Source: Norana najaformis
Lineage: Eukaryota; Annelida; Clitellata; Crassiclitellata; Hormogastridae
Length of the DNA: 64,000 nucleotides
NCBI GenBank assembly: GCA_964023275.1
Contig: OZ029921.1
Coordinates: 7,822,806 to 7,886,805 of the forward strand
Reading direction: 5' to 3'
The notes beneath the pieces were generated by a model. That model was not told the origin of the DNA. It saw only the letters and a program-made list of their open reading frames with translations, and did not search any database. Shown here piece by piece: positions 1 to 64,000 of the stretch (position 1 is the stretch's first letter; each line of letters starts with the position of its first letter). The translations under genes and the position numbers were made by a program.

Positions 1-362
1 CGCAAACCCACGGCCACCCGCATTAATTCGTCATCGAGTCTTAGACCGCAGGCACTTAGGCGAAGGGCAAACAGCCAGTCACCCGAATGAGGTGAAGCCA
101 CAGTCTTGACCCTGTGCCCTATGATAGTCCGACGTAATGGATGCTTGTAGGGTATTATTATTATTATTATTATTATTATCTCAATAGTAATATTATTTGC
201 CAATTTCAATAATCCAAACAGGCTGTAGGTAAATAAAAACTTCGCAGTGAAGTAAACTAATGTTCAGCAAAACATCGGCTGTGTCCATGGTTAACAAATG
301 CACAGCCTATTTTTGTTACCAGTTAATGGAACCTATAAATTGTTGCTTATTATTATTATCAT

Positions 363-442
<80 letters not shown>

Positions 443-1900
443 TATGCGTGATTTCGAAACATTCGCTGAAACGATATGAAACGAACGGACAGCATAGATT
501 ACTTAATTATAAAGAAATGCATTTTGGTTTAATATGTACATCGGAATAGCTGTTTATCGACATCTGAGTAGATACTTGAGAAGCATGTGGCTTGCAAATT
601 AGTTGGATTAAGTTTATCTTGAGTTTCACTGCGCAACAGTTGATGTGAAATTACTAACGCATAATCTTATTTATGATTACATTCCAACAACATATTCCAA
701 TTATGCATCTGATAATACAACCGTGACAAAATAGAAGGCAATCTGCATTTTAATTTCTGAGCGAAATTGCTGTATACGACAGTGCTAAAGATCCTTTGAA
801 TAAGGTAAGTCGTAACTGAAGAATCTTTTCAGGATATCTCCACAAGTTCTGTCTATGTTTCCTGTGAGTACAAAACGGGCAGATCGCATGTATGTATGTA
901 TGCATTTAAGTATTTATGCATGTATATATTTATGCATGTTCTTTTGCATGTAGTATCTATGCATGCATGTATCCATGTATGTATGTAAGAATCTTTAGTA
1001 TCGTATGGGTTGAAATATTGTAACGTCGGGCTTCCTGGCTGACATGTCGCCTGCGTAGGCCCAGTTCTGGCCGACATGAAACAAACTCTTCGGATAGAGT
1101 TGTAGACGTTTATTTGGCACCAGATGCACAGCCAAACACGAAGTCAGTCTTTACTTGCTTAAAGCTGGCCTTTATATAGGGCCATATGGACGGGAGACAT
1201 GACCATTTTTGCTCAGGTTATTCCAGCTTGCCATTTTTGGTAATCATAGCGGTTTGGCTGGGGATTCGTTACTTTGGCCTTGGAGTCCTTGGTCGGACAC
1301 CTATACAACATTCCATTTGCCTCAATGTCTTCCATTCCCTCTCGCTCTCTTTCCTTCTCTCTCTCTCTCTCTCTCTCATCTCATCTCTTCTTCCTTCTCT
1401 CATCTCTTCCTCCGAAGTCCAAAGTCATCTATCAACGCTATATATTTATGCATGCTTTATGTATGTAGATTTGCCTAACTGTAAATGCTTATATCAAAAG
1501 CCTTGGCTGACTGACAGAGCCTTTGCTTTGTAAGGCGTAGTGCATTGATTGGAGACACGGCTGAAACATCACTGTGTTCTGAGACTTAAGAAGCCGAACA
1601 CACAGTGCGGTGTTTATGTTTTCGATAGATTTCTTTATAGTAGCCGTTCAAAATAAATGTAAAGATTAAGAAGCAACAGATCAGTTCTAGGCTTTCTATG
1701 GCAGTGGTGTAGGCCTATATAGCTGTCGTAATATTCGACTTGTTTAGCAAAAAGTAATTTAGCAAAACTGGCTGTTATTGTGCTCATGCTTCAGCTACAA
1801 ATTTAAATATCTGAGGACTGATGTCAATATGGTCGTGTACTAAATGTCGGTACTGTGTTTTTCTTTCATTCTCTGGTTAAAAGAAAAAAAATTACAGACT
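1..1900. other. Spacer with microsatellites, no gene seen
   Basis: No exon with coding character was found. The stretch holds an ATT run (about 153-179), an ATT run passing into a long ACT/CTA run (about 345-441), a TATG/GCATG-rich stretch (about 884-990) and a CT run (about 1343-1405). Open frames here translate to polyleucine or polythreonine and are products of the repeats. Confidence 0.6.
363..441. repeat. (ACT)n microsatellite
   Basis: About 26 uninterrupted copies of a CTA/ACT trinucleotide follow a short ATT run. The frames through it give polyleucine and polythreonine with no flanking coding signal. Confidence 0.95.
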
Positions 1901-1910
1901 ATGAATTATA

Positions 1911-1994
1911 ATGGATCGAAAGGCTTTCATGACAGTTGGCTTTGTTATGTTTCTCGTCACCATGGTCTTGAGAAAAGCCACCACTGACAACGAG
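1911..1994 (+). CDS. Gene C exon 1: signal peptide
   Basis: 28 codons, ATG to a consensus donor GAG|GTAAGT, phase 0. It aligns with the first exon at 12105-12188 as M-x-R-[KQ]-x-F-[ML]-T-[VL]-G-[FL]-V-[ML]-[FL]-L, so the two signal peptides are homologous. Confidence 0.8.
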
Positions 1995-4099
1995 GTAAGT
2001 CTCAAATACATCCAACTATAACAATAAATTCTTTGGAGTTACCAGCATAGACTAACGGTGACATTAATATCAAGTGCAACGTGGCATATTTTCTCTGGTG
2101 CCTAAACTTTAGTGGATGAGACGGTGAATGGGAACCTCGCCAATACCTCTCGTGCCGGCTGCGCAACCTCCTAACCACGACATTGTCTGAGTTGTACCAA
2201 AAGAATACGTTGCTTAACTTCTCTTCACTTTTATGACAAAACTTGCACGATATTAATCGTAAATATATCAGGGATGAAATCAATTTGAGCCACTAAAAGT
2301 TCAAATGTATGGCTAGTTGATCAGACACGGATTTGACCAAAATACGGAGACATTAAATACCCAATATCTGTCGCAGAGCCAGAAACCATTATGATCCTTA
2401 ATAGCACAAAAGACAAGACTTGTTTGGCGAATGGAGATGCAACCGTATGCTTTGGCAAAAATACACTCGTTTTTTCTGGCTATAAGACTAAGATAAGGTA
2501 AGGTTCAAAATGGCAAGACACGAGATCTTAAAGAAATTCAAGGCGGTTGGAACGGAAAGGTAAAGAAAGCCGTATGTTTTATAGTACTATAATAGAAACT
2601 TTGGTGTTGGACGCCACAGGATGCTACCTTATCATAAGGTAAGGTAGCAAAGCAAGTTAATTACGAATTTATATGCAACTTACGCAAGTGACCAAGAGAA
2701 ACAATCGACGAGTGATAAAAATTTGTTGATTTGGCGCCTAATCAACTGTTACCCTAGAAAGATCTGTTACGTGTTACAGCTGCATCACGATCGACAGAAA
2801 CGCCCGTATTATTATGTCTGCGTCAATGGAGCAGGTCAATGTAAGTGATTTAAATCTACTGACCTGACTACTCTTATATATTTAAAAAGGAGCTTTATAA
2901 GTGTTTTGCAGTAAAGTAAGTAGCCCGGCATTACGCAGTGTTACATGATAAATGCTTACATGATAAATGCGTCTTTGCCACATGAAAATTTTCAGAAGCT
3001 CACTTTACAACGCACTTTGCAAGGCTGATCTGTGAATTCCAAACTCCAAATTTATAAAGCACTACTTTAAAACTAAGATTATTTACGAGCGCCGCGTCAA
3101 GGCAATGGGGTTGTCCAAAGATGCCATGTCAAGAACCGAGTACGGTCGCCAGAAGACCAGAGAGAGAAGGAGGAAAACAGGTGTTGTTTAAACTGAGAGA
3201 AATGGGAAAGCTGCGGATGAAATGCAACTGCATTGTAATAAACAACAAAAAGTTCAGAAACCTACGCTAAAGTGCGCTTTGGCTAATACAGCCTAATACT
3301 GTATGTGAAATCGCGCAGTAATTGTTCTATGGCTTTCTAAGTCATTCAGGTATACTAACGAAACTAATGCCGAAATGGTCTAGCTACAGTAGGCTGATGT
3401 ACACTTTCAGACAATAATCTGCATTCACCCAGAGTGTTCATCCTATGTATGCTGTATCACACCCTCTACTTTGGGTGGTTCCCTCTGGGTCCATACCCGA
3501 TGTTGTTGAATTGCGTCACCTTCGCATGAAGAACCCGGCCCTTGTAAGTTTTTGGGGCCAGAGTGTGAACGACGTAACGGTTGGAGAATCGGAGTTTACT
3601 TCGAAATTAATTAAGCTTTAGTATCGAGAGATGTCTTTTCGAAGAAGCTCCGTGATTGCATCGAGTTTATCGATCACGGGGTCCGCTGTAGAGAACTGCG
3701 GCTGTGGGGACCATCTTCGTCAGAGCGGAGTACTCCACGTCGTCCTGTTCAGGTTTTCTCTTGCCGTAAGCGATAGTGACTCGGCGCAACGTGATGATAG
3801 ACAGATCACATAAGTTTTGTCTTGTTCTTACGAAGCTACGTTGCCCTACTATACCTAAACTCACTTAGCCTAACCTATTTTTCATGATCACATCGTGACT
3901 GACCATGCCTTACGCTTCATTGTAGACTACATCATGTACATGTTTACTGAATATAGACTCAAAAGACCGTGGTCCGTGCTCAAGGTCGTGTCCTTTCCTG
4001 TGGTGGTCAGACAACTGTAGTTGTAATGGAGTCTGCTGCGAATGCTACTGCGCATGGACTGGGTCTGTCTGTCGAGAACTCTCCAGATTGCGGTACTAG
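1911..4099 (+). CDS. Secreted cysteine-rich prepropeptide, gene C (3 exons, complete)
   Basis: Joined from exons 1911-1994, 2780-2840 and 3957-4099; 288 nt, 95 residues plus stop. Exon 1 encodes a signal peptide (basic start, then an aliphatic/aromatic core). Exon 2 encodes a short pro-region with R-Q-K-R at residues 33-36, a furin-type processing site. What follows is a 59-residue mature peptide with ten cysteines, nine of them in exon 3 spaced C-x3-C-x8-C-x-C-x3-CC-x-C-x-C-x6-C. Intron phases are 0 then 1, identical to the - strand gene at 10257-12188. The start was chosen because it opens the signal peptide and gives the same 28-codon first exon as the paralogue. I recognise no named family. 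Toxin-like, antimicrobial or signalling roles are all possible and cannot be separated by sequence. Confidence 0.8.
2780..2840 (+). CDS. Gene C exon 2: pro-region with processing site
   Basis: The acceptor TTACAG| is followed by eight codons ending in R-Q-K-R, then the start of the mature peptide with its first cysteine. Donor T|GTAAGT gives phase 1. A weaker donor six bases earlier (G|GTCAAT) would keep the same phase. Confidence 0.75.
3957..4099 (+). CDS. Gene C exon 3: nine-cysteine mature domain
   Basis: The acceptor TATAG| enters in phase 1. The 46 codons before the TAG at 4097-4099 hold nine cysteines, including the CC-x-C-x-C block and a final V-C-R. Two tryptophans lie in the loop between the second and third cysteine of this exon. 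Confidence 0.82.
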
Positions 4100-4197
4100 C
4101 AAGACCAGCAGCTGCACCCATTAGCGGAAGGTCAACTTCAGCATCGTCGCCATGAATTAGAAGACATTTCATGGCTTCAATTAGAAAACATCGGTGA

Positions 4198-4212
4198 AAT
4201 AAAATTAATAAA
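4198..4212 (+). promoter_or_regulatory. Poly(A) signals of gene C
   Basis: Two AATAAA hexamers (4198-4203 and 4207-4212) lie about 100 nt after the stop codon of gene C. Confidence 0.6.
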
Positions 4213-4261
4213 CTTATTCAAATAATTTGTTTCTAGTATTTAGGTCATTTTCAAGGACATC

Positions 4262-4886
4262 ACAGGAAATGCATTGAAACAAGTAGAAACCTTTAAGTAT
4301 CTTGGGTCGATAATGAATGCTAAAGCAGAATGCAAACATGATGTTAAGAACAGGATTAAGGCAGCGTGTCAAAAAATGGCAAGACCTATCGAGCGTATTA
4401 TGCGATGTGAAAATGCCGGTTCATCTCAAAGGAAAGGTGTACAAAACAATGATAAGACCAGTGATGATATATGGAGCAGAAGCATGGACACTGACAAAAG
4501 AGCAGGAGAAGCTGCTGGAGAGAACAGAAATGAGAATGCTGCGATGGACACTTGTAATCTCACTGAAAGATAGGACAAGGAATGAGTATATCAGACAGAA
4601 ATTGGGAGTGGGATGTATATCTGACAAGGTACGAGAAGCCAGGTTGAGATGGTACGGTCATGTGATGAGGAGAGAGGAGGAAAACTGCATTAAAAAAATT
4701 ATGCAAACAGAGGTTTACGGACGCCGCAGTCGTGGACGACAAAAGAAGAGATGGGGAGACGTGATTCAGCAAGAAGCTCCTCCGATTGAAGAAAGAAGAT
4801 AATGGACAGAAATAAGTGGAAAGAAGGATTCGTGTGGCTGACCCCTCTCCTAGGAGGGATTAATTCCAGCCAAAAAGAAAAAGAAG
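4262..4886 (+). mobile_element. 5'-truncated RTE-type LINE, C-terminal part
   Basis: The 3' end of an endonuclease/reverse-transcriptase ORF. One frame (about 4274-4375) reads the ETFKYLGS motif. After a frameshift, a second frame (4317-4802) carries the TMIRPVMIYGAE, LKDRTRNEYIR and REARLRWYGHVMRR motifs typical of the region after the RT domain in these elements. It ends in an A-rich tail near 4860-4886. The catalytic RT and endonuclease parts are absent and the frame is broken, so this is a dead copy. Confidence 0.85.
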
Positions 4887-4889
4887 GAG

Positions 4890-5985
4890 AAGAAAATTTA
4901 GGGTCATTTTCAACGCCAATGTAAAATCTATAATTAGTGAAGATAACCCCTTATCTCCCCTTGCTTTATGGACGAGTCATTGTTCTTATCTTTACACAAT
5001 AGATCTTACCATCGATGTCGACATCGCTAGTTAATCAGTATACGCTGAAAAACAGGCCGTTCCTTCTTCATTCTGCTTGAAAGCAGAGTTGTTATTGATT
5101 GCCCATCGGGCATACAAATTTATGTTAAAGCGCAAAACCTTGCGATATTTGCAAAGCAAATATTAAACTGATGGTTAAAATAGAACATGCATGACCTATT
5201 TACGAATGCATGGCCATAGAGGAAACAAATTGCTTTTAAGCCTACATTAGTGACTATAGTGCTTTAAACAATGCTTAACGTTCGTGGAGCTTAGGCCTAC
5301 GCTTGTGCTGTATGTCAGTCCAGAACTGTATACTCATAAGTAGAAAATCGTGAGGCCATTTTAGAGTTTCAATTCGACTGTAGCTAAACCCAAATGACTT
5401 CAACAAAGAGGCTCACTGCTGGATATGAGGCACTTGGATATGAGGCACTAGGCAAAGTCAATGACAGAATATTGGAGCACGTTCAGTTTGATGATACGAG
5501 CCACCAGGAAAAAAGAATAGCATCTTTTGGGGCTTCACGGCAACATCGCTCGAGGCACAACGACAGCTGCCCAGATCAGAAGCCCAACTTGATGTACAGT
5601 AAGATGGTAACTTGAGGCAATGTCAGCTGCGCCAGTGTCGCCACAATACAACTATCGATCTGGCTCTACTGATCAAGGTAGAGTAGAGACAGATTGTTTA
5701 TGGCGTTTTAAACTTGACTAATTATTGATTCTAAGGATAAAACTTGCAAATTTAACTGGTTGATAGCTGAGTAAAGATGATTGTCTTTTTCAAACAGATG
5801 CTATTCTTTTTTCCTGGTTGCTCGAATAATCAAACTGAGTGTGCTACAGCCTGATCTAAGTTTCCACCTCATACTAGTATGCTATTATTGGTATATATGG
5901 TTTCGGGGTTGCAGTGTGTGGCACATAATGGAACTGGTGTCCAAGCCGTGCAGTCAGAACCATTGTTCACTGTACGTCCATCTAG
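4890..5985. other. Spacer, nothing recognised
   Basis: Short open frames at 5394-5615 and 5781-5990 lack splice signals, recognisable motifs or family resemblance. No convincing gene or repeat boundary is visible. Confidence 0.4.
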
Positions 5986-5989
5986 GATG

Positions 5990-6510
5990 AATTGAAAACA
6001 GTCCACAGGTCGTTAACTGATTCCGCAGGATGTCCTTAGCCGCGTAGGATGTCGTAGTCGACTGTGTCAAACGCGGCGCCTACACGGAGAAGAGTGACCA
6101 GTGCCGCTAGAATCAATGGCATGAGAAATGTTTGAGCAAGACCACAACTTCCTAAAACCGGGTTGCATCTTCAGCATAAAGTTACTTGTTTCTAATATCA
6201 AGCCATCTTCCGAGCAACTCTTTTCTCAATGATTTCATATGGAAAGGTGAGATTGTTGCTTGGCGCATAGCAGGTTATGTTATCTTTTAGCATTTATGTT
6301 GATGATTTTCCCAGTGCTCGAAAAGTATCTCGTCGCCTGCATTCAGGAACCAAAGAAATCAGAAGAGAATTAGAAAAGAAGTTTTAGCGAAAGAATATCA
6401 GTTTTTAGTTTGAAACCAGTCCCCAGGTCGTTCCTTAGGATGTTCTATGCCGCTTGATAAGGCTTTCGTAGTTGACTATATCAAAAGCGGAGTCTGTGGA
6501 CACAGACGCA
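5990..6510 (-). mobile_element. Relic reverse-transcriptase fragments (two related blocks)
   Basis: Blocks at about 5995-6090 and 6415-6510 are related. On the - strand they read AAFDTVDYDIL and SAFDIVNYESL, close to the A motif of LINE reverse transcriptases (F-D-T-V/I-D). Stops and frame breaks follow within 10-20 codons. Assignment to a clade is not possible. Confidence 0.45.
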
Positions 6511-7006
6511 TCCACATACCACTGATGGACTTCTTTTTTCTCAAAGGGTTTAATATGAAATAGGAACAGTTAGGAACAGTCAAACTTTATTGCGTGATGG
6601 ACTGTTGGACCTATTGTAAATATTTATAGATTAAATAAACACTGAGGAGGTTTGAAGTATGCTATACTTCTAAAAACTTAAGAATTTAACATTATTGTTT
6701 AATGTTGATGTATATATTCATCTTCTGGTTTTGCTCCAGAGAGGAGAGGAAAATGGGAACGGAGTCATGCACCGCTGATATCGTTATTGTTATTGTTTTT
6801 CTCATCATTATTGAAAGCAACAACCAAACAAATAATCAGTAACGTCACTCATTTAATTTTTCACTTATTATTTTAATACTATCATTGTTTTCTTACGTAA
6901 TTTTTGTTTTCAATGAACTTTCTAGATTCATTAGTGCATGCATATTGAATGCCTTAAAATGAAGCCAATTTTTATAATATGCCTTTCACGTGTTCTGAGG
7001 AACGTT

Positions 7007-7179
7007 TCAGACTCTGATGTAATCGATGACTTCTCGCTGTTTACAGACGGGGCCATACCACCAGTGACAATAGCAATCGCAGCATAGCAACCCTCTGTCG
7101 CACGAACACCCAATCTTACCAGCCCATCCAGGCCAGCCACACTTTACTTCACATCCGATACCAGGAATTTCAGAATAAA
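7007..7179 (-). CDS. Secreted cysteine-rich peptide, terminal exon B
   Basis: A homologue of the two other terminal exons. The acceptor TTTTTTAG| enters in phase 1; 56 codons lead to a TGA at 7007-7009. Cysteine spacing is C-x3-C-x10-C-x-C-x5-CC-x-C-x-C-x7-C, with V-C-K at the end of the framework, as in V-C-R and I-C-R of the paralogues. No signal or pro exon for it was found between it and exon 10257-10393. It could be an alternative last exon of the gene starting at 12188 (phase 1 fits), or belong to a gene whose first exons are lost or unrecognised. Loops rich in W and G differ strongly from the paralogues. Confidence 0.72.
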
Positions 7180-7479
7180 CTAAAAAATAAACAAATTTTA
7201 TTTTAATTAATAGAACATAACAGTCAAATACTAGTATTTAAATAATGAAGTACAGCAACTATGCAAGTGGGGTTAGAGGTCTGTCATGTTAAACTGAAAT
7301 ATCTCATTCAATTTTTTGCCATTCATTTTTTCATGCCTTTCAAGCCAAGGATCATTCACCTCAAAGGACAACATTGACCAGGTCTTGCGTTGGCTTCTAA
7401 TAAATAAGAACATTCGGGATGTTACAATTTTAATCATGTATAGTATTTTAGGATGTAATGACTCCGATAACGCCGTTAT

Positions 7480-7690
7480 CATAATTCACAAGGCATCAAT
7501 GAATGGTTCCAGTGAGACTGTAGTTACAAATCAAAGTGCGTTGGAGAAACCCAGTTGAAATCCGACGGATCAGGGAAACCAGAAGTCAGACTATGGTGGG
7601 TGAGCACGTTGAAAAAGGTACGTTTATGGTTAGACCTGAATGACTTCAATAAACTGACATAATTGTGCAAGAGAAGAGTGTGATGAAAAA
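7480..7690 (-). repeat. LINE/SINE 3'-tail repeat (family with CACAAGGCATCAA core)
   Basis: Shares the ordered blocks 'cgccgttatcata-ttcacaaggcatcaa', 'gaccagaagtcag' and 'ggtgagca..ttgaaaaaggta' with copies at 8498-8690, 60966-61230, 61343-61450 and others. Non-coding. Confidence 0.6.
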
Positions 7691-8390
7691 CTGAGTAGTA
7701 TGATGCACTTGTTTTAGGGTAGGATCTTGTAGGCAGTCAGTGATATCATCTGTGGAGGCTGAAACATTGAGCATTTACAAAGGGCAGTTACTGGTGGAAG
7801 AGTCGGTGGAATGCGGCTTATGATGGAAAGAAAGCTAAGCAATAATGGGAAAGTCTTGGGACCAATATGACTCATAAGGAGAGATATTTTGACAATGGAA
7901 GAGCTGGACCAGGTTATAAGGAGATCAAGTGTATGTATCATCACATAAGTTTGGAAAGAGATATACTATTTAATATTGAAGCCGGAAAGAAGATTCAGGA
8001 ATTTTTGTGATGCATTGTTCAAATTATCCATGTGTACAAAAGTCATCATTAAAGATTTGATACTTAATAGCAGAATAATAAAACATATATCTAGTTCAAA
8101 TTACATTTGGAACTGGCACCCTCTTTACAGCAACACTCAGCCAACTGCACTGTTTTTCTCTTGTTGACACCAGTTTCTGTTCCACTGTGACTTAGAGATC
8201 GGCGTGTGGCTAAAATAAGACGAAAATCATTTAAAATGAGTTTAACTGATCATTGCTTGTACCAGAGATAGAAATACTTCCTAAGAAACTGATGATGACG
8301 CTGATGATGCTGATGACACTGCTGCTGTTGATCATGATCATCATCAGCAGCAGCAGCGGCAGATGATAATCATAATTATAATGATGTGAT
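7691..8390. other. Spacer, nothing convincing
   Basis: Weak open frames at 7714-7944 and 7976-8167 have no motif or splice support. A cysteine triplet read on the - strand at about 8115-8130 lacks the spacing of the peptide family and lacks usable splice sites. Confidence 0.4.
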
Positions 8391-8442
8391 GATAATAATA
8401 ATAATAATAATAATTATTATTATTATTGTTATAATTATAGTG

Positions 8443-8498
<56 letters not shown>

Positions 8499-8690
8499 TA
8501 GAAACTTCTAATGCGCCGGTGTCTAATGCACAAGGCACCAACCGATGGCTCACCAAAGCCAAGACGCAATCGGGTCAGTATCCAGAAGGTCAGTCCACAG
8601 GACAGAGAGGTAGCCTACGGTGGATAAGCAATTTGAAAAAGGTAAGTTTTAAGTTGAGAACGAAATGTAACGAGATGTAGAACACACTTG
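8390..8690 (-). repeat. ATA microsatellite plus 3'-tail repeat copy
   Basis: (ATA/ATT)n at about 8393-8498 abuts the conserved block 'cttctaatgcgccggtgtctaatgcacaaggc', which continues to about 8690. The microsatellite sits at the 3' end of the element, as it does in the copy at 60865-61230. Confidence 0.75.
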
Positions 8691-8954
8691 CAAAAAGCGA
8701 CTGTGGCCTGAACTGAACCGATTTCAGACGGTGCAGATGACGATGTTGTAGTGCCAGCTCTACAACATCATCAAATGATGGCAGGCCACGGATCCTTTAA
8801 GAAGTGTGGTGCAGTGTAGACATTATATGAATGCAAGGCAAACAGGATCTATAGTCGCAGCTGTTTTGAATCGACAAAGTTCACCTCTTCTTCGTCTGTC
8901 TGTCATCTTGGAACAACCTCCTGCCAATTGCATATGCGCAACATTGCCCGACTC

Positions 8955-9080
8955 GCATGTATGTATTATGCATGTATGTATGTTTGTATGTGAGTATGTA
9001 TATATATATAGGTATGTAGTTAGGTAGGTAGTTAGGTAGGTAGATATGTAGGTAGGTAGGTAGGTAGATAGGTAAGTATG
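8955..9080. repeat. (GTAT)n/(TAGG)n compound microsatellite
   Basis: GTAT units pass into TAGG/TAGA units. The - strand frame through it gives a T/Y/L/S-rich product without coding support. Confidence 0.85.
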
Positions 9081-9489
9081 CAGTTTAAACCATTCGAAAT
9101 ACAACTTGAACATTGTCAACCAAGCGGGCGCAAACCTTCTTACGCTGAGTAATGTCATAGCCAAGCGTCGCAGTTCACTATAAGTGAGAGCGGAGCAATA
9201 TAAATAATGTGCTTGTATCTAATTGAATTTCTATTTATTATGAAGTATCGTTGTATACTTTTGATTCGCCTGTTCATGAATTAATTATAGTTATGCTTCA
9301 TCAAGTTATGTATTTTCGTGTAATTTTCAATATGCAAAATGAAATAACGATACGACCTGCACGGTATCTCCAATAACGAAATTATTGGGTTCCATTTCAT
9401 AGATCATTGATAGGCCTAAGAGATAAATGCATCGAAATCTGTTTCCAGGAAACAAGTCTGTATTTTCTATAATATGTCAGGTTATTATT

Positions 9490-9905
9490 GTTTTTTACCC
9501 GAGGTATTTATGATCCCTCAGGATTTCAGAAATTAGGGACTGCGTTGTTCTAGGGTGGCTAATCCTCGTTGATGTCGTGCTCAATGTCAAAAGTGCTGTG
9601 AAAAGAGATTGCCCTGAAACGTTGGATGGCCAACGATAAGCGTTATTATTATTATTATTATCATCATTATTATTTTACCCGAGGCAGAAATTATCCCTCA
9701 GGAACTAAAAAATTAAGTTATGAGTACAAAAAGATCTCTGAGAAATCAGGCCTCGTCCCAGTATTATAATTGTTATCATTATTTTTTATTGGTATTATTA
9801 TTATTATTATTATTAATATTATCATTATGGTTTTTTATTATTATAATTGTTATGATTATGGTTATTATAAGAATTTTAGTTATTATTATTACGAAAATTT
9901 GTAAA
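9490..9905. repeat. Two small 'ttttacccgagg..atccctcagg' repeat ends with ATT runs
   Basis: The block 'ttttacccgagg' followed about 15 bases later by 'atccctcagg' occurs at about 9496-9523 and 9674-9703. An inverted copy lies at about 31257-31287. Each copy sits near ATT microsatellites (about 9640-9673, 9790-9890, 31060-31205). Confidence 0.6.
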
Positions 9906-10178
9906 ACGCACAGTCACACAGAAATATGAATCTGAGGTGCGGTTAGTTAGCCGCCAGGCGAAGAAGAAGTTAGATATCCAAATGTTTGAAAGGCAGTGAG
10001 TAATAAGGAGGTCTCTGGCGTTCCTTAAAGGGAGAATAAGATTACTTTAAATTTGATCAGACCTTTTTTAATCTGATCCTGAATTCTTCAGGAAGTTAAT
10101 GCAGTTGATAGATTGGGTTAAAGAGGTTGTTCGAAGGGGTGCACGTAGCACTACACGCTAGTGATATCTAAACGTTTG

Positions 10179-10184
10179 TTTAAT
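10179..10184 (-). promoter_or_regulatory. Poly(A) signal (ATTAAA) of gene A
   Basis: ATTAAA on the - strand, about 73 nt after the stop of gene A. Confidence 0.45.
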
Positions 10185-10256
10185 GCAATTGCCAGTACTA
10201 TCGTCATATTGAGGATGGCTCTCAAGGTGAAGGTTTTCGGCCATGGATCTTCGTGT

Positions 10257-10393
10257 TTATCTATAGTAATAGTAAATATCGACTGGCCGGCATATGGCAT
10301 TGGTTGAACTGCAAGAACACTCACAGCATGGCGCCTCACACCAACAGAGGTCAGATCCATAGACGTAAGAGCAGGTAATGCTGCAGCTTCCAC
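10257..10393 (-). CDS. Gene A exon 3: nine-cysteine mature domain
   Basis: The acceptor TTTGCAG| enters in phase 1; 44 codons lead to TAA at 10257-10259. Nine cysteines include CC-x-C-x-C and a final I-C-R. The tail is acidic and then tyrosine-rich. Confidence 0.82.
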
Positions 10394-12188
10394 CTGCAAA
10401 CAATCAGATTAACGCACGTACTGAAGTAAGATGGAACTAACCATGACGCCTTCTTTACATCAGCAGATTATTTAAATCGGCAGATCAATGCTTACTTTGC
10501 GTTGCATTTACTTCGGATTCGAGACTGCTTAGGAAAAGATTTGAAACTATATATCTGCCCATGATTAGGGCCTACTCTTGTCACCCCAGTATCAGAAACT
10601 TGCATTCCTGTTACGATGGAGCTGCTCAAAAAGCTACATTGTGGCAGAACACTGCAGCCAGGTTCGCTGCAGAGATGTCGAAGTTCGAACAAATCACCCC
10701 TTTACTTCGAGTCTTGCTATGTACTGTACTTAAATCTTTGCATTATCTTCTTCTTCAGCAAGTTTGGCTTATAATTTATGAAATAGAGAACTTCGGCCAA
10801 CCGCAATACTTAAAATCAGTCCTCATTTTCCAGATCTGCCATTGTTTTACAAGGTATCTGTCTTTCTCAGTTGTGCCAAAAACTAGAAATGTTCTTGGTG
10901 GACGAGCTCTTTCGGTTGCTAGACCTTTCTGTAACTTTCTGCATCTGTTCGTTCTGCTCAGTCTCTTGTGTCATTTCAGTCTCAAGGCTTACCTTTTCGG
11001 TTCGCTTATTCCTATAGACTGTCTCTCAATGTCTTTGGACTTACTTTCTACATATTGACCTGACTGCGGTTTGATTTTGGTGCGCCATCAGTTATTGCCT
11101 TGTGCATTAGACAATGGCGCTATAGAAGTTGCAAATTACATATTACAAGTTATCTTGACATAATGAAGACAAGCGCTATCAATTGTAAACTAGCAAAATA
11201 TGATGATTTACGGATCAGCTATTAGCATGAGTCTCAATATATTGAAGCAATAAATGAGCTCAACTGTTTTTGTAAATTGCGGAGAACGAAAGAAAACGAG
11301 ACAGTAAGAGACAAAAAGAATGGATCGATGGATTGCAGCGATTCAGATTGTAAGGAAACTAACCTTCACAAATGACGTCACGTTTTGAACGCAGATTTCT
11401 CGCCTGTACAGAAAACAGCATTTTTTCGCAAATGGACTTATTGTTAATGCAACTGCTTTTCCTTGACTTAACTCAAACTTAATGTTAATGCAACTGTCTT
11501 TCCTTGCCTTTTCTCAAACAGCGTAAATCTTCCAATATAAACGATCTGTGCATTCTATTTGAACCTTAATATCGTGTACAGTATCTACTTTCTGCCAATA
11601 TAAGTGTTTACGTGAAGCTCTTGTACAAGGGACTGTATACATATTTTGGTTTCAATTCGCAGCGAATAGAAGCCGTAGCTGCCTCAGCAGGTCCTGCTTC
11701 TAAAAGCTGCGTGAGATCGAGGTTATTTGTTGAAGTACACTTCAACAAATAACCTCGATCTCACGCAGCTTTTATCGTTATCGTTTGAGAATGGATCAGC
11801 GGTATCGGTTGATTGTTAACGCGTCGGCCATTCACCTTAAAGCCTAGGGTTCAAATTTCGCCTTATGTCATGCGTAATTGATAATAATTATATCTGGTAA
11901 TAATCATAATTGGCAATACTTCGTTGCGCTGCGTATCCCGTATAAAGACCACTTGTCCTGGTGATCGATCCTTTTGATTTTGGACCGGATGACTATACCT
12001 GTTGTTGACAGTGGCGTGTAATAAATGCGCGAATGTATTGTAGCCTATACTTAACTTTAACGAATAATTAGACGTTGACGTCGTTAAGTGCGATTGTGAC
12101 TAACCTTATTCCCAACCAGGTCTCTGCAACTAACCGACGACGCCAGAAGAAGAACAAGTCCAAGAGTCAGGAAAAGCTGACGAGCCAT
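10257..12188 (-). CDS. Secreted cysteine-rich prepropeptide, gene A (3 exons, complete)
   Basis: Joined from 12188-12105, 11403-11364 and 10393-10257; 261 nt, 86 residues plus stop. The signal peptide (residues 1-21) has a leucine/valine core and is homologous to that of gene C. The pro-region ends in R-S-K-R at residues 33-36, the same position as R-Q-K-R in gene C. The predicted mature peptide of 50 residues has ten cysteines, spaced C-x4-C-x3-C-x8-C-x-C-x3-CC-x-C-x-C-x6-C. Intron phases 0 and 1 match gene C exactly. The gene points toward gene C, so the cluster is partly inverted. Furin-type cleavage and secretion are inferred from motif and position. The function is unknown. Confidence 0.8.
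10870..11150 (+). repeat. Retroposon 3'-tail copy
   Basis: Matches 57355-57560 over 'ctgctcagtc..ttgtgtcatttc', 'gactgtctctcaatgt', 'gacctgactgcggtttt' and the terminal 'gatgccttgtgcattagac..ggcgctatagaagtt' block. It lies inside intron 2 of gene A. Confidence 0.6.
11364..11403 (-). CDS. Gene A exon 2: pro-region micro-exon
   Basis: A 40-nt exon between acceptor TGTACAG| and donor GAAG|GTTAGT. It encodes eight residues ending in R-S-K-R and then the first mature cysteine. It converts phase 0 to phase 1, as exon 2 of gene C does. Confidence 0.72.
11701..11774. repeat. Perfect 36-bp inverted repeat (foldback), 2-nt spacer
   Basis: The left arm 11701-11736 and right arm 11739-11774 are exact reverse complements, separated only by 'ac'. 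Neither arm has another copy that I could see in the window. Confidence 0.97.
11785..11880 (+). repeat. tRNA-like SINE head
   Basis: 'tggatcagcggtatcgg' resembles an A box, and 'gggttcaaatttcgcc' about 45 bases on resembles a B box. There is no complete cloverleaf, so a tRNA-derived SINE is more likely than a tRNA gene. Confidence 0.4.
12105..12188 (-). CDS. Gene A exon 1: signal peptide
   Basis: 28 codons from ATG to the donor AAG|GTTAGT, phase 0. The core is rich in L and V and is followed by S-S-V-S-C. Length, phase and sequence pattern equal those of exon 1911-1994. Confidence 0.8.
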
Positions 12189-12189
12189 T

Positions 12190-15100
12190 ACGATGCCTAG
12201 ACTGAAATGAAACGACATTATATCATATATTCGAAGTTCTTTGATTTTCTAATTGTTAATCTGTTCCACCTGTGCATAAGGTAGTTGTCCTGCTTAAGGC
12301 CTAGTTGTGACGCCCATTCTGATTGATATCCCAGAAAATATTACTGAATTTATTGATTTATATTAGTTTGAATGTGCACTGATTAAACGCTCATGCCTGC
12401 CTTTTGGCCTTGCTGAAGGTAAGCCACATTTACACCCTATTGGACGTCTTATAAGCCACGTGAAGTAGCTTATCGTCAGCTACTTCTACCATGCACGATG
12501 TACTTCACTTATTTTGCTGAAGCTAAGCCACATTAATGACTTCCTTGTAGCTTCATCATCTTGAAAAATGCAAAGTCGCACTTCATCTTCTGATTCCCCC
12601 ATCGGACTTCGAATTCAAGATTCCGACGTGGCGCTAATATCTGGCAAATGCGTTTTCTACTTGCATGATCTTTTTGCCCGGTCTGCAGTGGCGGATTTAG
12701 CTATAGGCGCAAAAGGGCGGTCCGCCCACCGCGCCCCTCATGGTTATATGCTGACGCCGGCTGACCAGACCCGTGCATGGTTGACTGCCAGAATGTGACA
12801 CCCCTCTGGAAATGCTCTTGCTCCCCACGCAAAATCCCGGAGAAGCCACTGCCTGTCTCTGATATGGTTAGCCGTATATCCCACTGATCGATGTCCTAAT
12901 TTTATAAATGTTGTTCGCTAGGCAGCACAAGTAGAATGTAAATTTTGAGTTGTCTCTGTTTTAACAAAGATTTACACCGGCAATCTCTAAATTCCTCAAC
13001 GATGTTTAGGCCTAAACATTGATAATGACGATAAATAAATCTTTAAAAATTAATTCAAAAGTAAATTAAATTAATTTACAACGATTACAATTTTTCAGCA
13101 AACTTATAGCGAGCAAGTGCATTTGCAGTGGAATGACATTTGAGATAGACCAATTGGACACGAAGTAACAGAGCATGAGAGGGCAGTCAACAGCTAAGCC
13201 TGGAAGCCATAACCCTCCCAAGAACTTTGGTGATGAAGTTCAAAATGGCACGAAAATTAGATAAATTTTCCAAAAGAAAGACAGGAATTCTTAAGAAGGG
13301 AGTAGACCAATTAGGCATGGGCGTAGCAAGAAGGAAGGCAACTTTCAGCGAGGTACAGGTTGACAACAGAAAGAATGTTAGGGCCCAAAACGCTAAAACA
13401 TTCTTTATTTAAGAAGAGCGCGTGGTAGGTTTAGGTCTGTCTCACCTCTCAGTATCTGTACAGAAGTTTAACATCAGTCAATCCCACCCACAATAGTCGC
13501 GCGATACAACATACAATATGCGTCAGTTTGTTCAAAACTATCCTCTTTTAAGGTTAAGTTAATCGAGAAAATTGAGCAACATTTCTCGAAGTCAATATTG
13601 AAAATAGCTACATAATTGAGCTAATTTATAACTCCGTCACTGACATCGGGTTTACATTTCAATTTATAGAGTGTCGCCCGCGTAATTACTAGTCTTAGTT
13701 TTATTCAGCTGCTCCACACTAAAGCAAAATGTGGAGGCGAAACTGAGGCTGAAAATATTGATTGGAACGATAAAGATTCGACACCTGACGCTTTTCCTTG
13801 TTTTTGGTTTCGTGTACTTTGCGTCGCCATTTTGCAAAGTGCAATCACAAATGTTACTCTTTGTCAATAAACATTTTAAAAATATGACAGCTTGATTGCG
13901 CGCACACGGAGGTACTCTAACTGGACTGTTTGAAGACGACCCCGGGATCACAACCCCATAAATTAAGGAGGTAGGAATGGAGAAAGCAATAAAATAGGCA
14001 ATTAAATTAGGGGATAAAACAGGGTGATTGTCTGGTTTTCAGTTCTAAACATGTGAGGTAAATGGTATTACCCATCAGTGTGATCGTAAAGGTGGAGTTT
14101 CTCTAACTGGAGTGTAAGATGCCCACCCCGGGGAATGTACCCCAATTGATAAGGGAGGTAGGGATTGGTAGCACTGCCTTTTAACATAAGGAAACCAAAC
14201 CAAGATTATCCCGTTAATGGTCGTTTACTATCTGTTTGGCGTTGCCGGACCAAGGAAGTGGACAGTTAGAGTGGATGATGGTGAGTTCGATGCTTCAACT
14301 CTTTTTAATGCGATTATAGGTTTAATGGGGAAAACTTGTTTTGGATAGAGGGCCTATGGGTTTTCTTCAATCAAGTTTTTCCAAAATTTATTATAAGTTC
14401 TTTTCAGGATATTATGTTTTTCGTATTTGTTTTCAAAGATAAGGACAAAAATCGGTCGACCTGTGGTTGTTGTTTTTATATTGTAGTCGAGCAATGTTTC
14501 TCTTTGTATGTTTCGTAGTTTGTTGACTGCATTAGTTAGGATACTTTCTGGATAGTGTAGCAATTTAAAGTTGTGTACTTACATTTGATTCTTGTTTATT
14601 TTTCTTCTTTTTTGAGTGCATAATTATAGAAGGCATCGGCCCAGCGTCGCGAGGTCAGGTCCCCACTCAAAAGAGTTGGATCAGAGATGCTTTTGACCTC
14701 CAACTTTTGATCTTGAAAATGAAAATTTTTGTCGACATCAAGCACAGTCTTTCTTACTCGGCCCCACCTACTGGATCCATTCTTCAGTTGTTTCTTAGTG
14801 CCATCTGTTTCCTAAGCTTCATATAGTATATTACATATAATTCTAACATGGGACTATCGTGCATACCTCGGGCGCACAATCTGCGATGTGTGGCTGCTGA
14901 GAATAAGCCAGTGCAGTGGCATAGTTTGACTTTTCTGCTCCGCTCCGCATGAACCTCAGAGTTGGCTTTAGAGCTAAGAGCTATGCCTCAAATTTAATAT
15001 AAGTTAAGGCAGAACTATAAAAAATACAATTCTGTCAAAACTGTTTATTCCATGCATCCTTCGTGTTGAAAAGAATAAGACATTTCATTTTTACAATGAC

Positions 15101-15600
15101 TTCTATGTTGCTCAAGTGTTCCGCAGATTAAAATTGTATCCTCTCCTAGTACTATAAATTTATGACATTAAAATGTAAATAATGCCGACAAATGCGAAAG
15201 CTCATTGCAGTTCCAAGCTCATCAAAATATAATCTTACATGAAATGCCTCGTTGTCTTTCTATCTTCCTTACTCCGTTCACCGTTGTTTCTTGGAAGATT
15301 CGGAATCAAATTCGATATCCACCTTTTAGATTTATTCTCTCGATTAATTAACTGACTCGTACAACTATATCTTGTAACATGAAACAATTTAGCCGACGAC
15401 AGCGTGAGAAATTATGATTGAAGAACAAAAATTTTGAAGAATGTTAAATTTCCCAACACATTAGAGAAAATCTGGAAATGTGCCAGAATTAATTTTTATA
15501 CAAGGAGCGCCCCCAAATACCACGTAATGAAAAACAAGAAAATTCATTACTAAGTATGACTTATAAGCTTAACCAAAGGGTGCCTAAAGTTGATCGGAGA
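12190..15600. other. Spacer between peptide cluster and exchanger gene
   Basis: No gene was supported. The frame at 13227-13412 is lysine-rich without motifs. A related pair of about 65 bp sits at 13913-13980 and 14096-14165 ('ctctaactgga', 'ccccggg', 'aaggaggtagg'). A weak mobile-element trace at 14354-14563 is given separately. Confidence 0.45.
14354..14563 (-). mobile_element. Possible retroelement C-terminal relic
   Basis: Open for 69 codons. The order 'NIQRETLL', then 'RPIFVLIF', then 'ILKRTYNKFWKNL' resembles the segment after the RT domain in Penelope-like/GIY-YIG elements (R..LL, then a P-F-V line, then I...W..L). No catalytic motif is present, so the call rests on the order of motifs alone. 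Confidence 0.25.
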
Positions 15601-15618
15601 TAGGCTATAGGTAACGTA

Positions 15619-15624
15619 TTTATT
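15619..15624 (-). promoter_or_regulatory. Poly(A) signal of the Na+/H+ exchanger gene
   Basis: AATAAA on the - strand, about 120 nt after the stop codon at 15744-15746. Confidence 0.6.
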
Positions 15625-15743
15625 AATAGGTCACCTCGACTCTGCTTAATTACATTAGCATTAGACGAATAATCCGAAAAATAATTGCTAAGAAGAAGTC
15701 TAAGTAAATGTCAGCATTGATCGTAAGCACTGGGTATGCGAAA

Positions 15744-16318
15744 TCATTTGGGCCACTCCCCTCGGCGTTCCGCTGTAGCTCCAGCTTCTGAATCTTCCTC
15801 AGGATATTTCGTTGCCTCTGCCAGCGACGCAGGATCAAGAGAAATCTCTTTCATTTCAAAACTGATTGCTGCAGATTCATCTGGCTTCTGGCGTTTCTCT
15901 TTAGCGGATTTGCCTCTTGTTTCAGCGGGTTTGCGGGACTCGTCCGTAACATCGTGGCCTTGCAAGTAGGGGGTCATTTTCCTGCTGGTCTTTCCTCTTC
16001 TGTTAGTGTTGTTCGTGTTTCCCTCGCCATTCCCTTCACTCGTCGACGAAGAGGAGGAGGGACTCATGGCCCCGATTCGATTCCTCTCGTCATCTGCGAA
16101 GCCCAGGTTAGTGATTCCGTGCAGATCTTCGCCGGTTCGGTCCGAGTCCGGCGTCCGGATATCAAATTCCACAATGGCGTGCGTGCCAGCAGCTGTGGGG
16201 TCTATGAATTCACGTGGGGGTTTTGCCCGCGATGGAGAAAGCATGGGAAAGTCCGTATCGTCACCGATTCGCTTCCAGGGCAAGGATAACTCCAGTTCGG
16301 TCGGTTGGCGTCGTTCAC
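15744..16318 (-). CDS. SLC9A3-like: NHE exon 11: C-terminal tail and stop
   Basis: The acceptor CCCCCTAG| enters in phase 1 and the frame stays open for 191 codons to a TGA. It starts with an ELELSLPWKR motif and continues with Pro/Ser/Thr-rich, basic and acidic stretches, likely phosphoregulatory. An in-frame ATG lies upstream at 16364, but a stop directly precedes it. The splice-in start is preferred because all phases then agree. Confidence 0.8.
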
Positions 16319-17169
16319 CTAGGGGGCGAAAGCCATCATCAATACAATATAGAAACGCTTCCATTTACATCTCTATTGTAGGAATAACTTGACATAAAAA
16401 TAGATGCTCGTTGGTGGCTTTCGATAAACAGATCCTAGCAAACTTAATCCGATTGACAATGTCAAATTCATCATCTCTTTCAATAGGAAGTCAATTGAAC
16501 AATAAATTCGAATGTAGAGAGCCGTAGAATGCTCTACTGCTTATATTCAAATGACCTCATACGCTGGATTACATTACTGTAATGATAGACTTCAAATTGC
16601 TCTCAGGTTTTAGTAGGCTACTTTGATTTGTTTGAATTAGTTTCTTTAAACGCTTTTTGCAAAATCTTCCAACACCATCTAAAGGGCTAGATCTACAGAT
16701 TTAGTTGTCGCGCCTGCAAACTGGTTAAGGTGATAATTAGGCCAGTCTGAATTTTTATATAATTTTTCCGTTTTTACCTAAATTAAAATCTCAGACTTTT
16801 GAAATTTTTAGTATTTCGCCTTATGCTTCCCAATTTTACTGTAATACGAGCTTTTAAAGACAAAAATCTGGCAAAAATGTTTATAATTTTGCATTAATTT
16901 AATATTAGACTATTTTTCAGTTTCTTGCATATAATTATTTTTTCTAGAAATATAAAAAATATATAACTCATACGTATAGAACCATATATTTGATATCAAT
17001 AAATTTTAGTATATAATAATTGGCTTAAATGTTAGTGTAACAGTGATTAATGAATTATGGTATACATTCAGTCAACCTTTTATTCAACGTTTAAATTGAT
17101 GATTGTTAATTAATAACTTCTATCGCGCCGTTATCTAATACACAAGGTATCAACCGTAATCAGGTCAAT

Positions 17170-17228
<59 letters not shown>

Positions 17229-19128
17229 GAAAGAGAGAGAAAGAGAGAGATTATTAAAAGATGCATAAATGATTTTGGTGTCCATGGGAGTTTCTCCACT
17301 GAAACTGAGATTAGTCCATTAAGACTGACAGGCATCCTATGATGATGACGATCGTGATGAAGCCGATGTTTAAGAATGACGATGATCATGAATATGACAT
17401 AATAGAAAACTGGCAGGCATGAAACAAGATGTCGCCAGAAAATGGTTTACTTTTCATTTCCGGGAACATAGCTACACCTCCTTCCAAATCGTCTTCCGAT
17501 TCGCTGTTCACAAATTCCGTGTCGGGAATAATAGGAAGACACTGGATGGCCTGGTCCCCTGAAGAGAAAACCACAAAACTTATCCAGTTGCACAACTACT
17601 CCCAAGAAGCTCCCAGAAAGAACGCTAAAGAAATGACTAACGATTATTTTTAAACATGATTAAGTAAGTAAGTAAGTAATGCATTTGTTAACACGCCATA
17701 TGTCCATCGACTGAGCGAGGAATCGTAGCCGATAAGCTGCGAATTGTCTTAAAGCGCGTTTTCTAATGAGAGTGGGTCTTCGATTATTTCATTTATGTGG
17801 AATTTTGCTTTCCTCATGCATGCCACTGGCACCTGAAAAACAGGAAGAAGACGCAGACCTAGTAAATTAAGAAAAGGTCAGTTAGATGATTAATGCCTTT
17901 TGTTGTTGGTATGTGATAAAACGCTGTCAGGATCCATTCATTCATTCATTCACTCACTCACTCAGAGCATTTATATAGCGCCCCTTAAAGTTGCATATCC
18001 AGAGGCGCTCCCAGCCCAGCTCCGACCAGAGAACAGTTTTAAACTGTTGGTGGAAAGTGTGTCTAGAATCACTCGTTAGAAGGATGACACGCTGATTAGG
18101 AGGGAGGTCACTCCTTCGGGAGGGCCCAACCACTGAGAATGATTAGTGTTTACTTGATTACTAACGACAAATTCATAGTGATCTGCTTCAAGGCCTTCTA
18201 CAGATCGGCAGTAACAATAGGAAGGGCAATGTGTACAAGCAGATATAGGCCAAAGGCGTCGGTGAAGCCTCTTAAGGGGCCAACACACGGGTCTACAGAA
18301 ACAGACATACAGGGACACAGACACACGCCAGCCTAGCGCCACCTGTTAGCCGGTAATGGTCTGCGAAGCTGACTTTCTTTCCGTTCACTCCGTCTGGCGA
18401 ACCTTGTTCATCGGTTGCCCCTGGCAACGAAGCTCTGACGTCATATTCGACAGCTCCCGATTTGACAGCACCGATCACCGTGGCACCGGTTGAAGAGTGC
18501 GAAGAAGCCGTTGCCATGTGACCCGCCCTCTCGCGGAAATTCTGAAAATTCCATTTGGCAATTAAGTAAACGCTGATGAATTGGAAGTTTTTACAGTCCC
18601 AGATTGAAACCGATCGATCAACCCATCCAGTCATACATCCATCCATTTATCAATCCGTCCATCCCTACATTCATCCGTGTGTCCATCTGCCCATCGAATC
18701 ATTCATTTGTTCATTCATCCATTCATTCACTGAACGACCGAATCTTTCATTTAATGAATGAATTGAATATTTGAAATAATGAATGATTGATCAATTGATT
18801 GGTTATTAACTTAATCAGAGTAGATCAGACGTCGAATCGCTGATCTTCTTACCCTGTTCTGGAAGACGTCCTCTGACATGTGGTGAGTTTTGCTGGCGTC
18901 CTTCATTTTTCGTCCAGCCTGCGATTCGAGAGCATTGAGGTCGAGGACTGGATACACGGCGCCCGAGGAATCCATGATTCGGGGAATGCTGCCGTTTGAG
19001 TCCCTGCACCACGAAGACGACAACGATTATGATGATGAATGTGCGGTATTAATTGCAGTGATTTTGATGGTAATGACAACGGAGACGATGAGGAGGAGGA
19101 GCAGGAGGAGGAAAATAGAGATAGAGTT

Positions 19129-19202
<74 letters not shown>

Positions 19203-20241
19203 TCAAACGCCAATGAAAAAAGTGATAAGCAAGCGGGCTACATAATAGTGCCTTCTACCTGCTTCTAGTGCCTTCTATAGATGCTTCGAACTCAGCTACT
19301 GTAATTCATCGACTGAAGTAGAAGCTGATGATAGACATAAGATGGACATAGTATTTATCACAGTGACATTCCATAACAGAGAATGGGCTGCACGCCAGTG
19401 ATACTTCAGTTTGTTTAGACCAGTCAGTTCTTTCAATGCCGAAAACTGAAACCCAGCCCAAAGAGTTCATGGCAGAACAATACGTGTAATTATGATGGCA
19501 TATCAGGCAGTTCGACCTTGGCCTATGCATCCAGAGTCCGCACGAAACGGGACATAATTTGCATTCATGAGGTTCGTGTAGGTCGGCCTTAAGCCAAGGC
19601 CTTCGCAACTCTCATCGCGTTGACATTCCATTTCAAACAGCAGGCACTGATAGGCAATGCGACGAACCCAATGCCTTAATGAATGGCGTTTCAATCGAAT
19701 TCAGCGCCTTAATGCGTTGAAGAAACTGTCTCGAGCATCTTTCGACTGAAGTGCAGAGATTGATTATATGTATTAGAATTTGTGGTTTGTTGCACGATTT
19801 TTGCAGAGAAAGTTGCTGCCAGGGTAGGAATTGCGCAATTAGCAAAACATCTAACTAACAACAATCTGCGACTTCGGGCAACTGCAGGTTATTGAGAACG
19901 GATGATTGGGGAACCGATGCGAGCGACAGCTTAAAGACAGACAGACCAAGTCACCTGGCGAATGCCCAAGTTTCCAGTCTTGCTGGCACGGATGCTTCGA
20001 GCGCACTGGCATTTCTTCTTCACATGGCATCTCAGGACAAGCCTCTGACTTGACGCAGCGCTTATGAATAAGCTGGTTCCTAGCGCTTAGCTTTTAACTA
20101 CCGCTTTACAAATATTCGAATTTACGATTTAGTCCTACGATTTGACAGAAGTATAAAGCCAGAATTATTTCTTGTCGTGTCGTAGGCCTACCGATGGAAT
20201 ATTTGCGTAATATGTGTTTATGAGGTAGATAGATAGATTAT

Positions 20242-20314
<73 letters not shown>

Positions 20315-20528
20315 TAGGTAGGTAGGCAGGCAGGCAGGTAGGTAGATAGATAGATAGATATTATATATATATATATAGAGAGAGAGAGACAGAGAGTCAG
20401 ACAGACAGATGGTGATAGAGAGAGAGAGAGAGAGATAGGTAGGCAGGCAGGTAGGTAGATAGATAGATAGATATTATATATATATATAGAGAGAGAGAGA
20501 GAGACAGAGAGTCAGACAGACAGCGAGA

Positions 20529-20559
<31 letters not shown>

Positions 20560-23500
20560 CCGTCCCCACTCGAGGAACTTGTTGATATTTCAACGCAACT
20601 ACATGTAGCTATCAGAGAATGTTGTAGTACGTAAGCGTTCAAATTATACACTAAGAAACCATAGGTAAATGGAGCGACTACGAACCGAATGTCATGCATA
20701 TTAATTAATGTGCATATGCATTAATTGTTGCGGTACTGGTTAAGAAGATTACGGCAACAGTGGTGGTGATTAGTTTAGCAACGAGAAAGAAGATTCAGAT
20801 ACAATTAAAGTTGTGATGAAAATTACTACAATGATGATGAGAAGTAGTAGTAGGCAAAAAGTGGGCCTAACAAAACCATTGCGGGGCGACGACAGTGATG
20901 CCTACCACCAGTTTCCGAAACCAGCGTGGTTCATGGTCGAGGGCTTCGGAGCGAACAGCTGGCTAATGGACGTAGTTCTGCTCAGATCCATGTAGGAGAC
21001 GTTACGGTAGAGATGCGATGGAGTCGAATCAGATCGTTTCAAGAATTTCTTGGCTGCCTTTTCGTTGATGCGATTGTAGACACTGAGAATCTGCCACCCG
21101 CGACGCTGCGGGTTCTTCTTTCCAACGATGAATGGCTTCAGGTAGTTGTTGTTGAAGTAGGAGAAACTAAACATTTGAAAAATTAGACTGGGATCAGCCA
21201 CGAATTCGACATAAGATGGCGGCCTTTCGTGAATTTAAGTGCGATGCGATGGCCAATCAGCAGTGCTCGCGAGACTTATCTTGTGATTCAAGGATCTCGA
21301 TTCTGTTAAGCGGAGACCGAGTAACGATGGTGGAAAATTAATTATTTGATCACGATTGCTTCCGTTATCACAAAACATTAAAGTGCCGACGATAGCTGAT
21401 TGGACAGAGCGCTCAACTTGTAACGCGGAGAGAATGGGTTACAGCCTCTCCTTAGACGGTTACTGTGTAGGGACCTTGAGCAAGTCCTTCATTCATAATT
21501 GCTTCGTACCTCAGATTCAGATTTACAGACCTTGCGCGCGTAATAAATGCATAATAATAATAATAATAATAATAATAATTGTGATTATTATTTACCAGCG
21601 AAATTTTGGAATTGAGTGCTATGCATTACCATGTACTGCCCCTGGCTTTCACTGCCCCAGGGACCAGCATCTAAACAGAAAACGAGGGCCTACGCAATGT
21701 ACGCTACACGTCGAGATATGAAGAGAAAACTGACAAGAACTTAATGGTCTATTATTACCGTTCTCTAAGCAGATGGTGGCCTTTTTGGTCAGTTATGTCT
21801 TCAATTCCGCCCATCACGTGATCAATAAACTGCAAAAAATGTGCAGCGCAAATAAAATTTTAGATAGTCGCAGTTAGAACAAACGTGCGGTTGTAATGAT
21901 TGAAGAAGTACGTTGGAAGAAGTATGTATTGAAGAAGAAGACAAAGTATGATTGAAGGACACCGTATGTAATACTGTAAAAGAAAGATGATTGAAGAAGG
22001 ACAAAGTATGTAATAATCGTAATCGTAATCGTAATCGTAATCTCGAAATTTCTACAGCGCTCAACGAAAGCTAAGTCGCGGGAACCAGCTTATTCACAGG
22101 CGCTCAGTCAAAACAGAATCGATAGGCAAAAGGGTCAAGATCCAGGAGTCAGGCACTCAGACAGTCGGACGGCTACGGTGGATGCTGTTTGAAATTGAAG
22201 CGAGAAGAGAGACAAGAGGAAGAGGAAGAATCAGGATAAGATTTCTGGAAAAGAAGTGTTTTCAGTCTTGAGTGAAAGACCTGCGCAGAAACTGAAAGAG
22301 GTGAAGTGTTGGTGAGTTCGTATGATTGACCAGACAACTGTCGCAATTCTGGCGGGAGTTTATTCCAAAGGGGTGGGGCAGCTATGGCTATGGAGCGATT
22401 TCCAAATTTTAAGGATGAGGTGACGGGAGGGCGAAGAAGTGTTAGGACAGATGAGGAGCGGGTTGAACGGAGTGGTTGGATAGTAAATAATTGACGAAGA
22501 TAGGAGGGTTGGGAGGATTGAAGTGTGTTGTAGGTGAGGGATAAGACTTTGTACTCTATTCGTTCTGGTATTTTAAGCCAGTGCAGTGATTTGAGAACAG
22601 GGGTGATGTGATGGTATTTGGGGGTTTTGGTGACAGCACGTGCGAGAGCATTCTGGATAGCTTGTAGGCGATTTATCTGGGTTGTGTCAATATTGAGGAA
22701 AAGTGAATTGCAGTAGTCAAGTTTTGCATGGACTATGGATGTGGCAATGATAGATGCGGTTTTGAAGTCAAGCATAGGACGGATTCTGCGAAGGTCGCGG
22801 ATATGCATAAAGCAAGAGCAGGAAAGATGGCTGATATGATCAGAAAAAGTAAGGTTCTGGTCGAAAATAACACCTAAATTACGGACAGAGGAGTTAGTAT
22901 TAAAGGTGTGGGTGGAGGCAGAGTCCAGGCTGAGGGAGATAGAGGGGTCAGGAATTTTCTTCAGCTGGTCACGTAGGCCTATAAGTATGAATTCAGTTTT
23001 AGATGGGTTCAGGCATAAGAGATTAGATGTCATCCAAGAGGAGATTTGTTTAACCACACAAAGAAGATGATCTGTAGATTCATTGAAACAATTTGGAGAG
23101 AAAGAGATGAATAGTTGGGTGTCATCAGCATAGAGGTGATGGTCAACGGAGGATGCTTTAATGAGTGAACTGAGTGGGGTAGTGTAGAGGATAAACAGAA
23201 GAGGTCCAAGAACGGAGCCTTGTGGAACTCCGCAAGTAAGAGGGCATGACTTAGAAGAGGCTTCCGAAGTTTTAACAGAGAAAGAGCGGGAGGAGAGATA
23301 AGACTGTATCCATAGGAGAGCAGTGTCAGCAAAACCAAACCAGGTTGAAAGTCGGTGGAGTAAGATATTGTGATCTATGGTGTCGAAGGCTGCAGAGATA
23401 TCGAGGAGACAGAGGCAAGAAACCTGTTGATGAGAAATGGCAAAAACAAGCTTGTTGTAGAGAGATGTCAGCAGAGTTTCGGTTGAGTGGCGTTTAGTAA

Positions 23501-26500
23501 AACCAGACTGGTGTGGGTTAATGAGTGAGTTAGAAGCTAAATAGTTATTGATTCGAGAGAGGACAATCCGTTCAGTTAATTTGGAGATGAAAGTCAGGTT
23601 AGAAACAGGCCGGTAGTTAGAAAGGATTTCCTTGTCGAGAGATGATTTCTTGAGAAGAGGGGTAACAAGAGAGTGTTTAAAAAGAAGGGGAAAATTTCCA
23701 GTAGAGAGGGAGAGGTTAACTATTTTGGTAATAATTGGAACAAGGACAGATGCACAGTCTTTCAATAAGGAGGTAGGTATAGGGTCAAGTTCACATTGTT
23801 TGTTTGGGAGAGATTTTAGCAGATTTAGTATTTCGGTCTCTGATGTAGGTTGAAAAGCAGAAAATGAGGATCGAGGTGGGGAAGGTGGACTGTCATAGGT
23901 GGAAGAGGGAGCATCAGCAGCTGGATTGTTGGAGGTTTTGGAAAGTAGAGATTGAAGAGAGAGACGGAGGGTACTAATTTTGTTCGAAAAGAAAGAACAG
24001 AACGAGTCGGCTATTGAAGAAGACGGAAGAGAATTTGGAAGTGGACTAGATGAGTTCCGATGGAGGAGCTGGTTAATGGTTTTCCAGAGAAGGCGAGGGG
24101 TAGAGGATCGAGAACGAACTAGTGAGGAGTAAAATCTTTGTTTAGTTGCAGTAAGAAGGCGATGGTATTTATTTGTGGCAGATTTAAGGGCAGAGAGAAG
24201 TTGAGGATCCCTGGTGCGTTTATAAGCACGCTCAAGGCGTCGCCGGAAAGATTTGAAGGCCTGGAGATAGGAATTGAACCAAGGATTGTTAGAGTGAGAA
24301 CGGGATTTGGTAATAATAGGAGCATGCTTGTCAAGGATAGTGGAAAGAGTGGTGTTATATGAAGAGAGAAGGTCATTCAGGGAGGAGGGTGGATTTAACA
24401 CGAGATCAGAACAGGAAATATCTTGTGTGAAGGCTTCAATATTTATTGAACTGATGCGACGAAAAGAATGAAAGACAGGATCAGGACGTGGTGTCGGAAG
24501 AATGTTAAGATATGTAAAGATGGGGTAATGATCAGATGGCGAGTCAAAAGAGAAAGATATATCAGGTGATAGAGTGGAGAACGATGACGTGATAATGAGG
24601 TCAAGTGTGTGATTGTGAATGTGGGTGGGGAATTTGACATGTTGAACCAGATTAGTTGAGGACAATAGGGTGAGGAATTCAGAAGCAAATGTGTCAGAGG
24701 GGTTATCGACATGTATATTGAAGTCACCTGTAATCAGAAATTCATGAGGTGTAGTGGCGGCAGTAGAGAGGAGGGTGGTAAATTCTTTCAGGAAGACCGA
24801 TGGAGGACTTGAATATGAAGAGGAGGATGGAGGGCGATATACATTAAAGATAGTCAGATTTGTGTGAGGAAGTTTAAGCGTAACTGATGCACATTCAAAA
24901 GAGTGGAAACAGTAACCAGGTGAGTCTAAAACTGTGGCAGGTTCTCGGGTGAGAAAGGCAATACCACCGCCAGTTGGATTTTTATGAGAAGGGCTAGATG
25001 GTTTGCAAGGACGAGGTGTACTGTAAAGATGGTAGCCAGGAGGAATACAGTCTTCATATTGAGCAAGAGTGGTGTTTAAATTAAACCAGGTTTCAGATAA
25101 GGCAAATATGTCAGGCGGGTGAGAAGAGAGGGCTATATCACTGATTTCTTGTGAATGTGCAGGATGTAGTAATGATCGAATATTTAGCGTGCAAAGTAAG
25201 AAGCGGTTGTTGTCAGTATTTTGAGCATTGTCGAGGATGTTGGAGGAAGAAATTCTGGAAGGAGGAGGACAGGTAGGAGGTGAGGGAGGAGGACATGAAT
25301 AAAAATCCAGTGGGCCAGGATTTGGGTGGATGTCCCCGGAAAGCAGGATTAGTATGTTGAAGATGGTATGGCGGGTGAGGTGCTGTGGTGGTCGCCTGAG
25401 AGATGAAGTTAGGAAGAACGATAAAGGAATAAAATACATACGTCCATACTGCATAGTCGCAGTGCCAAATTGGGCGCAGTAAGAATGTTTGGCTGTAGGA
25501 ACAATGTAGGGCAAGCGGGTGTGGAAGGGTTGGCAACTAATATGGAAGGCGATCATGAAACGTAGACCGAAAATAAGAAGAATGATTGAACTGTACATTA
25601 TGTGATCTAAGATGACGTGGCAGTTTGATGAAGCTAAAATGGCGGAAGGTAAAGACGCAGGCGAACGAGTGCAAAAAGGACAAAAAATAGGCGAATCTTA
25701 AGTTGATTAAATGTAAAAGAAAGATGATTGAAGAAGGACAAAGTATGTAATACTGTAAAGGAAAGGTGATTGAAGAAGGACAAAGTATGTAATACTGTAA
25801 AGGAAAGATGATTGAAGAAGGACAAAGTATGTAATACTGTAAAGGAAAGATGATTGAAAAGGACAAAGTGTGTAACACTGTGAAGGAAAGATGATTGAAG
25901 AAGGACAGTGATTACACAATACGAAGCAGTTAACTACACCGGGTACAGAAATCACGACAATATCTGATTGTTCTAGGTTGTTACTCAAAGAATTACATTG
26001 TTGGAATATAGAAAATTTTCATGTTAAATATTCAATTTTTGCTTGTCACTGATCGTATTATAGTCACTTTGTATTGTCAAACCAGTATTATAACCAGTAT
26101 TATAACCAGTATTATAACCAGTATTATAACCAGTATTATAACCAGTATTATAACCAGTATTATAACCTTACTCAGCATCAGGATTGCTTTGTGTAGCATT
26201 ATTTGAGGTATTCCTCAGATGTCTTCAGCGATTGGTTTTAACAAGAAATCGCACACTGGTTACATTTGTAGACAGCAACATGTGCGGCACATATTGGGTA
26301 GCAGAAAACTCACCCGGTAGATAATCTTTTCGCCCATCGCTATCTTTCTATGTTCAGCTCGTTTGACTTTTAGGAAAGTCACAAGCGGCTTAATGGTGCT
26401 GCCCTATTAAACAGAGAATCAACTGGAGAAAATGGATGAACGGAAATGTGGACTGAGGGATTGGTGAATTAAGCTTACATATATAATTTGTCGATCATCA

Positions 26501-28298
26501 ATAGATTGATGAATTATACATATACATAATTCATTAATCCATCCATTATATATATTGACTGTATCTAGGCCTATAGTGTTATATAGTCTCTCTCTCCAAG
26601 GGCAAACTCAGTTGAGCGAAGTCGTGTGTCGCCACGACCTTCTGTCTTGGGCTTTTCTCCATGCAGTAAACAACCCATAACCATGTTGATCCAGATCCTT
26701 TACACGTTACATACGTAGCATTATATATATTATATATATTATATAAATTGATTAAATAACTAAAGATCAACTGCTAAGAGTATGGTTACAATGGTGATGT
26801 TTTTAACTTCGAAGCTAAGGTGCATTTTTGAGTTTATTGCTACAAGACCAAGAAATCTAAGCTTCAGTTACAAATTTTTTAAAGTCGAAAAACCGTGATG
26901 ATATGTTAACATAGAAATTGTAGGACACGATTATTCAAATGGAATGGTTACCATGGCGATGTTTGTGAAGTAGACGACGACGACGGTGCTCGTGATGAAC
27001 AGACGACGGTGTTTGAAGTGTTCCGAGTCAAGCAGGACAGCCAGGGCGAAGGCTATGGCTCCCCTTAGGCCACCGTAGGCCATGACAAACTGGTCGATTT
27101 TCGTCATCTTCACGACACGAATCATGTTGGCAAAGTATGTCAGTATGATCACACCTATAAAGACGAATCAACGAACATTTTCAATCATAGGTGTAGAAAT
27201 CACCCAATTAGTACGCAGCTCAATCGACAACAGTCATGAGATCAGTGGTCTGAGGTAGAAGAATCTGTTGGCTTAACCGCAAACTTGACAAAAGTGATGT
27301 CGTAACAGAGTAGCTTTTCCTAAGGTAGCTTTACCTGCAAAGCTCGTGATATCGAAATGTCAATTTCCTGTTTCGCAATCGGATTTAAATTTCGGATGCA
27401 AAGTGAAAAGCCGAAGCGTAAGCAATCATTTGTCATGCTAACTTGTGATTTGGGAATTTATTTAAAGCTATATAAACTCGTTTCAAATGATTATTACTAA
27501 ACGTATAATAGGCCCCTATATGATGTTTAAGTTCACTCAGTTGAATAAGTATATGATTGATGTGATAAATTCTACTCAACTATTGGCCTAAACAAGTTCA
27601 CACCCGTAGGCAAAAGAATATCGAGATGAAGGACCTGTCGGATTATTGTTCGATCATCTAATTATTCGATCTTTCGGGGTTTTCAGCTATGGCACGCAAT
27701 GTCAAGCAGAAAATCTATCAAAAATCGACTAGCAAACCCAATACATTAAACTTCTAATAATAAACTGTAGTTTCTAAGCAACGAAGTAGACATTTTTGAG
27801 TTAGTAGACAATATGTGTCTACATTCGGGCCACATTTTTCTTACCAGAAAATACTTCCTTGAAAAATCAGTTGACTAACCAACTGACTATTTAACCAGCG
27901 AACTGATGCATTATATTTCAATTCGACATATACAAGCATTAATACACATGCGATTGAATTACCAATGGTACGGAAGATGAGGCAGAAAATGAGGGTTAGA
28001 ATGACAAAAGCCGTGTCCCAGTGATGAGTGTCGCTGACGGCGGATACTCCGATGTACATAAAGATGATCGTCTCGCTTGTCGAGGCAGCCAACTTCAGGA
28101 CGAAGCGAATTGTCGTCTGAGACTTCTGCGAGAAATTCGCCTCAACATACTTGCGCATTGTGATTCCGCAAAACGTACAGCTAAGGAAAAAGAAGTATAC
28201 AACATGGTTCAAAAATTAAACTATAGTACGCATAGTTGGTGCTTCACTGGCCCGAAAGCGCATTATCTATCTGTCTGTCTGTCTGTCTGTCTGTCTGA

Positions 28299-28330
<32 letters not shown>

Positions 28331-31300
28331 GTTGGCATAGATAGACTACCTCCCGGAAAGCGGGAAGTAGTCTACAGGATAGCCTACGTTGATTTCAAAT
28401 TTCTTAATGCATTTTAACATAAATTTTGTCGTTTCAAACAGTTAAATCATCGACTGTTGCTATGAACCTTACAACTGATTCGCACGTGTCTATTTGGGTC
28501 TTTTGGGTCGATTGTTTCTCAGTAATCAGCCAAATCTACACTTTAAAATGACCCAAAATGGGTTTCCAATAGAAGTAGGTAGTTAATTGTCAGTCCGAAA
28601 ATTGTTTCCCTTTACAGGTCTACACAGAATATTTTTAAAGCATCAAATAAATAAATAATTAATTAAATAAGCAACCAGATGAATAGCGGCTTACGATATG
28701 ATGCCGGACAGGTGGAACATTTCGGCGACGATGAAAGAGAGGTAGCCGATGACGAAGACTATCAGAGGTTCCATGATGCGAACGTGTTTAGTGAAGCGAG
28801 ACATGAACCCAGCGAAGAGTCCGAGAACCATTCCGATCCCAGTGGCACCGAAGACGATTACGAAGAAGGATCCCACTCCAGCAACGACGTCCACCGGAAG
28901 AATGTTCTCGGCCCCGATCTCACTCAGGCCCTCGAACAAATGGTAGAGCACCTGTCCATGCAAAGAAACATCAATAGAGAAGAAGTCCATCGACGGATGC
29001 AGGACAGAAATGATGTAAGGATACAAACAAAGAAAGACGATAAGGAAAAGAATGAAGGAAGGAAGGAAGGAAGGAAGGAAAGAAGGAAGGAAGGAAGGAA
29101 GGAAGGAAGGAAGGGTGTATGGAGAAAGGAAAGAAGGAAGGATGTGACAATAAATCATCAATACAGTGAAGAAAAGGGAATCACAAAGTGCGGTAGACAA
29201 GTAAGAAGCCAATGAAGTTTGGAAGAAATGAGAAACTAAGCAGATAAGTCAACAAAGATGAGTGAACGATTTTGAAAAAATATATAGATATATAGATAGA
29301 TAGAAAATTGAAAGAGAGAAAGAAAGAAAGAAAGAAAGGCAGACAGACAGACAGTCGGATAATTGAATAAGTAAATAATGAATTGATAAATGAAAATATC
29401 ATTTATTCTGACAAAGTTCTCTCTGTATTACTCGTAATTTGTTTTAGCGATAACAGTCTCTGTCACGTTCCTCGCCTCATGTGTCGTCGTCGTCCATCAC
29501 GTGGTAGAGCACCTGTCCGTGTTGATGTCCTCTGGTGATCACGGACGGTAGCTGGAGGTGCGCCATCGGCGGGAAAATTCGACACTCACCTGACGTGAGG
29601 GAGTACCAGACAGCTGACTGATGAAATGCAAGACTCGATCGAGGGATTGTCAAACTAGTTTATAAGGGGAGAAAATGACTTTAGTCAGACAGATGCCAGA
29701 CCGATGTTAGACCGATGCAGACCGAGAGAGGGGCTGAGCCTTTCGTCAGTTGATGTTAAGTCTCAGTTAAATAACAATAAAAGATTCTATTCGACTTCTA
29801 CTCGGCCTCGTGACAGTCTCTCGCAAGTAGGCCTGAGTTTGACTGGAGACATTAACCTGGTAAATGAGTCATTCGCGTTGAAATACATAGAAAAGCTAAA
29901 CGGGCAGATAAGAGATTAGGAAATCAATTAGTTTATTGCTGTTTTCTATCTATCTATCTATCTATTTTTCTTACCACAGAGATGCCATCGTTCAGCAGTG
30001 ATTCCCCGAAGACGATGATGTAGAGAATTTCGTTGACGTGAACAGATTCGAAGACCGCCAGAACAGCCACCGGATCAACGGCAGCCAATAAAGACGCAAA
30101 GACGAGCGAGTCGAGCAGAAGGAGTGGATGTTCCAGATTCTGAAATCCCTTGCCCTCGTAAACACCCCAGAGGGCAAACCCGAGAAACAGGGTATTCAGA
30201 AGGGTACCGAGGATGGCGTACAGAAGAATGGTGCCTAGCTGGTCGAAGAAGGACCTGGCAGGCATGAAGTATCCCGCATCAAGGATAATCGGAGGCAGGA
30301 TGACGAGGAAGAAGAGGGTGGTGTTCAGCTCGTAACCTTTCTCGTTGGCGAAGTATAGGAAGATACCAAGGATGACTCCTATGATGATGAGGAGGCAGCT
30401 TTCCGGAAAAATCTTTGAGAGGTATTTTTCCCAGTGAAAGACTAGAAACAGAAAACACTTTCGTCACGATTTACAGCGATTATTATGTAGAAAGTTCTGT
30501 AGTGATTGGGCGGGTTACCGATGGCGTCCCTGCCTACGTCAAGGCGCCTCTGAGCGTGAGAATGCCGGCTCGCGTCCCAGTCGTGGCTTATTTCAGGGAT
30601 TTAAATCTCGGGCTACCACGGTCCGTACGCGGGGACCTTAAATGGATGGCGTCTAATCAAACGGGCAGCGGTGGTGAAGGATCTCGTGTGATAAATTCAT
30701 TGAAAAATTAGCAGTGTCAAGGCCATACTGTCGCTATAGAAAAAACACGTACATTTACATTTACATCTACCTAGAATCTCGGTGTATTCTCGATTCGTTT
30801 CTCGTATGGTCTACAGACCAAATGCCTTGTCCGACGTTCGTCTATGCAGTTAACTTATTGTTCGATGATTCAATTCATGGAGTCGTAATTTACTGAGGTC
30901 TGTAACGTAGGCCTACAGTACTGTATGTTTTTTAACTTTGCGCTGATAGGATGTGCAAGAAGGTCACAAAATATGAAATAAAAGGCAAGAATTTGGACAG
31001 TTTTACTTAAATTAGAGTAATATTATATTAAATTATTTCTATTGGTGTTACTATATTAATAATGATAGGCCATAATAATAAAAGGCCCTAATAATAATAG
31101 GCTCTAATAATAATAATAATGATGATAATAATGATGATGATGATGATAATAATAATAAATAATTATAATAGTGATAATAATGATAAATAATGATAAATAA
31201 TGAGACGTAGTCGTTCCAGATGCTCATTATTGTCTCCGGCCAAATTTTGTTTACCACCTGAGGGATTATACCTACCTCGGGTAAAAAAAATATTACTGTT

Positions 31301-31893
31301 ATTTATTAATGCAATAGAAACAATATTGTGTTGTATTTGTAATGCATGATTTTGTATTGCGTTGTGTTGTATTATATTTTAATGCGTTTGATTGCACTTA
31401 TTTGATTTTATTGTACGATGGTGCCTTACCAGGCCTCTAGTGGAGGCCACTTTATGGAGAAACCCATACATTGCCTAAACATTTGAGTTTCTGTTTAATT
31501 ACTTGGTTATCTGAAGGCTTCGAAGTCGAACATCATACCAAATGCACTTCACTTACATATTTTTGCTCCACAGGCGTACAGAATCCAGATTGCGACAATA
31601 AAGTTCGGCTTCACGTAAGCAAAATCAAACTTTGCCACCTGGAAACGATGCACTTCATGTTTCGAGTGATTTCCTCCTTCGTGTCCTCCTTCTCCAGCTT
31701 CCCCGTGTCCACCCTCCGCATGTCCATCGGCTCCGTGTCCACCCTCCGCATGTCCATCGGCTCCGTGACCTTCAGACGGTGGTGGGTTGGCTGACGAAGC
31801 CGCCACCAAATACAGAACGAGTATCCCGCAGAGAACCAGCATAGGTCTGTAACCTCCAAGAATTAGAGTTCTTCCTCTTTTTCCGATCGCCAT
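15744..31893 (-). CDS. SLC9A3-like: Plasma-membrane Na+/H+ exchanger, NHE2/3/5-like (11 exons, complete)
   Basis: Exons 31893-31557, 30441-29975, 28951-28695, 28180-27963, 27154-26952, 26403-26314, 21829-21759, 21166-20906, 19003-18853, 18541-18343 and 16318-15744 sum to 2829 nt, a continuous 942-residue frame. It exchanges one external Na+ for one internal H+. Family motifs are intact: ILPPIILDAGYFMP (amiloride-sensitive segment), DPVAVLAVFE, FGESLLNDG with the transport N-D pair, the GISAV-like GVSAV, and YGGLRGAIAF. After the membrane domain come the IKPLV and FIDHVMGGIEDI elements and an NHE3-like tail with RRGWQILSVYNRI. Odd points: the extracellular N-terminus is Gly/His-rich with a 30-bp duplication, and intron 6 carries an intact LINE. 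Placement among NHE2, 3 and 5 is by tail resemblance and less sure than the family. Confidence 0.93.
17174..17252. repeat. (GA)n microsatellite
   Basis: About 40 GA units in the last NHE intron, directly beside a short copy of the CACAAGG-tail repeat (17113-17170). Confidence 0.95.
17936..18135. repeat. Repeat with 'tatatagcgcccc' tail
   Basis: ATTC/ACTC units lead into 'agcatttatatagcgccccttaaagttgcatatcc', similar in style to the other '..tatagcgcc' retroposon tails in the window. Non-coding. Confidence 0.4.
18343..18541 (-). CDS. SLC9A3-like: NHE exon 10: cytoplasmic tail
   Basis: Acceptor TTTTCAG|. A serine/threonine-rich tail segment ending KKVSFADHYRLT. The donor ACAG|GTGGCG is weak but gives the phase 1 needed by exon 11. 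If it were not used, the frame would run to a stop about 16 codons on, giving a shorter isoform. Confidence 0.72.
18853..19003 (-). CDS. SLC9A3-like: NHE exon 9: cytoplasmic tail
   Basis: Acceptor TGCAG|, donor AGG|GTAAGA. It joins in phase to exon 8 and reads SIPRIMDSSGAVYPVLDLN, a tail segment without a known domain. Confidence 0.85.
19128..19201. repeat. (GA)n microsatellite
   Basis: About 35 GA units in NHE intron 8, just upstream (in gene direction) of exon 9. Confidence 0.95.
19940..20140 (+). repeat. 3'-tail copy of the L2/CR1-like family
   Basis: Carries 'catggcatctcaggacaa..cctctgacttgacgcagcgcttatgaataagctggttcct', shared in part with 41985-42130 and with the tail of the intact element (reverse complement of about 22046-22100). 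Confidence 0.6.
20226..20562. repeat. Compound GATA/GAGA/GGTA/TATA array with internal duplication
   Basis: A block of about 105 bp (GA run, then GGTA/GGCA, GATA, TATA, GA and 'agtcagacagacag') occurs twice, at about 20302-20407 and 20416-20523, after a GATA run. Confidence 0.9.
20906..21166 (-). CDS. SLC9A3-like: NHE exon 8: proximal cytoplasmic tail
   Basis: NNNYLKPFIVGKK followed by RRGWQILSVYNRI, the NHE3-type lipid- and partner-binding region, then a basic stretch and S/T-rich sequence. Donor TG|GTAGGC, phase 2. Confidence 0.9.
21395..21590 (+). repeat. tRNA-derived SINE ending in (AAT)n
   Basis: A tRNA-like head ('gattggacagagcgctcaacttgtaac', then 'atgggttacagcc') is followed by the core 'ccttgagcaagtccttcattca' and an AAT tail. 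The core recurs, inverted, at 39670-39690 in a second SINE. Confidence 0.6.
21759..21829 (-). CDS. SLC9A3-like: NHE exon 7: 71-nt juxtamembrane exon
   Basis: Encodes FIDHVMGGIEDITDQKGHH, the conserved amphipathic element after the membrane domain. At 71 nt it turns phase 0 into phase 2, exactly what exons 6 and 8 require. It is separated from exon 6 by 4.5 kb containing the intact LINE. Confidence 0.92.
22016..25711 (-). mobile_element. Full-length L2/CR1-like non-LTR retrotransposon
   Basis: The ORF is 25598-22173. The 3' end finishes in an ATTACG hexamer tail (about 22016-22046), typical of tail repeats in L2/CR1-type elements. The 5' side is only about 110 bp before the ATG. A 41-bp sequence flanks both ends identically (21975-22015 and 25712-25752), inside a 42-bp minisatellite. 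No stop or frameshift is seen, so the copy is young. It sits antisense-free (same strand) in intron 6 of the NHE gene. Its truncated relatives lie at 59680-60690, 53180-53480, 49810-50010 and elsewhere. Confidence 0.93.
22173..25598 (-). CDS. Retrotransposon polyprotein: endonuclease and reverse transcriptase (1141 aa)
   Basis: Makes a nick in target DNA and copies the element RNA into it. Order: a hydrophobic N-terminus; residues 85-96 with LLSGDIHPNPGP, a 2A-like motif; an APE-type endonuclease at about 133-350 (LNIRSL, SETW, YRPP, GDFNIH, HTLDLIIT, SDHYPI); and a reverse transcriptase at about 570-860 with NYRPVSNL, DISAAFDTIDH, GVPQGSVLGPLLF and the catalytic YADD (23121-23132). The C-terminal region follows, with a cluster of L/H residues seen in CR1/L2 elements. 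All catalytic motifs look intact. Whether the 2A-like site works is unknown: it has H where classical 2A has E. Confidence 0.95.
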   Translation of the reverse strand: MYSSIILLIFGLRFMIAFHISCQPFHTRLPYIVPTAKHSYCAQFGTATMQYGRMYFIPLSFFLTSSLRRPPQHLTRHTIFNILILLSGDIHPNPGPLDFYSCPPPSPPTCPPPSRISSSNILDNAQNTDNNRFLLCTLNIRSLLHPAHSQEISDIALSSHPPDIFALSETWFNLNTTLAQYEDCIPPGYHLYSTPRPCKPSSPSHKNPTGGGIAFLTREPATVLDSPGYCFHSFECASVTLKLPHTNLTIFNVYRPPSSSSYSSPPSVFLKEFTTLLSTAATTPHEFLITGDFNIHVDNPSDTFASEFLTLLSSTNLVQHVKFPTHIHNHTLDLIITSSFSTLSPDISFSFDSPSDHYPIFTYLNILPTPRPDPVFHSFRRISSINIEAFTQDISCSDLVLNPPSSLNDLLSSYNTTLSTILDKHAPIITKSRSHSNNPWFNSYLQAFKSFRRRLERAYKRTRDPQLLSALKSATNKYHRLLTATKQRFYSSLVRSRSSTPRLLWKTINQLLHRNSSSPLPNSLPSSSIADSFCSFFSNKISTLRLSLQSLLSKTSNNPAADAPSSTYDSPPSPPRSSFSAFQPTSETEILNLLKSLPNKQCELDPIPTSLLKDCASVLVPIITKIVNLSLSTGNFPLLFKHSLVTPLLKKSSLDKEILSNYRPVSNLTFISKLTERIVLSRINNYLASNSLINPHQSGFTKRHSTETLLTSLYNKLVFAISHQQVSCLCLLDISAAFDTIDHNILLHRLSTWFGFADTALLWIQSYLSSRSFSVKTSEASSKSCPLTCGVPQGSVLGPLLFILYTTPLSSLIKASSVDHHLYADDTQLFISFSPNCFNESTDHLLCVVKQISSWMTSNLLCLNPSKTEFILIGLRDQLKKIPDPSISLSLDSASTHTFNTNSSVRNLGVIFDQNLTFSDHISHLSCSCFMHIRDLRRIRPMLDFKTASIIATSIVHAKLDYCNSLFLNIDTTQINRLQAIQNALARAVTKTPKYHHITPVLKSLHWLKIPERIEYKVLSLTYNTLQSSQPSYLRQLFTIQPLRSTRSSSVLTLLRPPVTSSLKFGNRSIAIAAPPLWNKLPPELRQLSGQSYELTNTSPLSVSAQVFHSRLKTLLFQKSYPDSSSSSCLSSRFNFKQHPP
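25712..25910. repeat. 42-bp minisatellite beside the retrotransposon
   Basis: About 4.5 units of 'gattgaagaaggacaaagta' plus 'tgtaatactgtaaaggaaa'. A part of the same array lies on the other side of the element (about 21897-22015). Confidence 0.92.
26077..26168. repeat. 12-bp tandem array (ccagtattataa)
   Basis: About seven to eight near-perfect 12-bp units in NHE intron 6. Confidence 0.95.
26314..26403 (-). CDS. SLC9A3-like: NHE exon 6: membrane/tail junction
   Basis: Thirty codons with STIKPLVTFLKVKR, matching the end of the NHE membrane domain. Acceptor AATAG|, donor CGG|GTGAGT, phase 0 on both sides. Confidence 0.9.
26952..27154 (-). CDS. SLC9A3-like: NHE exon 5: membrane core
   Basis: Contains DQFVMAYGGLRGAIAFALAV, the most conserved late transmembrane motif, followed by a hydrophobic run ending TNIAM. 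Acceptor TATAG|, donor ATG|GTAACC, phase 0. Confidence 0.93.
27963..28180 (-). CDS. SLC9A3-like: NHE exon 4: membrane core
   Basis: Contains FCGITMRKYVEANFS and the family motif ASTSETIIFMYIGVSAV. Acceptor TCCTTAG|, donor G|GTAATT, phase 1. Confidence 0.93.
28267..28332. repeat. (CTGT)n/(CTAT)n microsatellite
   Basis: CTGT units pass into CTAT units in NHE intron 3. Confidence 0.9.
28695..28951 (-). CDS. SLC9A3-like: NHE exon 3: membrane core
   Basis: Continues GISV into VLYHLFEGL. Further membrane segments follow (VVAGVGSFFVIVFGATGIGMVLG and a second run ending MFHLSGII). Donor GTAAGC, phase 2. Confidence 0.93.
29054..29357. repeat. GGAA, GATA, GAAA and GACA microsatellites
   Basis: GGAA units at about 29054-29115, then GATA/GAAA/GACA units at about 29282-29357, all in NHE intron 2. 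They extend the - strand exon 3 frame into a false 'PSFL' repeat. Confidence 0.9.
29975..30441 (-). CDS. SLC9A3-like: NHE exon 2: membrane core
   Basis: Carries PESCLLIIIGV, the ILPPIILDAGYFMP segment tied to amiloride sensitivity, DPVAVLAVFE and FGESLLNDG. Acceptor TTCTAG|, donor GTG|GTAAGA, phase 0. Confidence 0.95.
31060..31290. repeat. AAT/GAT microsatellite with inverted 'cctgaggg..cctcgggtaaa' end
   Basis: A run of AAT, GAT and ATA units ends at the inverted copy of the short element end seen at 9496 and 9674. Confidence 0.75.
31557..31893 (-). CDS. SLC9A3-like: NHE exon 1: signal peptide, His/Gly-rich region, first core segment
   Basis: ATG in a good context (AAGATGG). A hydrophobic leader of about 35 residues is followed by a Gly/His/Glu-rich stretch, including two exact copies of GADGHAEGGH, and then the first exchanger segment, FDFAYVKPNFIVAIWIL. 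Donor T|GTAAGT, phase 1. Confidence 0.9.
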
Positions 31894-32035
31894 CTTGATT
31901 TTCCTTCTAGGCTCTGATTTTCAACAACTGAAAATACGCTGTCAGCGACGTTGATCTATTACGATTTTGAAACAGAAAACACTGTCAAAGCCTCCGAAAC
32001 GATCTAACAGTTTGAAAATCACACGAAGCCGATGA

Positions 32036-32042
32036 TTTTATA
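32036..32042 (-). promoter_or_regulatory. TATA box of the Na+/H+ exchanger gene
   Basis: TATAAAA on the - strand, about 145 nt before the ATG at 31893. It predicts a start of transcription near 32010. Other promoter elements were not identified. Confidence 0.5.
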
Positions 32043-32045
32043 GAT

Positions 32046-32200
32046 TAATTAGCAATTTCTATGGCACCGCTGTTCACTGCACAAGGCATCAACAGATCGA
32101 CGACCGGAGACACAGCGCTGTCAAAGGCTTCGAGTAGATCCAATTTATTTGCTGGCTGGCTGCGGCAGAAAGCTGTTTTTAAGACGAAGAATTCATTACT
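32046..32200 (-). repeat. 3'-tail repeat copy
   Basis: 'aatttctatggcaccgctgttcactgcacaaggcatcaac' matches the CACAAGGCATCAA-type tails at 7480, 8498, 60966 and 61343. Confidence 0.55.
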
Positions 32201-33050
32201 TGCCCGTGGACCTACGAGCCCACCTGATGTGAGAGAGGTACGGTTCGCTGGGATGGAGCCTCATTGTATAACACGGACTGCTGCTGAGCGATTAATCTCG
32301 TGCCAGTTAGGTCTATCCATATGCGACAACATGTTGATTTATGCGAGGACATGTGTGAAATAGAGGAAGACAGACACAAAGAGACAGAAGAGACACACAG
32401 ATACAAACTATAGAGGCAGCGGTGGAGGGATAGGAAGAGGAAGAGACAGCAGTTAGTCGTGAGGCGTAAAGAGAGAGATACATGAACAGAGACATAGAAA
32501 GAGACTGCCAGAAATACCGAAGCGAAAGCGAAGAGACGAGACATGAAATTCAGAAGGGCAAATGTAGCAGCGGGAGGAATTGTATCGCGTTTAGTGATAA
32601 CAAGCGAGGGCTAGTTGGATTTCGTTAACTCGATGACAGTTACGCTGTCAGCTGCGCTTGGCTGATCATGCAGTACAGCCGTTCATACGACAACTGCTAA
32701 CGCCCAGTCAGGAAAAGAGTAGCCTTTGATGGGCAAGGACAAGAACAGGAGATAAAAGGACAGGCAAGGACAGTTGCATTATGCAAATACAATTACATGA
32801 CTTGTGCGAATGTGTGTGGGTATGTATGTAGCCTGTGTTTGTATTTTTCAGTTATCTTCGTTCACTGATCCCAAAAATTGACAAAGGTACAAGTTTAGCA
32901 TGAAATAAACAGGTTATTTGGCACAAACACCAGACCCAGGAGAGGCCATACTGCGGTCTGGTCTATTTTTTAACTTGCTCAAGCCCATTCAGTTTACCAG
33001 ATTACTGGTGCAGCTTTTTTATTCCATCATATGCGCTACTGCTGTGTGAT
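32200..33050. other. Spacer, nothing recognised
   Basis: Open frames at 32212-32544 are low-complexity (CT/GA-rich). No exon, RNA gene or repeat end is clear. Confidence 0.4.
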
Positions 33051-33059
33051 ACCAGTAAC

Positions 33060-33270
33060 ATTAGTTTCCCTCCTGGGTTGATTGCAGGTTCATGTGGAAC
33101 ATCTTCGACTACACCTCATAGGTTGTCTTTGCATCTGCTTTTATTGCTTGTTTTTGGTTGGTAATATTAAAATAAATCCTGGGCCAGTTATACTTCAAAA
33201 TCCGAATATTGGTTAAACAAACATTGCTCTCTTCGAAATAAAGCTGCAGCCCACACATAATTTTCTTTGT
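33060..33270 (+). mobile_element. Decayed LINE, 5' part with NPGP motif
   Basis: The + strand frame reads a hydrophobic run and then GNIKINPGP (33160-33186), followed after a stop by a CSLRNKAAA-like line resembling the start of a CR1-type endonuclease (L-N-x-R-S-L-R-N-K). Stops break the frame, so this is a relic of an element related in layout to the intact one at 22016-25711. Confidence 0.5.
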
Positions 33271-34520
33271 GGGCATTCCTTGTGTATCCTTGCTCTTAAT
33301 TTAATAAAATCTGGATTCACCAGATACATTAACATTCATTTCTGATCTCGTTGTTCCAATCTCTTCTATGCTAAATGAGTCTCCGTGCAGTGGTAAAGAG
33401 GGGAGACGAGCTTTTCTGTATAGGTAGCGTGTAACATCGCAAAGGTTCACTTTACCTATTCCGGCAACCAAGTCATCTGAGGTGCTGCTGGCTGCTACGC
33501 TTGTCTCTGACAACAGGCAGGAACTGCTTGTGAATATTTATCGCCATCCGTTGGTTTGCCTCGCACTTCGTAGTATTCCGCTTTTTAGCAGGACCGAATG
33601 ATTCAGTGTCGAAGGGAAGGTTGTCGCCAAATCAAAGAAGATTCCAGCAGACATTTTTATATTGTCAAAAGCTTGCTAAATTTTGTCATGGATATCCGGA
33701 AGCGCTATACAAATGAATGACCAAGAGTGGAAGCTAAAGATATCCTTCCAATCACTGTTCTGTTTGCCTCTAGAATCCAGATCAAGGGTCTTTCTCCTAC
33801 TGTCAGATGCCTTTCTCGCCCAGGCCCCGCCTGTCTTTGTGATCTTCTACGCCAATTACTTTTGGCTTGCCTTCGTGAATTCCTAGGCTCGCCTGACGAG
33901 GGTTAAATTTTCGTACCCCGGGCTATGAATTCCATGGCGCAGCAAATGAATTGTGCTGCACACGCGTTCTTTCCTCGTTCTTCACCTTCATCATAAGAGG
34001 AGAGGCAGAGAGGAGGCAGACTGGAGACAGAGGAGAGACTAATAGGAAAGACTGTGAAAGTAAGCGAGAGCAGAACCGAGGATGGGAGGGATTGAAACAG
34101 ACGAGGATTTGACTCCGATGACTTTGATACTTAGGGGAACTGATGAAACCGAGACCAACAGATCCAAAGAAAACAGATGGCAGCAGAGACAAAGAATTCG
34201 CCTGACCAAAAGCCGATTATTTCAACGCCAATATAAATTTTTAATTTATTTTAATGTAACTGAATTGCAGTTCACTGTTTGGAACTATGCCATACTTTCC
34301 CAGGCGACAGAATTCTGTGTCTATTGCACCGGATCGGACTTGCCCCGACAACGAAACCTCATCACGAGTCGTTGCAGCTCGCTGGACCGGTCTCGCCATC
34401 ACATGAATAATTAGCATACTCCGCTGCATTGGAATAATTATGTAAGCTTTCGGTCGAATGTTTGCTCCGGGCTGGTGTTGTTCACCGACAGAGGCAAAAC
34501 TAACGCGGCGCCCGAGTCGG
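33270..34520. other. Spacer, possibly more decayed LINE
   Basis: Several short frames are present on both strands (33301-33513, 33683-33886, 34082-34414), none with a motif I can name. Confidence 0.35.
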
Positions 34521-34529
34521 TCCATGGGG

Positions 34530-34870
34530 GGTCACTAAAAGGATTAATCGATGGAACGGATGGGCGAATCGGTGGACAGCCACAAGGACGAAGAGATGGA
34601 GGAATGGATGGACGGAAGGATGATTACATTACAACAGTTCAGGAAACATTTTCTGCCTGTCTCAAGCCAAGCTGCAGCGCCTTGGCTAGTTACCTAAAAG
34701 GCGCTATAAAAGTTTAGTGATACATACATACATACGATCGGATGGACGAACTAAATGGACAGTTGGATGCCAATTTACAGCGCACAATATGGACGGATGG
34801 ATGGATGGAAGAATTGAAGAAAAATTCTTGTGTGGATGGATGGATGGATTGGTGGATGGCACACTTGTAA
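34530..34870. repeat. Imperfect (GGAT)n array
   Basis: Blocks of GGAT/GGAC units with interruptions, including 'ggcgctataaaagtt', a short retroposon tail at about 34701-34715. Confidence 0.7.
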
Positions 34871-35624
34871 GTGCCTCACAAAGGCGCTCTCTGCACTAGT
34901 CAAAACGATGTTAAGTGTCATCACGAACAGAACATCTGTACATTAGCAAACACTGCTCAGCGAACTGAGAGTCACCAGTGGTAAGCTGGCCCACACGCAT
35001 GCTTAACAAGCCAATCAACGGAAAACAACCAACTTAGAATGAATTCCCACTGCTGAATTCCTGTTGAATTCGCACTAGCAGACAGCCTGTTTCATAAAGC
35101 AGATCCCACATATTACGTATGCAGCAAAGTGTACATGCAAAGTACCGAAATTATGAGGTTGTTCACCTGTGTAACAGAGCACACCTCCACTAATTACAAC
35201 ACACCTGCATAGCTCCTCAACACATTTATAGGCCTACAACTCTCAAACAAAATCAATGTATACACCTGCAAATGCACCAGTTTTCTTGCAAAAACCAGAC
35301 AAGATATATAAAAATGAAAATCCATACAAAATTACACGACTGTACCCTATACAGCTTAATCTTTCAGACAGTTTTTAACCTATATACAGAAATAATGTCA
35401 AGCACAATTCCACAGTAAGTTACAGCGTAGTTAGTACTAGTAGGTCTGTGAGAATGCACCGTACGAACACAGTTGCTAACTGGGATCTCTGCAGCTACAT
35501 AAACGGAGAAAAACTGCAGTTTGAAGAGGTTTGCCGGGGCAGAAGCCAAAAGCACCGGTCAGAATCAGCAGGTGCAATTATTACGGACAGAAGTTTTCTT
35601 TTCACCTTAATAATAACAACAATA

Positions 35625-35760
35625 ATCTAAGGACTTCTAAAGCGCCATGGTAATAATGCTCAAGGCATTAATCGACGGTTGCTGCTAAGCAAAATCACTG
35701 TCCAAGTCAAATTCCATCGAGGAGTCCAGAAGACACATAGACAGCCTTAATACCTTAAAA
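35625..35760 (-). repeat. 3'-tail repeat copy
   Basis: 'cttctaaagcgccatggtaataatgctcaaggcattaatcgacggttgctgctaagc' matches 63225-63300 and, inverted, 44310-44420 and 50860-50940. Confidence 0.65.
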
Positions 35761-36644
35761 ACCTTAATAGTACATCCATGCACATATAGCACTATATAGT
35801 TTTATAAAAGCAATTTTGTTCAATATTTCTCTGCATATTTCTATATTAAATATAATTCTATAACAATTTATAAAAATGCGCAAAGTAAGAAATTTGTTTA
35901 AAAACTCCTAAGATTCAAACCCAGATTTAACAATGGCCAATGCGTAAATATTAGGCAATCCAGTAATTAAGTCGTTTTGAATTCAATATTAAAATTTTAA
36001 GTATTTAGAAAGCTACAATAAAGAAATTAATGCATGAACTTGTCACGTATTCAGCTGATGAACTAATGAACGAGTGATCTTCAATAATTCAATGAATAAT
36101 AGAAAGATCAAAACTAAGATTGGCTTAAGACTATAAATACGATTTGCAGCTAAAAATCTCATTTCCTTTTCTGAAGAACAGCCAAAAGCTGCTGCATGAT
36201 TGCTGAATAATGACATTTGTGGCATCTCTTTAGATCAAGGCCTCACAAACCGACTGGAAATCAGTAACAAAATCATATTTTTAAATCTTAGTACAAGTCA
36301 CAAATACTTCTCATCATTGTTGTTATTTTCCTTTATCGTTTAATCTGAGGTGGCAACAATCCCTCAAGAGGGAAGAAACTATGACTCTGGAATGGATAAA
36401 ATTCTGTTCTATTCTAAAATTCTACTGCTGTTATTTTATCAAATTATTACTCTACCTAGCCTTGTCCTACGTCACCCAACATATTTAGGGTGGAACAGAC
36501 TAGGGAAAGGATCATTTATCTGGATTTTCAGTTGCCGCTGTCACGTTTGTTCTAAAGTTAAACGAAACTTTAAACCTTTGAAGCTCAGTCCCATTTCTCC
36601 ATAGGCTGTTACTGACTGAGGCACACAGTAACTATAAACAACAG

Positions 36645-36708
36645 CAATGGCCAGCCGATTAGTTGACCACCAATTCAAATTGGTGGTCAACTAATCTGCT
36701 GGCCATTG
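36645..36708. repeat. 31-bp inverted repeat (foldback), 2-nt spacer
   Basis: Arms 36645-36675 and 36678-36708 are reverse complements with a single mismatch, separated by 'ca'. The right arm is followed by a short 'gaatttgaatttgaatt' run. Confidence 0.95.
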
Positions 36709-37133
36709 AATTTGAATTTGAATTGGACAACTCATTTGGACAATGTCAAGCCCCATGCTTACATACATCATAAATGACCAGGAAATCTTGAATTTGGTGA
36801 TGCAACAGCGAGTTGGGGTCTTTGGAGCCATGTCAACTGTCGGTCAAGAAGAGATTCCACAACCACATGGTTGGCTACTGACAAATCCCTGTCCTACACA
36901 GATCTTATGACCTGAGGGACATCCAGACACAATGTCTTCTACCATCAGCTCAGGAGTCCCAGTTGATCAGCATAACTACGTGCTGCAAACACTTCATTCA
37001 TCTATTGTCATGTTTCATCTTACTTTGCTTTATGTTACCTTGTATCATGTTACCTTGCCTCATATTACCTTGCCTTAAGTTACCTTACATGTATGTCACA
37101 ATGTTCTACCTTAGTTACTTCACCTGACATAAT

Positions 37134-37406
37134 TTACCTTATCTGACCTAACCTGAATGGACCTGACCTGACCTCTGTCAATCTCAACAAACCTCCCTTC
37201 AACTCATCAAGAGTCGTTTCTGACCTGGCTATCCTTCGGAGTTCATTCCTCTCAAAGATCATGCTCTGGTTCTGCGCCAGTCGCTGCTCCAGTTGTTGGA
37301 CACCTGCCACATTATCTGCCCTCTGGAGGTTCTCCATCTGCTCCTGCAGCTCAAATGCCTCATCTCGCAGGGACTGGATTGTTGTGTACATATCGTCGTT
37401 TCCCTC
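37134..37406 (-). CDS. PLCG: PLCG last exon: coiled-coil tail and stop
   Basis: Acceptor AAAACAG|; 90 codons to a TAA at 37134-37136. After an acidic start it forms a predicted coiled coil ([14 protein letters not shown] and onward, with repeated L/Q/E at heptad spacing). Vertebrate PLC-gamma1 tails are Ser/Pro-rich instead. Confidence 0.85.
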   Translation of the reverse strand, partial: EGNDDMYTTIQSLRDEAFELQEQMENLQRADNVAGVQQLEQRLAQNQSMIFERNELRRIARSETTLDELKGGLLRLTEVRSGPFRLGQIR

Positions 37407-40400
37407 CTGTTTTCAGCAGAAAATAATGAACAGAACTAGCAAAAAAGCCAAGCTAATGTAATTTAATTGAGATAAGGAAGCTATTTGAAAAGAAAGGAAA
37501 TACAAGGAAAGGTAGAAAAAGATAGGAATTACATGGTGCAGGAGATGATGTTAGGTAGGGTAAGATATAATAAAACGTCTAAAAAATTTAACAGAAAGTA
37601 AATGGTTAGGTAAAATAAGTTTATGCAACATTGGTAAAGTAGTAGGTACATGAAGCAAGGTAAGGTAAGACAAGGTAGTTAAGAAAGACAATATAAGACA
37701 AGGCATAATAAATACAAATAAAAGTGCAAATGTTTTATGCAGTGTCCCAATTTCATTCATCAACTAACCTTTGTCAGCTAACTTAGATTAGCAGCACTAC
37801 TAGTTTTTTTCGTTTTCATTATACATATGCAGAAGTCAGTAACGTTGAACAGAAACATACCTTTGGATTCGTCATGGAAACATGAACAAGGAGAGATGCC
37901 AGTTCTAGAGGCTCACCGTAGTCGTTCTTTAGTTGTATCGATCTATAGCCTATTAAGAGACAAATGCCCATGGTAGTAAATCTGGTAGTCCATAAAAAGC
38001 CAGCTAATCAAAAATATATAGGCATACGTTATGCATAAAAGCTTTTCATTTTTGCTAGCAAGAACCATAACATATGTGATAAATTTATTTTCAATAAAGT
38101 TAATTTTGTTCATTGATTTATTTATTAAAGTTAATCAGTTGAATAACTACTATAGTCAATAAAACAGTAACGTTAATTCCTAATCGAACATGGCAAAGAT
38201 AAAAATCCTATCTTTATATCATTATGCATTTAATAATGTTAATATTATTAAACTTAACAAGATTTATTTTTAGGATTTATAATCTTGCAGGATCACATCT
38301 ACATTGGGTAAAAAATATCAATATATGTAATGCATAAAATAAGAAAAAGCTCCATTAAAACCTCCAGCATATAGGCAAGAATTTCAGGAGGTGGATGTTG
38401 GTACTGCATCATGGCTCAATACCATCAATTCATGCCAAGCGCACCATATCAAATGATCAGTTGTTCAATCAATAAATGAATCACCCAAACAACTGAACAA
38501 TTCATCAATCAACTGATCAACAGATTAATCAACTGACCATTGATCAGTTAATGATTTAATCAATCAATGAGCAGAATTCAACCTGTCCTGAGGCATCTGA
38601 CCGGGTAGACTGCCTGGCCAAGGAAGTTGCTATCACCGAACGTGTCAAAGTCTTGAACACAGAACCGAATGAGAGCCATGTCTGGATTGATTACGTCCAA
38701 CACAAACACTTCATTCCAGACTGGATTCAGACCATTGTCCACTGAAAAATCAGGCAGAAATGAGTGATCAGCCTCACAACTGAATCACAAATGATTTACC
38801 TGTGGACTGCTGCAGTGACTGAATGACGAATTGATGACAGATGATTCACATACAAGTTCACCTATGCGGAGACTGAATGGACTGAATGAATGACGAATTG
38901 ATGACAGATGATTCACTTGTTCACCTATGCAGAGACTGAATGAATGATGAATGCAGAGACTGAATGAATGATGAATGCAGAGACTGAATGAATGACGAAT
39001 CCAGAGACTGAATAAATGATGAATGCAGAGACTGAATGAATGAAGAATGCAGAGACTGAATGGACTGAAAAAAATCGAAATCGAATGACTTGTTAACAGA
39101 CCAACGAACTGATAGACGACTTAGTTAATGAAAGTTTAAATGAATAGAATCATCAAGTGACTGAATGACTGACTTATTGATTTAATTACTGACAGATTGA
39201 CTGACTGAGAACAGTTAATGGCACTAGCTGACTGCTTTTACTTATTTGTTGATTGACTGATTGATTGTCTGACTTAACTGATAGACTTGATTTAAAACAG
39301 TTGTCACTCTACCTTTTGTACAGGTCTTGTACTTGTTTTTATTGTCATATGCACAGCCAAAGATTTCAACTTCTACGTAAGAACAGGCGATGCCACGACC
39401 AGCTTTCAGGACATGACGTGCTCCAATGATCTGGAAATTAACAATCCACAAAGTCAGCAAAGAAACTGATCTGGAACAAACACAGACTCAATGCTGTACC
39501 TCTAAAAGTCTGTAAGTTTACCGTTTTTTAAACTAACTGGATGCCACATTCAGTACCTGACCGAAAAGGCAAAATTTTTTATTATTATTATTGTTATTTC
39601 TGTTTTAATTAAGCACCACTACCTAGTGACTAAGCACCAGTCGATGGCAATGAGCAATTGTGAGTGAAGGACTTGCTCAAGGTAACCATCTGAGAGGAGG
39701 CTTGAACTCATACTCTTCATGTTACAAGCCGAGCACTCTATCCACTCGGCCACCGTGCCGACAGGTCTTTACCTCTACATCTGGTGTTCAAATCCTTATG
39801 CATCATGTCAAAACAATTTATTTTTGAGGCTTTTAACCTTTTTTAGCCTAAAAGTTAAACATGCTCTTACGCTGAAGTATTACTTGCTGCCACGTCTGTG
39901 CTTCAGTCAAAAGACAATTCTACTTATTACAACTAAATTGTAGCAATAATAAATTGCTGTGCAGGTTTTTGTCAATTTTCTAAAGGAAGAAGATCCTTCA
40001 AATAGCTCAAAACTGGGTTCAATAAGGCTAGATTAACGGAGTAAAGATCATTAACCATGAAGAAATAAATAAACAGAAGGCAGCTAACCGTGAGAGTAAT
40101 GGTAACTGGATCAACATCTATTAGAGTCTGTTTATCAAATGGATTGAACGTGGGTTGTGTCATGCAAGTCGGCTTCAGAACATAACCACAATGCCCATTC
40201 ATTGCAAAGAGGCCGTCATTCAGCTGCATTGTCAGATCTAAGAACACCGAAGAATCATACCAATAACGATTCCTCCACTGATCAAAGGCTTCCTGACTAA
40301 ACAGACCAATCAATCCATCCATCCATCAGTCAACCAATCTATCCGTCAACCCGACCAATCTACCTAACAAGAAAATCATTCACTGATAAACTACTACGGT

Positions 40401-43400
40401 ATTCATAACCAGTCAACTAATTACATGATCAACTTAGCAATCAAATGACTGATCTGTTGATAGAGTAATCCAACACTCAATAATCCCATCAATCCCATTA
40501 ACCCATAAATTGAACACTGCAAAATATGCATAATGTCTTTAGGTGACAGGTAACAAAATATAATAAATAGTACTACTCACAAGAAGCCAACGTAGTTAAC
40601 ATGACTGCTACTCAGCATAACGATAAATGTCAAGTTACGACATGGGAAAGATTATGACCCGTAATAGACAGTTATGATTATTCTTTTTAATATCATTTTA
40701 TGACATTAAAAATGCTTCAGTCATTTGAACAGAACTGATCTCTCGAGAGAAGTAAACTTAGGTTAGGAGCAGATCTCTGAAAAACTCATGACTTGTCTTA
40801 TTAATGAATATTAATTGATAATTACAAACCAGGTGTTTGGTAATTGAGGGAAACCAACTGGCAGCCGTTATTCCACATTGGAATTGGGTCGTAGTTCGAT
40901 GAATCAATTCGCTGGCCTTTTGGGTAGACACGGAGGAGATGACGCATGGCAAGGCGCAAGAGATTCTGGCAGCGCTCCTTCGTTAACAGACGGCCCAACT
41001 GTGTCTCGGCCAATGAAAACATATCTGTGTGGGCAACCTTCTCATGCAAGGCTAGGGTTTCAAAAACACAGTAACAAAATATGTGAATTAAAAACATGTT
41101 AAAAGAAACTCAGTTATGGAATTCCTATTGTCCTGCTTACATTTCAGCCAAACGACCTTTCAACTGTTACCTTATCTAAGGCCTAGCTTTAAACTATATT
41201 TACTAATTGATCCTACATTACCAGTTACCCTAAAAATTGGCTTCAAACCAATAGGCACATCCTAAAATGGTTTAGTTATTCACCCAGAAGAAAAATAAGT
41301 GGTCCAATTCAACATGCCACTACAACTATCACATGACCATATCAAAATGCACAAAGCCAATGCCAGACCCAACTTTAGAACATAATGTAATAAGTCTGCC
41401 TGGTTCCTGTACACATTCTGATTGATAACAGCAAAATGAAGTGAGTCCCAAGCTGCTTCACAAAATGCACAGCTCACATGAATCACATGGCCTATGACTA
41501 AAAAAGTTTATAGAATTTGAGCCTCTGGTGGCTGAAGCTTGGAAGATGACCTTCTTATGTGTACAAGTTTTAAAAGCATTTGAGTCACTCTTGATACTGA
41601 AGGTGCTTAAATGCTTGTGCACTCACAAAACCACAGCATGCTTGGCCACGGAAACCATCATAAAGGATAGAGAACATGGTGCTCAAATATTTGGATATAA
41701 TGGTCTATGTGAATATATCTCTGCCTAGCGTCATACCCCGGTTAAATACGATGAGTTGTGGAATTCAGTCTAAGCTGTTGCTCCCACACTGATCTTATAT
41801 TGTAGCAATTGTGTGCCAAACCACAGGTAAGGCGAGATACAGTTACTGTATTTCATCTTCCAAGAAATCCCACTCTGATCCATCCAATCCACTGCTTTCC
41901 CCTTTCTCTCAGCTTAAGCACAACCCACCATAACAGCTCCATTCCCCTTCTCTCTCTGGTCTTCTGGCAACTGGACTTGGTTCTTGACATGGCATCTTTG
42001 GACAACTCCACCGACTTGACACAGCACTCGTGAATAAGCTGTTGCTCTGCGCTTAGCTTTTAAGTAGTGCTTTAGAAATTTGGAGTTTACGATTATGATT
42101 ACGATTGTCTTCTTTGCATTCAGCCTCAGCTGATTTGAAGACATCCAAACTGTACTTCCACAACAACTTTCTGTGTAGGTGACTGTGAATAAGCTGGTTC
42201 CTGTGGTTTAGCTTTCTTTAGGCGCTGTAGAAATCTCGAGTTTTTTATGAATGTCAAACAGGCATCATTCCAGAGCTTTGAAAGGTCCTCAAATGGTGCT
42301 ACAGAAATGTTTAAATACTTTAAGTAAACATAAGTCAGATGAGTGACAAGCTGAGTACATCTAGATGTCTTTGGTATGTTGGTTAATCCATGCTCCAATT
42401 GCAGCGAAGACATTGTTCAGACGGATTTTGTACAGAAGGAGGACTGCACCTTGTGGCACACTAGACGCAACTGGTGCACAGCTGTACAATCAAAGCCATG
42501 TTTACGAACATTAATCACCCCTTCAGGAAGAAATATCATTGATTCCACAGATGGTGCCAAGCCATGCAGGTAAGATATGATGATCCAGCATGTCATATGC
42601 ATGCTCATGTTCAAAACAGCAAGCAGCAGTGACACACATCCAGAGTCCATCATCCATCCAGTTTTTACATGCAATTTAATGCTAGAACAACATTTACACC
42701 TTCTAATGTAACAATACCTTTAAGTACGATAGGGACTGCCGATAATAAACATTTATATATCTTTCAACAACATACCCAGAAAGGGTAAATTGTTGAAAGA
42801 AAGGGGAGATTATTTCAGTATTACTGACCAACTTGAGTAAAATGATTCTGCAAACCTTTGTCAATGTCGAATGGTATAGGAATGCAGTAGACAATGAGGT
42901 CAGAAAGTTCCTTCGTAATTTTCATAATCGTCTCCACAACTTTTCTTTCCTCTGTCTAAGACAAGACAAAAATCTAACCAAACATTTACATGGCTCTCAG
43001 AACAAGCACATCCACCATCTCAGAGAAATAGATTGATTTTTTGTAATGCAATATGAGCATCCAAATACGTAGTGCCAAAATAGACCTAAACTATTCTATC
43101 ACAAAAAATGTGCATCTCTTAACAGACGACTACCTGACAACCTGTACGTTGATGAAAACTGATTAAATGGCAATAAAATGATTCATGGACACATTCTGTG
43201 ATTAACAAATCAATATCTAATTTAATCAGACGATTTCTATAGCACGGTTATCATACTACACAAGGCATCAATCAAAGGATTCAGTTACATAAAGTGACTG
43301 ATGGACAAAACAGAAATATGACCAGATGATATTATGTTGATTGATGGACAAAACAGAAATATGACCAGATGATATTATGTTGATTGCCTATCAGAACAGA

Positions 43401-46400
43401 ACACATATTTTTGTATCAGATCATAATTCCCAATAAACATGCAGCACAGAAAACAATAATAAATAACGCATCGGCCTAATATCAGCTAGTATAAGTAACT
43501 AACAATTTTTGAAGCATTGTTGAGACACTCATTCAGCGCAGAAATCCACTGTTCCAAGTCTTCTTCAGATGGTGCAGCAATTTCACGAGATGGAGCGTTG
43601 GGATAAGAAATTCGGAAGACAGAAAACGGAGTGTCTGGTCTTCGTAATCGACCTGATAAAAATTTAAGTTCTTGCAAGAGTACTAAGAATTTAATCTGCA
43701 TGAACATAGCAGACTGGTCTTCTAGATACTGATCTGATTGCAACTTGATTTAGTGCACCGCTGGTTGGTGCTTTGTGCATTAGACACCGACACGAAAGAA
43801 GTTATTAATTAACAATTAACTATAGCAATATTGAGAAGACTGGGCAAAAGGAGTTTATACAAGAATTTGGAAACTCAAACCCATTATGACCTAATCAATT
43901 CTAGCCAAACCAAATCTAATCTAACCTAATATTTTCCTTAGAATCTATCGATTCTAACCCAACCGAAAGTAATCTAACCTTGCTATTGTAATTATAATCT
44001 TGAGATTCCCAAAGAAAGCTAACTTGCAGGAACCAGCTTATTCACAAGTGCTCAGTCAAACCAAAATCGATAGGCAGGCAAGATCAAATCAACTGAGCTT
44101 TGTTTGTAATCTTCAGAAGAGCATGAAGATACTGTGATGCTGTTCAAAGCCTAATCATCGACAACCAAAGAAAGACCGTGAAAAGCTTCCTATGTCAATT
44201 CTGTGATGTCATTCAGGGCTAAACTTAACACTCATATGTTTCAACTTGCTTACCCACGGTAGCCAATCTGCTGGTTTCTCTGACTTGACTGAATTTTTGA
44301 CATTGCTTCTCCAAAGGACTATGATCTCTGATTACGATTTCACTTGAAGCAACCATCGATTGATGCCTTGAGCATTATCGTAATTGTATTGTAGAAGTCA
44401 TTGGATAAGATTAGAATATATTATTATGAAGACCTTCATAAGAGTTTGGGAATTTGAATACACAGCTTGCATGTGGCAGGGATGTTCAAGTCTTTAGGAA
44501 GATTTCAACTTCTTCGCCACCCTATCCTAAACTAATAAGGATAATAACATATCTCCACTTAGTAACAAACAGTGCCACGTACTGATGGTGATTCCACGTG
44601 TCATTAGATCAAAAGATCCCTGCTGTAGATTTCCAAGTGGATGTGAATCCTCCTTTTCCACCACAGCATTCACCTCCTCCACATACTGGACTGGAAACCA
44701 ACAGTCCTTTTGCCCACCAAAGCTGCCTTTCCACCTACACAGATGTGTAATTATGTTTTACTGTCACTGCAACAAAGCATTTAACATAGCATGTCTTCTT
44801 TACCTCTCAGAAGAATTATGTACCTGGCTATCAGTAAGAAACATCTCAAGTAACTGGGTATTTACAAACAGTAAAGGTCCAACATGACTAAGTAACTAAG
44901 TAGGCATTAACTTATACAGAGCCGGTTTTAATGCATCAATTGATGACACATCATTGCCAAGCCAATCCAGGTCAACTTCCTAAAGGTCAGTCTGCTGACA
45001 TTTAGGTAAGTTAAATCTGTAAGGTATGGTAAGTCAAGGCATACAAATCTTGCAAGACAACAGCACGTAGAGGCAACGAAAAAGTGCCGTACACTGAAGC
45101 GCCTCAGTGCAATTTCTCTTAAAGTGGTGCTATATAAATTTGCAGTTACAATTCTTTTTGTAATTTGGTGTGAACCTGAGCTTTCACATCAAGGTGCCAC
45201 TGTAGATTTTCAAAAAAGGCATGACATTAGTGTTCAGTTACAACTCACACTAGGTGCAAAAGGAAATACTGTCAGGTCTTACCATCCACCATCTTCTCTG
45301 TGAACATTGGTGATAATGGCATTCTTACAAAATGACAACTCGTCGTTTTTCTGAGCTTTGTAGTCGTAGAGTGCTCTGACTCGAGACTGTGACTAAACAT
45401 ATTCAACATATGCAAATATTATGCACATATGCAAATCACACTTGATTACATAACTATGTCTCATTGTAGCTCCTTACCTCAGAGTAGAATTAATCTAGAG
45501 TTAAAGAATTTTATGTTAACTAACAGCAGTGATTGATGTCACGTTAACGATACAGTACTGGATGATTAAATACTTTTTACCAGGGATCCTTACAAGACCC
45601 TTGGGATCAAGACCAAGACAAGACCCATGACATCCTGCCCGAGACGAGACCGAGGCGTTTGCCTAGCAGTCACGAGTCGAGACCAGGACCTTTGGCCTCC
45701 ACGACAAGACTGAGATCAAGACCTAGGAACTCAAGACAAGACTGAGATGTGTGGCCTTCGAGACCAGACCAAGTCTGAGACACCTCTGAAAGTGTAAAAT
45801 GTTGTCAGTACTTAGCAGTTTTGTTACTCTTTAATGTAGGCCTACAGTTATTTTTTTAATGTAGGCCTACAATTGAAGGTTAATTACTTTGCACTTTTAA
45901 TTTACCCTTTGCACTGCAAATCTATAGGGTACAGTGTAATGTAACAAAGCAAGAATTTGAATGTAGGTCTACTTGTTCCAGTCATTCATGCACATTAAAA
46001 AATGTTGACCTCTTTTTCAGGAGGTTTTGCAATGAATATATAAGTTTTGATAATTTGCTTGGTATCTGTCTGTTGTTATCTCACTTACAGTTGCAGCTGT
46101 ACTATGTTCGCTCAGTTATTATAGTCTACTAGTAGAGAGTAGCTTAGCACCAGCAGTCTTCTACTCTGTCGAAATCAATCATTTGTATTCATGAATACAG
46201 TTGATCCCACAATTCCAAATGCTAAGTAGACAGATGGTAGCATCATTCTACTGGCACAGTAGCAAGCTAAGCTGTGGTAGATCTCTGTTTAAAACTAGTC
46301 ATCAGTTTTGAAAGCACCTGCTGCCAGTGTGCTGAAGATAATTGTAACAGTAATCTCAAGATTTCTTCAGCACCCAAGAAAGCCAAGTCTCAGGAAACAG

Positions 46401-48248
46401 CTTATTCACAGGTGCTCAGTCAAAAACAAAATCTAAAGGCCGGAAAGGTCACGTTCAGCTCCAGGTCAAGATCCAACGATCAGGCAGGCAGACAGTCAGA
46501 TACCTAGTGCATGATTATCATGTTATGCAGGCCAAATGTTGTTACAGAAACAGCAAGTTCTTATAGTCGACTGAAAATGAGATGCTAATTTGAAATGCAC
46601 AGCAGCAGACTGCAGTTAAGCACGGATAAATTAACCAGCCTTATAACTGAACTGTATGTGGTAAACTTATATCCAGCTATACATACTCTACTCACATTGG
46701 TACAAAAGGGCAGTACTTATAATTTTTCAACTTATCACAAACACCGAGTCTCGGGACTTGACCAAGAACACCTATACAGATGAGACCAAGACAAGACCCG
46801 ACAAATTCTGCCCGAGACCGAGACCGAGACGAGACCCATTACATTCCGCCCTGAGAACAAGACTGAGATGTTGGGCAATGTGTTCAAGATGCAACAGAAC
46901 TGAGATGTTAGGTATATCTAGAGGCCATCTTGAGACTGAGACATCTAGACTAAGGCTACATCCCTGCTTCTTACAGTTTGAACAATAATATTAGATAACT
47001 AATCGTAAAATTTTGGAATATGATAAACAATACCATCCTCATACCGTAAACGAATTTGGCTCTGCGTATGTCGATATTCCATAGAGAGCATTAGCATCGG
47101 GACCCTAAAATAGAATTTTTTAAATACATAAAAGCAGAAAACAGCAAAAAAATATGAAAAAAGGATAATGTTAAGAAGGAAACATTCGTAAATAAACATC
47201 CTACTACAACACAATTAGGACAACAACTTCAACCATTAACAGTAACAGTAACAGTGGCCACTGATCGCTTAAATGCAATCGTTTCCACAGTGCCTTTGCC
47301 ACCAAATGAGAACCCATGGTGCCCTAATTTTCTAATCCTGAAGAACCACAGATCTCTCGTGTAAATATATAATAATAAATATAATAGTTTTCATGGAAGC
47401 TTACCGTGCCCCATTCACTTAGTAGTTTGTCACTGAGTGGGTATTTGAGTTTCATCTTGCGGTACAGAGCGTGCTTTTCGTAATACTTGATGAGCTCCAC
47501 AAGGCTTTCAAAGGCTCCATCACCAACCATGTACAGATTGCCATCTTGTGTGATGCGACAGTGCTTTATCTTGCGTTCTGCTCTGAAACGAAACAGCACT
47601 TGAAATATACCCTTCAAAATCTCAGTTTATAAATCAGTTGGATACAACCTGTCCTCTTCAAAACATACTGTAACACAAAAACTTATATAATGCAGTTTTA
47701 CATGGATCACAAATTTAATTAACATTTTGAATATCCACATTTGCAAAAAACCTTGGTGTTATGTTTTACTTTATGTGGTTCCAAAAATTTAGCATCACAA
47801 TAGTACCAGTTCAAACAGCAACCTAAATATCTGTTAAACACTATCAGAAACACCATAAAAATACGAGTTAACTAAATAACTAAAAGTTCATATACCACTT
47901 GAAATATGTCATTATAATACCTACAGAAAATGTTGGAAAAAACACAGCTAAACTACCATAATGCCAGAGTTTTTACCTGAAAGAAATGGCAAACTGTGAT
48001 GATTCTTGATCATGTGACACCGCATTTCTCTGGCGAATCAGAAAGACGCCATCAACAGGTATTCGACAGAGCTTATCCTCTGCCTCATCTCGACTCAGTT
48101 TCGCATAAAACCATCTGACAAAGGAAAATCCCAAAATATTTTAGCAATAATGCTTTTATGTAATGAGTAGTTAAGCTCAACATGATAAATATTAGAATCT
48201 ACCTATTAAAAATTTATTATTAATTTACTACTAATAATAGTATTAGTA

Positions 48249-48283
<35 letters not shown>

Positions 48284-51200
48284 TATAATAATAATAATAA
48301 TATCATGATAGTACTTGACAGTGAAAGAGGTAACTAGTCACCTTCCAGCACCTCACTAAGTACTACATCAAAACAACCGAATGCTGCCATCTTCTGCAGT
48401 ACTTCTGATTTGCCAGTTCTTAGTAAGTTGTAGTTGTTCCAGCCAAATGTCTGGATTATTTCATATTCATGAACAAATTATAATAAAATATGCCAGCCTA
48501 TCATGCACATATAAACCACTTTACATCTAATACATCATGAAATAAAGATTGCATTTAAGTTGCCTGTTCTAAGTGCATTAAAATATAGGTTCTTCTCCTT
48601 CTTCTTCTCCCCTCCTCCTCCTTCTCCTCCTCCACCTCCTTCTCCTCCTCCTCCTCCTTCTTCTTCTTCTGCTCCTCCTCCTGCTCCTCCTTCTTCTTCT
48701 TCTTTTCCTGCTCCTTCTTCTTCTTCTTCTTTTCCTCCTCCTCCTCCTCCTTCTCCATCTCCTGCTCCTCCTCCTCCTCATGCTCTTCCTGCTCCCCTTC
48801 CTCCTCCTCCGCCTTCTTCTTCTTCTCCTTCTCCTTCTTTGAGTCTATGGGTGCATTGACCGTTGGTATATACAGGGTTAGTATCACTTCATTTGCTAGG
48901 CAGAGATGCCATTGTCCCATGGCTACAGATCTCTTAGCAAAATTATTATATAGACTAGTAATAAGGATACTAAATATGATAAGGATTAGCATAAAAGCGA
49001 GCTGCAAGGCCACTGTCCTTGGTTTGAAGAATCAAGAACTGTTTTTTTGTTTTTCGTCTTAATGACTAAAACATCATTCATTTACTGGTAGGCTAAAGCA
49101 GGCAGGGTTTTTGTGAGGTACTTAAATGGCATCATTTTAACTTGTGTCTTGATGGTAAACTACCTGAAAACCTATACCCATTGCCCCGATGGGTTTCTTC
49201 TTGAAATGGTGCTTTATAAATGTAAGAGTACAGTTACAATTACAATTACAATATCCCACCATGAAACTTACGGTTGGTTAACATGTGATGGGGCTGGATG
49301 ATTGAGGACTAGGCTGAATCCTTTACTGTAGAGGGGATGTCTCTGGTGGAAGGAGATGAGGTCACAGATGTTTTCAAAGAGTTTCTCTGTCAAGTAGAAC
49401 TTAAGTTGGTTGCCAACCTGTTTGCGGTTGATGCGACAGTGGTTTTTAGCACTACCATCATGCCTGAAAACGAACACCAAAGCAAACCAGTTATATTAAC
49501 TTGTACAATTATCTGACTTGTCAAATGCACATCATGTAATTTACTTCACCCGGATGCAAGTTGAAAGTTTATGCTACGAATCTCAGGTTACAGTTTGTTG
49601 CAGTAGCAGGATTCAGACATGTTTGGGCTACATTGTCTAATGTGTAGTTTGAAACCCAAGTACTTGTAGAGTTATCTGACATCCTATGAACTTGCCAACA
49701 TTTCACCCCTTGCAATCTCTGCACAGGTCTTCCACTCAAAATGGAAAACACTCGTCTTCCACAAATCCCAACCAGGATTTCTCCTCTTTCACTTATCGAT
49801 CTTTCCACTCCAATTCCAAAAACCATCCATCATAGCTATCTAACTGTCTGCCTGCCTGACCCTTGTATCTTGACCTGGTACCGAATTTGACCCTTCCTGC
49901 CTATCGATTTTGTTTTGACTAAGTGCCTGTGAATGAGCTGTTTCTTGAAAGTTAGCTTTCTTTGAGTGCTGTAGAAATCTCAAGTTTATGATTACAATTA
50001 CGTGGTACCTGGATACTTTACCTGTACCTGCACTATGCATACTTGAAAGAAGCCTGTTTAATACATCAATCAATCAGTCAATCAGCTGATCCTTCAATTA
50101 TTCACTCATGCAACTGACCAACCAATATAGTTCGAGTAAATAAGTAAGTATTTGTTAAGACTCCATGAGTCCATCAGCTGAGTGAAGAATGAGTGAAAGC
50201 ATTGGTGGGTCACGGCAGTCAGACAATAAACACAAGATGGCACAGCCAGATCTTTAAAAATGATTCCTCGAACGATTCAGCAAAGCAACAATTTTGTTTG
50301 ATTCATTAATTCTTTGATTTAAAGAATTATCAGCTAAACAAAGAATGAAATTAAGTCCATAAATAAAGGAAAGCAAATAAGTCAACCAGAGACGTAGGTA
50401 ACGGCTTACAGAAACGAGAGGCTGAATTCTCCTTTGTAGGTGTCACTGTCTCGGACAAGGAACGTTCCGTTTCCAAGATGTCGGTGTTCTAGAAGAATCT
50501 TTTCTGCCTCCTCCCGCTTTATCAGCCCATGATACCAGATTTGACAAACATGTCGGTCTGCATCACTCATATCCCTCTGCAATCAAAACCAAGGGGACAT
50601 CCATTACAGACAACAAGGGACCATTCACAAAAGACAACAAAGGGCTTTCCATTAAAAACAGCTAGGAGTTATCCACTGAGCTTTTGATGAAACTGCCCAT
50701 TTCAGTTCATTCTGTCAATTCTTTGATGTTATTCAGGTCTAAACTAAAGACGCATCTTTTTCAACTTGCTTACCCACTTTAGTCTGGCTTCTGGTTTCTC
50801 TGACCTATCAGAATTTGACCTGGCTTCTCCCACAGATTATGGTTTTGGATTGCAATTTTGACTTTAAGCGACCATCGACCGATATCTTGGGTATTATGCT
50901 AATGGTGCTAGAGAAGTCTTCAGATTAGATTAGACTGCAATAATAGCACTTTAATAATAGCACTTTTGATTTTTTATCAATTGATTAAAAATTGAAAGTA
51001 GAAGCAATTACTTTCATGCTTCCTTGTTAATTGGACAGCAGGAAAAACATTTCAACCAATCTTAAGCTGCACTTTTCTGGATCTTTAAAAAACATAAATA
51101 CACATTGAAATGCCAACCTGCATGAGTATTTTGCGATCAGACTCAAATCCTTTTTCCTCATCTTCCAGTTCTGTTTCTTCGGTGTAGAAAAGTGCGCTTG

Positions 51201-54200
51201 ATGTCAGAATAAAAAAGTGTGGCTTCCATTTCTGAATGAAACAACTCACATGTATTAAACTAACTGGTCACAAAAGCAGTAACTCTATTTCACCCTGAAA
51301 TAGCAGCATCTGCTATCAGCATATATCACTTTTAAAAACATTTTTAAACTACCTTTGTATGCTCTGAAACACGCATAAGACAATTATGGCATCACGATAA
51401 CGAACACAAAGAAAATAAAAGGGAGGAGGATACACAAACTCAAAGGAAGATGTCAGCAGATGAAAAGCTGTAACAACAAGTACAATTATTATTATTTCTG
51501 TTTAAGAGAAGGTAATTCACTGACTCATCCATGTATGTCACAGGCTAAACTGCAACATGAGTCTAAAGGTGCATTTTTTGAGCTCCCACTTGAACTATTT
51601 TTCTATTAATCTTCAATTTGTTGGTTAAGAAGAAGGGAAAAGAATCCATCAGGACATAAAGGAAATGGGGTGAAGGTACCAAGGGAAGTGGAATGGCAAC
51701 ATGATGGGTAACTACTGCTGAAAGTTACATAGGTAGATTCCAGAATGCCCACAAAAGAAAGACAAAAACATAGTTTTGGAGCTAAAAAACTAAGATACCA
51801 CAAAAAGCATCGATGGTGATCAGCAGCGCTTTTTTCAGACAAAATGCTCCGGAACGGCGTTCCGGCACCTTTTCTCGGCTAATAAAAAATAATTTAGTTT
51901 TTAATAAAAGAATTGTGTTACTAAGGTATTTTAATTATGTAATAAAATGTAACTTATTTTAATTCAATTTCAGTGTTTACAACTTTATACTGTTTTCAGT
52001 ATTTATTGATTGATAAAAATAATGAAACTTTAGCACAAAATTCGATAATTGTTCAGTTCTGGAACCTTTTTTCTAGAAATTTATTTTTATATATTGTTAT
52101 GCATTAGATGCTTAAAATATTTTCTTTCTTAGTTTTATTTAATTTCATTTAATTTAATTTCAGACATAAAATAAATCTACAATTTAATGCATTTCTACAA
52201 AAATTTGCAAACGTTTTGTCAAAACCCCTTATATAAAGGAGAAATTTCAAAAATATGGACATGTATCAATTCTACATGTGAGCATTGCTTGAAGTAGGCC
52301 AAACCTCAAACAACCCAGACAACTGTTTACTTTTATTATATTGCAGACCTGTTGTTTTGGATATTATATTATCTGATGTCCTCTGTTACTTTAAACTACC
52401 TTATGTTAATTTATACTATCTTATATTACCTTATTATATTATGTTAATTTATACTATCTTATGTTAATTTATACTATCTTATGTTAATTTATACTATCTT
52501 ATGTTAATTTATACTATCTTATGTTAATTTATATTATAATGTGTTATTTCATACTACCTTATGTTAATTTATACTATCTTATGTTAATTTATACTATCTT
52601 ATGTTATTTTATACTATCTTATAATATCTTATTATTATAGTATCTTACGTTAATTTATACTACCTTATGATATTTTATACTATCTTATGTTAACTTATAC
52701 TATCTTGTTTTATACTATCTTATGTTAATTTATATTATCTTATGTTACCTGATGTTGTGCTATTTAATAATATACGATTTAATCTGATACTGGGTGATGC
52801 CACTCTATTTTATTTTCATGGGTGTTACTTTCCGATGTTATAACCTCACCTCATTCAACTCTCACCTTATCAAAGGGATCTTCCAAGTATAGAATTCCAG
52901 ATTTTAATGAAGAATGCAAATCCACATTTCCTAGAACAGAAAGCAAAATAAAAGGATGACAGAGAAGTAAACTTTATTTATTTGCTTCTTTTGCATCATG
53001 TTTTAATTTACTGCCACTATATGTCACATTTTTATAACCAATGCATTGTGGAGAAACAAATTATTTATTAAACCAGTATCTATTCAAAAGACAGGCTCAA
53101 TGCAGATGTTGTAGCATCGTATACATATCAACATCAGTATTTGTAAAGACATCTAAACTGAACTGATCAATTTGCCCAAAATCGTAATCTCGAGATTTCT
53201 ACAGCGCCCAGCGAAAGCTAAGTCACAGAACCCACCTTATTCACAGGCGCTCCGTCAAAACAAAATCGATAGGCAGAGTTCAGTTCCATGTCAAGATCCA
53301 AGAGTCAGCCAGGCAAACAGTCAGATGGCTACGATGGATGGTGTTTAGAACTGAACCGGAAAGTGAGATAAGGGGAAGAGGAAGAATCACGCTAGAATCT
53401 GTGGAAGAGTAGTTGATAAAGATGGGATAGAGAATTCCACTGAGGAACAGTGTGGTTGGAATTACAGTGATGTCTTGGGCAAAAGGTAAGCAATCAACCA
53501 ATCAGACATGGTATACTGAAAACCACAGCATGAAAATTAAGGCCAACAAGTCTCATGCAAGCAGCCTACCTTCGGGTTTCTCTGACCTATAGGAATTCTA
53601 CCTGGCTTCTCCAATGGATTATAATTTCACCCGAAGTAACCATCGATTGATGCCTTGGTAATTATGATAACGGTGCTATAGAAGTCATTAGATTAGATTA
53701 GCATGTACAAGAGTACACGACTTATTCTAGAGAGCTCTGACCATCTTCCGTTGCGCTGTTCTCCCTGAAGGCTCCATTTTCTCTTCTCCGCACTGTGTCG
53801 AAGGAAGAGGATGAAGAAATCGGTGGACGCACACCTCCATCTTCTCGAATTTTCTTGTGCTACCATTTAATGACACCATTTAGTTGTTAATTTATTTATC
53901 AGAAGCTTTTAGTTGCATAAAATGTCTAATATTCAACCTAACATATTATTCATTTTAATCAATTAACACTGAAACTAGAATAAAAGAAATACAAGCTTGG
54001 TAGCAGATAGCTACAATAAATTTCAGTGCATTTGACAGCATATAACCAGCACAAAGACAGCAGACAGCCTACGGATAAGATAGCAGATAGCCGCAAACAG
54101 ATAGCAAAGAAATAGCAGATAGCAAACAGCCTGCATCAAATAGACAGCAGAAAATAGCATGTAGAATAGATAGCAGAGAAATAGCAGACAGCCTGCAGCT

Positions 54201-57200
54201 AAGACAGCAGATAGCAGCAAACAGATAGCAGAGAAATAACACACAGATAGCAGACAGCCTGCAGCAAAGACAGCAGATAGCAGCAAACTATGGTCCTCCT
54301 GCTTTATGAGATAGCAAGTGACTTAATTATTTAATCGACTAAGTTGTAAGCTTATCAACTGACCAAGTTGCTTAAACTTGTTGACTGGCTTACTGACTTG
54401 TTATCGACTTCTTAGGTATTCCAGTATGTCTAGTGGTTATCTAATAATGTAATGCATTTTATTGCATACTATACTGACAGATTGAAGACTGTGAAATGTT
54501 AATGTGAATTTATGAAAGAAGTGTGACAGCTGCATAGAAGTGTTTAGAAGAGGATTAAATCCCATGACTAAGCCTGAGGCTGCACTGCAATTCATCCTGT
54601 ATTGATTAATCCATTCAATAATCAACAGCAGTTTATAAATACACATACTGAATTATTTAGTTTAAGTGGCAACAGCTCTCTAGTGCTTTAAATACGTGTA
54701 AATATTTACTACTTACTGATTAGCCTAACAAGAGATTCATATAATGAAAGAACATTTTGGTCGAACCATGACATGGCACAGATTTAATTGGAATGGTAGT
54801 TTGATTTAATGTGGTTTAAAGTATAGAATGCAGTTACGGTATCAAAGAAACAGACCCATCACTAATTCACTTGTTTGTTTCTTTGTTTCTCACCAGTAGC
54901 ACAGTTCTCCAAAATGGGCCCAAACGTTCAGTTTCCCTCGGCTGTGCAAATGACTGCCTATTTTCCTTAACTTTACAAACATGCTATCAACTTTCCTGGC
55001 TTCATATGCAGTTATATCACTAGCCATAGATGTTGATAACAAAGTATTTTTAACACAATGTCTGCCTGTACAAACAGGCACCATTTTTTATTAAAACCAT
55101 AAAAGTAGTGGTGTTTCACTCAGGCAGGCAGTAAATAACGAACTGGTGATCAAGTCTTTGACTGACAGTTAGACTCTCATTCTGTTCCACTGCGACTTTT
55201 ACCTAAGCCACTACTGCTCCTGTTCAGCTGCTGAGTGTTGTCATAAAATCGAAACTTGGAAGCCGCAATTAAAACAATAAGCAAAGTATTAAATGAACAA
55301 AACTGCTAGCAGCTGTGACTGATTTTGACTTCAGGACTCAGCAGCAGCAGCGACGGTTCCTGGGACTAGCAAACAGATAGCACATTAATAGCAGACAGAC
55401 AGCCTGAAGCGAACTAGCTGTCGAAAGAGTCAGTTAATTCAACAAAGCAACACTGTACAAGCTCTTTCCCTGGTGTATTTATTTAAACTTCAAATCAAAT
55501 GGTTTGTGGTTTGTCAGTGGCTTTACTTTCACCATTTTTCAACACTAAAACTATCCTCTATCATGGTATTTTAGTCGCAAGATTAAACCCTCAGTATCGC
55601 TTAAACAGCAGAGTTATCGAAGATAACTTTAATCCTCTTTTCCACTAATTTCATTGCAAGATTGCTAAGACTTGTTACCTTGATTATAATTTTTCGTTTG
55701 AGTTGGTTGGGCGAAGGTAGAGCGGCTTCGTTTGGTGATAAAGGAGACGTGACAAGAAGGTCGCCAAAGACGTCCTTGAAGCCATGGGCCATCGAGTTCT
55801 GCTGAGCAAGTGAACAGTGGTTCTCAATTGACAAGATGACTGGATAACTAGAAAAGGAATGAAAGACAGTCACAGTGCCACACAATTGTTAAAAAATTTG
55901 TAACGTGCACAAAGCAAAGTGAGAAATCCAAGGCATGAATAAAAGGCGTATAAAAGACAATAACAGATTTCACGTCTGCATCACAGGATGAAATCTTTGT
56001 GCTTCGCGTGAAACTAAACATCTGTTCTTGAGCCACAAGAATAGGTTGTAAGGAAATGTTGTCATCATTAGATTCCTGCTCTAGTGTTGAGCCATTCTGA
56101 GCCAAAACTTCACTCGATCTCAGTTACACGCCCGTAAAGAATGTTGCTAATTCGGACAATAATTAAGCAAGTCAGTAGCCTTTTATTAACGTACATAAGA
56201 CAAATGCTCATATTTTACCAAATAGAAAGCTGAAGTAGTTAAGAGTTATTGTCAATCAGGAAAAGCCTAAAACAGCCCATCCATAGCAGCTACGGTGCTA
56301 CTTTTATCAATTATCAGTTAATGGTAGCTACAGTACTGTTAATCAGAGATTACCATACCCTACTTGCCTGGCTACTGACAGCCAATCAAGCACCTGAACT
56401 TAAATAAAATGCTCAACCGTATTAAAGGGAAAATCCTGTTATCAGCAAAATCAACATACTCAGATGCAACAAATGCAAATTCCTTTATCGTCTTAAGGAC
56501 GTCTAGGAAACGGATTCGGCTGGTCAGCGTACGTCCGTGGTAGATGTGCGGATATTCATCTGGTCCATCCCAGCAGTCCACTGGTCAGATAAATAACACA
56601 ATCTATTTTTCAGTAGATGAGAATGAGATTCACAAGTTCAGTTATACAAAGCTTGGATCTCTTAAATAAAGTAAAGGTAGAGTAAGGTGAGATAAAATGG
56701 GATGCATTCAGCTGAGGTGACATTGGGATGAGACAAAATGAGATGAAAGAAGATGAGAAAAGACAAAACAAGAAAGATATGATAAGATGGCTACCAACAT
56801 TCGATACATCTGCATCCATTTCGAAGGACCCTGGCATATGCTTCTGTTGAAGAGTCACTAAGAATCTGGTCGCCTGTGAGGTAACTAGAACAGATAAAAA
56901 ACAGACATTAAATTCCTGCTGCCACAATCTTGTTTAAATTCACACTTTTATAAACTGTGATAAAGTATATCTTATATTTTACTTTAAATCTACTTTATCC
57001 ATTTTTTTCCACCAAAGCAAAGAAAGATAATTTAAAAGTGAACTATTTCTGGCAATTCGTGTTCACTGGAATTATTTTACCTTTCTTTCATAATCGCAAA
57101 TGATCTCTCACTTTCATAACTGGCAATTGTCTTAAGCTTCACATTAAATTGTCACTTACTCATTTCCATCCATCAAAGTAAAGCAAACCTGACATACTTG

Positions 57201-60200
57201 ACTAAAGATAATCTACTTCTTGCAATTCCTTCTTGTTGGATATTGTTAATTTTAGGTGGCAAATAAACAAGCAGGTGATCAACTGATCTCAATGAATCAA
57301 CTGTTTTCATTTGTATCTGTTAACTCTCCCTGTATCTGTTAGCTCTCTTCCTGTATCTGTTCATTCTGCTCAGTCACTTGTGTCATTTCGTCCTCAGCAT
57401 CAGACTTACCTTTTTCAAACTGCTTCTACACCATAGGCTGCCTCTCAGTCTTAGTGGACTGACCTTTTGAATATTGACCTGACTACAGTTTTGGCTTTGG
57501 TGCACCATCGGTTGATGCCTTCTGCATTAGAAATCGGCACAACAGAAGTTACTAATTACAACTTACTCACTCTGGCATTTAGAACAGATCCAAAACACAA
57601 CTACTAAATAATATAGATGGTGGGAGTGGTATCAGTGATTAAAGAACCTCATCATACTCTGTACTTACCTGAACTTACCTCCAGTAATCTAAGCTGACCA
57701 TACTTTACATTACCTGAGCTTGTGCCATGTATCAGAGTTCTTACGTATTGTGTGAGGATGCAATCCAGTAGTGAGACAGCGGTTGGTTCATGTCCTGGTT
57801 GACGTTGCTGTGCTCGCTGTTCCAGATGCTGTTTTGCTCCGAGAAGAGGTAGTCTAAAAACTAGAAACAAGGCACTTTTCACAAGTTGCTAAATAAATAG
57901 CCTGAATAAATACTCCACTAAAATGCAAATAAAAGTACACAATTTTGTATACCATCTATATGGCCTCGACTCTGCTCATATTTCAATGAATTTATCGGGT
58001 GAGGTCCTTCACCACTGCTGTTTGTTTGAATGGGCGCCACACCATTTAAGGTCCCCATGCATGGACTGTGCTAGCCTTACAACTGAAACCAATTAAAATG
58101 ACTGTAGTTAAGGTGAAGAAAATTACAATGATGTCGATAATGGCAGTAGCAACGATATGATGATAATGATAGAGGATCATTCAAAGGAGCCAAAGTAGCA
58201 CAAGTACTTACAAGCAAGCAAGTAAGTAAGTAAGACATCTGTTAACATGCCATATGTCCATCAGCTGAGTGAGGAATTGTAGGCAGCTAAAGTGTAGTCA
58301 TAGGGTCTGAAAGATCTCTAACCTACACTTTTCGGTCACATCCACAGAATGAAGCTTCCAAGCTGAATAAAGGTCTATTCTCATGATTTTTTGTGGTGCT
58401 CAAAGAAACTTTCAAGTTTCTCATTTTTAGGATGCTAACATTTGTGATGTTAATGTTTCTAATGTTATAACTTAAATGGTGTTTATCTGGTACCTACAGC
58501 CTGCTGTGTGAAGTAATAATCATGTTGAGTCTTTTCTCTGAATCCCTGCATAATGCTCTTAGCCACTTCTGTATCACTCCCCAATTCCTGAAAAATTATC
58601 ACATTCATCACTTTACAACTTCAGATTAAGTTTCATTGTCTGCTTACTGTCAATCAGAAACCCTAACATCATAAGAAGCACAGAAAATAATACTATACTA
58701 CTAATACCCCAACTACTACCTTTATTAATCTAATCTAATCTGTAATCTTCTACTGCATCTTATTGTAACCCAGTAAACCAGTACACATCAATTTGATGTC
58801 TATTTGATGCCGCTGTATATCAGCCTCTAAACAGCACATCTATTCGATATGTTCTGTATGCCTTGTGGCTACTCCAACATATTATATTTCGATCGCTAGA
58901 CCTCCATAGATGTCACTAGGGAAGCAAGAGGACATTCTAAAATGAGTTGTTTTGGTTTCAAAATGATTTTGTGGAATAACACCTTCAGCTATAAGGTAAA
59001 ATTCATTCTACATTTAAAATTGTTAACTTTGTAGCACATTATATATCATTCTGATATTGATAATTTCATTTTTTATCAAAACAAGCTTGCAAGTAATTTC
59101 AGACATTTTGTTCAGTGTTCAGGGAGAGAACACACAGTGGTTGAGCACCAGATTTACTAACTTTCAACTAATCTAATCTACTCAAATTTGATCCAATAAC
59201 TTCAAAAGCGCCATTATCATACTGCATTAAGCAACTAGAGTCAAAAATTTCATGCGGGTGAATCCTGCATAAACTTGAGACTAGAACACAAACTAATCAT
59301 CTTGATTTGGTTAAAGGCCACTACTTCAATTACAGTCAGCTGCAGTTGAAGAATGAGAGTGTACTGTGTTTATCAGCTAACGGATACCCTGTGATCTGTC
59401 GAATTTGGTTTGGCCCACCCGCAGCTGATCACATATAAACAATATAGCAGCCCCAGACTGCAAGAGAATAGAGTATTGCAAGTGATACATAGCGATTCTC
59501 CAGTGAATAATTAATCAGTGAGTATAGAACGGGGTAAGGGACGTTTCTAAATGACCTATTATTGGTTGAAAGAGATCATGAAATCGGGTAAGTTTCTGTG
59601 ATGCATATAAGAACGTTTAAACGATTGTTTCCAATATGAAATACATCGCCAGACACAAAGACATATTGCAACTTTGCCAGATCGTAATTGTAATCCTGAG
59701 ATTTCTACAGCACCCAACAAAGCCACGTCAGAGGGACCAGCTTATTCACAGGCATTCAGTCAAAACAAAATTGATAGGCAAAAAGGGTTCAGTTCCAGGT
59801 CAAGATCCAAAAGTCAGAAAAGAGACAGTGTGGCAGCTACTGAGGGTGGTGCTTGGGATCAAGAGCGGAAAGAGAGATAAGAGGAAGAAGGGGTGTCAGG
59901 ATAGGATTTGCAAAAGAGGAATGTCTTAAGTTCTAAGTGAAAGGCCGATGCAGAAATTGCAAGTGGTGGAGCATTAATAAGTCTGTATGATGGGTCAGAT
60001 CACTGTTGCAATTCTGGGGTGAGTTTATCCCAGAGCGTTGGGGCAGCTACGGCAAAGGATGAAGTGATGGATGGGCAAAAAGGTGTTAGGGCAGAAGAGG
60101 AGTGGGTTGAGCGAAGCAGTTTGATTGTAAATAATTCACAAAGATAGGAAGGTTCGAGGACTGAAGTGTGTTGCAGGTAAGTGACAGGACTTTGTACTTG

Positions 60201-60697
60201 ATTCGTTCAGGTATTTTAAGCCAGTGGAGTGATTTAAGAATGGGGTGAAGTGATGGTATTTGGGGGTTTTGGTGACAGCACGAGCAAGAGCATTCTGGAT
60301 GGCTTGAAGGTGGCTTATTTCGGTGGAGCCTATGTTCAGGAATAGTGATTTGCAATAGTCTAATTTAGCATGGACTATGGATGTGGCAATTATAGATGCA
60401 GTTTTAAAGCCAAGCATAGGGCGGAATTTGCGAATGTCATGGATATGCATGAAGCAAGAGTGGGAGAGATGGGTAACGTGATCAGAGGAACTGAGTTTTC
60501 AGTCGAAGATCACACCTACCGGTAAGTTGTGGACAGAAGAGTTAGTGTTAAAGGTGTGTGTGGAGGCAGAGTCCAGATTGAGAGAGATAGAGGAATCTGA
60601 AATTTTCTTGAGCTGGTCGTGTAGCCCTACAAGTATAAATTTGGTTTTGGATGGGTTCAAGCACAGGAGATTAGAACTGTTAGTCAGCCCTGTTTTA

Positions 60698-60728
<31 letters not shown>

Positions 60729-62909
60729 CAACAATAACAGTAACAACAACAACAACAGCAGCAGCAGCAGCTTAATAAAGCTTAGCCATTCCAGGCGATA
60801 TTTATACACTCCATGTTTTAAAATCCTGATGGACCATTTCTACCCTGGGTAACAATTCCACAACTACTAGTAATAGTAATAATATTAATATTAATAATAT
60901 AACAGTAATAATAATAATTACTATTATTGCATCTCTTAAGTAATATGTAACTGCTATTGTAATTAGTAACTTCTAATGCAACGGTGTTTAATGCACAAAA
61001 CATCAACCGATGGCACACCAAAGCCAAACTTCAATCAGGTCAACATCCAGAAGGTCAGTCCACAAGACATAGAGGCAGCTCAGGTGGATAAGCAATTTGA
61101 AACAGGTAAGTTTTAAGTTGAGAATGAAATGACAGAAGCGACTGAGCAGAATGAACAGATGCAGGGAGGGAGTTCCAATGTCCAGTTCCAGCAACCGAAA
61201 GAGCCTGTTACCAAGAACAGTTAGCCCATTCACCAAGAACTTTATATACCTGTTAGATAATAGTTAACAATATATAACAGTAATAATAATTATTTTTACT
61301 ATTATTGCATCTATTAAGTAACATGTAACTTTTATTGTAATTAGTAACTTCTAATGTGCCAGTGTCTAATGCACAAGGCATCAACCGACGGCAGATCAAA
61401 GCCAAGCTGCAATCAGGTCAGTATCCAGAAGGTCAGTTCACAAGACACACAAGCAGATAATAGTTCACTCAAGAACAGTTAGCCCATTCGCCAGGAACTT
61501 AATATACCTGTTAGAAAATAGTTACGCATCTAAGACAGGCTCTTAGAGACAGAATTTAAATATCCACATGAGCTCATCACACAGAATAATCTGTTAGCAA
61601 AGAATAATCTGTCACTAATTGAGGTCATCTTCTATTACTCGGCAGATGTAGCCGCAACATGCACTAATATCTTGCAAAAAGATTCAGTGAACAATGTCAC
61701 AGTAGAAGTGCATCATCCATCAAAGTTCTTCCTAAACATGAGTTTCACAGAATGTAAAGAATGGCTTGGGAAGCCAGCTAATCTCAGTCGGTTACTGTTG
61801 TACAGGAAAAGTATATAAGCTTAACTAGTTTTAATCTTATGTTAATCATAATCATACCTTATTATCTAATTTGATTTCAAATTAGTCATAATCATACCTT
61901 TTGTTCCTTTATGAGAAACTGCTTAAAAAGTTCAATAGTAATGTTCTTTTTCGAGTCCAGATATTTTGAAAAATATGCTTTTATAATCTGTAACATAAAC
62001 AAAACGACACAGTGCAAATAAAATATTTTTACTGGTTCTGGATCTTGACTAAGCCAGAAGAACTGTACCTGAAAAGTGCAAGCTGAGGTCAGGGATATAA
62101 GAAGTGACTAGTGGGTGCAGTTAGGATGGAGTCTTCATCTCAAGAACTCTATAGGTCAAACCGACTATTCTCAATCTCAATTCTCTACAGAAAGCTGACA
62201 AAGTCAGGTTATAGAACTGGTTGGGGAAGTGCATGCAGGCATCGCACAAGCCAAAGAATTTTTCAGTTTAGACTGACTGGATCCTTTTAAACACTTTATT
62301 TCAGAGTTGTCAGAAACCTTATCCAGCATTACTCTGTTTCCACTAAATAGGTGGCTGCACCAAACCTGGCACAAACTTTTAACTTATAAGTGCACATTAA
62401 AACATTCGTAGGGTCAAAAGTGCCTCTGAAAAGTTTCTCTTGAAGTGACAGCATACAAATCCGCGATTTACAATTCAAATAACAGTAAGAAGCTTAAGCA
62501 ATTTAAAGCAAACAGTAACTTGTCAGCAAGTGGTCTTTCCTGGATCAGTCTATCAGTATTCGTGGTATTGTAATGTAACTTTACATTCTGGTACGTAGCA
62601 CCTTTCTACAGCACCATCTACTAAAACACAAGTAGCATGGGATTTATTCTGTAGCATGCTGAGTTTGTAATCCAACTACTGCTGAGTGGATTCTGAATAA
62701 CAGCTCTAGAGAAGCCGTTTAGTGCTCACTTGTCTCACGCCTGACATTCAGATTTACAAAGTCCAAGAAATGATTAAATGCACTACAGAGGTTTGTTTGC
62801 AAGTTCAGACAATGCGCATGTTCTAATTTACATCAGGAATGAACATCAGATTGCGATAGAGCACAACAAAGTCTTCATAGTTCAAGTCCTTGTTATCAGG
62901 TCGCGCCTC
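37134..62909 (-). CDS. PLCG: Phospholipase C-gamma (25 exons, 5' end outside window)
   Basis: Hydrolyses PIP2 to IP3 and diacylglycerol at the plasma membrane after recruitment to phosphotyrosine. The 25 exons sum to 3297 nt in one frame: 1098 residues and a stop. Domains in order: EF-hand region, X barrel half, N half of the split PH, nSH2, cSH2, phospho-linker, SH3, C half of the split PH, Y barrel half, C2, coiled-coil tail. Catalytic histidines are in SSHNTY and IYHGRTL, Ca2+ ligands in CIELDCWDG and SIENH. Both SH2 arginines (FLVR, FLIR) are present. Vertebrate PLC-gamma1 has about 1290 residues, so roughly 200 residues (N-terminal PH and early EF hands) lie beyond position 64000. The catalytic and SH2 features point to an active, tyrosine-kinase-linked enzyme. 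Confidence 0.95.
37861..37949 (-). CDS. PLCG: PLCG exon: C2 end
   Basis: [20 protein letters not shown], the last C2 strands. Donor AAG|GTATGT, phase 0. Confidence 0.93.
38583..38741 (-). CDS. PLCG: PLCG exon: C2 domain
   Basis: [20 protein letters not shown] to [14 protein letters not shown], the central C2 strands. Donor G|GTTGAA, phase 1. Confidence 0.94.
38870..39065. repeat. ~24-bp minisatellite (tgcagagactgaatgaatga)
   Basis: About six imperfect tandem units in a PLCG intron, flanked by GACT/TTGA-rich sequence on both sides. Confidence 0.85.
39313..39430 (-). CDS. PLCG: PLCG exon: C2 domain
   Basis: [20 protein letters not shown] matches VLGARHLPKNGRGIVCPFVE. Donor G|GTAGAG, phase 1. 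Confidence 0.94.
39595..39765 (-). repeat. tRNA-derived SINE
   Basis: On the - strand, a tRNA-like head (GGCACGGTGGCCGAGTGGAT as A box, GAGTTCAAGCC as B box) lies at about 39764-39690. The SINE core CCTTGAGCAAGTCCTTCAC follows. No intact tRNA fold was assembled. Confidence 0.65.
40089..40237 (-). CDS. PLCG: PLCG exon: Y domain end and C2 start
   Basis: [20 protein letters not shown], then the first C2 strand VDPVTITLT. Donor ACG|GTTAGC, phase 0. Confidence 0.94.
40830..41051 (-). CDS. PLCG: PLCG exon: Y domain core
   Basis: MFSLAET to [20 protein letters not shown] and [16 protein letters not shown]. The S..Y residues bind the inositol phosphate. Donor G|GTTTGT, phase 1. Confidence 0.95.
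41985..42250 (+). repeat. Two adjoining 3'-tail copies of the L2/CR1-like family
   Basis: 'gacatggcatctttggacaa..cacagcactcgtgaataagctg' ending 'tttacgattatgattacga' (about 41985-42110), then 'gtgaataagctggttcctg..gctgtagaaatctcgag' (about 42182-42245). Both match the reverse complement of the intact element's 3' end. Confidence 0.7.
42856..42955 (-). CDS. PLCG: PLCG exon: start of Y domain
   Basis: [17 protein letters not shown] matches ELSELVVYCRPVPFD of vertebrate PLC-gamma1. Donor G|GTTTGC, phase 1. Confidence 0.92.
43230..43385. repeat. Short retroposon tail and a 43-bp exact tandem duplication
   Basis: A 3'-tail fragment (about 43232-43275) is followed by two exact copies of a 43-bp unit, 43300-43342 and 43343-43385. 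Confidence 0.85.
43504..43652 (-). CDS. PLCG: PLCG exon: split PH, C half
   Basis: [10 protein letters not shown], then the closing helix [15 protein letters not shown] with its invariant Trp. Acceptor TATCAG|, donor ATT|GTTAGT, phase 0. Confidence 0.93.
43985..44100 (-). repeat. 3'-tail copy of the L2/CR1-like family
   Basis: 'attataatcttgagattc..aagaaagctaacttgcaggaaccagcttattcacaagtgctcagtcaaa' matches the 3' end at 22016-22140. Confidence 0.7.
44160..44420 (+). repeat. Retroposon 3'-tail, second family
   Basis: Shares 'tcaattctgtgatgtcattcagggctaaac', 'tgcttacccac', 'ttgatgccttgagcattatcgtaat' and 'gtagaagtcattgg' with 50690-50940 and 53560-53705. Confidence 0.7.
44583..44734 (-). CDS. 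PLCG: PLCG exon: SH3 end and linker to split PH
   Basis: [21 protein letters not shown] completes SH3, with Q in place of the usual N of FPxNYV. The linker [14 protein letters not shown] matches the segment before the second PH half. Donor A|GTACGT, phase 1. Confidence 0.9.
45283..45386 (-). CDS. PLCG: PLCG exon: SH3, first half
   Basis: [18 protein letters not shown] with the ALYDY motif, ending at the first Trp of the WW pair. Donor TG|GTAAGA, phase 2. Confidence 0.95.
45590..45790. repeat. GAGACC/CAAGAC-rich repeat, copy 1
   Basis: Degenerate 'gaccaagacaagaccc..gcccgagacgagaccgag' units. A related copy in the same orientation lies at 46745-46960, 950 bp away. Confidence 0.7.
46340..46510 (-). 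repeat. 3'-tail copy of the L2/CR1-like family
   Basis: 'aatctcaagatttcttcagcacccaagaaagcc' to 'caggtcaagatccaacgatcaggcaggcagacagtcagata' matches the intact element's 3' untranslated part. Confidence 0.7.
46745..46960. repeat. GAGACC/CAAGAC-rich repeat, copy 2
   Basis: Same unit style as 45590-45790, with 'ctgcccgagaccgagaccgagacgagaccc'. Confidence 0.7.
47045..47104 (-). CDS. PLCG: PLCG exon: cSH2-SH3 linker with regulatory tyrosines
   Basis: A 20-codon exon, [20 protein letters not shown]. Its tyrosines align with vertebrate Y775 and the activating Y783, while Y771 is replaced by Ala. Acceptor TTTTAG|, donor ACG|GTATGA. Confidence 0.9.
47405..47582 (-). CDS. PLCG: PLCG exon: cSH2, second half
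   Basis: [11 protein letters not shown], then [20 protein letters not shown], very close to vertebrate PLC-gamma cSH2. Donor ACG|GTAAGC, phase 0. Confidence 0.95.
47977..48114 (-). CDS. PLCG: PLCG exon: cSH2, first half
   Basis: [15 protein letters not shown] and GVFLIRQRN. The cSH2 domain clamps the enzyme in the autoinhibited state and releases it on binding the phosphorylated linker. Donor AG|GTAAAA, phase 2. Confidence 0.95.
48238..48303. repeat. (AAT)n microsatellite
   Basis: AAT units with one AATTATAAT break, in the PLCG intron between the cSH2 exon at 47977-48114 and the nSH2 exon at 49272-49463. Confidence 0.9.
48595..48838. repeat. Polypyrimidine (CCT/TCT)n tract
   Basis: About 240 bases that are almost only C and T on the + strand (purine on the - strand), in the same intron as the AAT run. 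The ORFs across it (P/S-rich on +, R- or E/K-rich on -) are artefacts of the repeat. Confidence 0.95.
49272..49463 (-). CDS. PLCG: PLCG exon: nSH2, second half
   Basis: [10 protein letters not shown], then [19 protein letters not shown], matching the beta-D to alpha-B part of SH2. Donor CC|GTAAGT, phase 2. Confidence 0.93.
49810..50010 (+). repeat. 3'-tail copy of the L2/CR1-like family (inverted)
   Basis: 'gcctgacccttgtatcttgacctggtac' through 'gcctatcgattttgttttgact' to 'gctgtagaaatctcaagtttatgattacaatta' is the sense-strand version of the intact element's 3' end. Confidence 0.75.
50410..50576 (-). CDS. PLCG: PLCG exon: nSH2, first half
   Basis: [17 protein letters not shown] and [15 protein letters not shown]. 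The Arg of FLVR is the phosphotyrosine contact that docks PLC-gamma on receptors. Donor CT|GTAAGC, phase 2. Confidence 0.95.
50690..50940 (+). repeat. Retroposon 3'-tail, second family
   Basis: Contains 'tcaattctttgatgttattcaggtctaaac', 'tgcttacccac', 'gaccgatatcttgggtattatgctaatggtgctagagaagtc'; a relative of 44160-44420. Confidence 0.7.
51118..51231 (-). CDS. PLCG: PLCG exon: split PH, N half
   Basis: [20 protein letters not shown], then an acidic linker into nSH2. Acceptor ATTCAG|, donor CAG|GTTGGC, phase 0. Confidence 0.92.
52380..52760. repeat. 20-bp AT-rich minisatellite (atgttaatttatactatctt)
   Basis: About 16 units with small variants, in the PLCG intron between exons 52866-52930 and 51118-51231. 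Confidence 0.95.
52866..52930 (-). CDS. PLCG: PLCG exon: split PH, N half start
   Basis: [14 protein letters not shown], the first strands of the split PH domain. Acceptor TTCTAG|, donor AAG|GTGAGA, phase 0. Confidence 0.9.
53180..53480 (-). mobile_element. Truncated L2/CR1-like element, 3' end
   Basis: Begins 'atcgtaatctcgagatttctacagcg' and continues through the 3' untranslated part into sequence matching the ORF end region (reverse of about 22170-22330). 5'-truncated. Confidence 0.8.
53560..53705 (+). repeat. Retroposon 3'-tail, second family
   Basis: 'ctgacctataggaattctacctggcttctcc', 'accatcgattgatgccttgg', 'ggtgctatagaagtcattagattagatta'. The TTAGA tail ends just before a PLCG exon. 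Confidence 0.7.
53742..53859 (-). CDS. PLCG: PLCG exon: X to split-PH linker
   Basis: HKKIREDGG, then Ser/Arg-rich sequence. This is the least conserved exon. The donor G|GTCAGA is weak, but the frame joins smoothly to GNVDLHSS in the next exon. Confidence 0.75.
54035..54290. repeat. Imperfect minisatellite (agcagatagcagcaaacagatagcag..)
   Basis: Units built from 'gcagatag', 'cagcaaacagatagcagagaaatag' and 'cagacagcctgcag', repeated with length variation. A stray piece lies at 55368-55400. Confidence 0.85.
55679..55847 (-). CDS. PLCG: PLCG exon: end of X domain
   Basis: [16 protein letters not shown] (Ca2+ ligand E in SIE) to [14 protein letters not shown]. Donor AAG|GTAACA, phase 0. Confidence 0.95.
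56460..56580 (-). CDS. PLCG: PLCG exon: X domain, second catalytic His
   Basis: [20 protein letters not shown] contains the Ca2+-binding D and the second catalytic histidine (IYHG), then [10 protein letters not shown]. Donor GA|GTATGT, phase 2. Confidence 0.95.
56799..56884 (-). CDS. PLCG: PLCG exon: X domain
   Basis: YLTGDQI to RNGCRCIE, the strand carrying the first acidic Ca2+ ligand. The donor T|GTTGGT is non-consensus but yields CIELDCWDG across the junction. Confidence 0.9.
57280..57560 (+). repeat. Retroposon 3'-tail copy
   Basis: Homologous to 10870-11150, ending 'gcaccatcggttgatgccttctgcattag..cacaacagaagttactaattac'. Confidence 0.65.
57745..57860 (-). CDS. PLCG: PLCG exon: start of X domain, first catalytic His
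   Basis: [14 protein letters not shown] leads to [13 protein letters not shown]. The His of SSHNTY is the first catalytic histidine. Acceptor TTTCTAG| was preferred over a TAG five bases on because only it keeps phase 0. Confidence 0.93.
58498..58587 (-). CDS. PLCG: PLCG exon: EF-hand region
   Basis: 30 codons, acidic/helical, ending DYYFTQQA. Acceptor TTTTCAG|, donor GCT|GTAGGT, phase 0. Confidence 0.85.
59680..60690 (-). mobile_element. 5'-truncated, mutated copy of the L2/CR1-like element
   Basis: About 1 kb of the 3' end. It reads [20 protein letters not shown] and [17 protein letters not shown] like the intact ORF, but with frameshifts after about 60 codons (frames 60136-60450 and 60086-60355). 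It is cut off at a CAG/CAA repeat near 60690. Confidence 0.9.
60697..60773. repeat. (CAG)n/(CAA)n microsatellite
   Basis: CAG units, then CAA, then CAG again, at the 5' break of the truncated LINE copy. Confidence 0.95.
60865..61490 (-). repeat. Two 3'-tail repeat copies with AAT runs
   Basis: Copies at 60966-61230 and 61343-61450 share 'aacttctaatg..cacaa..catcaaccgatggc', 'gccaa..tcaatcaggtca' and 'ccagaaggtcagt'. Each is preceded by 'ttattgcatct.ttaagtaa.atgtaac' and AAT units, so the two form a direct duplication of about 380 bp period. Confidence 0.75.
61500..61890. other. PLCG intron, nothing further seen
   Basis: No repeat or exon recognised. A short direct repeat 'aatcataatcataccttattatctaattt/..aatcataccttttgttcc' adjoins the donor of exon 61898-61987. 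Confidence 0.4.
61898..61987 (-). CDS. PLCG: PLCG exon: EF-hand region
   Basis: 30 codons with [15 protein letters not shown]. Acceptor TTACAG|, donor AAG|GTATGA, phase 0. Confidence 0.85.
62832..62909 (-). CDS. PLCG: PLCG exon: EF-hand region (first in window)
   Basis: 26 codons ending YRNLMFIPD, phase 0 at both ends. Acceptor TTTACAG|, donor GAT|GTAAAT. The 5' neighbour exon is not seen up to 64000. Confidence 0.85.
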
Positions 62910-63224
62910 CTGTAAAAAGAACACAAAAACTAAAATTATGTACATATATATACTAGTATTTAATATATAAGGAAGTAATGTGTACTTCTTTCACAAGTAA
63001 TGTAGGATAGTAATCTTATGAGAACAATGGTTCCAAAGTACCACATGAGCAGGCAAAGACAAGCGACAGATAACTCTAGAGTGGCCGACTGTCCTTTGAG
63101 TCACAGGCTATCAGGCTTTACAAATATTGTTGTGGCTTGTCTTGGAAACAGGAGCAGGGTATATTTCTGCAAAAGCTAGACCCAGTCACAGCAATCCCTG
63201 ACCAACTTAATCTAATCAAATGAG

Positions 63225-63620
63225 AACTTCTATAGCGCCAGTGTTATAATGCTCAAGGCATCAGTCGATGGTTGCTACTAAGCAAGATCTTTGTGCAAGC
63301 CAAATTCCAGGGCAAGAAGACATGGAAACACCTATGGAGGAAATCACTTCAGAAGACAAGCTTTTAGTCGTGATCTGAAGGCCAAAACAGACTTTGCAGA
63401 GTGAATGTTTGCCAGAAGAGAGTTCCAGAGTCTAGGGTCAGCAACAGAATAGGCATACCTGCAGAGAGAACGTTATCCTTTTCCATTAAATAGTCAGATT
63501 AAGACAGCTGGAAGACCTGGTCAAGCAGAGACAAGTCTTGTGAGTCAGTATAGAGTGAGATAGTGAGGCTGGCTAAAATGAAGTCTTGTATTTGATCAGC
63601 CCAGGCTAAAAAATTATTTG
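63225..63620 (-). repeat. Retroposon 3'-tail copy, second family
   Basis: 'gagaacttctatagcgccagtgttataatgctcaaggcatcagtcgatggttgctactaagc' matches 35625-35700 and, inverted, 44310-44420. It continues with 'gagttccagagtctagggtcagcaacagaatagg', an ORF-end-like region with no open frame. Confidence 0.65.
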
Positions 63621-64000
63621 CTCTTTATGGGCAGCCAATGCAGTGATTTTAGGATCAGTGAAAAAAGTTCATATCTGGGAGTTTTAGATAGCTCTGGCTA
63701 AGGTATTTTAGACTCACACTTAAGTTAAAATAGCCTTGTATTTCAGGGCAGAGTTGCATAGTAACTATCTCCTGACCTTGTGAAATACACTGGCATTCAA
63801 AATAAGTAAAAAAGTAACCACTGAAAGATAGCAGAAGTTGCTGATGCTCACAGCTGCGCATTTGAAGTGTATTTGGTTATATTAACATGTGCTTAATAAA
63901 TCTTCTTATAACAATAATAAAGATGATACATAAATCTCCAACCAGGCAACTTAATATGAATAATTTTCAGAATGTTCACATCAATAAAGCATTGTTCAGG
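63621..64000. other. PLCG intron to the window edge
   Basis: No exon found. The next upstream PLCG exon must lie beyond 64000. Confidence 0.4.

Follow-up and report, generated by a model that had tools for sequence, protein, structure and literature searches.

Does a set of tiny exons in the annelid Norana najaformis encode a family of secreted peptides outside the known ones, and if so, how is this family arranged in the genome and what might its products do? In the window, by which we mean the whole 64,000-nucleotide stretch analyzed here, the cysteine frame C-x3-C-x8..10-C-x-C-x3..5-CC-x-C-x-C-x6..7-C occurs in three places, the terminal exons of genes that we call P1, P2, and P3 (Table 1). 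A sequence-only reading had proposed three terminal exons with this common frame, and all seven of its exon coordinates proved correct. It had also argued that the frame is not a product of chance, which is borne out by 100 first-order Markov shuffles of the window, none of which contains it. The sole addition made by a looser version of the pattern was a simple repeat read as poly-cysteine (60698-60769).

Table 1. Features of the peptide genes in the window, with further copies on C9, the contig of the cluster
Feature	Position	Strand	Details	Other copies
P1 exon 1, putative signal peptide MDRKAFMTVGFVMFLVTMVLRKATTDNE	1911..1994	+	84 nt, phase-0 donor GTAAGT	C9:7809447, minus
P1 exon 2, pro segment, RQKR + Cys1	2780..2840	+	61 nt, phase-1 donor GTAAGT	C9:7808627, minus
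P1 exon 3, mature peptide, nine cysteines	3957..4099	+	stop TAG	C9:7807037-7807179, minus
P1 polyadenylation-like signals, two AATAAA	4198..4212	+	99 and 108 nt past stop	
P2 exon 1, putative signal peptide MARQLFLTLGLVLLLASSVSCRDLVGNK	12105..12188	-	84 nt, phase-0 donor GTTAGT	C9:7814986, minus
P2 exon 2, RSKR + Cys1	11364..11403	-	40 nt, phase-1 donor GTTAGT	C9:7813875, minus
P2 exon 3, mature peptide, nine cysteines	10257..10393	-	stop TAA	C9:7812783-7812878, minus
P3-type terminal exon, nine cysteines	7007..7179	-	cut off by the inversion from its signal exon	five, plus: C9:7757417, 7766569, 7777105, 7788727, 7804021
P3-type extra exon, KR, CCC + fourth Cys	8091..8209	-	phase-1 acceptor, in-frame stop	
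Inverted block holding P1 and P3 terminal exons	470..8355		relative to tandem unit A, C9:7802802-7810948	

Gene structure and the cysteine frame

As had been claimed for two of the copies, the signal and pro exons of P1 and P2 are complete, and their order, strand, and phase are correct. Both show the features of the broad class of secreted cysteine-rich prepropeptides: a putative signal peptide, whose hydrophobic segment was judged by score and by eye, a dibasic pro site, and an even number of cysteines in the mature region. The earlier view that the peptides are of a secreted type is supported by the predicted signal exon and dibasic pro exon of these two genes. In each of them the basic motif of exon 2 (RQKR in P1, RSKR in P2) sits just before Cys1, which is the tenth cysteine of the predicted peptide. 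P1 has a net charge of +2 and P2 one of -4 (K+R minus D+E). The acceptor of P1 exon 3, actgaatatag, has a poor pyrimidine tract as judged by eye. When the signal exons of P1 and P2 are compared with each other they score 39, against at most 23 for the remaining 861 ATG frames in the window; however, this similarity is weak evidence if taken alone, because a low-complexity frame in the surrounding 204-kb region reaches 37 in the same comparison. The terminal exons are old enough for silent change, since TGC and TGT, the only possible codon difference in a cysteine column, are exchanged in 4/9, 3/9, and 7/9 of the common cysteine columns in the three exon pairs.

The description of the products as ten-cysteine peptides holds for the P1 and P2 types but not for P3, which has a different signal exon, nine cysteines in its last exon, and more in an additional cysteine exon. 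As predicted from these exons, P3-type products depart from the simple ten-cysteine form. All six P3 copies keep the reading frame of the extra exon open, and all six have stops in both other frames. Two readings of this exon fit: internal, spanning 8105-8209 with donor AAT|GTAATT, or terminal, as an alternative last exon. Six P3 signal exons were found, followed by a basic exon 2 able to end in phase 1; five were joined. The exon 1 donor is weak, being GTAGCC in only four of the six copies, and one copy has an extra exon that is short of one cysteine. Because the exon 2 donors vary from copy to copy and the number of cysteines in P3b is odd, some P3 copies may be decaying. The nine cysteines of the terminal exon are intact in 6/6 copies, the identical six were recovered by a protein search independent of the cysteines, and all share the conserved core CC(D/H)CYCHWW(Y/H)GPVC.

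A ten-copy cluster with duplications and an inversion

The assembly that we searched (GCA_964023275.1) comprises 608 Mb in 17 large contigs. A pattern scan located ten terminal exons bearing the frame within 76 kb of a single contig (C9:7757417-7833190), two of them of type P1, two of P2, and six of P3. The frame is absent from the remainder of the 204 kb of C9 that was scanned, and P1 and P3 queries against the 608-Mb assembly gave no significant match beyond the cluster, the two stray matches of these searches being without the cysteine frame. The pattern scan sees open exons only and demands the cysteines, whereas the P1 and P3 protein searches read through stops. Within the former limit, all ten terminal exons are open; the latter, stop-tolerant searches revealed no further broken copies in the cluster. 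The proposal of a local, expanding family is supported at the level of sequence by this ten-copy cluster and by the additional copies of P1 and P2, each complete with its three exons. Taken together, the ten clustered and related gene copies apparently encode small, secreted, disulfide-rich peptides without a matched family.

The two copies of P1 differ at 2/84 bases in exon 1 and are identical across the 143 bases of exon 3, and the blocks around them are 81-96% identical from unit to unit. In noncoding sequence of this pair, 525/2050 sites differ, a count that is probably inflated by non-homologous stretches and was therefore left unused. The P2 pair shows one 15-base in-frame difference, 15/137 differing sites in exon 3 versus 131/1811 in noncoding sequence, and a dN (0.097) below dS (0.242).

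Simple repeats lie at both junctions of the inverted block. The P3 terminal exon in the window is without a signal exon because the inversion (about 470-8355) split that gene; hence, of the three copies originally counted, all carry the frame, but the third is the terminal part of a split P3 gene rather than an independent one. As the sequence shows, P3 copies were duplicated at a spacing of 9-15 kb, and an 18-kb P3-P1-P2 unit was duplicated once. An 8-kb inversion in one of these two units came later, turning P1 around and splitting one P3 gene.

Loop variation and candidate roles

Divergence was expressed as non-cysteine differences among the six P3 copies, with intervals in parentheses. It amounts to 0.055 (0.010-0.113) in the core C6-C10, 0.262 (0.175-0.356) in the loops C2-C5, and 0.294 (0.198-0.385) in the tail, with 0.135 (0.110-0.162) in the 3' flank and 0.212 (0.155-0.268) in the intron preceding exon 3; the signal exon stands at 0.083 versus 0.172 upstream of it. 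The P3 loops thus vary at about the rate of the nearby intron, while the cysteines and the core are kept. The data do not demonstrate positive selection on the loops: differences in loops and tail are greater than in the 3' flank, yet the interval of the nearby intron overlaps with theirs. We withdrew this reading because the intron differs about as much, which also makes us slightly less confident of the effector role considered below. The pN/pS values, which come from non-independent pairs, are 0.97 for the loops and 1.93 for the tail, and loss of constraint would give the same.

Judging from these features, it is on balance probable that the cluster represents an annelid tandem family of secreted-type, disulfide-rich prepropeptides, acting as processed extracellular effectors in host defence or in gland or skin secretion. 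Each predicted precursor is assembled from three kinds of exon: one for the signal, a short basic one for the pro segment that includes a dibasic site (RxKR, furin type, in P1 and P2), and a terminal one bearing the cysteine frame. The exon junctions are in phases 0 and 1. We infer that the genes are expressed and that the P1 and P2 precursors are processed by signal peptidase and then by a furin-like protease, releasing a peptide of 50-60 residues held by about five disulfides. Such an effector might keep its scaffold and short core after duplication, leaving loops and tail free. Variable loops around fixed cysteines are common in defence or secretion peptides.

Alternatively, the products might serve as secreted signals, similar to hormones or growth factors, with the kind of dibasic pro cleavage that peptide hormones typically undergo. 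We consider this possible but unlikely, since ligands that bind a fixed receptor do not usually occur as ten clustered copies with P3 loops and tails changing at or above the rate of the nearby intron, even though the position of RQKR and RSKR directly before Cys1 and the conserved core of the six P3 copies would suit such ligands.

A further alternative, compatible with the effector reading but doubtful, is that the inversion created a gene fusion in which the P3 terminal exons of the window serve as alternative last exons of P2. P2 exon 3 intervenes, with its own stop, and an orphaned exon is the simplest reading; yet P2 is situated upstream in the same orientation and offers a phase-1 donor that matches, the P3 acceptor is pyrimidine-rich, and the minus strand from 7180 to 10256 holds no P1-, P2-, or P3-like signal exon (other types would be undetectable). 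Similarly speculative is the proposal that these are annelid-specific effectors with a new disulfide framework, that P3 makes two mature peptides, and that the inversion was a cassette capture of P3 exons by P2. One signal-pro module of P3 would then serve two products: the extra exon would give a short CCC-x-C peptide, and the last exon one with nine or twelve cysteines. Least convincing, and in our view very unlikely, is a mainly decaying array of duplicated, once-functional exons now drifting, which would accommodate the split P3 copy, the varying exon 2 donors, the extra exon short of a cysteine, and the intron-like loop differences but not the ten open terminal exons, the lack of additional broken cluster copies in the stop-tolerant P1 and P3 searches, the low divergence of the P3 core (0.055 versus 0.135-0.212 in its flanks), the P1 exon 3 left identical within less similar blocks, or the in-frame P2 difference.

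Comparison with known peptide families

To our knowledge, few cysteine-rich peptide families have been described from annelids; those named in a review include the macins and BRICHOS peptides (PMC6780910). A ten-copy cluster with an unmatched frame in a 17-contig assembly offers a clear gene set for the study of expression, structure, and activity. That the peptides are split across exons of 40-170 bases suggests that profile-based gene finding could miss them. Within about 81 kb, the array combines duplication with a fixed scaffold, free loops, and an inversion by which a gene was broken or rewired.

The earlier statement that the frame fits no nameable family stands, as no relative was found in Pfam, PDB, or protein searches with the P1 and P2 precursors and a nine-member profile. 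The protein search in other species, which needs shared 5-residue words and may cover few annelid gene sets, likewise returned no relative. Pfam matches at E values up to 10 were chance matches only (B12D, 0.16; Peptidase_M61, 0.35), with macin, defensin, and antistasin profiles absent among them, and the spliced P1 and P2 precursors did not match the BRICHOS profile. PDB sequences gave no match to the nine-member profile, and neither did Foldseek with a predicted model, although the weakness of the model makes this a weak test of fold. Confidence in the two AlphaFold models is middling or low (68.6 and 58.1). In that of P1 exon 3 (pLDDT 68.6, middling), a strand is predicted at residues 7-12, around C-x3-C, a motif with proline on both sides.

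Macins such as theromacin and neuromacin of leeches are described as small secreted annelid peptides that can have ten or more cysteines (PMC5116183, PMC6780910). As far as these descriptions go, the present peptides resemble macins and other CS-alpha-beta peptides in being small and cysteine-rich with C-x3-C and C-x-C (PMC5116183, PMC6780910). The CS-alpha-beta/macin order (C-x3-C, later C-x-C) is present in the frame of all copies, and Cys1, C2-x3-C3, C4, and C7-x-C8 of P1 and P2 fit this pattern when aligned by eye. Unlike macins, however, the family has an adjacent CC followed by C-x-C and a dibasic pro segment, and P2 is acidic; the P1 model, at its middling confidence, may place a strand where a helix is expected of CS-alpha-beta peptides. 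The antistasin-type inhibitors of leeches are reported as secreted, with five-disulfide domains (PMC12731043); predicted secretion and about five disulfides are shared with them, but the Pfam antistasin profile is unmatched. BRICHOS antimicrobial peptides of the arenicin type are given as annelid, secreted, and disulfide-bonded (PMC6780910), and in contrast to their precursors, the second exons of P1 and P2 encode only 20 and 13 residues. New cysteine-rich salivary proteins of another clitellate, Hirudo medicinalis, also have a signal peptide, with the reported patterns CX5-14CX7CX8 and CX7-17CX9CX8 (PMC7191736), instead of which the worm frame has CC-x-C-x-C.

The charges of P1 and P2 are unlike those of typical cationic antimicrobial peptides. 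Conserved pre-pro regions, dibasic cleavage, a variable mature region, and an expanded gene family characterize MgCRP-I of Mytilus and conotoxin-like precursors, which belong to another phylum and differ from the worm family in cysteine number and frame.

P1 and P2 genes and their cluster

Re-reading the sequence confirmed the positions and reading of the seven exons that the sequence-only reading had claimed, and the complete signal and pro exons that it had given two genes held for P1 and P2 in order, strand and phase. The cysteine frame that it had placed at three sites, C-x3-C-x8..10-C-x-C-x3..5-CC-x-C-x-C-x6..7-C, likewise stood (three occurrences in the 64-kb window; 0/100 Markov shuffles). 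The predicted mature parts hold ten cysteines in both P1 (59 residues) and P2 (50 residues), with net charges (K+R minus D+E) of +2 and -4, respectively. At the shared cysteine codons, the three pairs of P1, P2 and P3 terminal exons show silent TGC/TGT differences in 4, 3 and 7 of nine columns. The P1 and P2 signal exons align with a similarity score of 39, against 23 for the best-scoring of the window's 861 further ATG frames; this score is weak on its own, because the wider region holds one low-complexity frame that scores 37.

A 204-kb stretch that takes in the window and its surroundings contains ten terminal exons that are open and carry the frame, all of which lie in one cluster; six are of the P3 type, and the second copies of P1 and P2 each have three exons. 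Searches of the whole assembly (608,420,607 bases, 17 contigs; E up to 10), which score best candidates only, returned five matches to the P1 protein (four in the cluster, one outside at E 0.84) and seven to P3 (six in the cluster, one outside at E 4.96), and the frame is absent from both stray matches. A partial stretch resembling the P1 signal exon, just left of the window, is perhaps a duplication relic.

Features of the window and its flanks (plain coordinates, window positions; C9, the contig holding the window)
Feature	Position	Strand	Details
Window	C9:7822806-7886805		
P1	1911-1994, 2780-2840, 3957-4099	plus	84-base signal exon, phase 0; short exon 2 with RQKR and one cysteine; phase-1 donor; terminal exon with nine cysteines and stop
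P2	12188-12105, 11403-11364, 10393-10257	minus	84-base signal exon, phase 0; short exon 2 with RSKR and one cysteine; phase-1 donor; terminal exon with nine cysteines and stop
P3 terminal exons	7007-7179, 8091-8209	minus	
Cluster of ten terminal exons	C9:7757417-7833190		
P1 exon 3, second copy	C9:7807037	minus	143 bases identical
P1 signal-exon-like stretch	C9:7822545	plus	LPVGFVMFLVTMVLAKS; 0.3 kb left of window
Stretches compared for tandem units	C9:7797000-7818000, C9:7818000-7838500		two units in the same order, except the reversed segment
Reversed segment	470-8355		
Exons 1 and 2 of split P3 gene	C9:7820512, C9:7820905	opposite	assigned by position
Retroelement fragment	4244-4802	plus	like reverse transcriptase end of RTE type, by eye; directly after P1
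Exchanger C-terminal part, apparent repeat	20902-21234	minus	by eye against Helobdella protein
LINE open frame	22173-25697	minus	endonuclease and reverse transcriptase relatives
Sodium/proton exchanger exons	26934-31920	minus	
Phospholipase C-gamma-like exons	about 37000-47700	minus	SH2, catalytic Y box, C2; by eye from ORF list
Tandem array	C9:7909234-7922651		right of window; period about 3,213 bases, from repeated tblastn matches

P3 genes, the reversed segment and adjacent features

The P3 signal exon differs from the P1/P2 type: MATNQVVWIVLLCLAILSPSFESQVHS and close variants occur six times, always on the plus strand. We set its end at CAG, phase 0, where the donor reads GTAGCC in 4/6 copies and GTAGCG or GTAGAT in the remaining two. 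Exon 2 is basic (LQA(V/L)K...) and able to end in phase 1, with GTAAGT as donor in three of the five joined copies and weaker donors in two. Next comes an extra exon, which has a phase-1 acceptor and encodes a KR site, CC(C) and one further cysteine; it is open in all six copies and in a single frame only. As read from the sequence, this exon would either run on into the last exon, giving twelve cysteines in 4/5 joined copies and eleven in the fifth, or terminate at its own stop, giving four and three, respectively. In bases 130-400 from its start, ATTAAA occurs in 3/6 copies and AATAAA in none.

Two tandem units share the same order except for the reversed segment. This inversion accounts for the plus-strand position of the window's P1 and the minus-strand position of its copy, and for the lack of a signal exon at the window's P3 terminal exons. 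Simple repeats lie at both junctions, and an assembly error is a possible source of the apparent inversion. Since P2 exons 1 and 2 lie upstream of these P3 terminal exons, on the same strand and in matching phase, a fused P2-P3 transcript is conceivable, if improbable.

Among the neighbouring features, the LINE frame and its best relative in the database share 71% identity across the residues searched. Five exchanger exon pieces matched only two proteins at our limit of E 1e-150, Helobdella robusta (71%, the closer) and Ridgeia piscesae (60%), which places the host among the annelids and probably within the clitellates. The tandem array (L020 and L021, stretches right of the window) has no Rfam family in L020, and a 167-residue frame, present twice at an interval of 3,213 bases, is its only open frame of at least 130 residues.

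Divergence among copies

All nine cysteines are kept in the six P3 terminal exons. Across their 15 non-independent pairs, differences at non-cysteine sites are 0.055 in the core (C6-C10), 0.262 in the loops (C2-C5) and 0.294 in the tail, with pN/pS of 0.57, 0.97 and 1.93, respectively. The 3' flank differs at 0.135 and the intron directly before the terminal exon at 0.212 (interval 0.155-0.268; 0.187 on a slightly different stretch). Because the core lies below the 3' flank, and the loops and tail lie above it but not clearly above the intron, the core is, on these comparisons, constrained and the loops and tail are free to vary. Positive selection on loops and tail is unsupported, their divergence not clearly exceeding that of the nearby intron. 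The P3 signal exon differs at 0.083, against 0.172 in its upstream sequence. In the P2 pair, dN (0.097) is below dS (0.242), a 15-base difference is in-frame, and exon 3 differs at 15/137 sites versus 131/1811 noncoding; exon 3 of the P1 pair is without any difference.

Interpretation and known cysteine-rich families

The genes are very probably real, and their precursors very probably of the secreted cysteine-rich type. That they form a local family, whose secreted-type peptides are rich in disulfides, undergo proteolytic processing and act as effectors in defence or secretion, is a reading we favour by a small degree, the intron control having slightly lowered our confidence in this whole account. 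We infer the family's expression, processing, disulfides and function.

Pfam, the PDB and a large protein database gave no relatives beyond chance matches, and no paper in one literature collection turned up in a text search for four of the motifs. AlphaFold modelled P1 exon 3 (Cys1, the cysteine of exon 2, left out; three sequences) with four strands at pLDDT 68.6, a model with no structure match in the PDB, and P3 at pLDDT 58.1. Annelid cysteine-rich families include macins and BRICHOS peptides, according to PMC6780910, and the Hirudo salivary "Cys-rich" proteins of PMC7191736 have cysteine patterns unlike those found here. The family's C-x3-C and C-x-C spacing can be superposed on the CS-alpha-beta array of PMC5116183; however, the absent profile match speaks against membership, as may the prolines beside C-x3-C in P1 and the strand that the P1 model, of middling confidence, predicts at C-x3-C.
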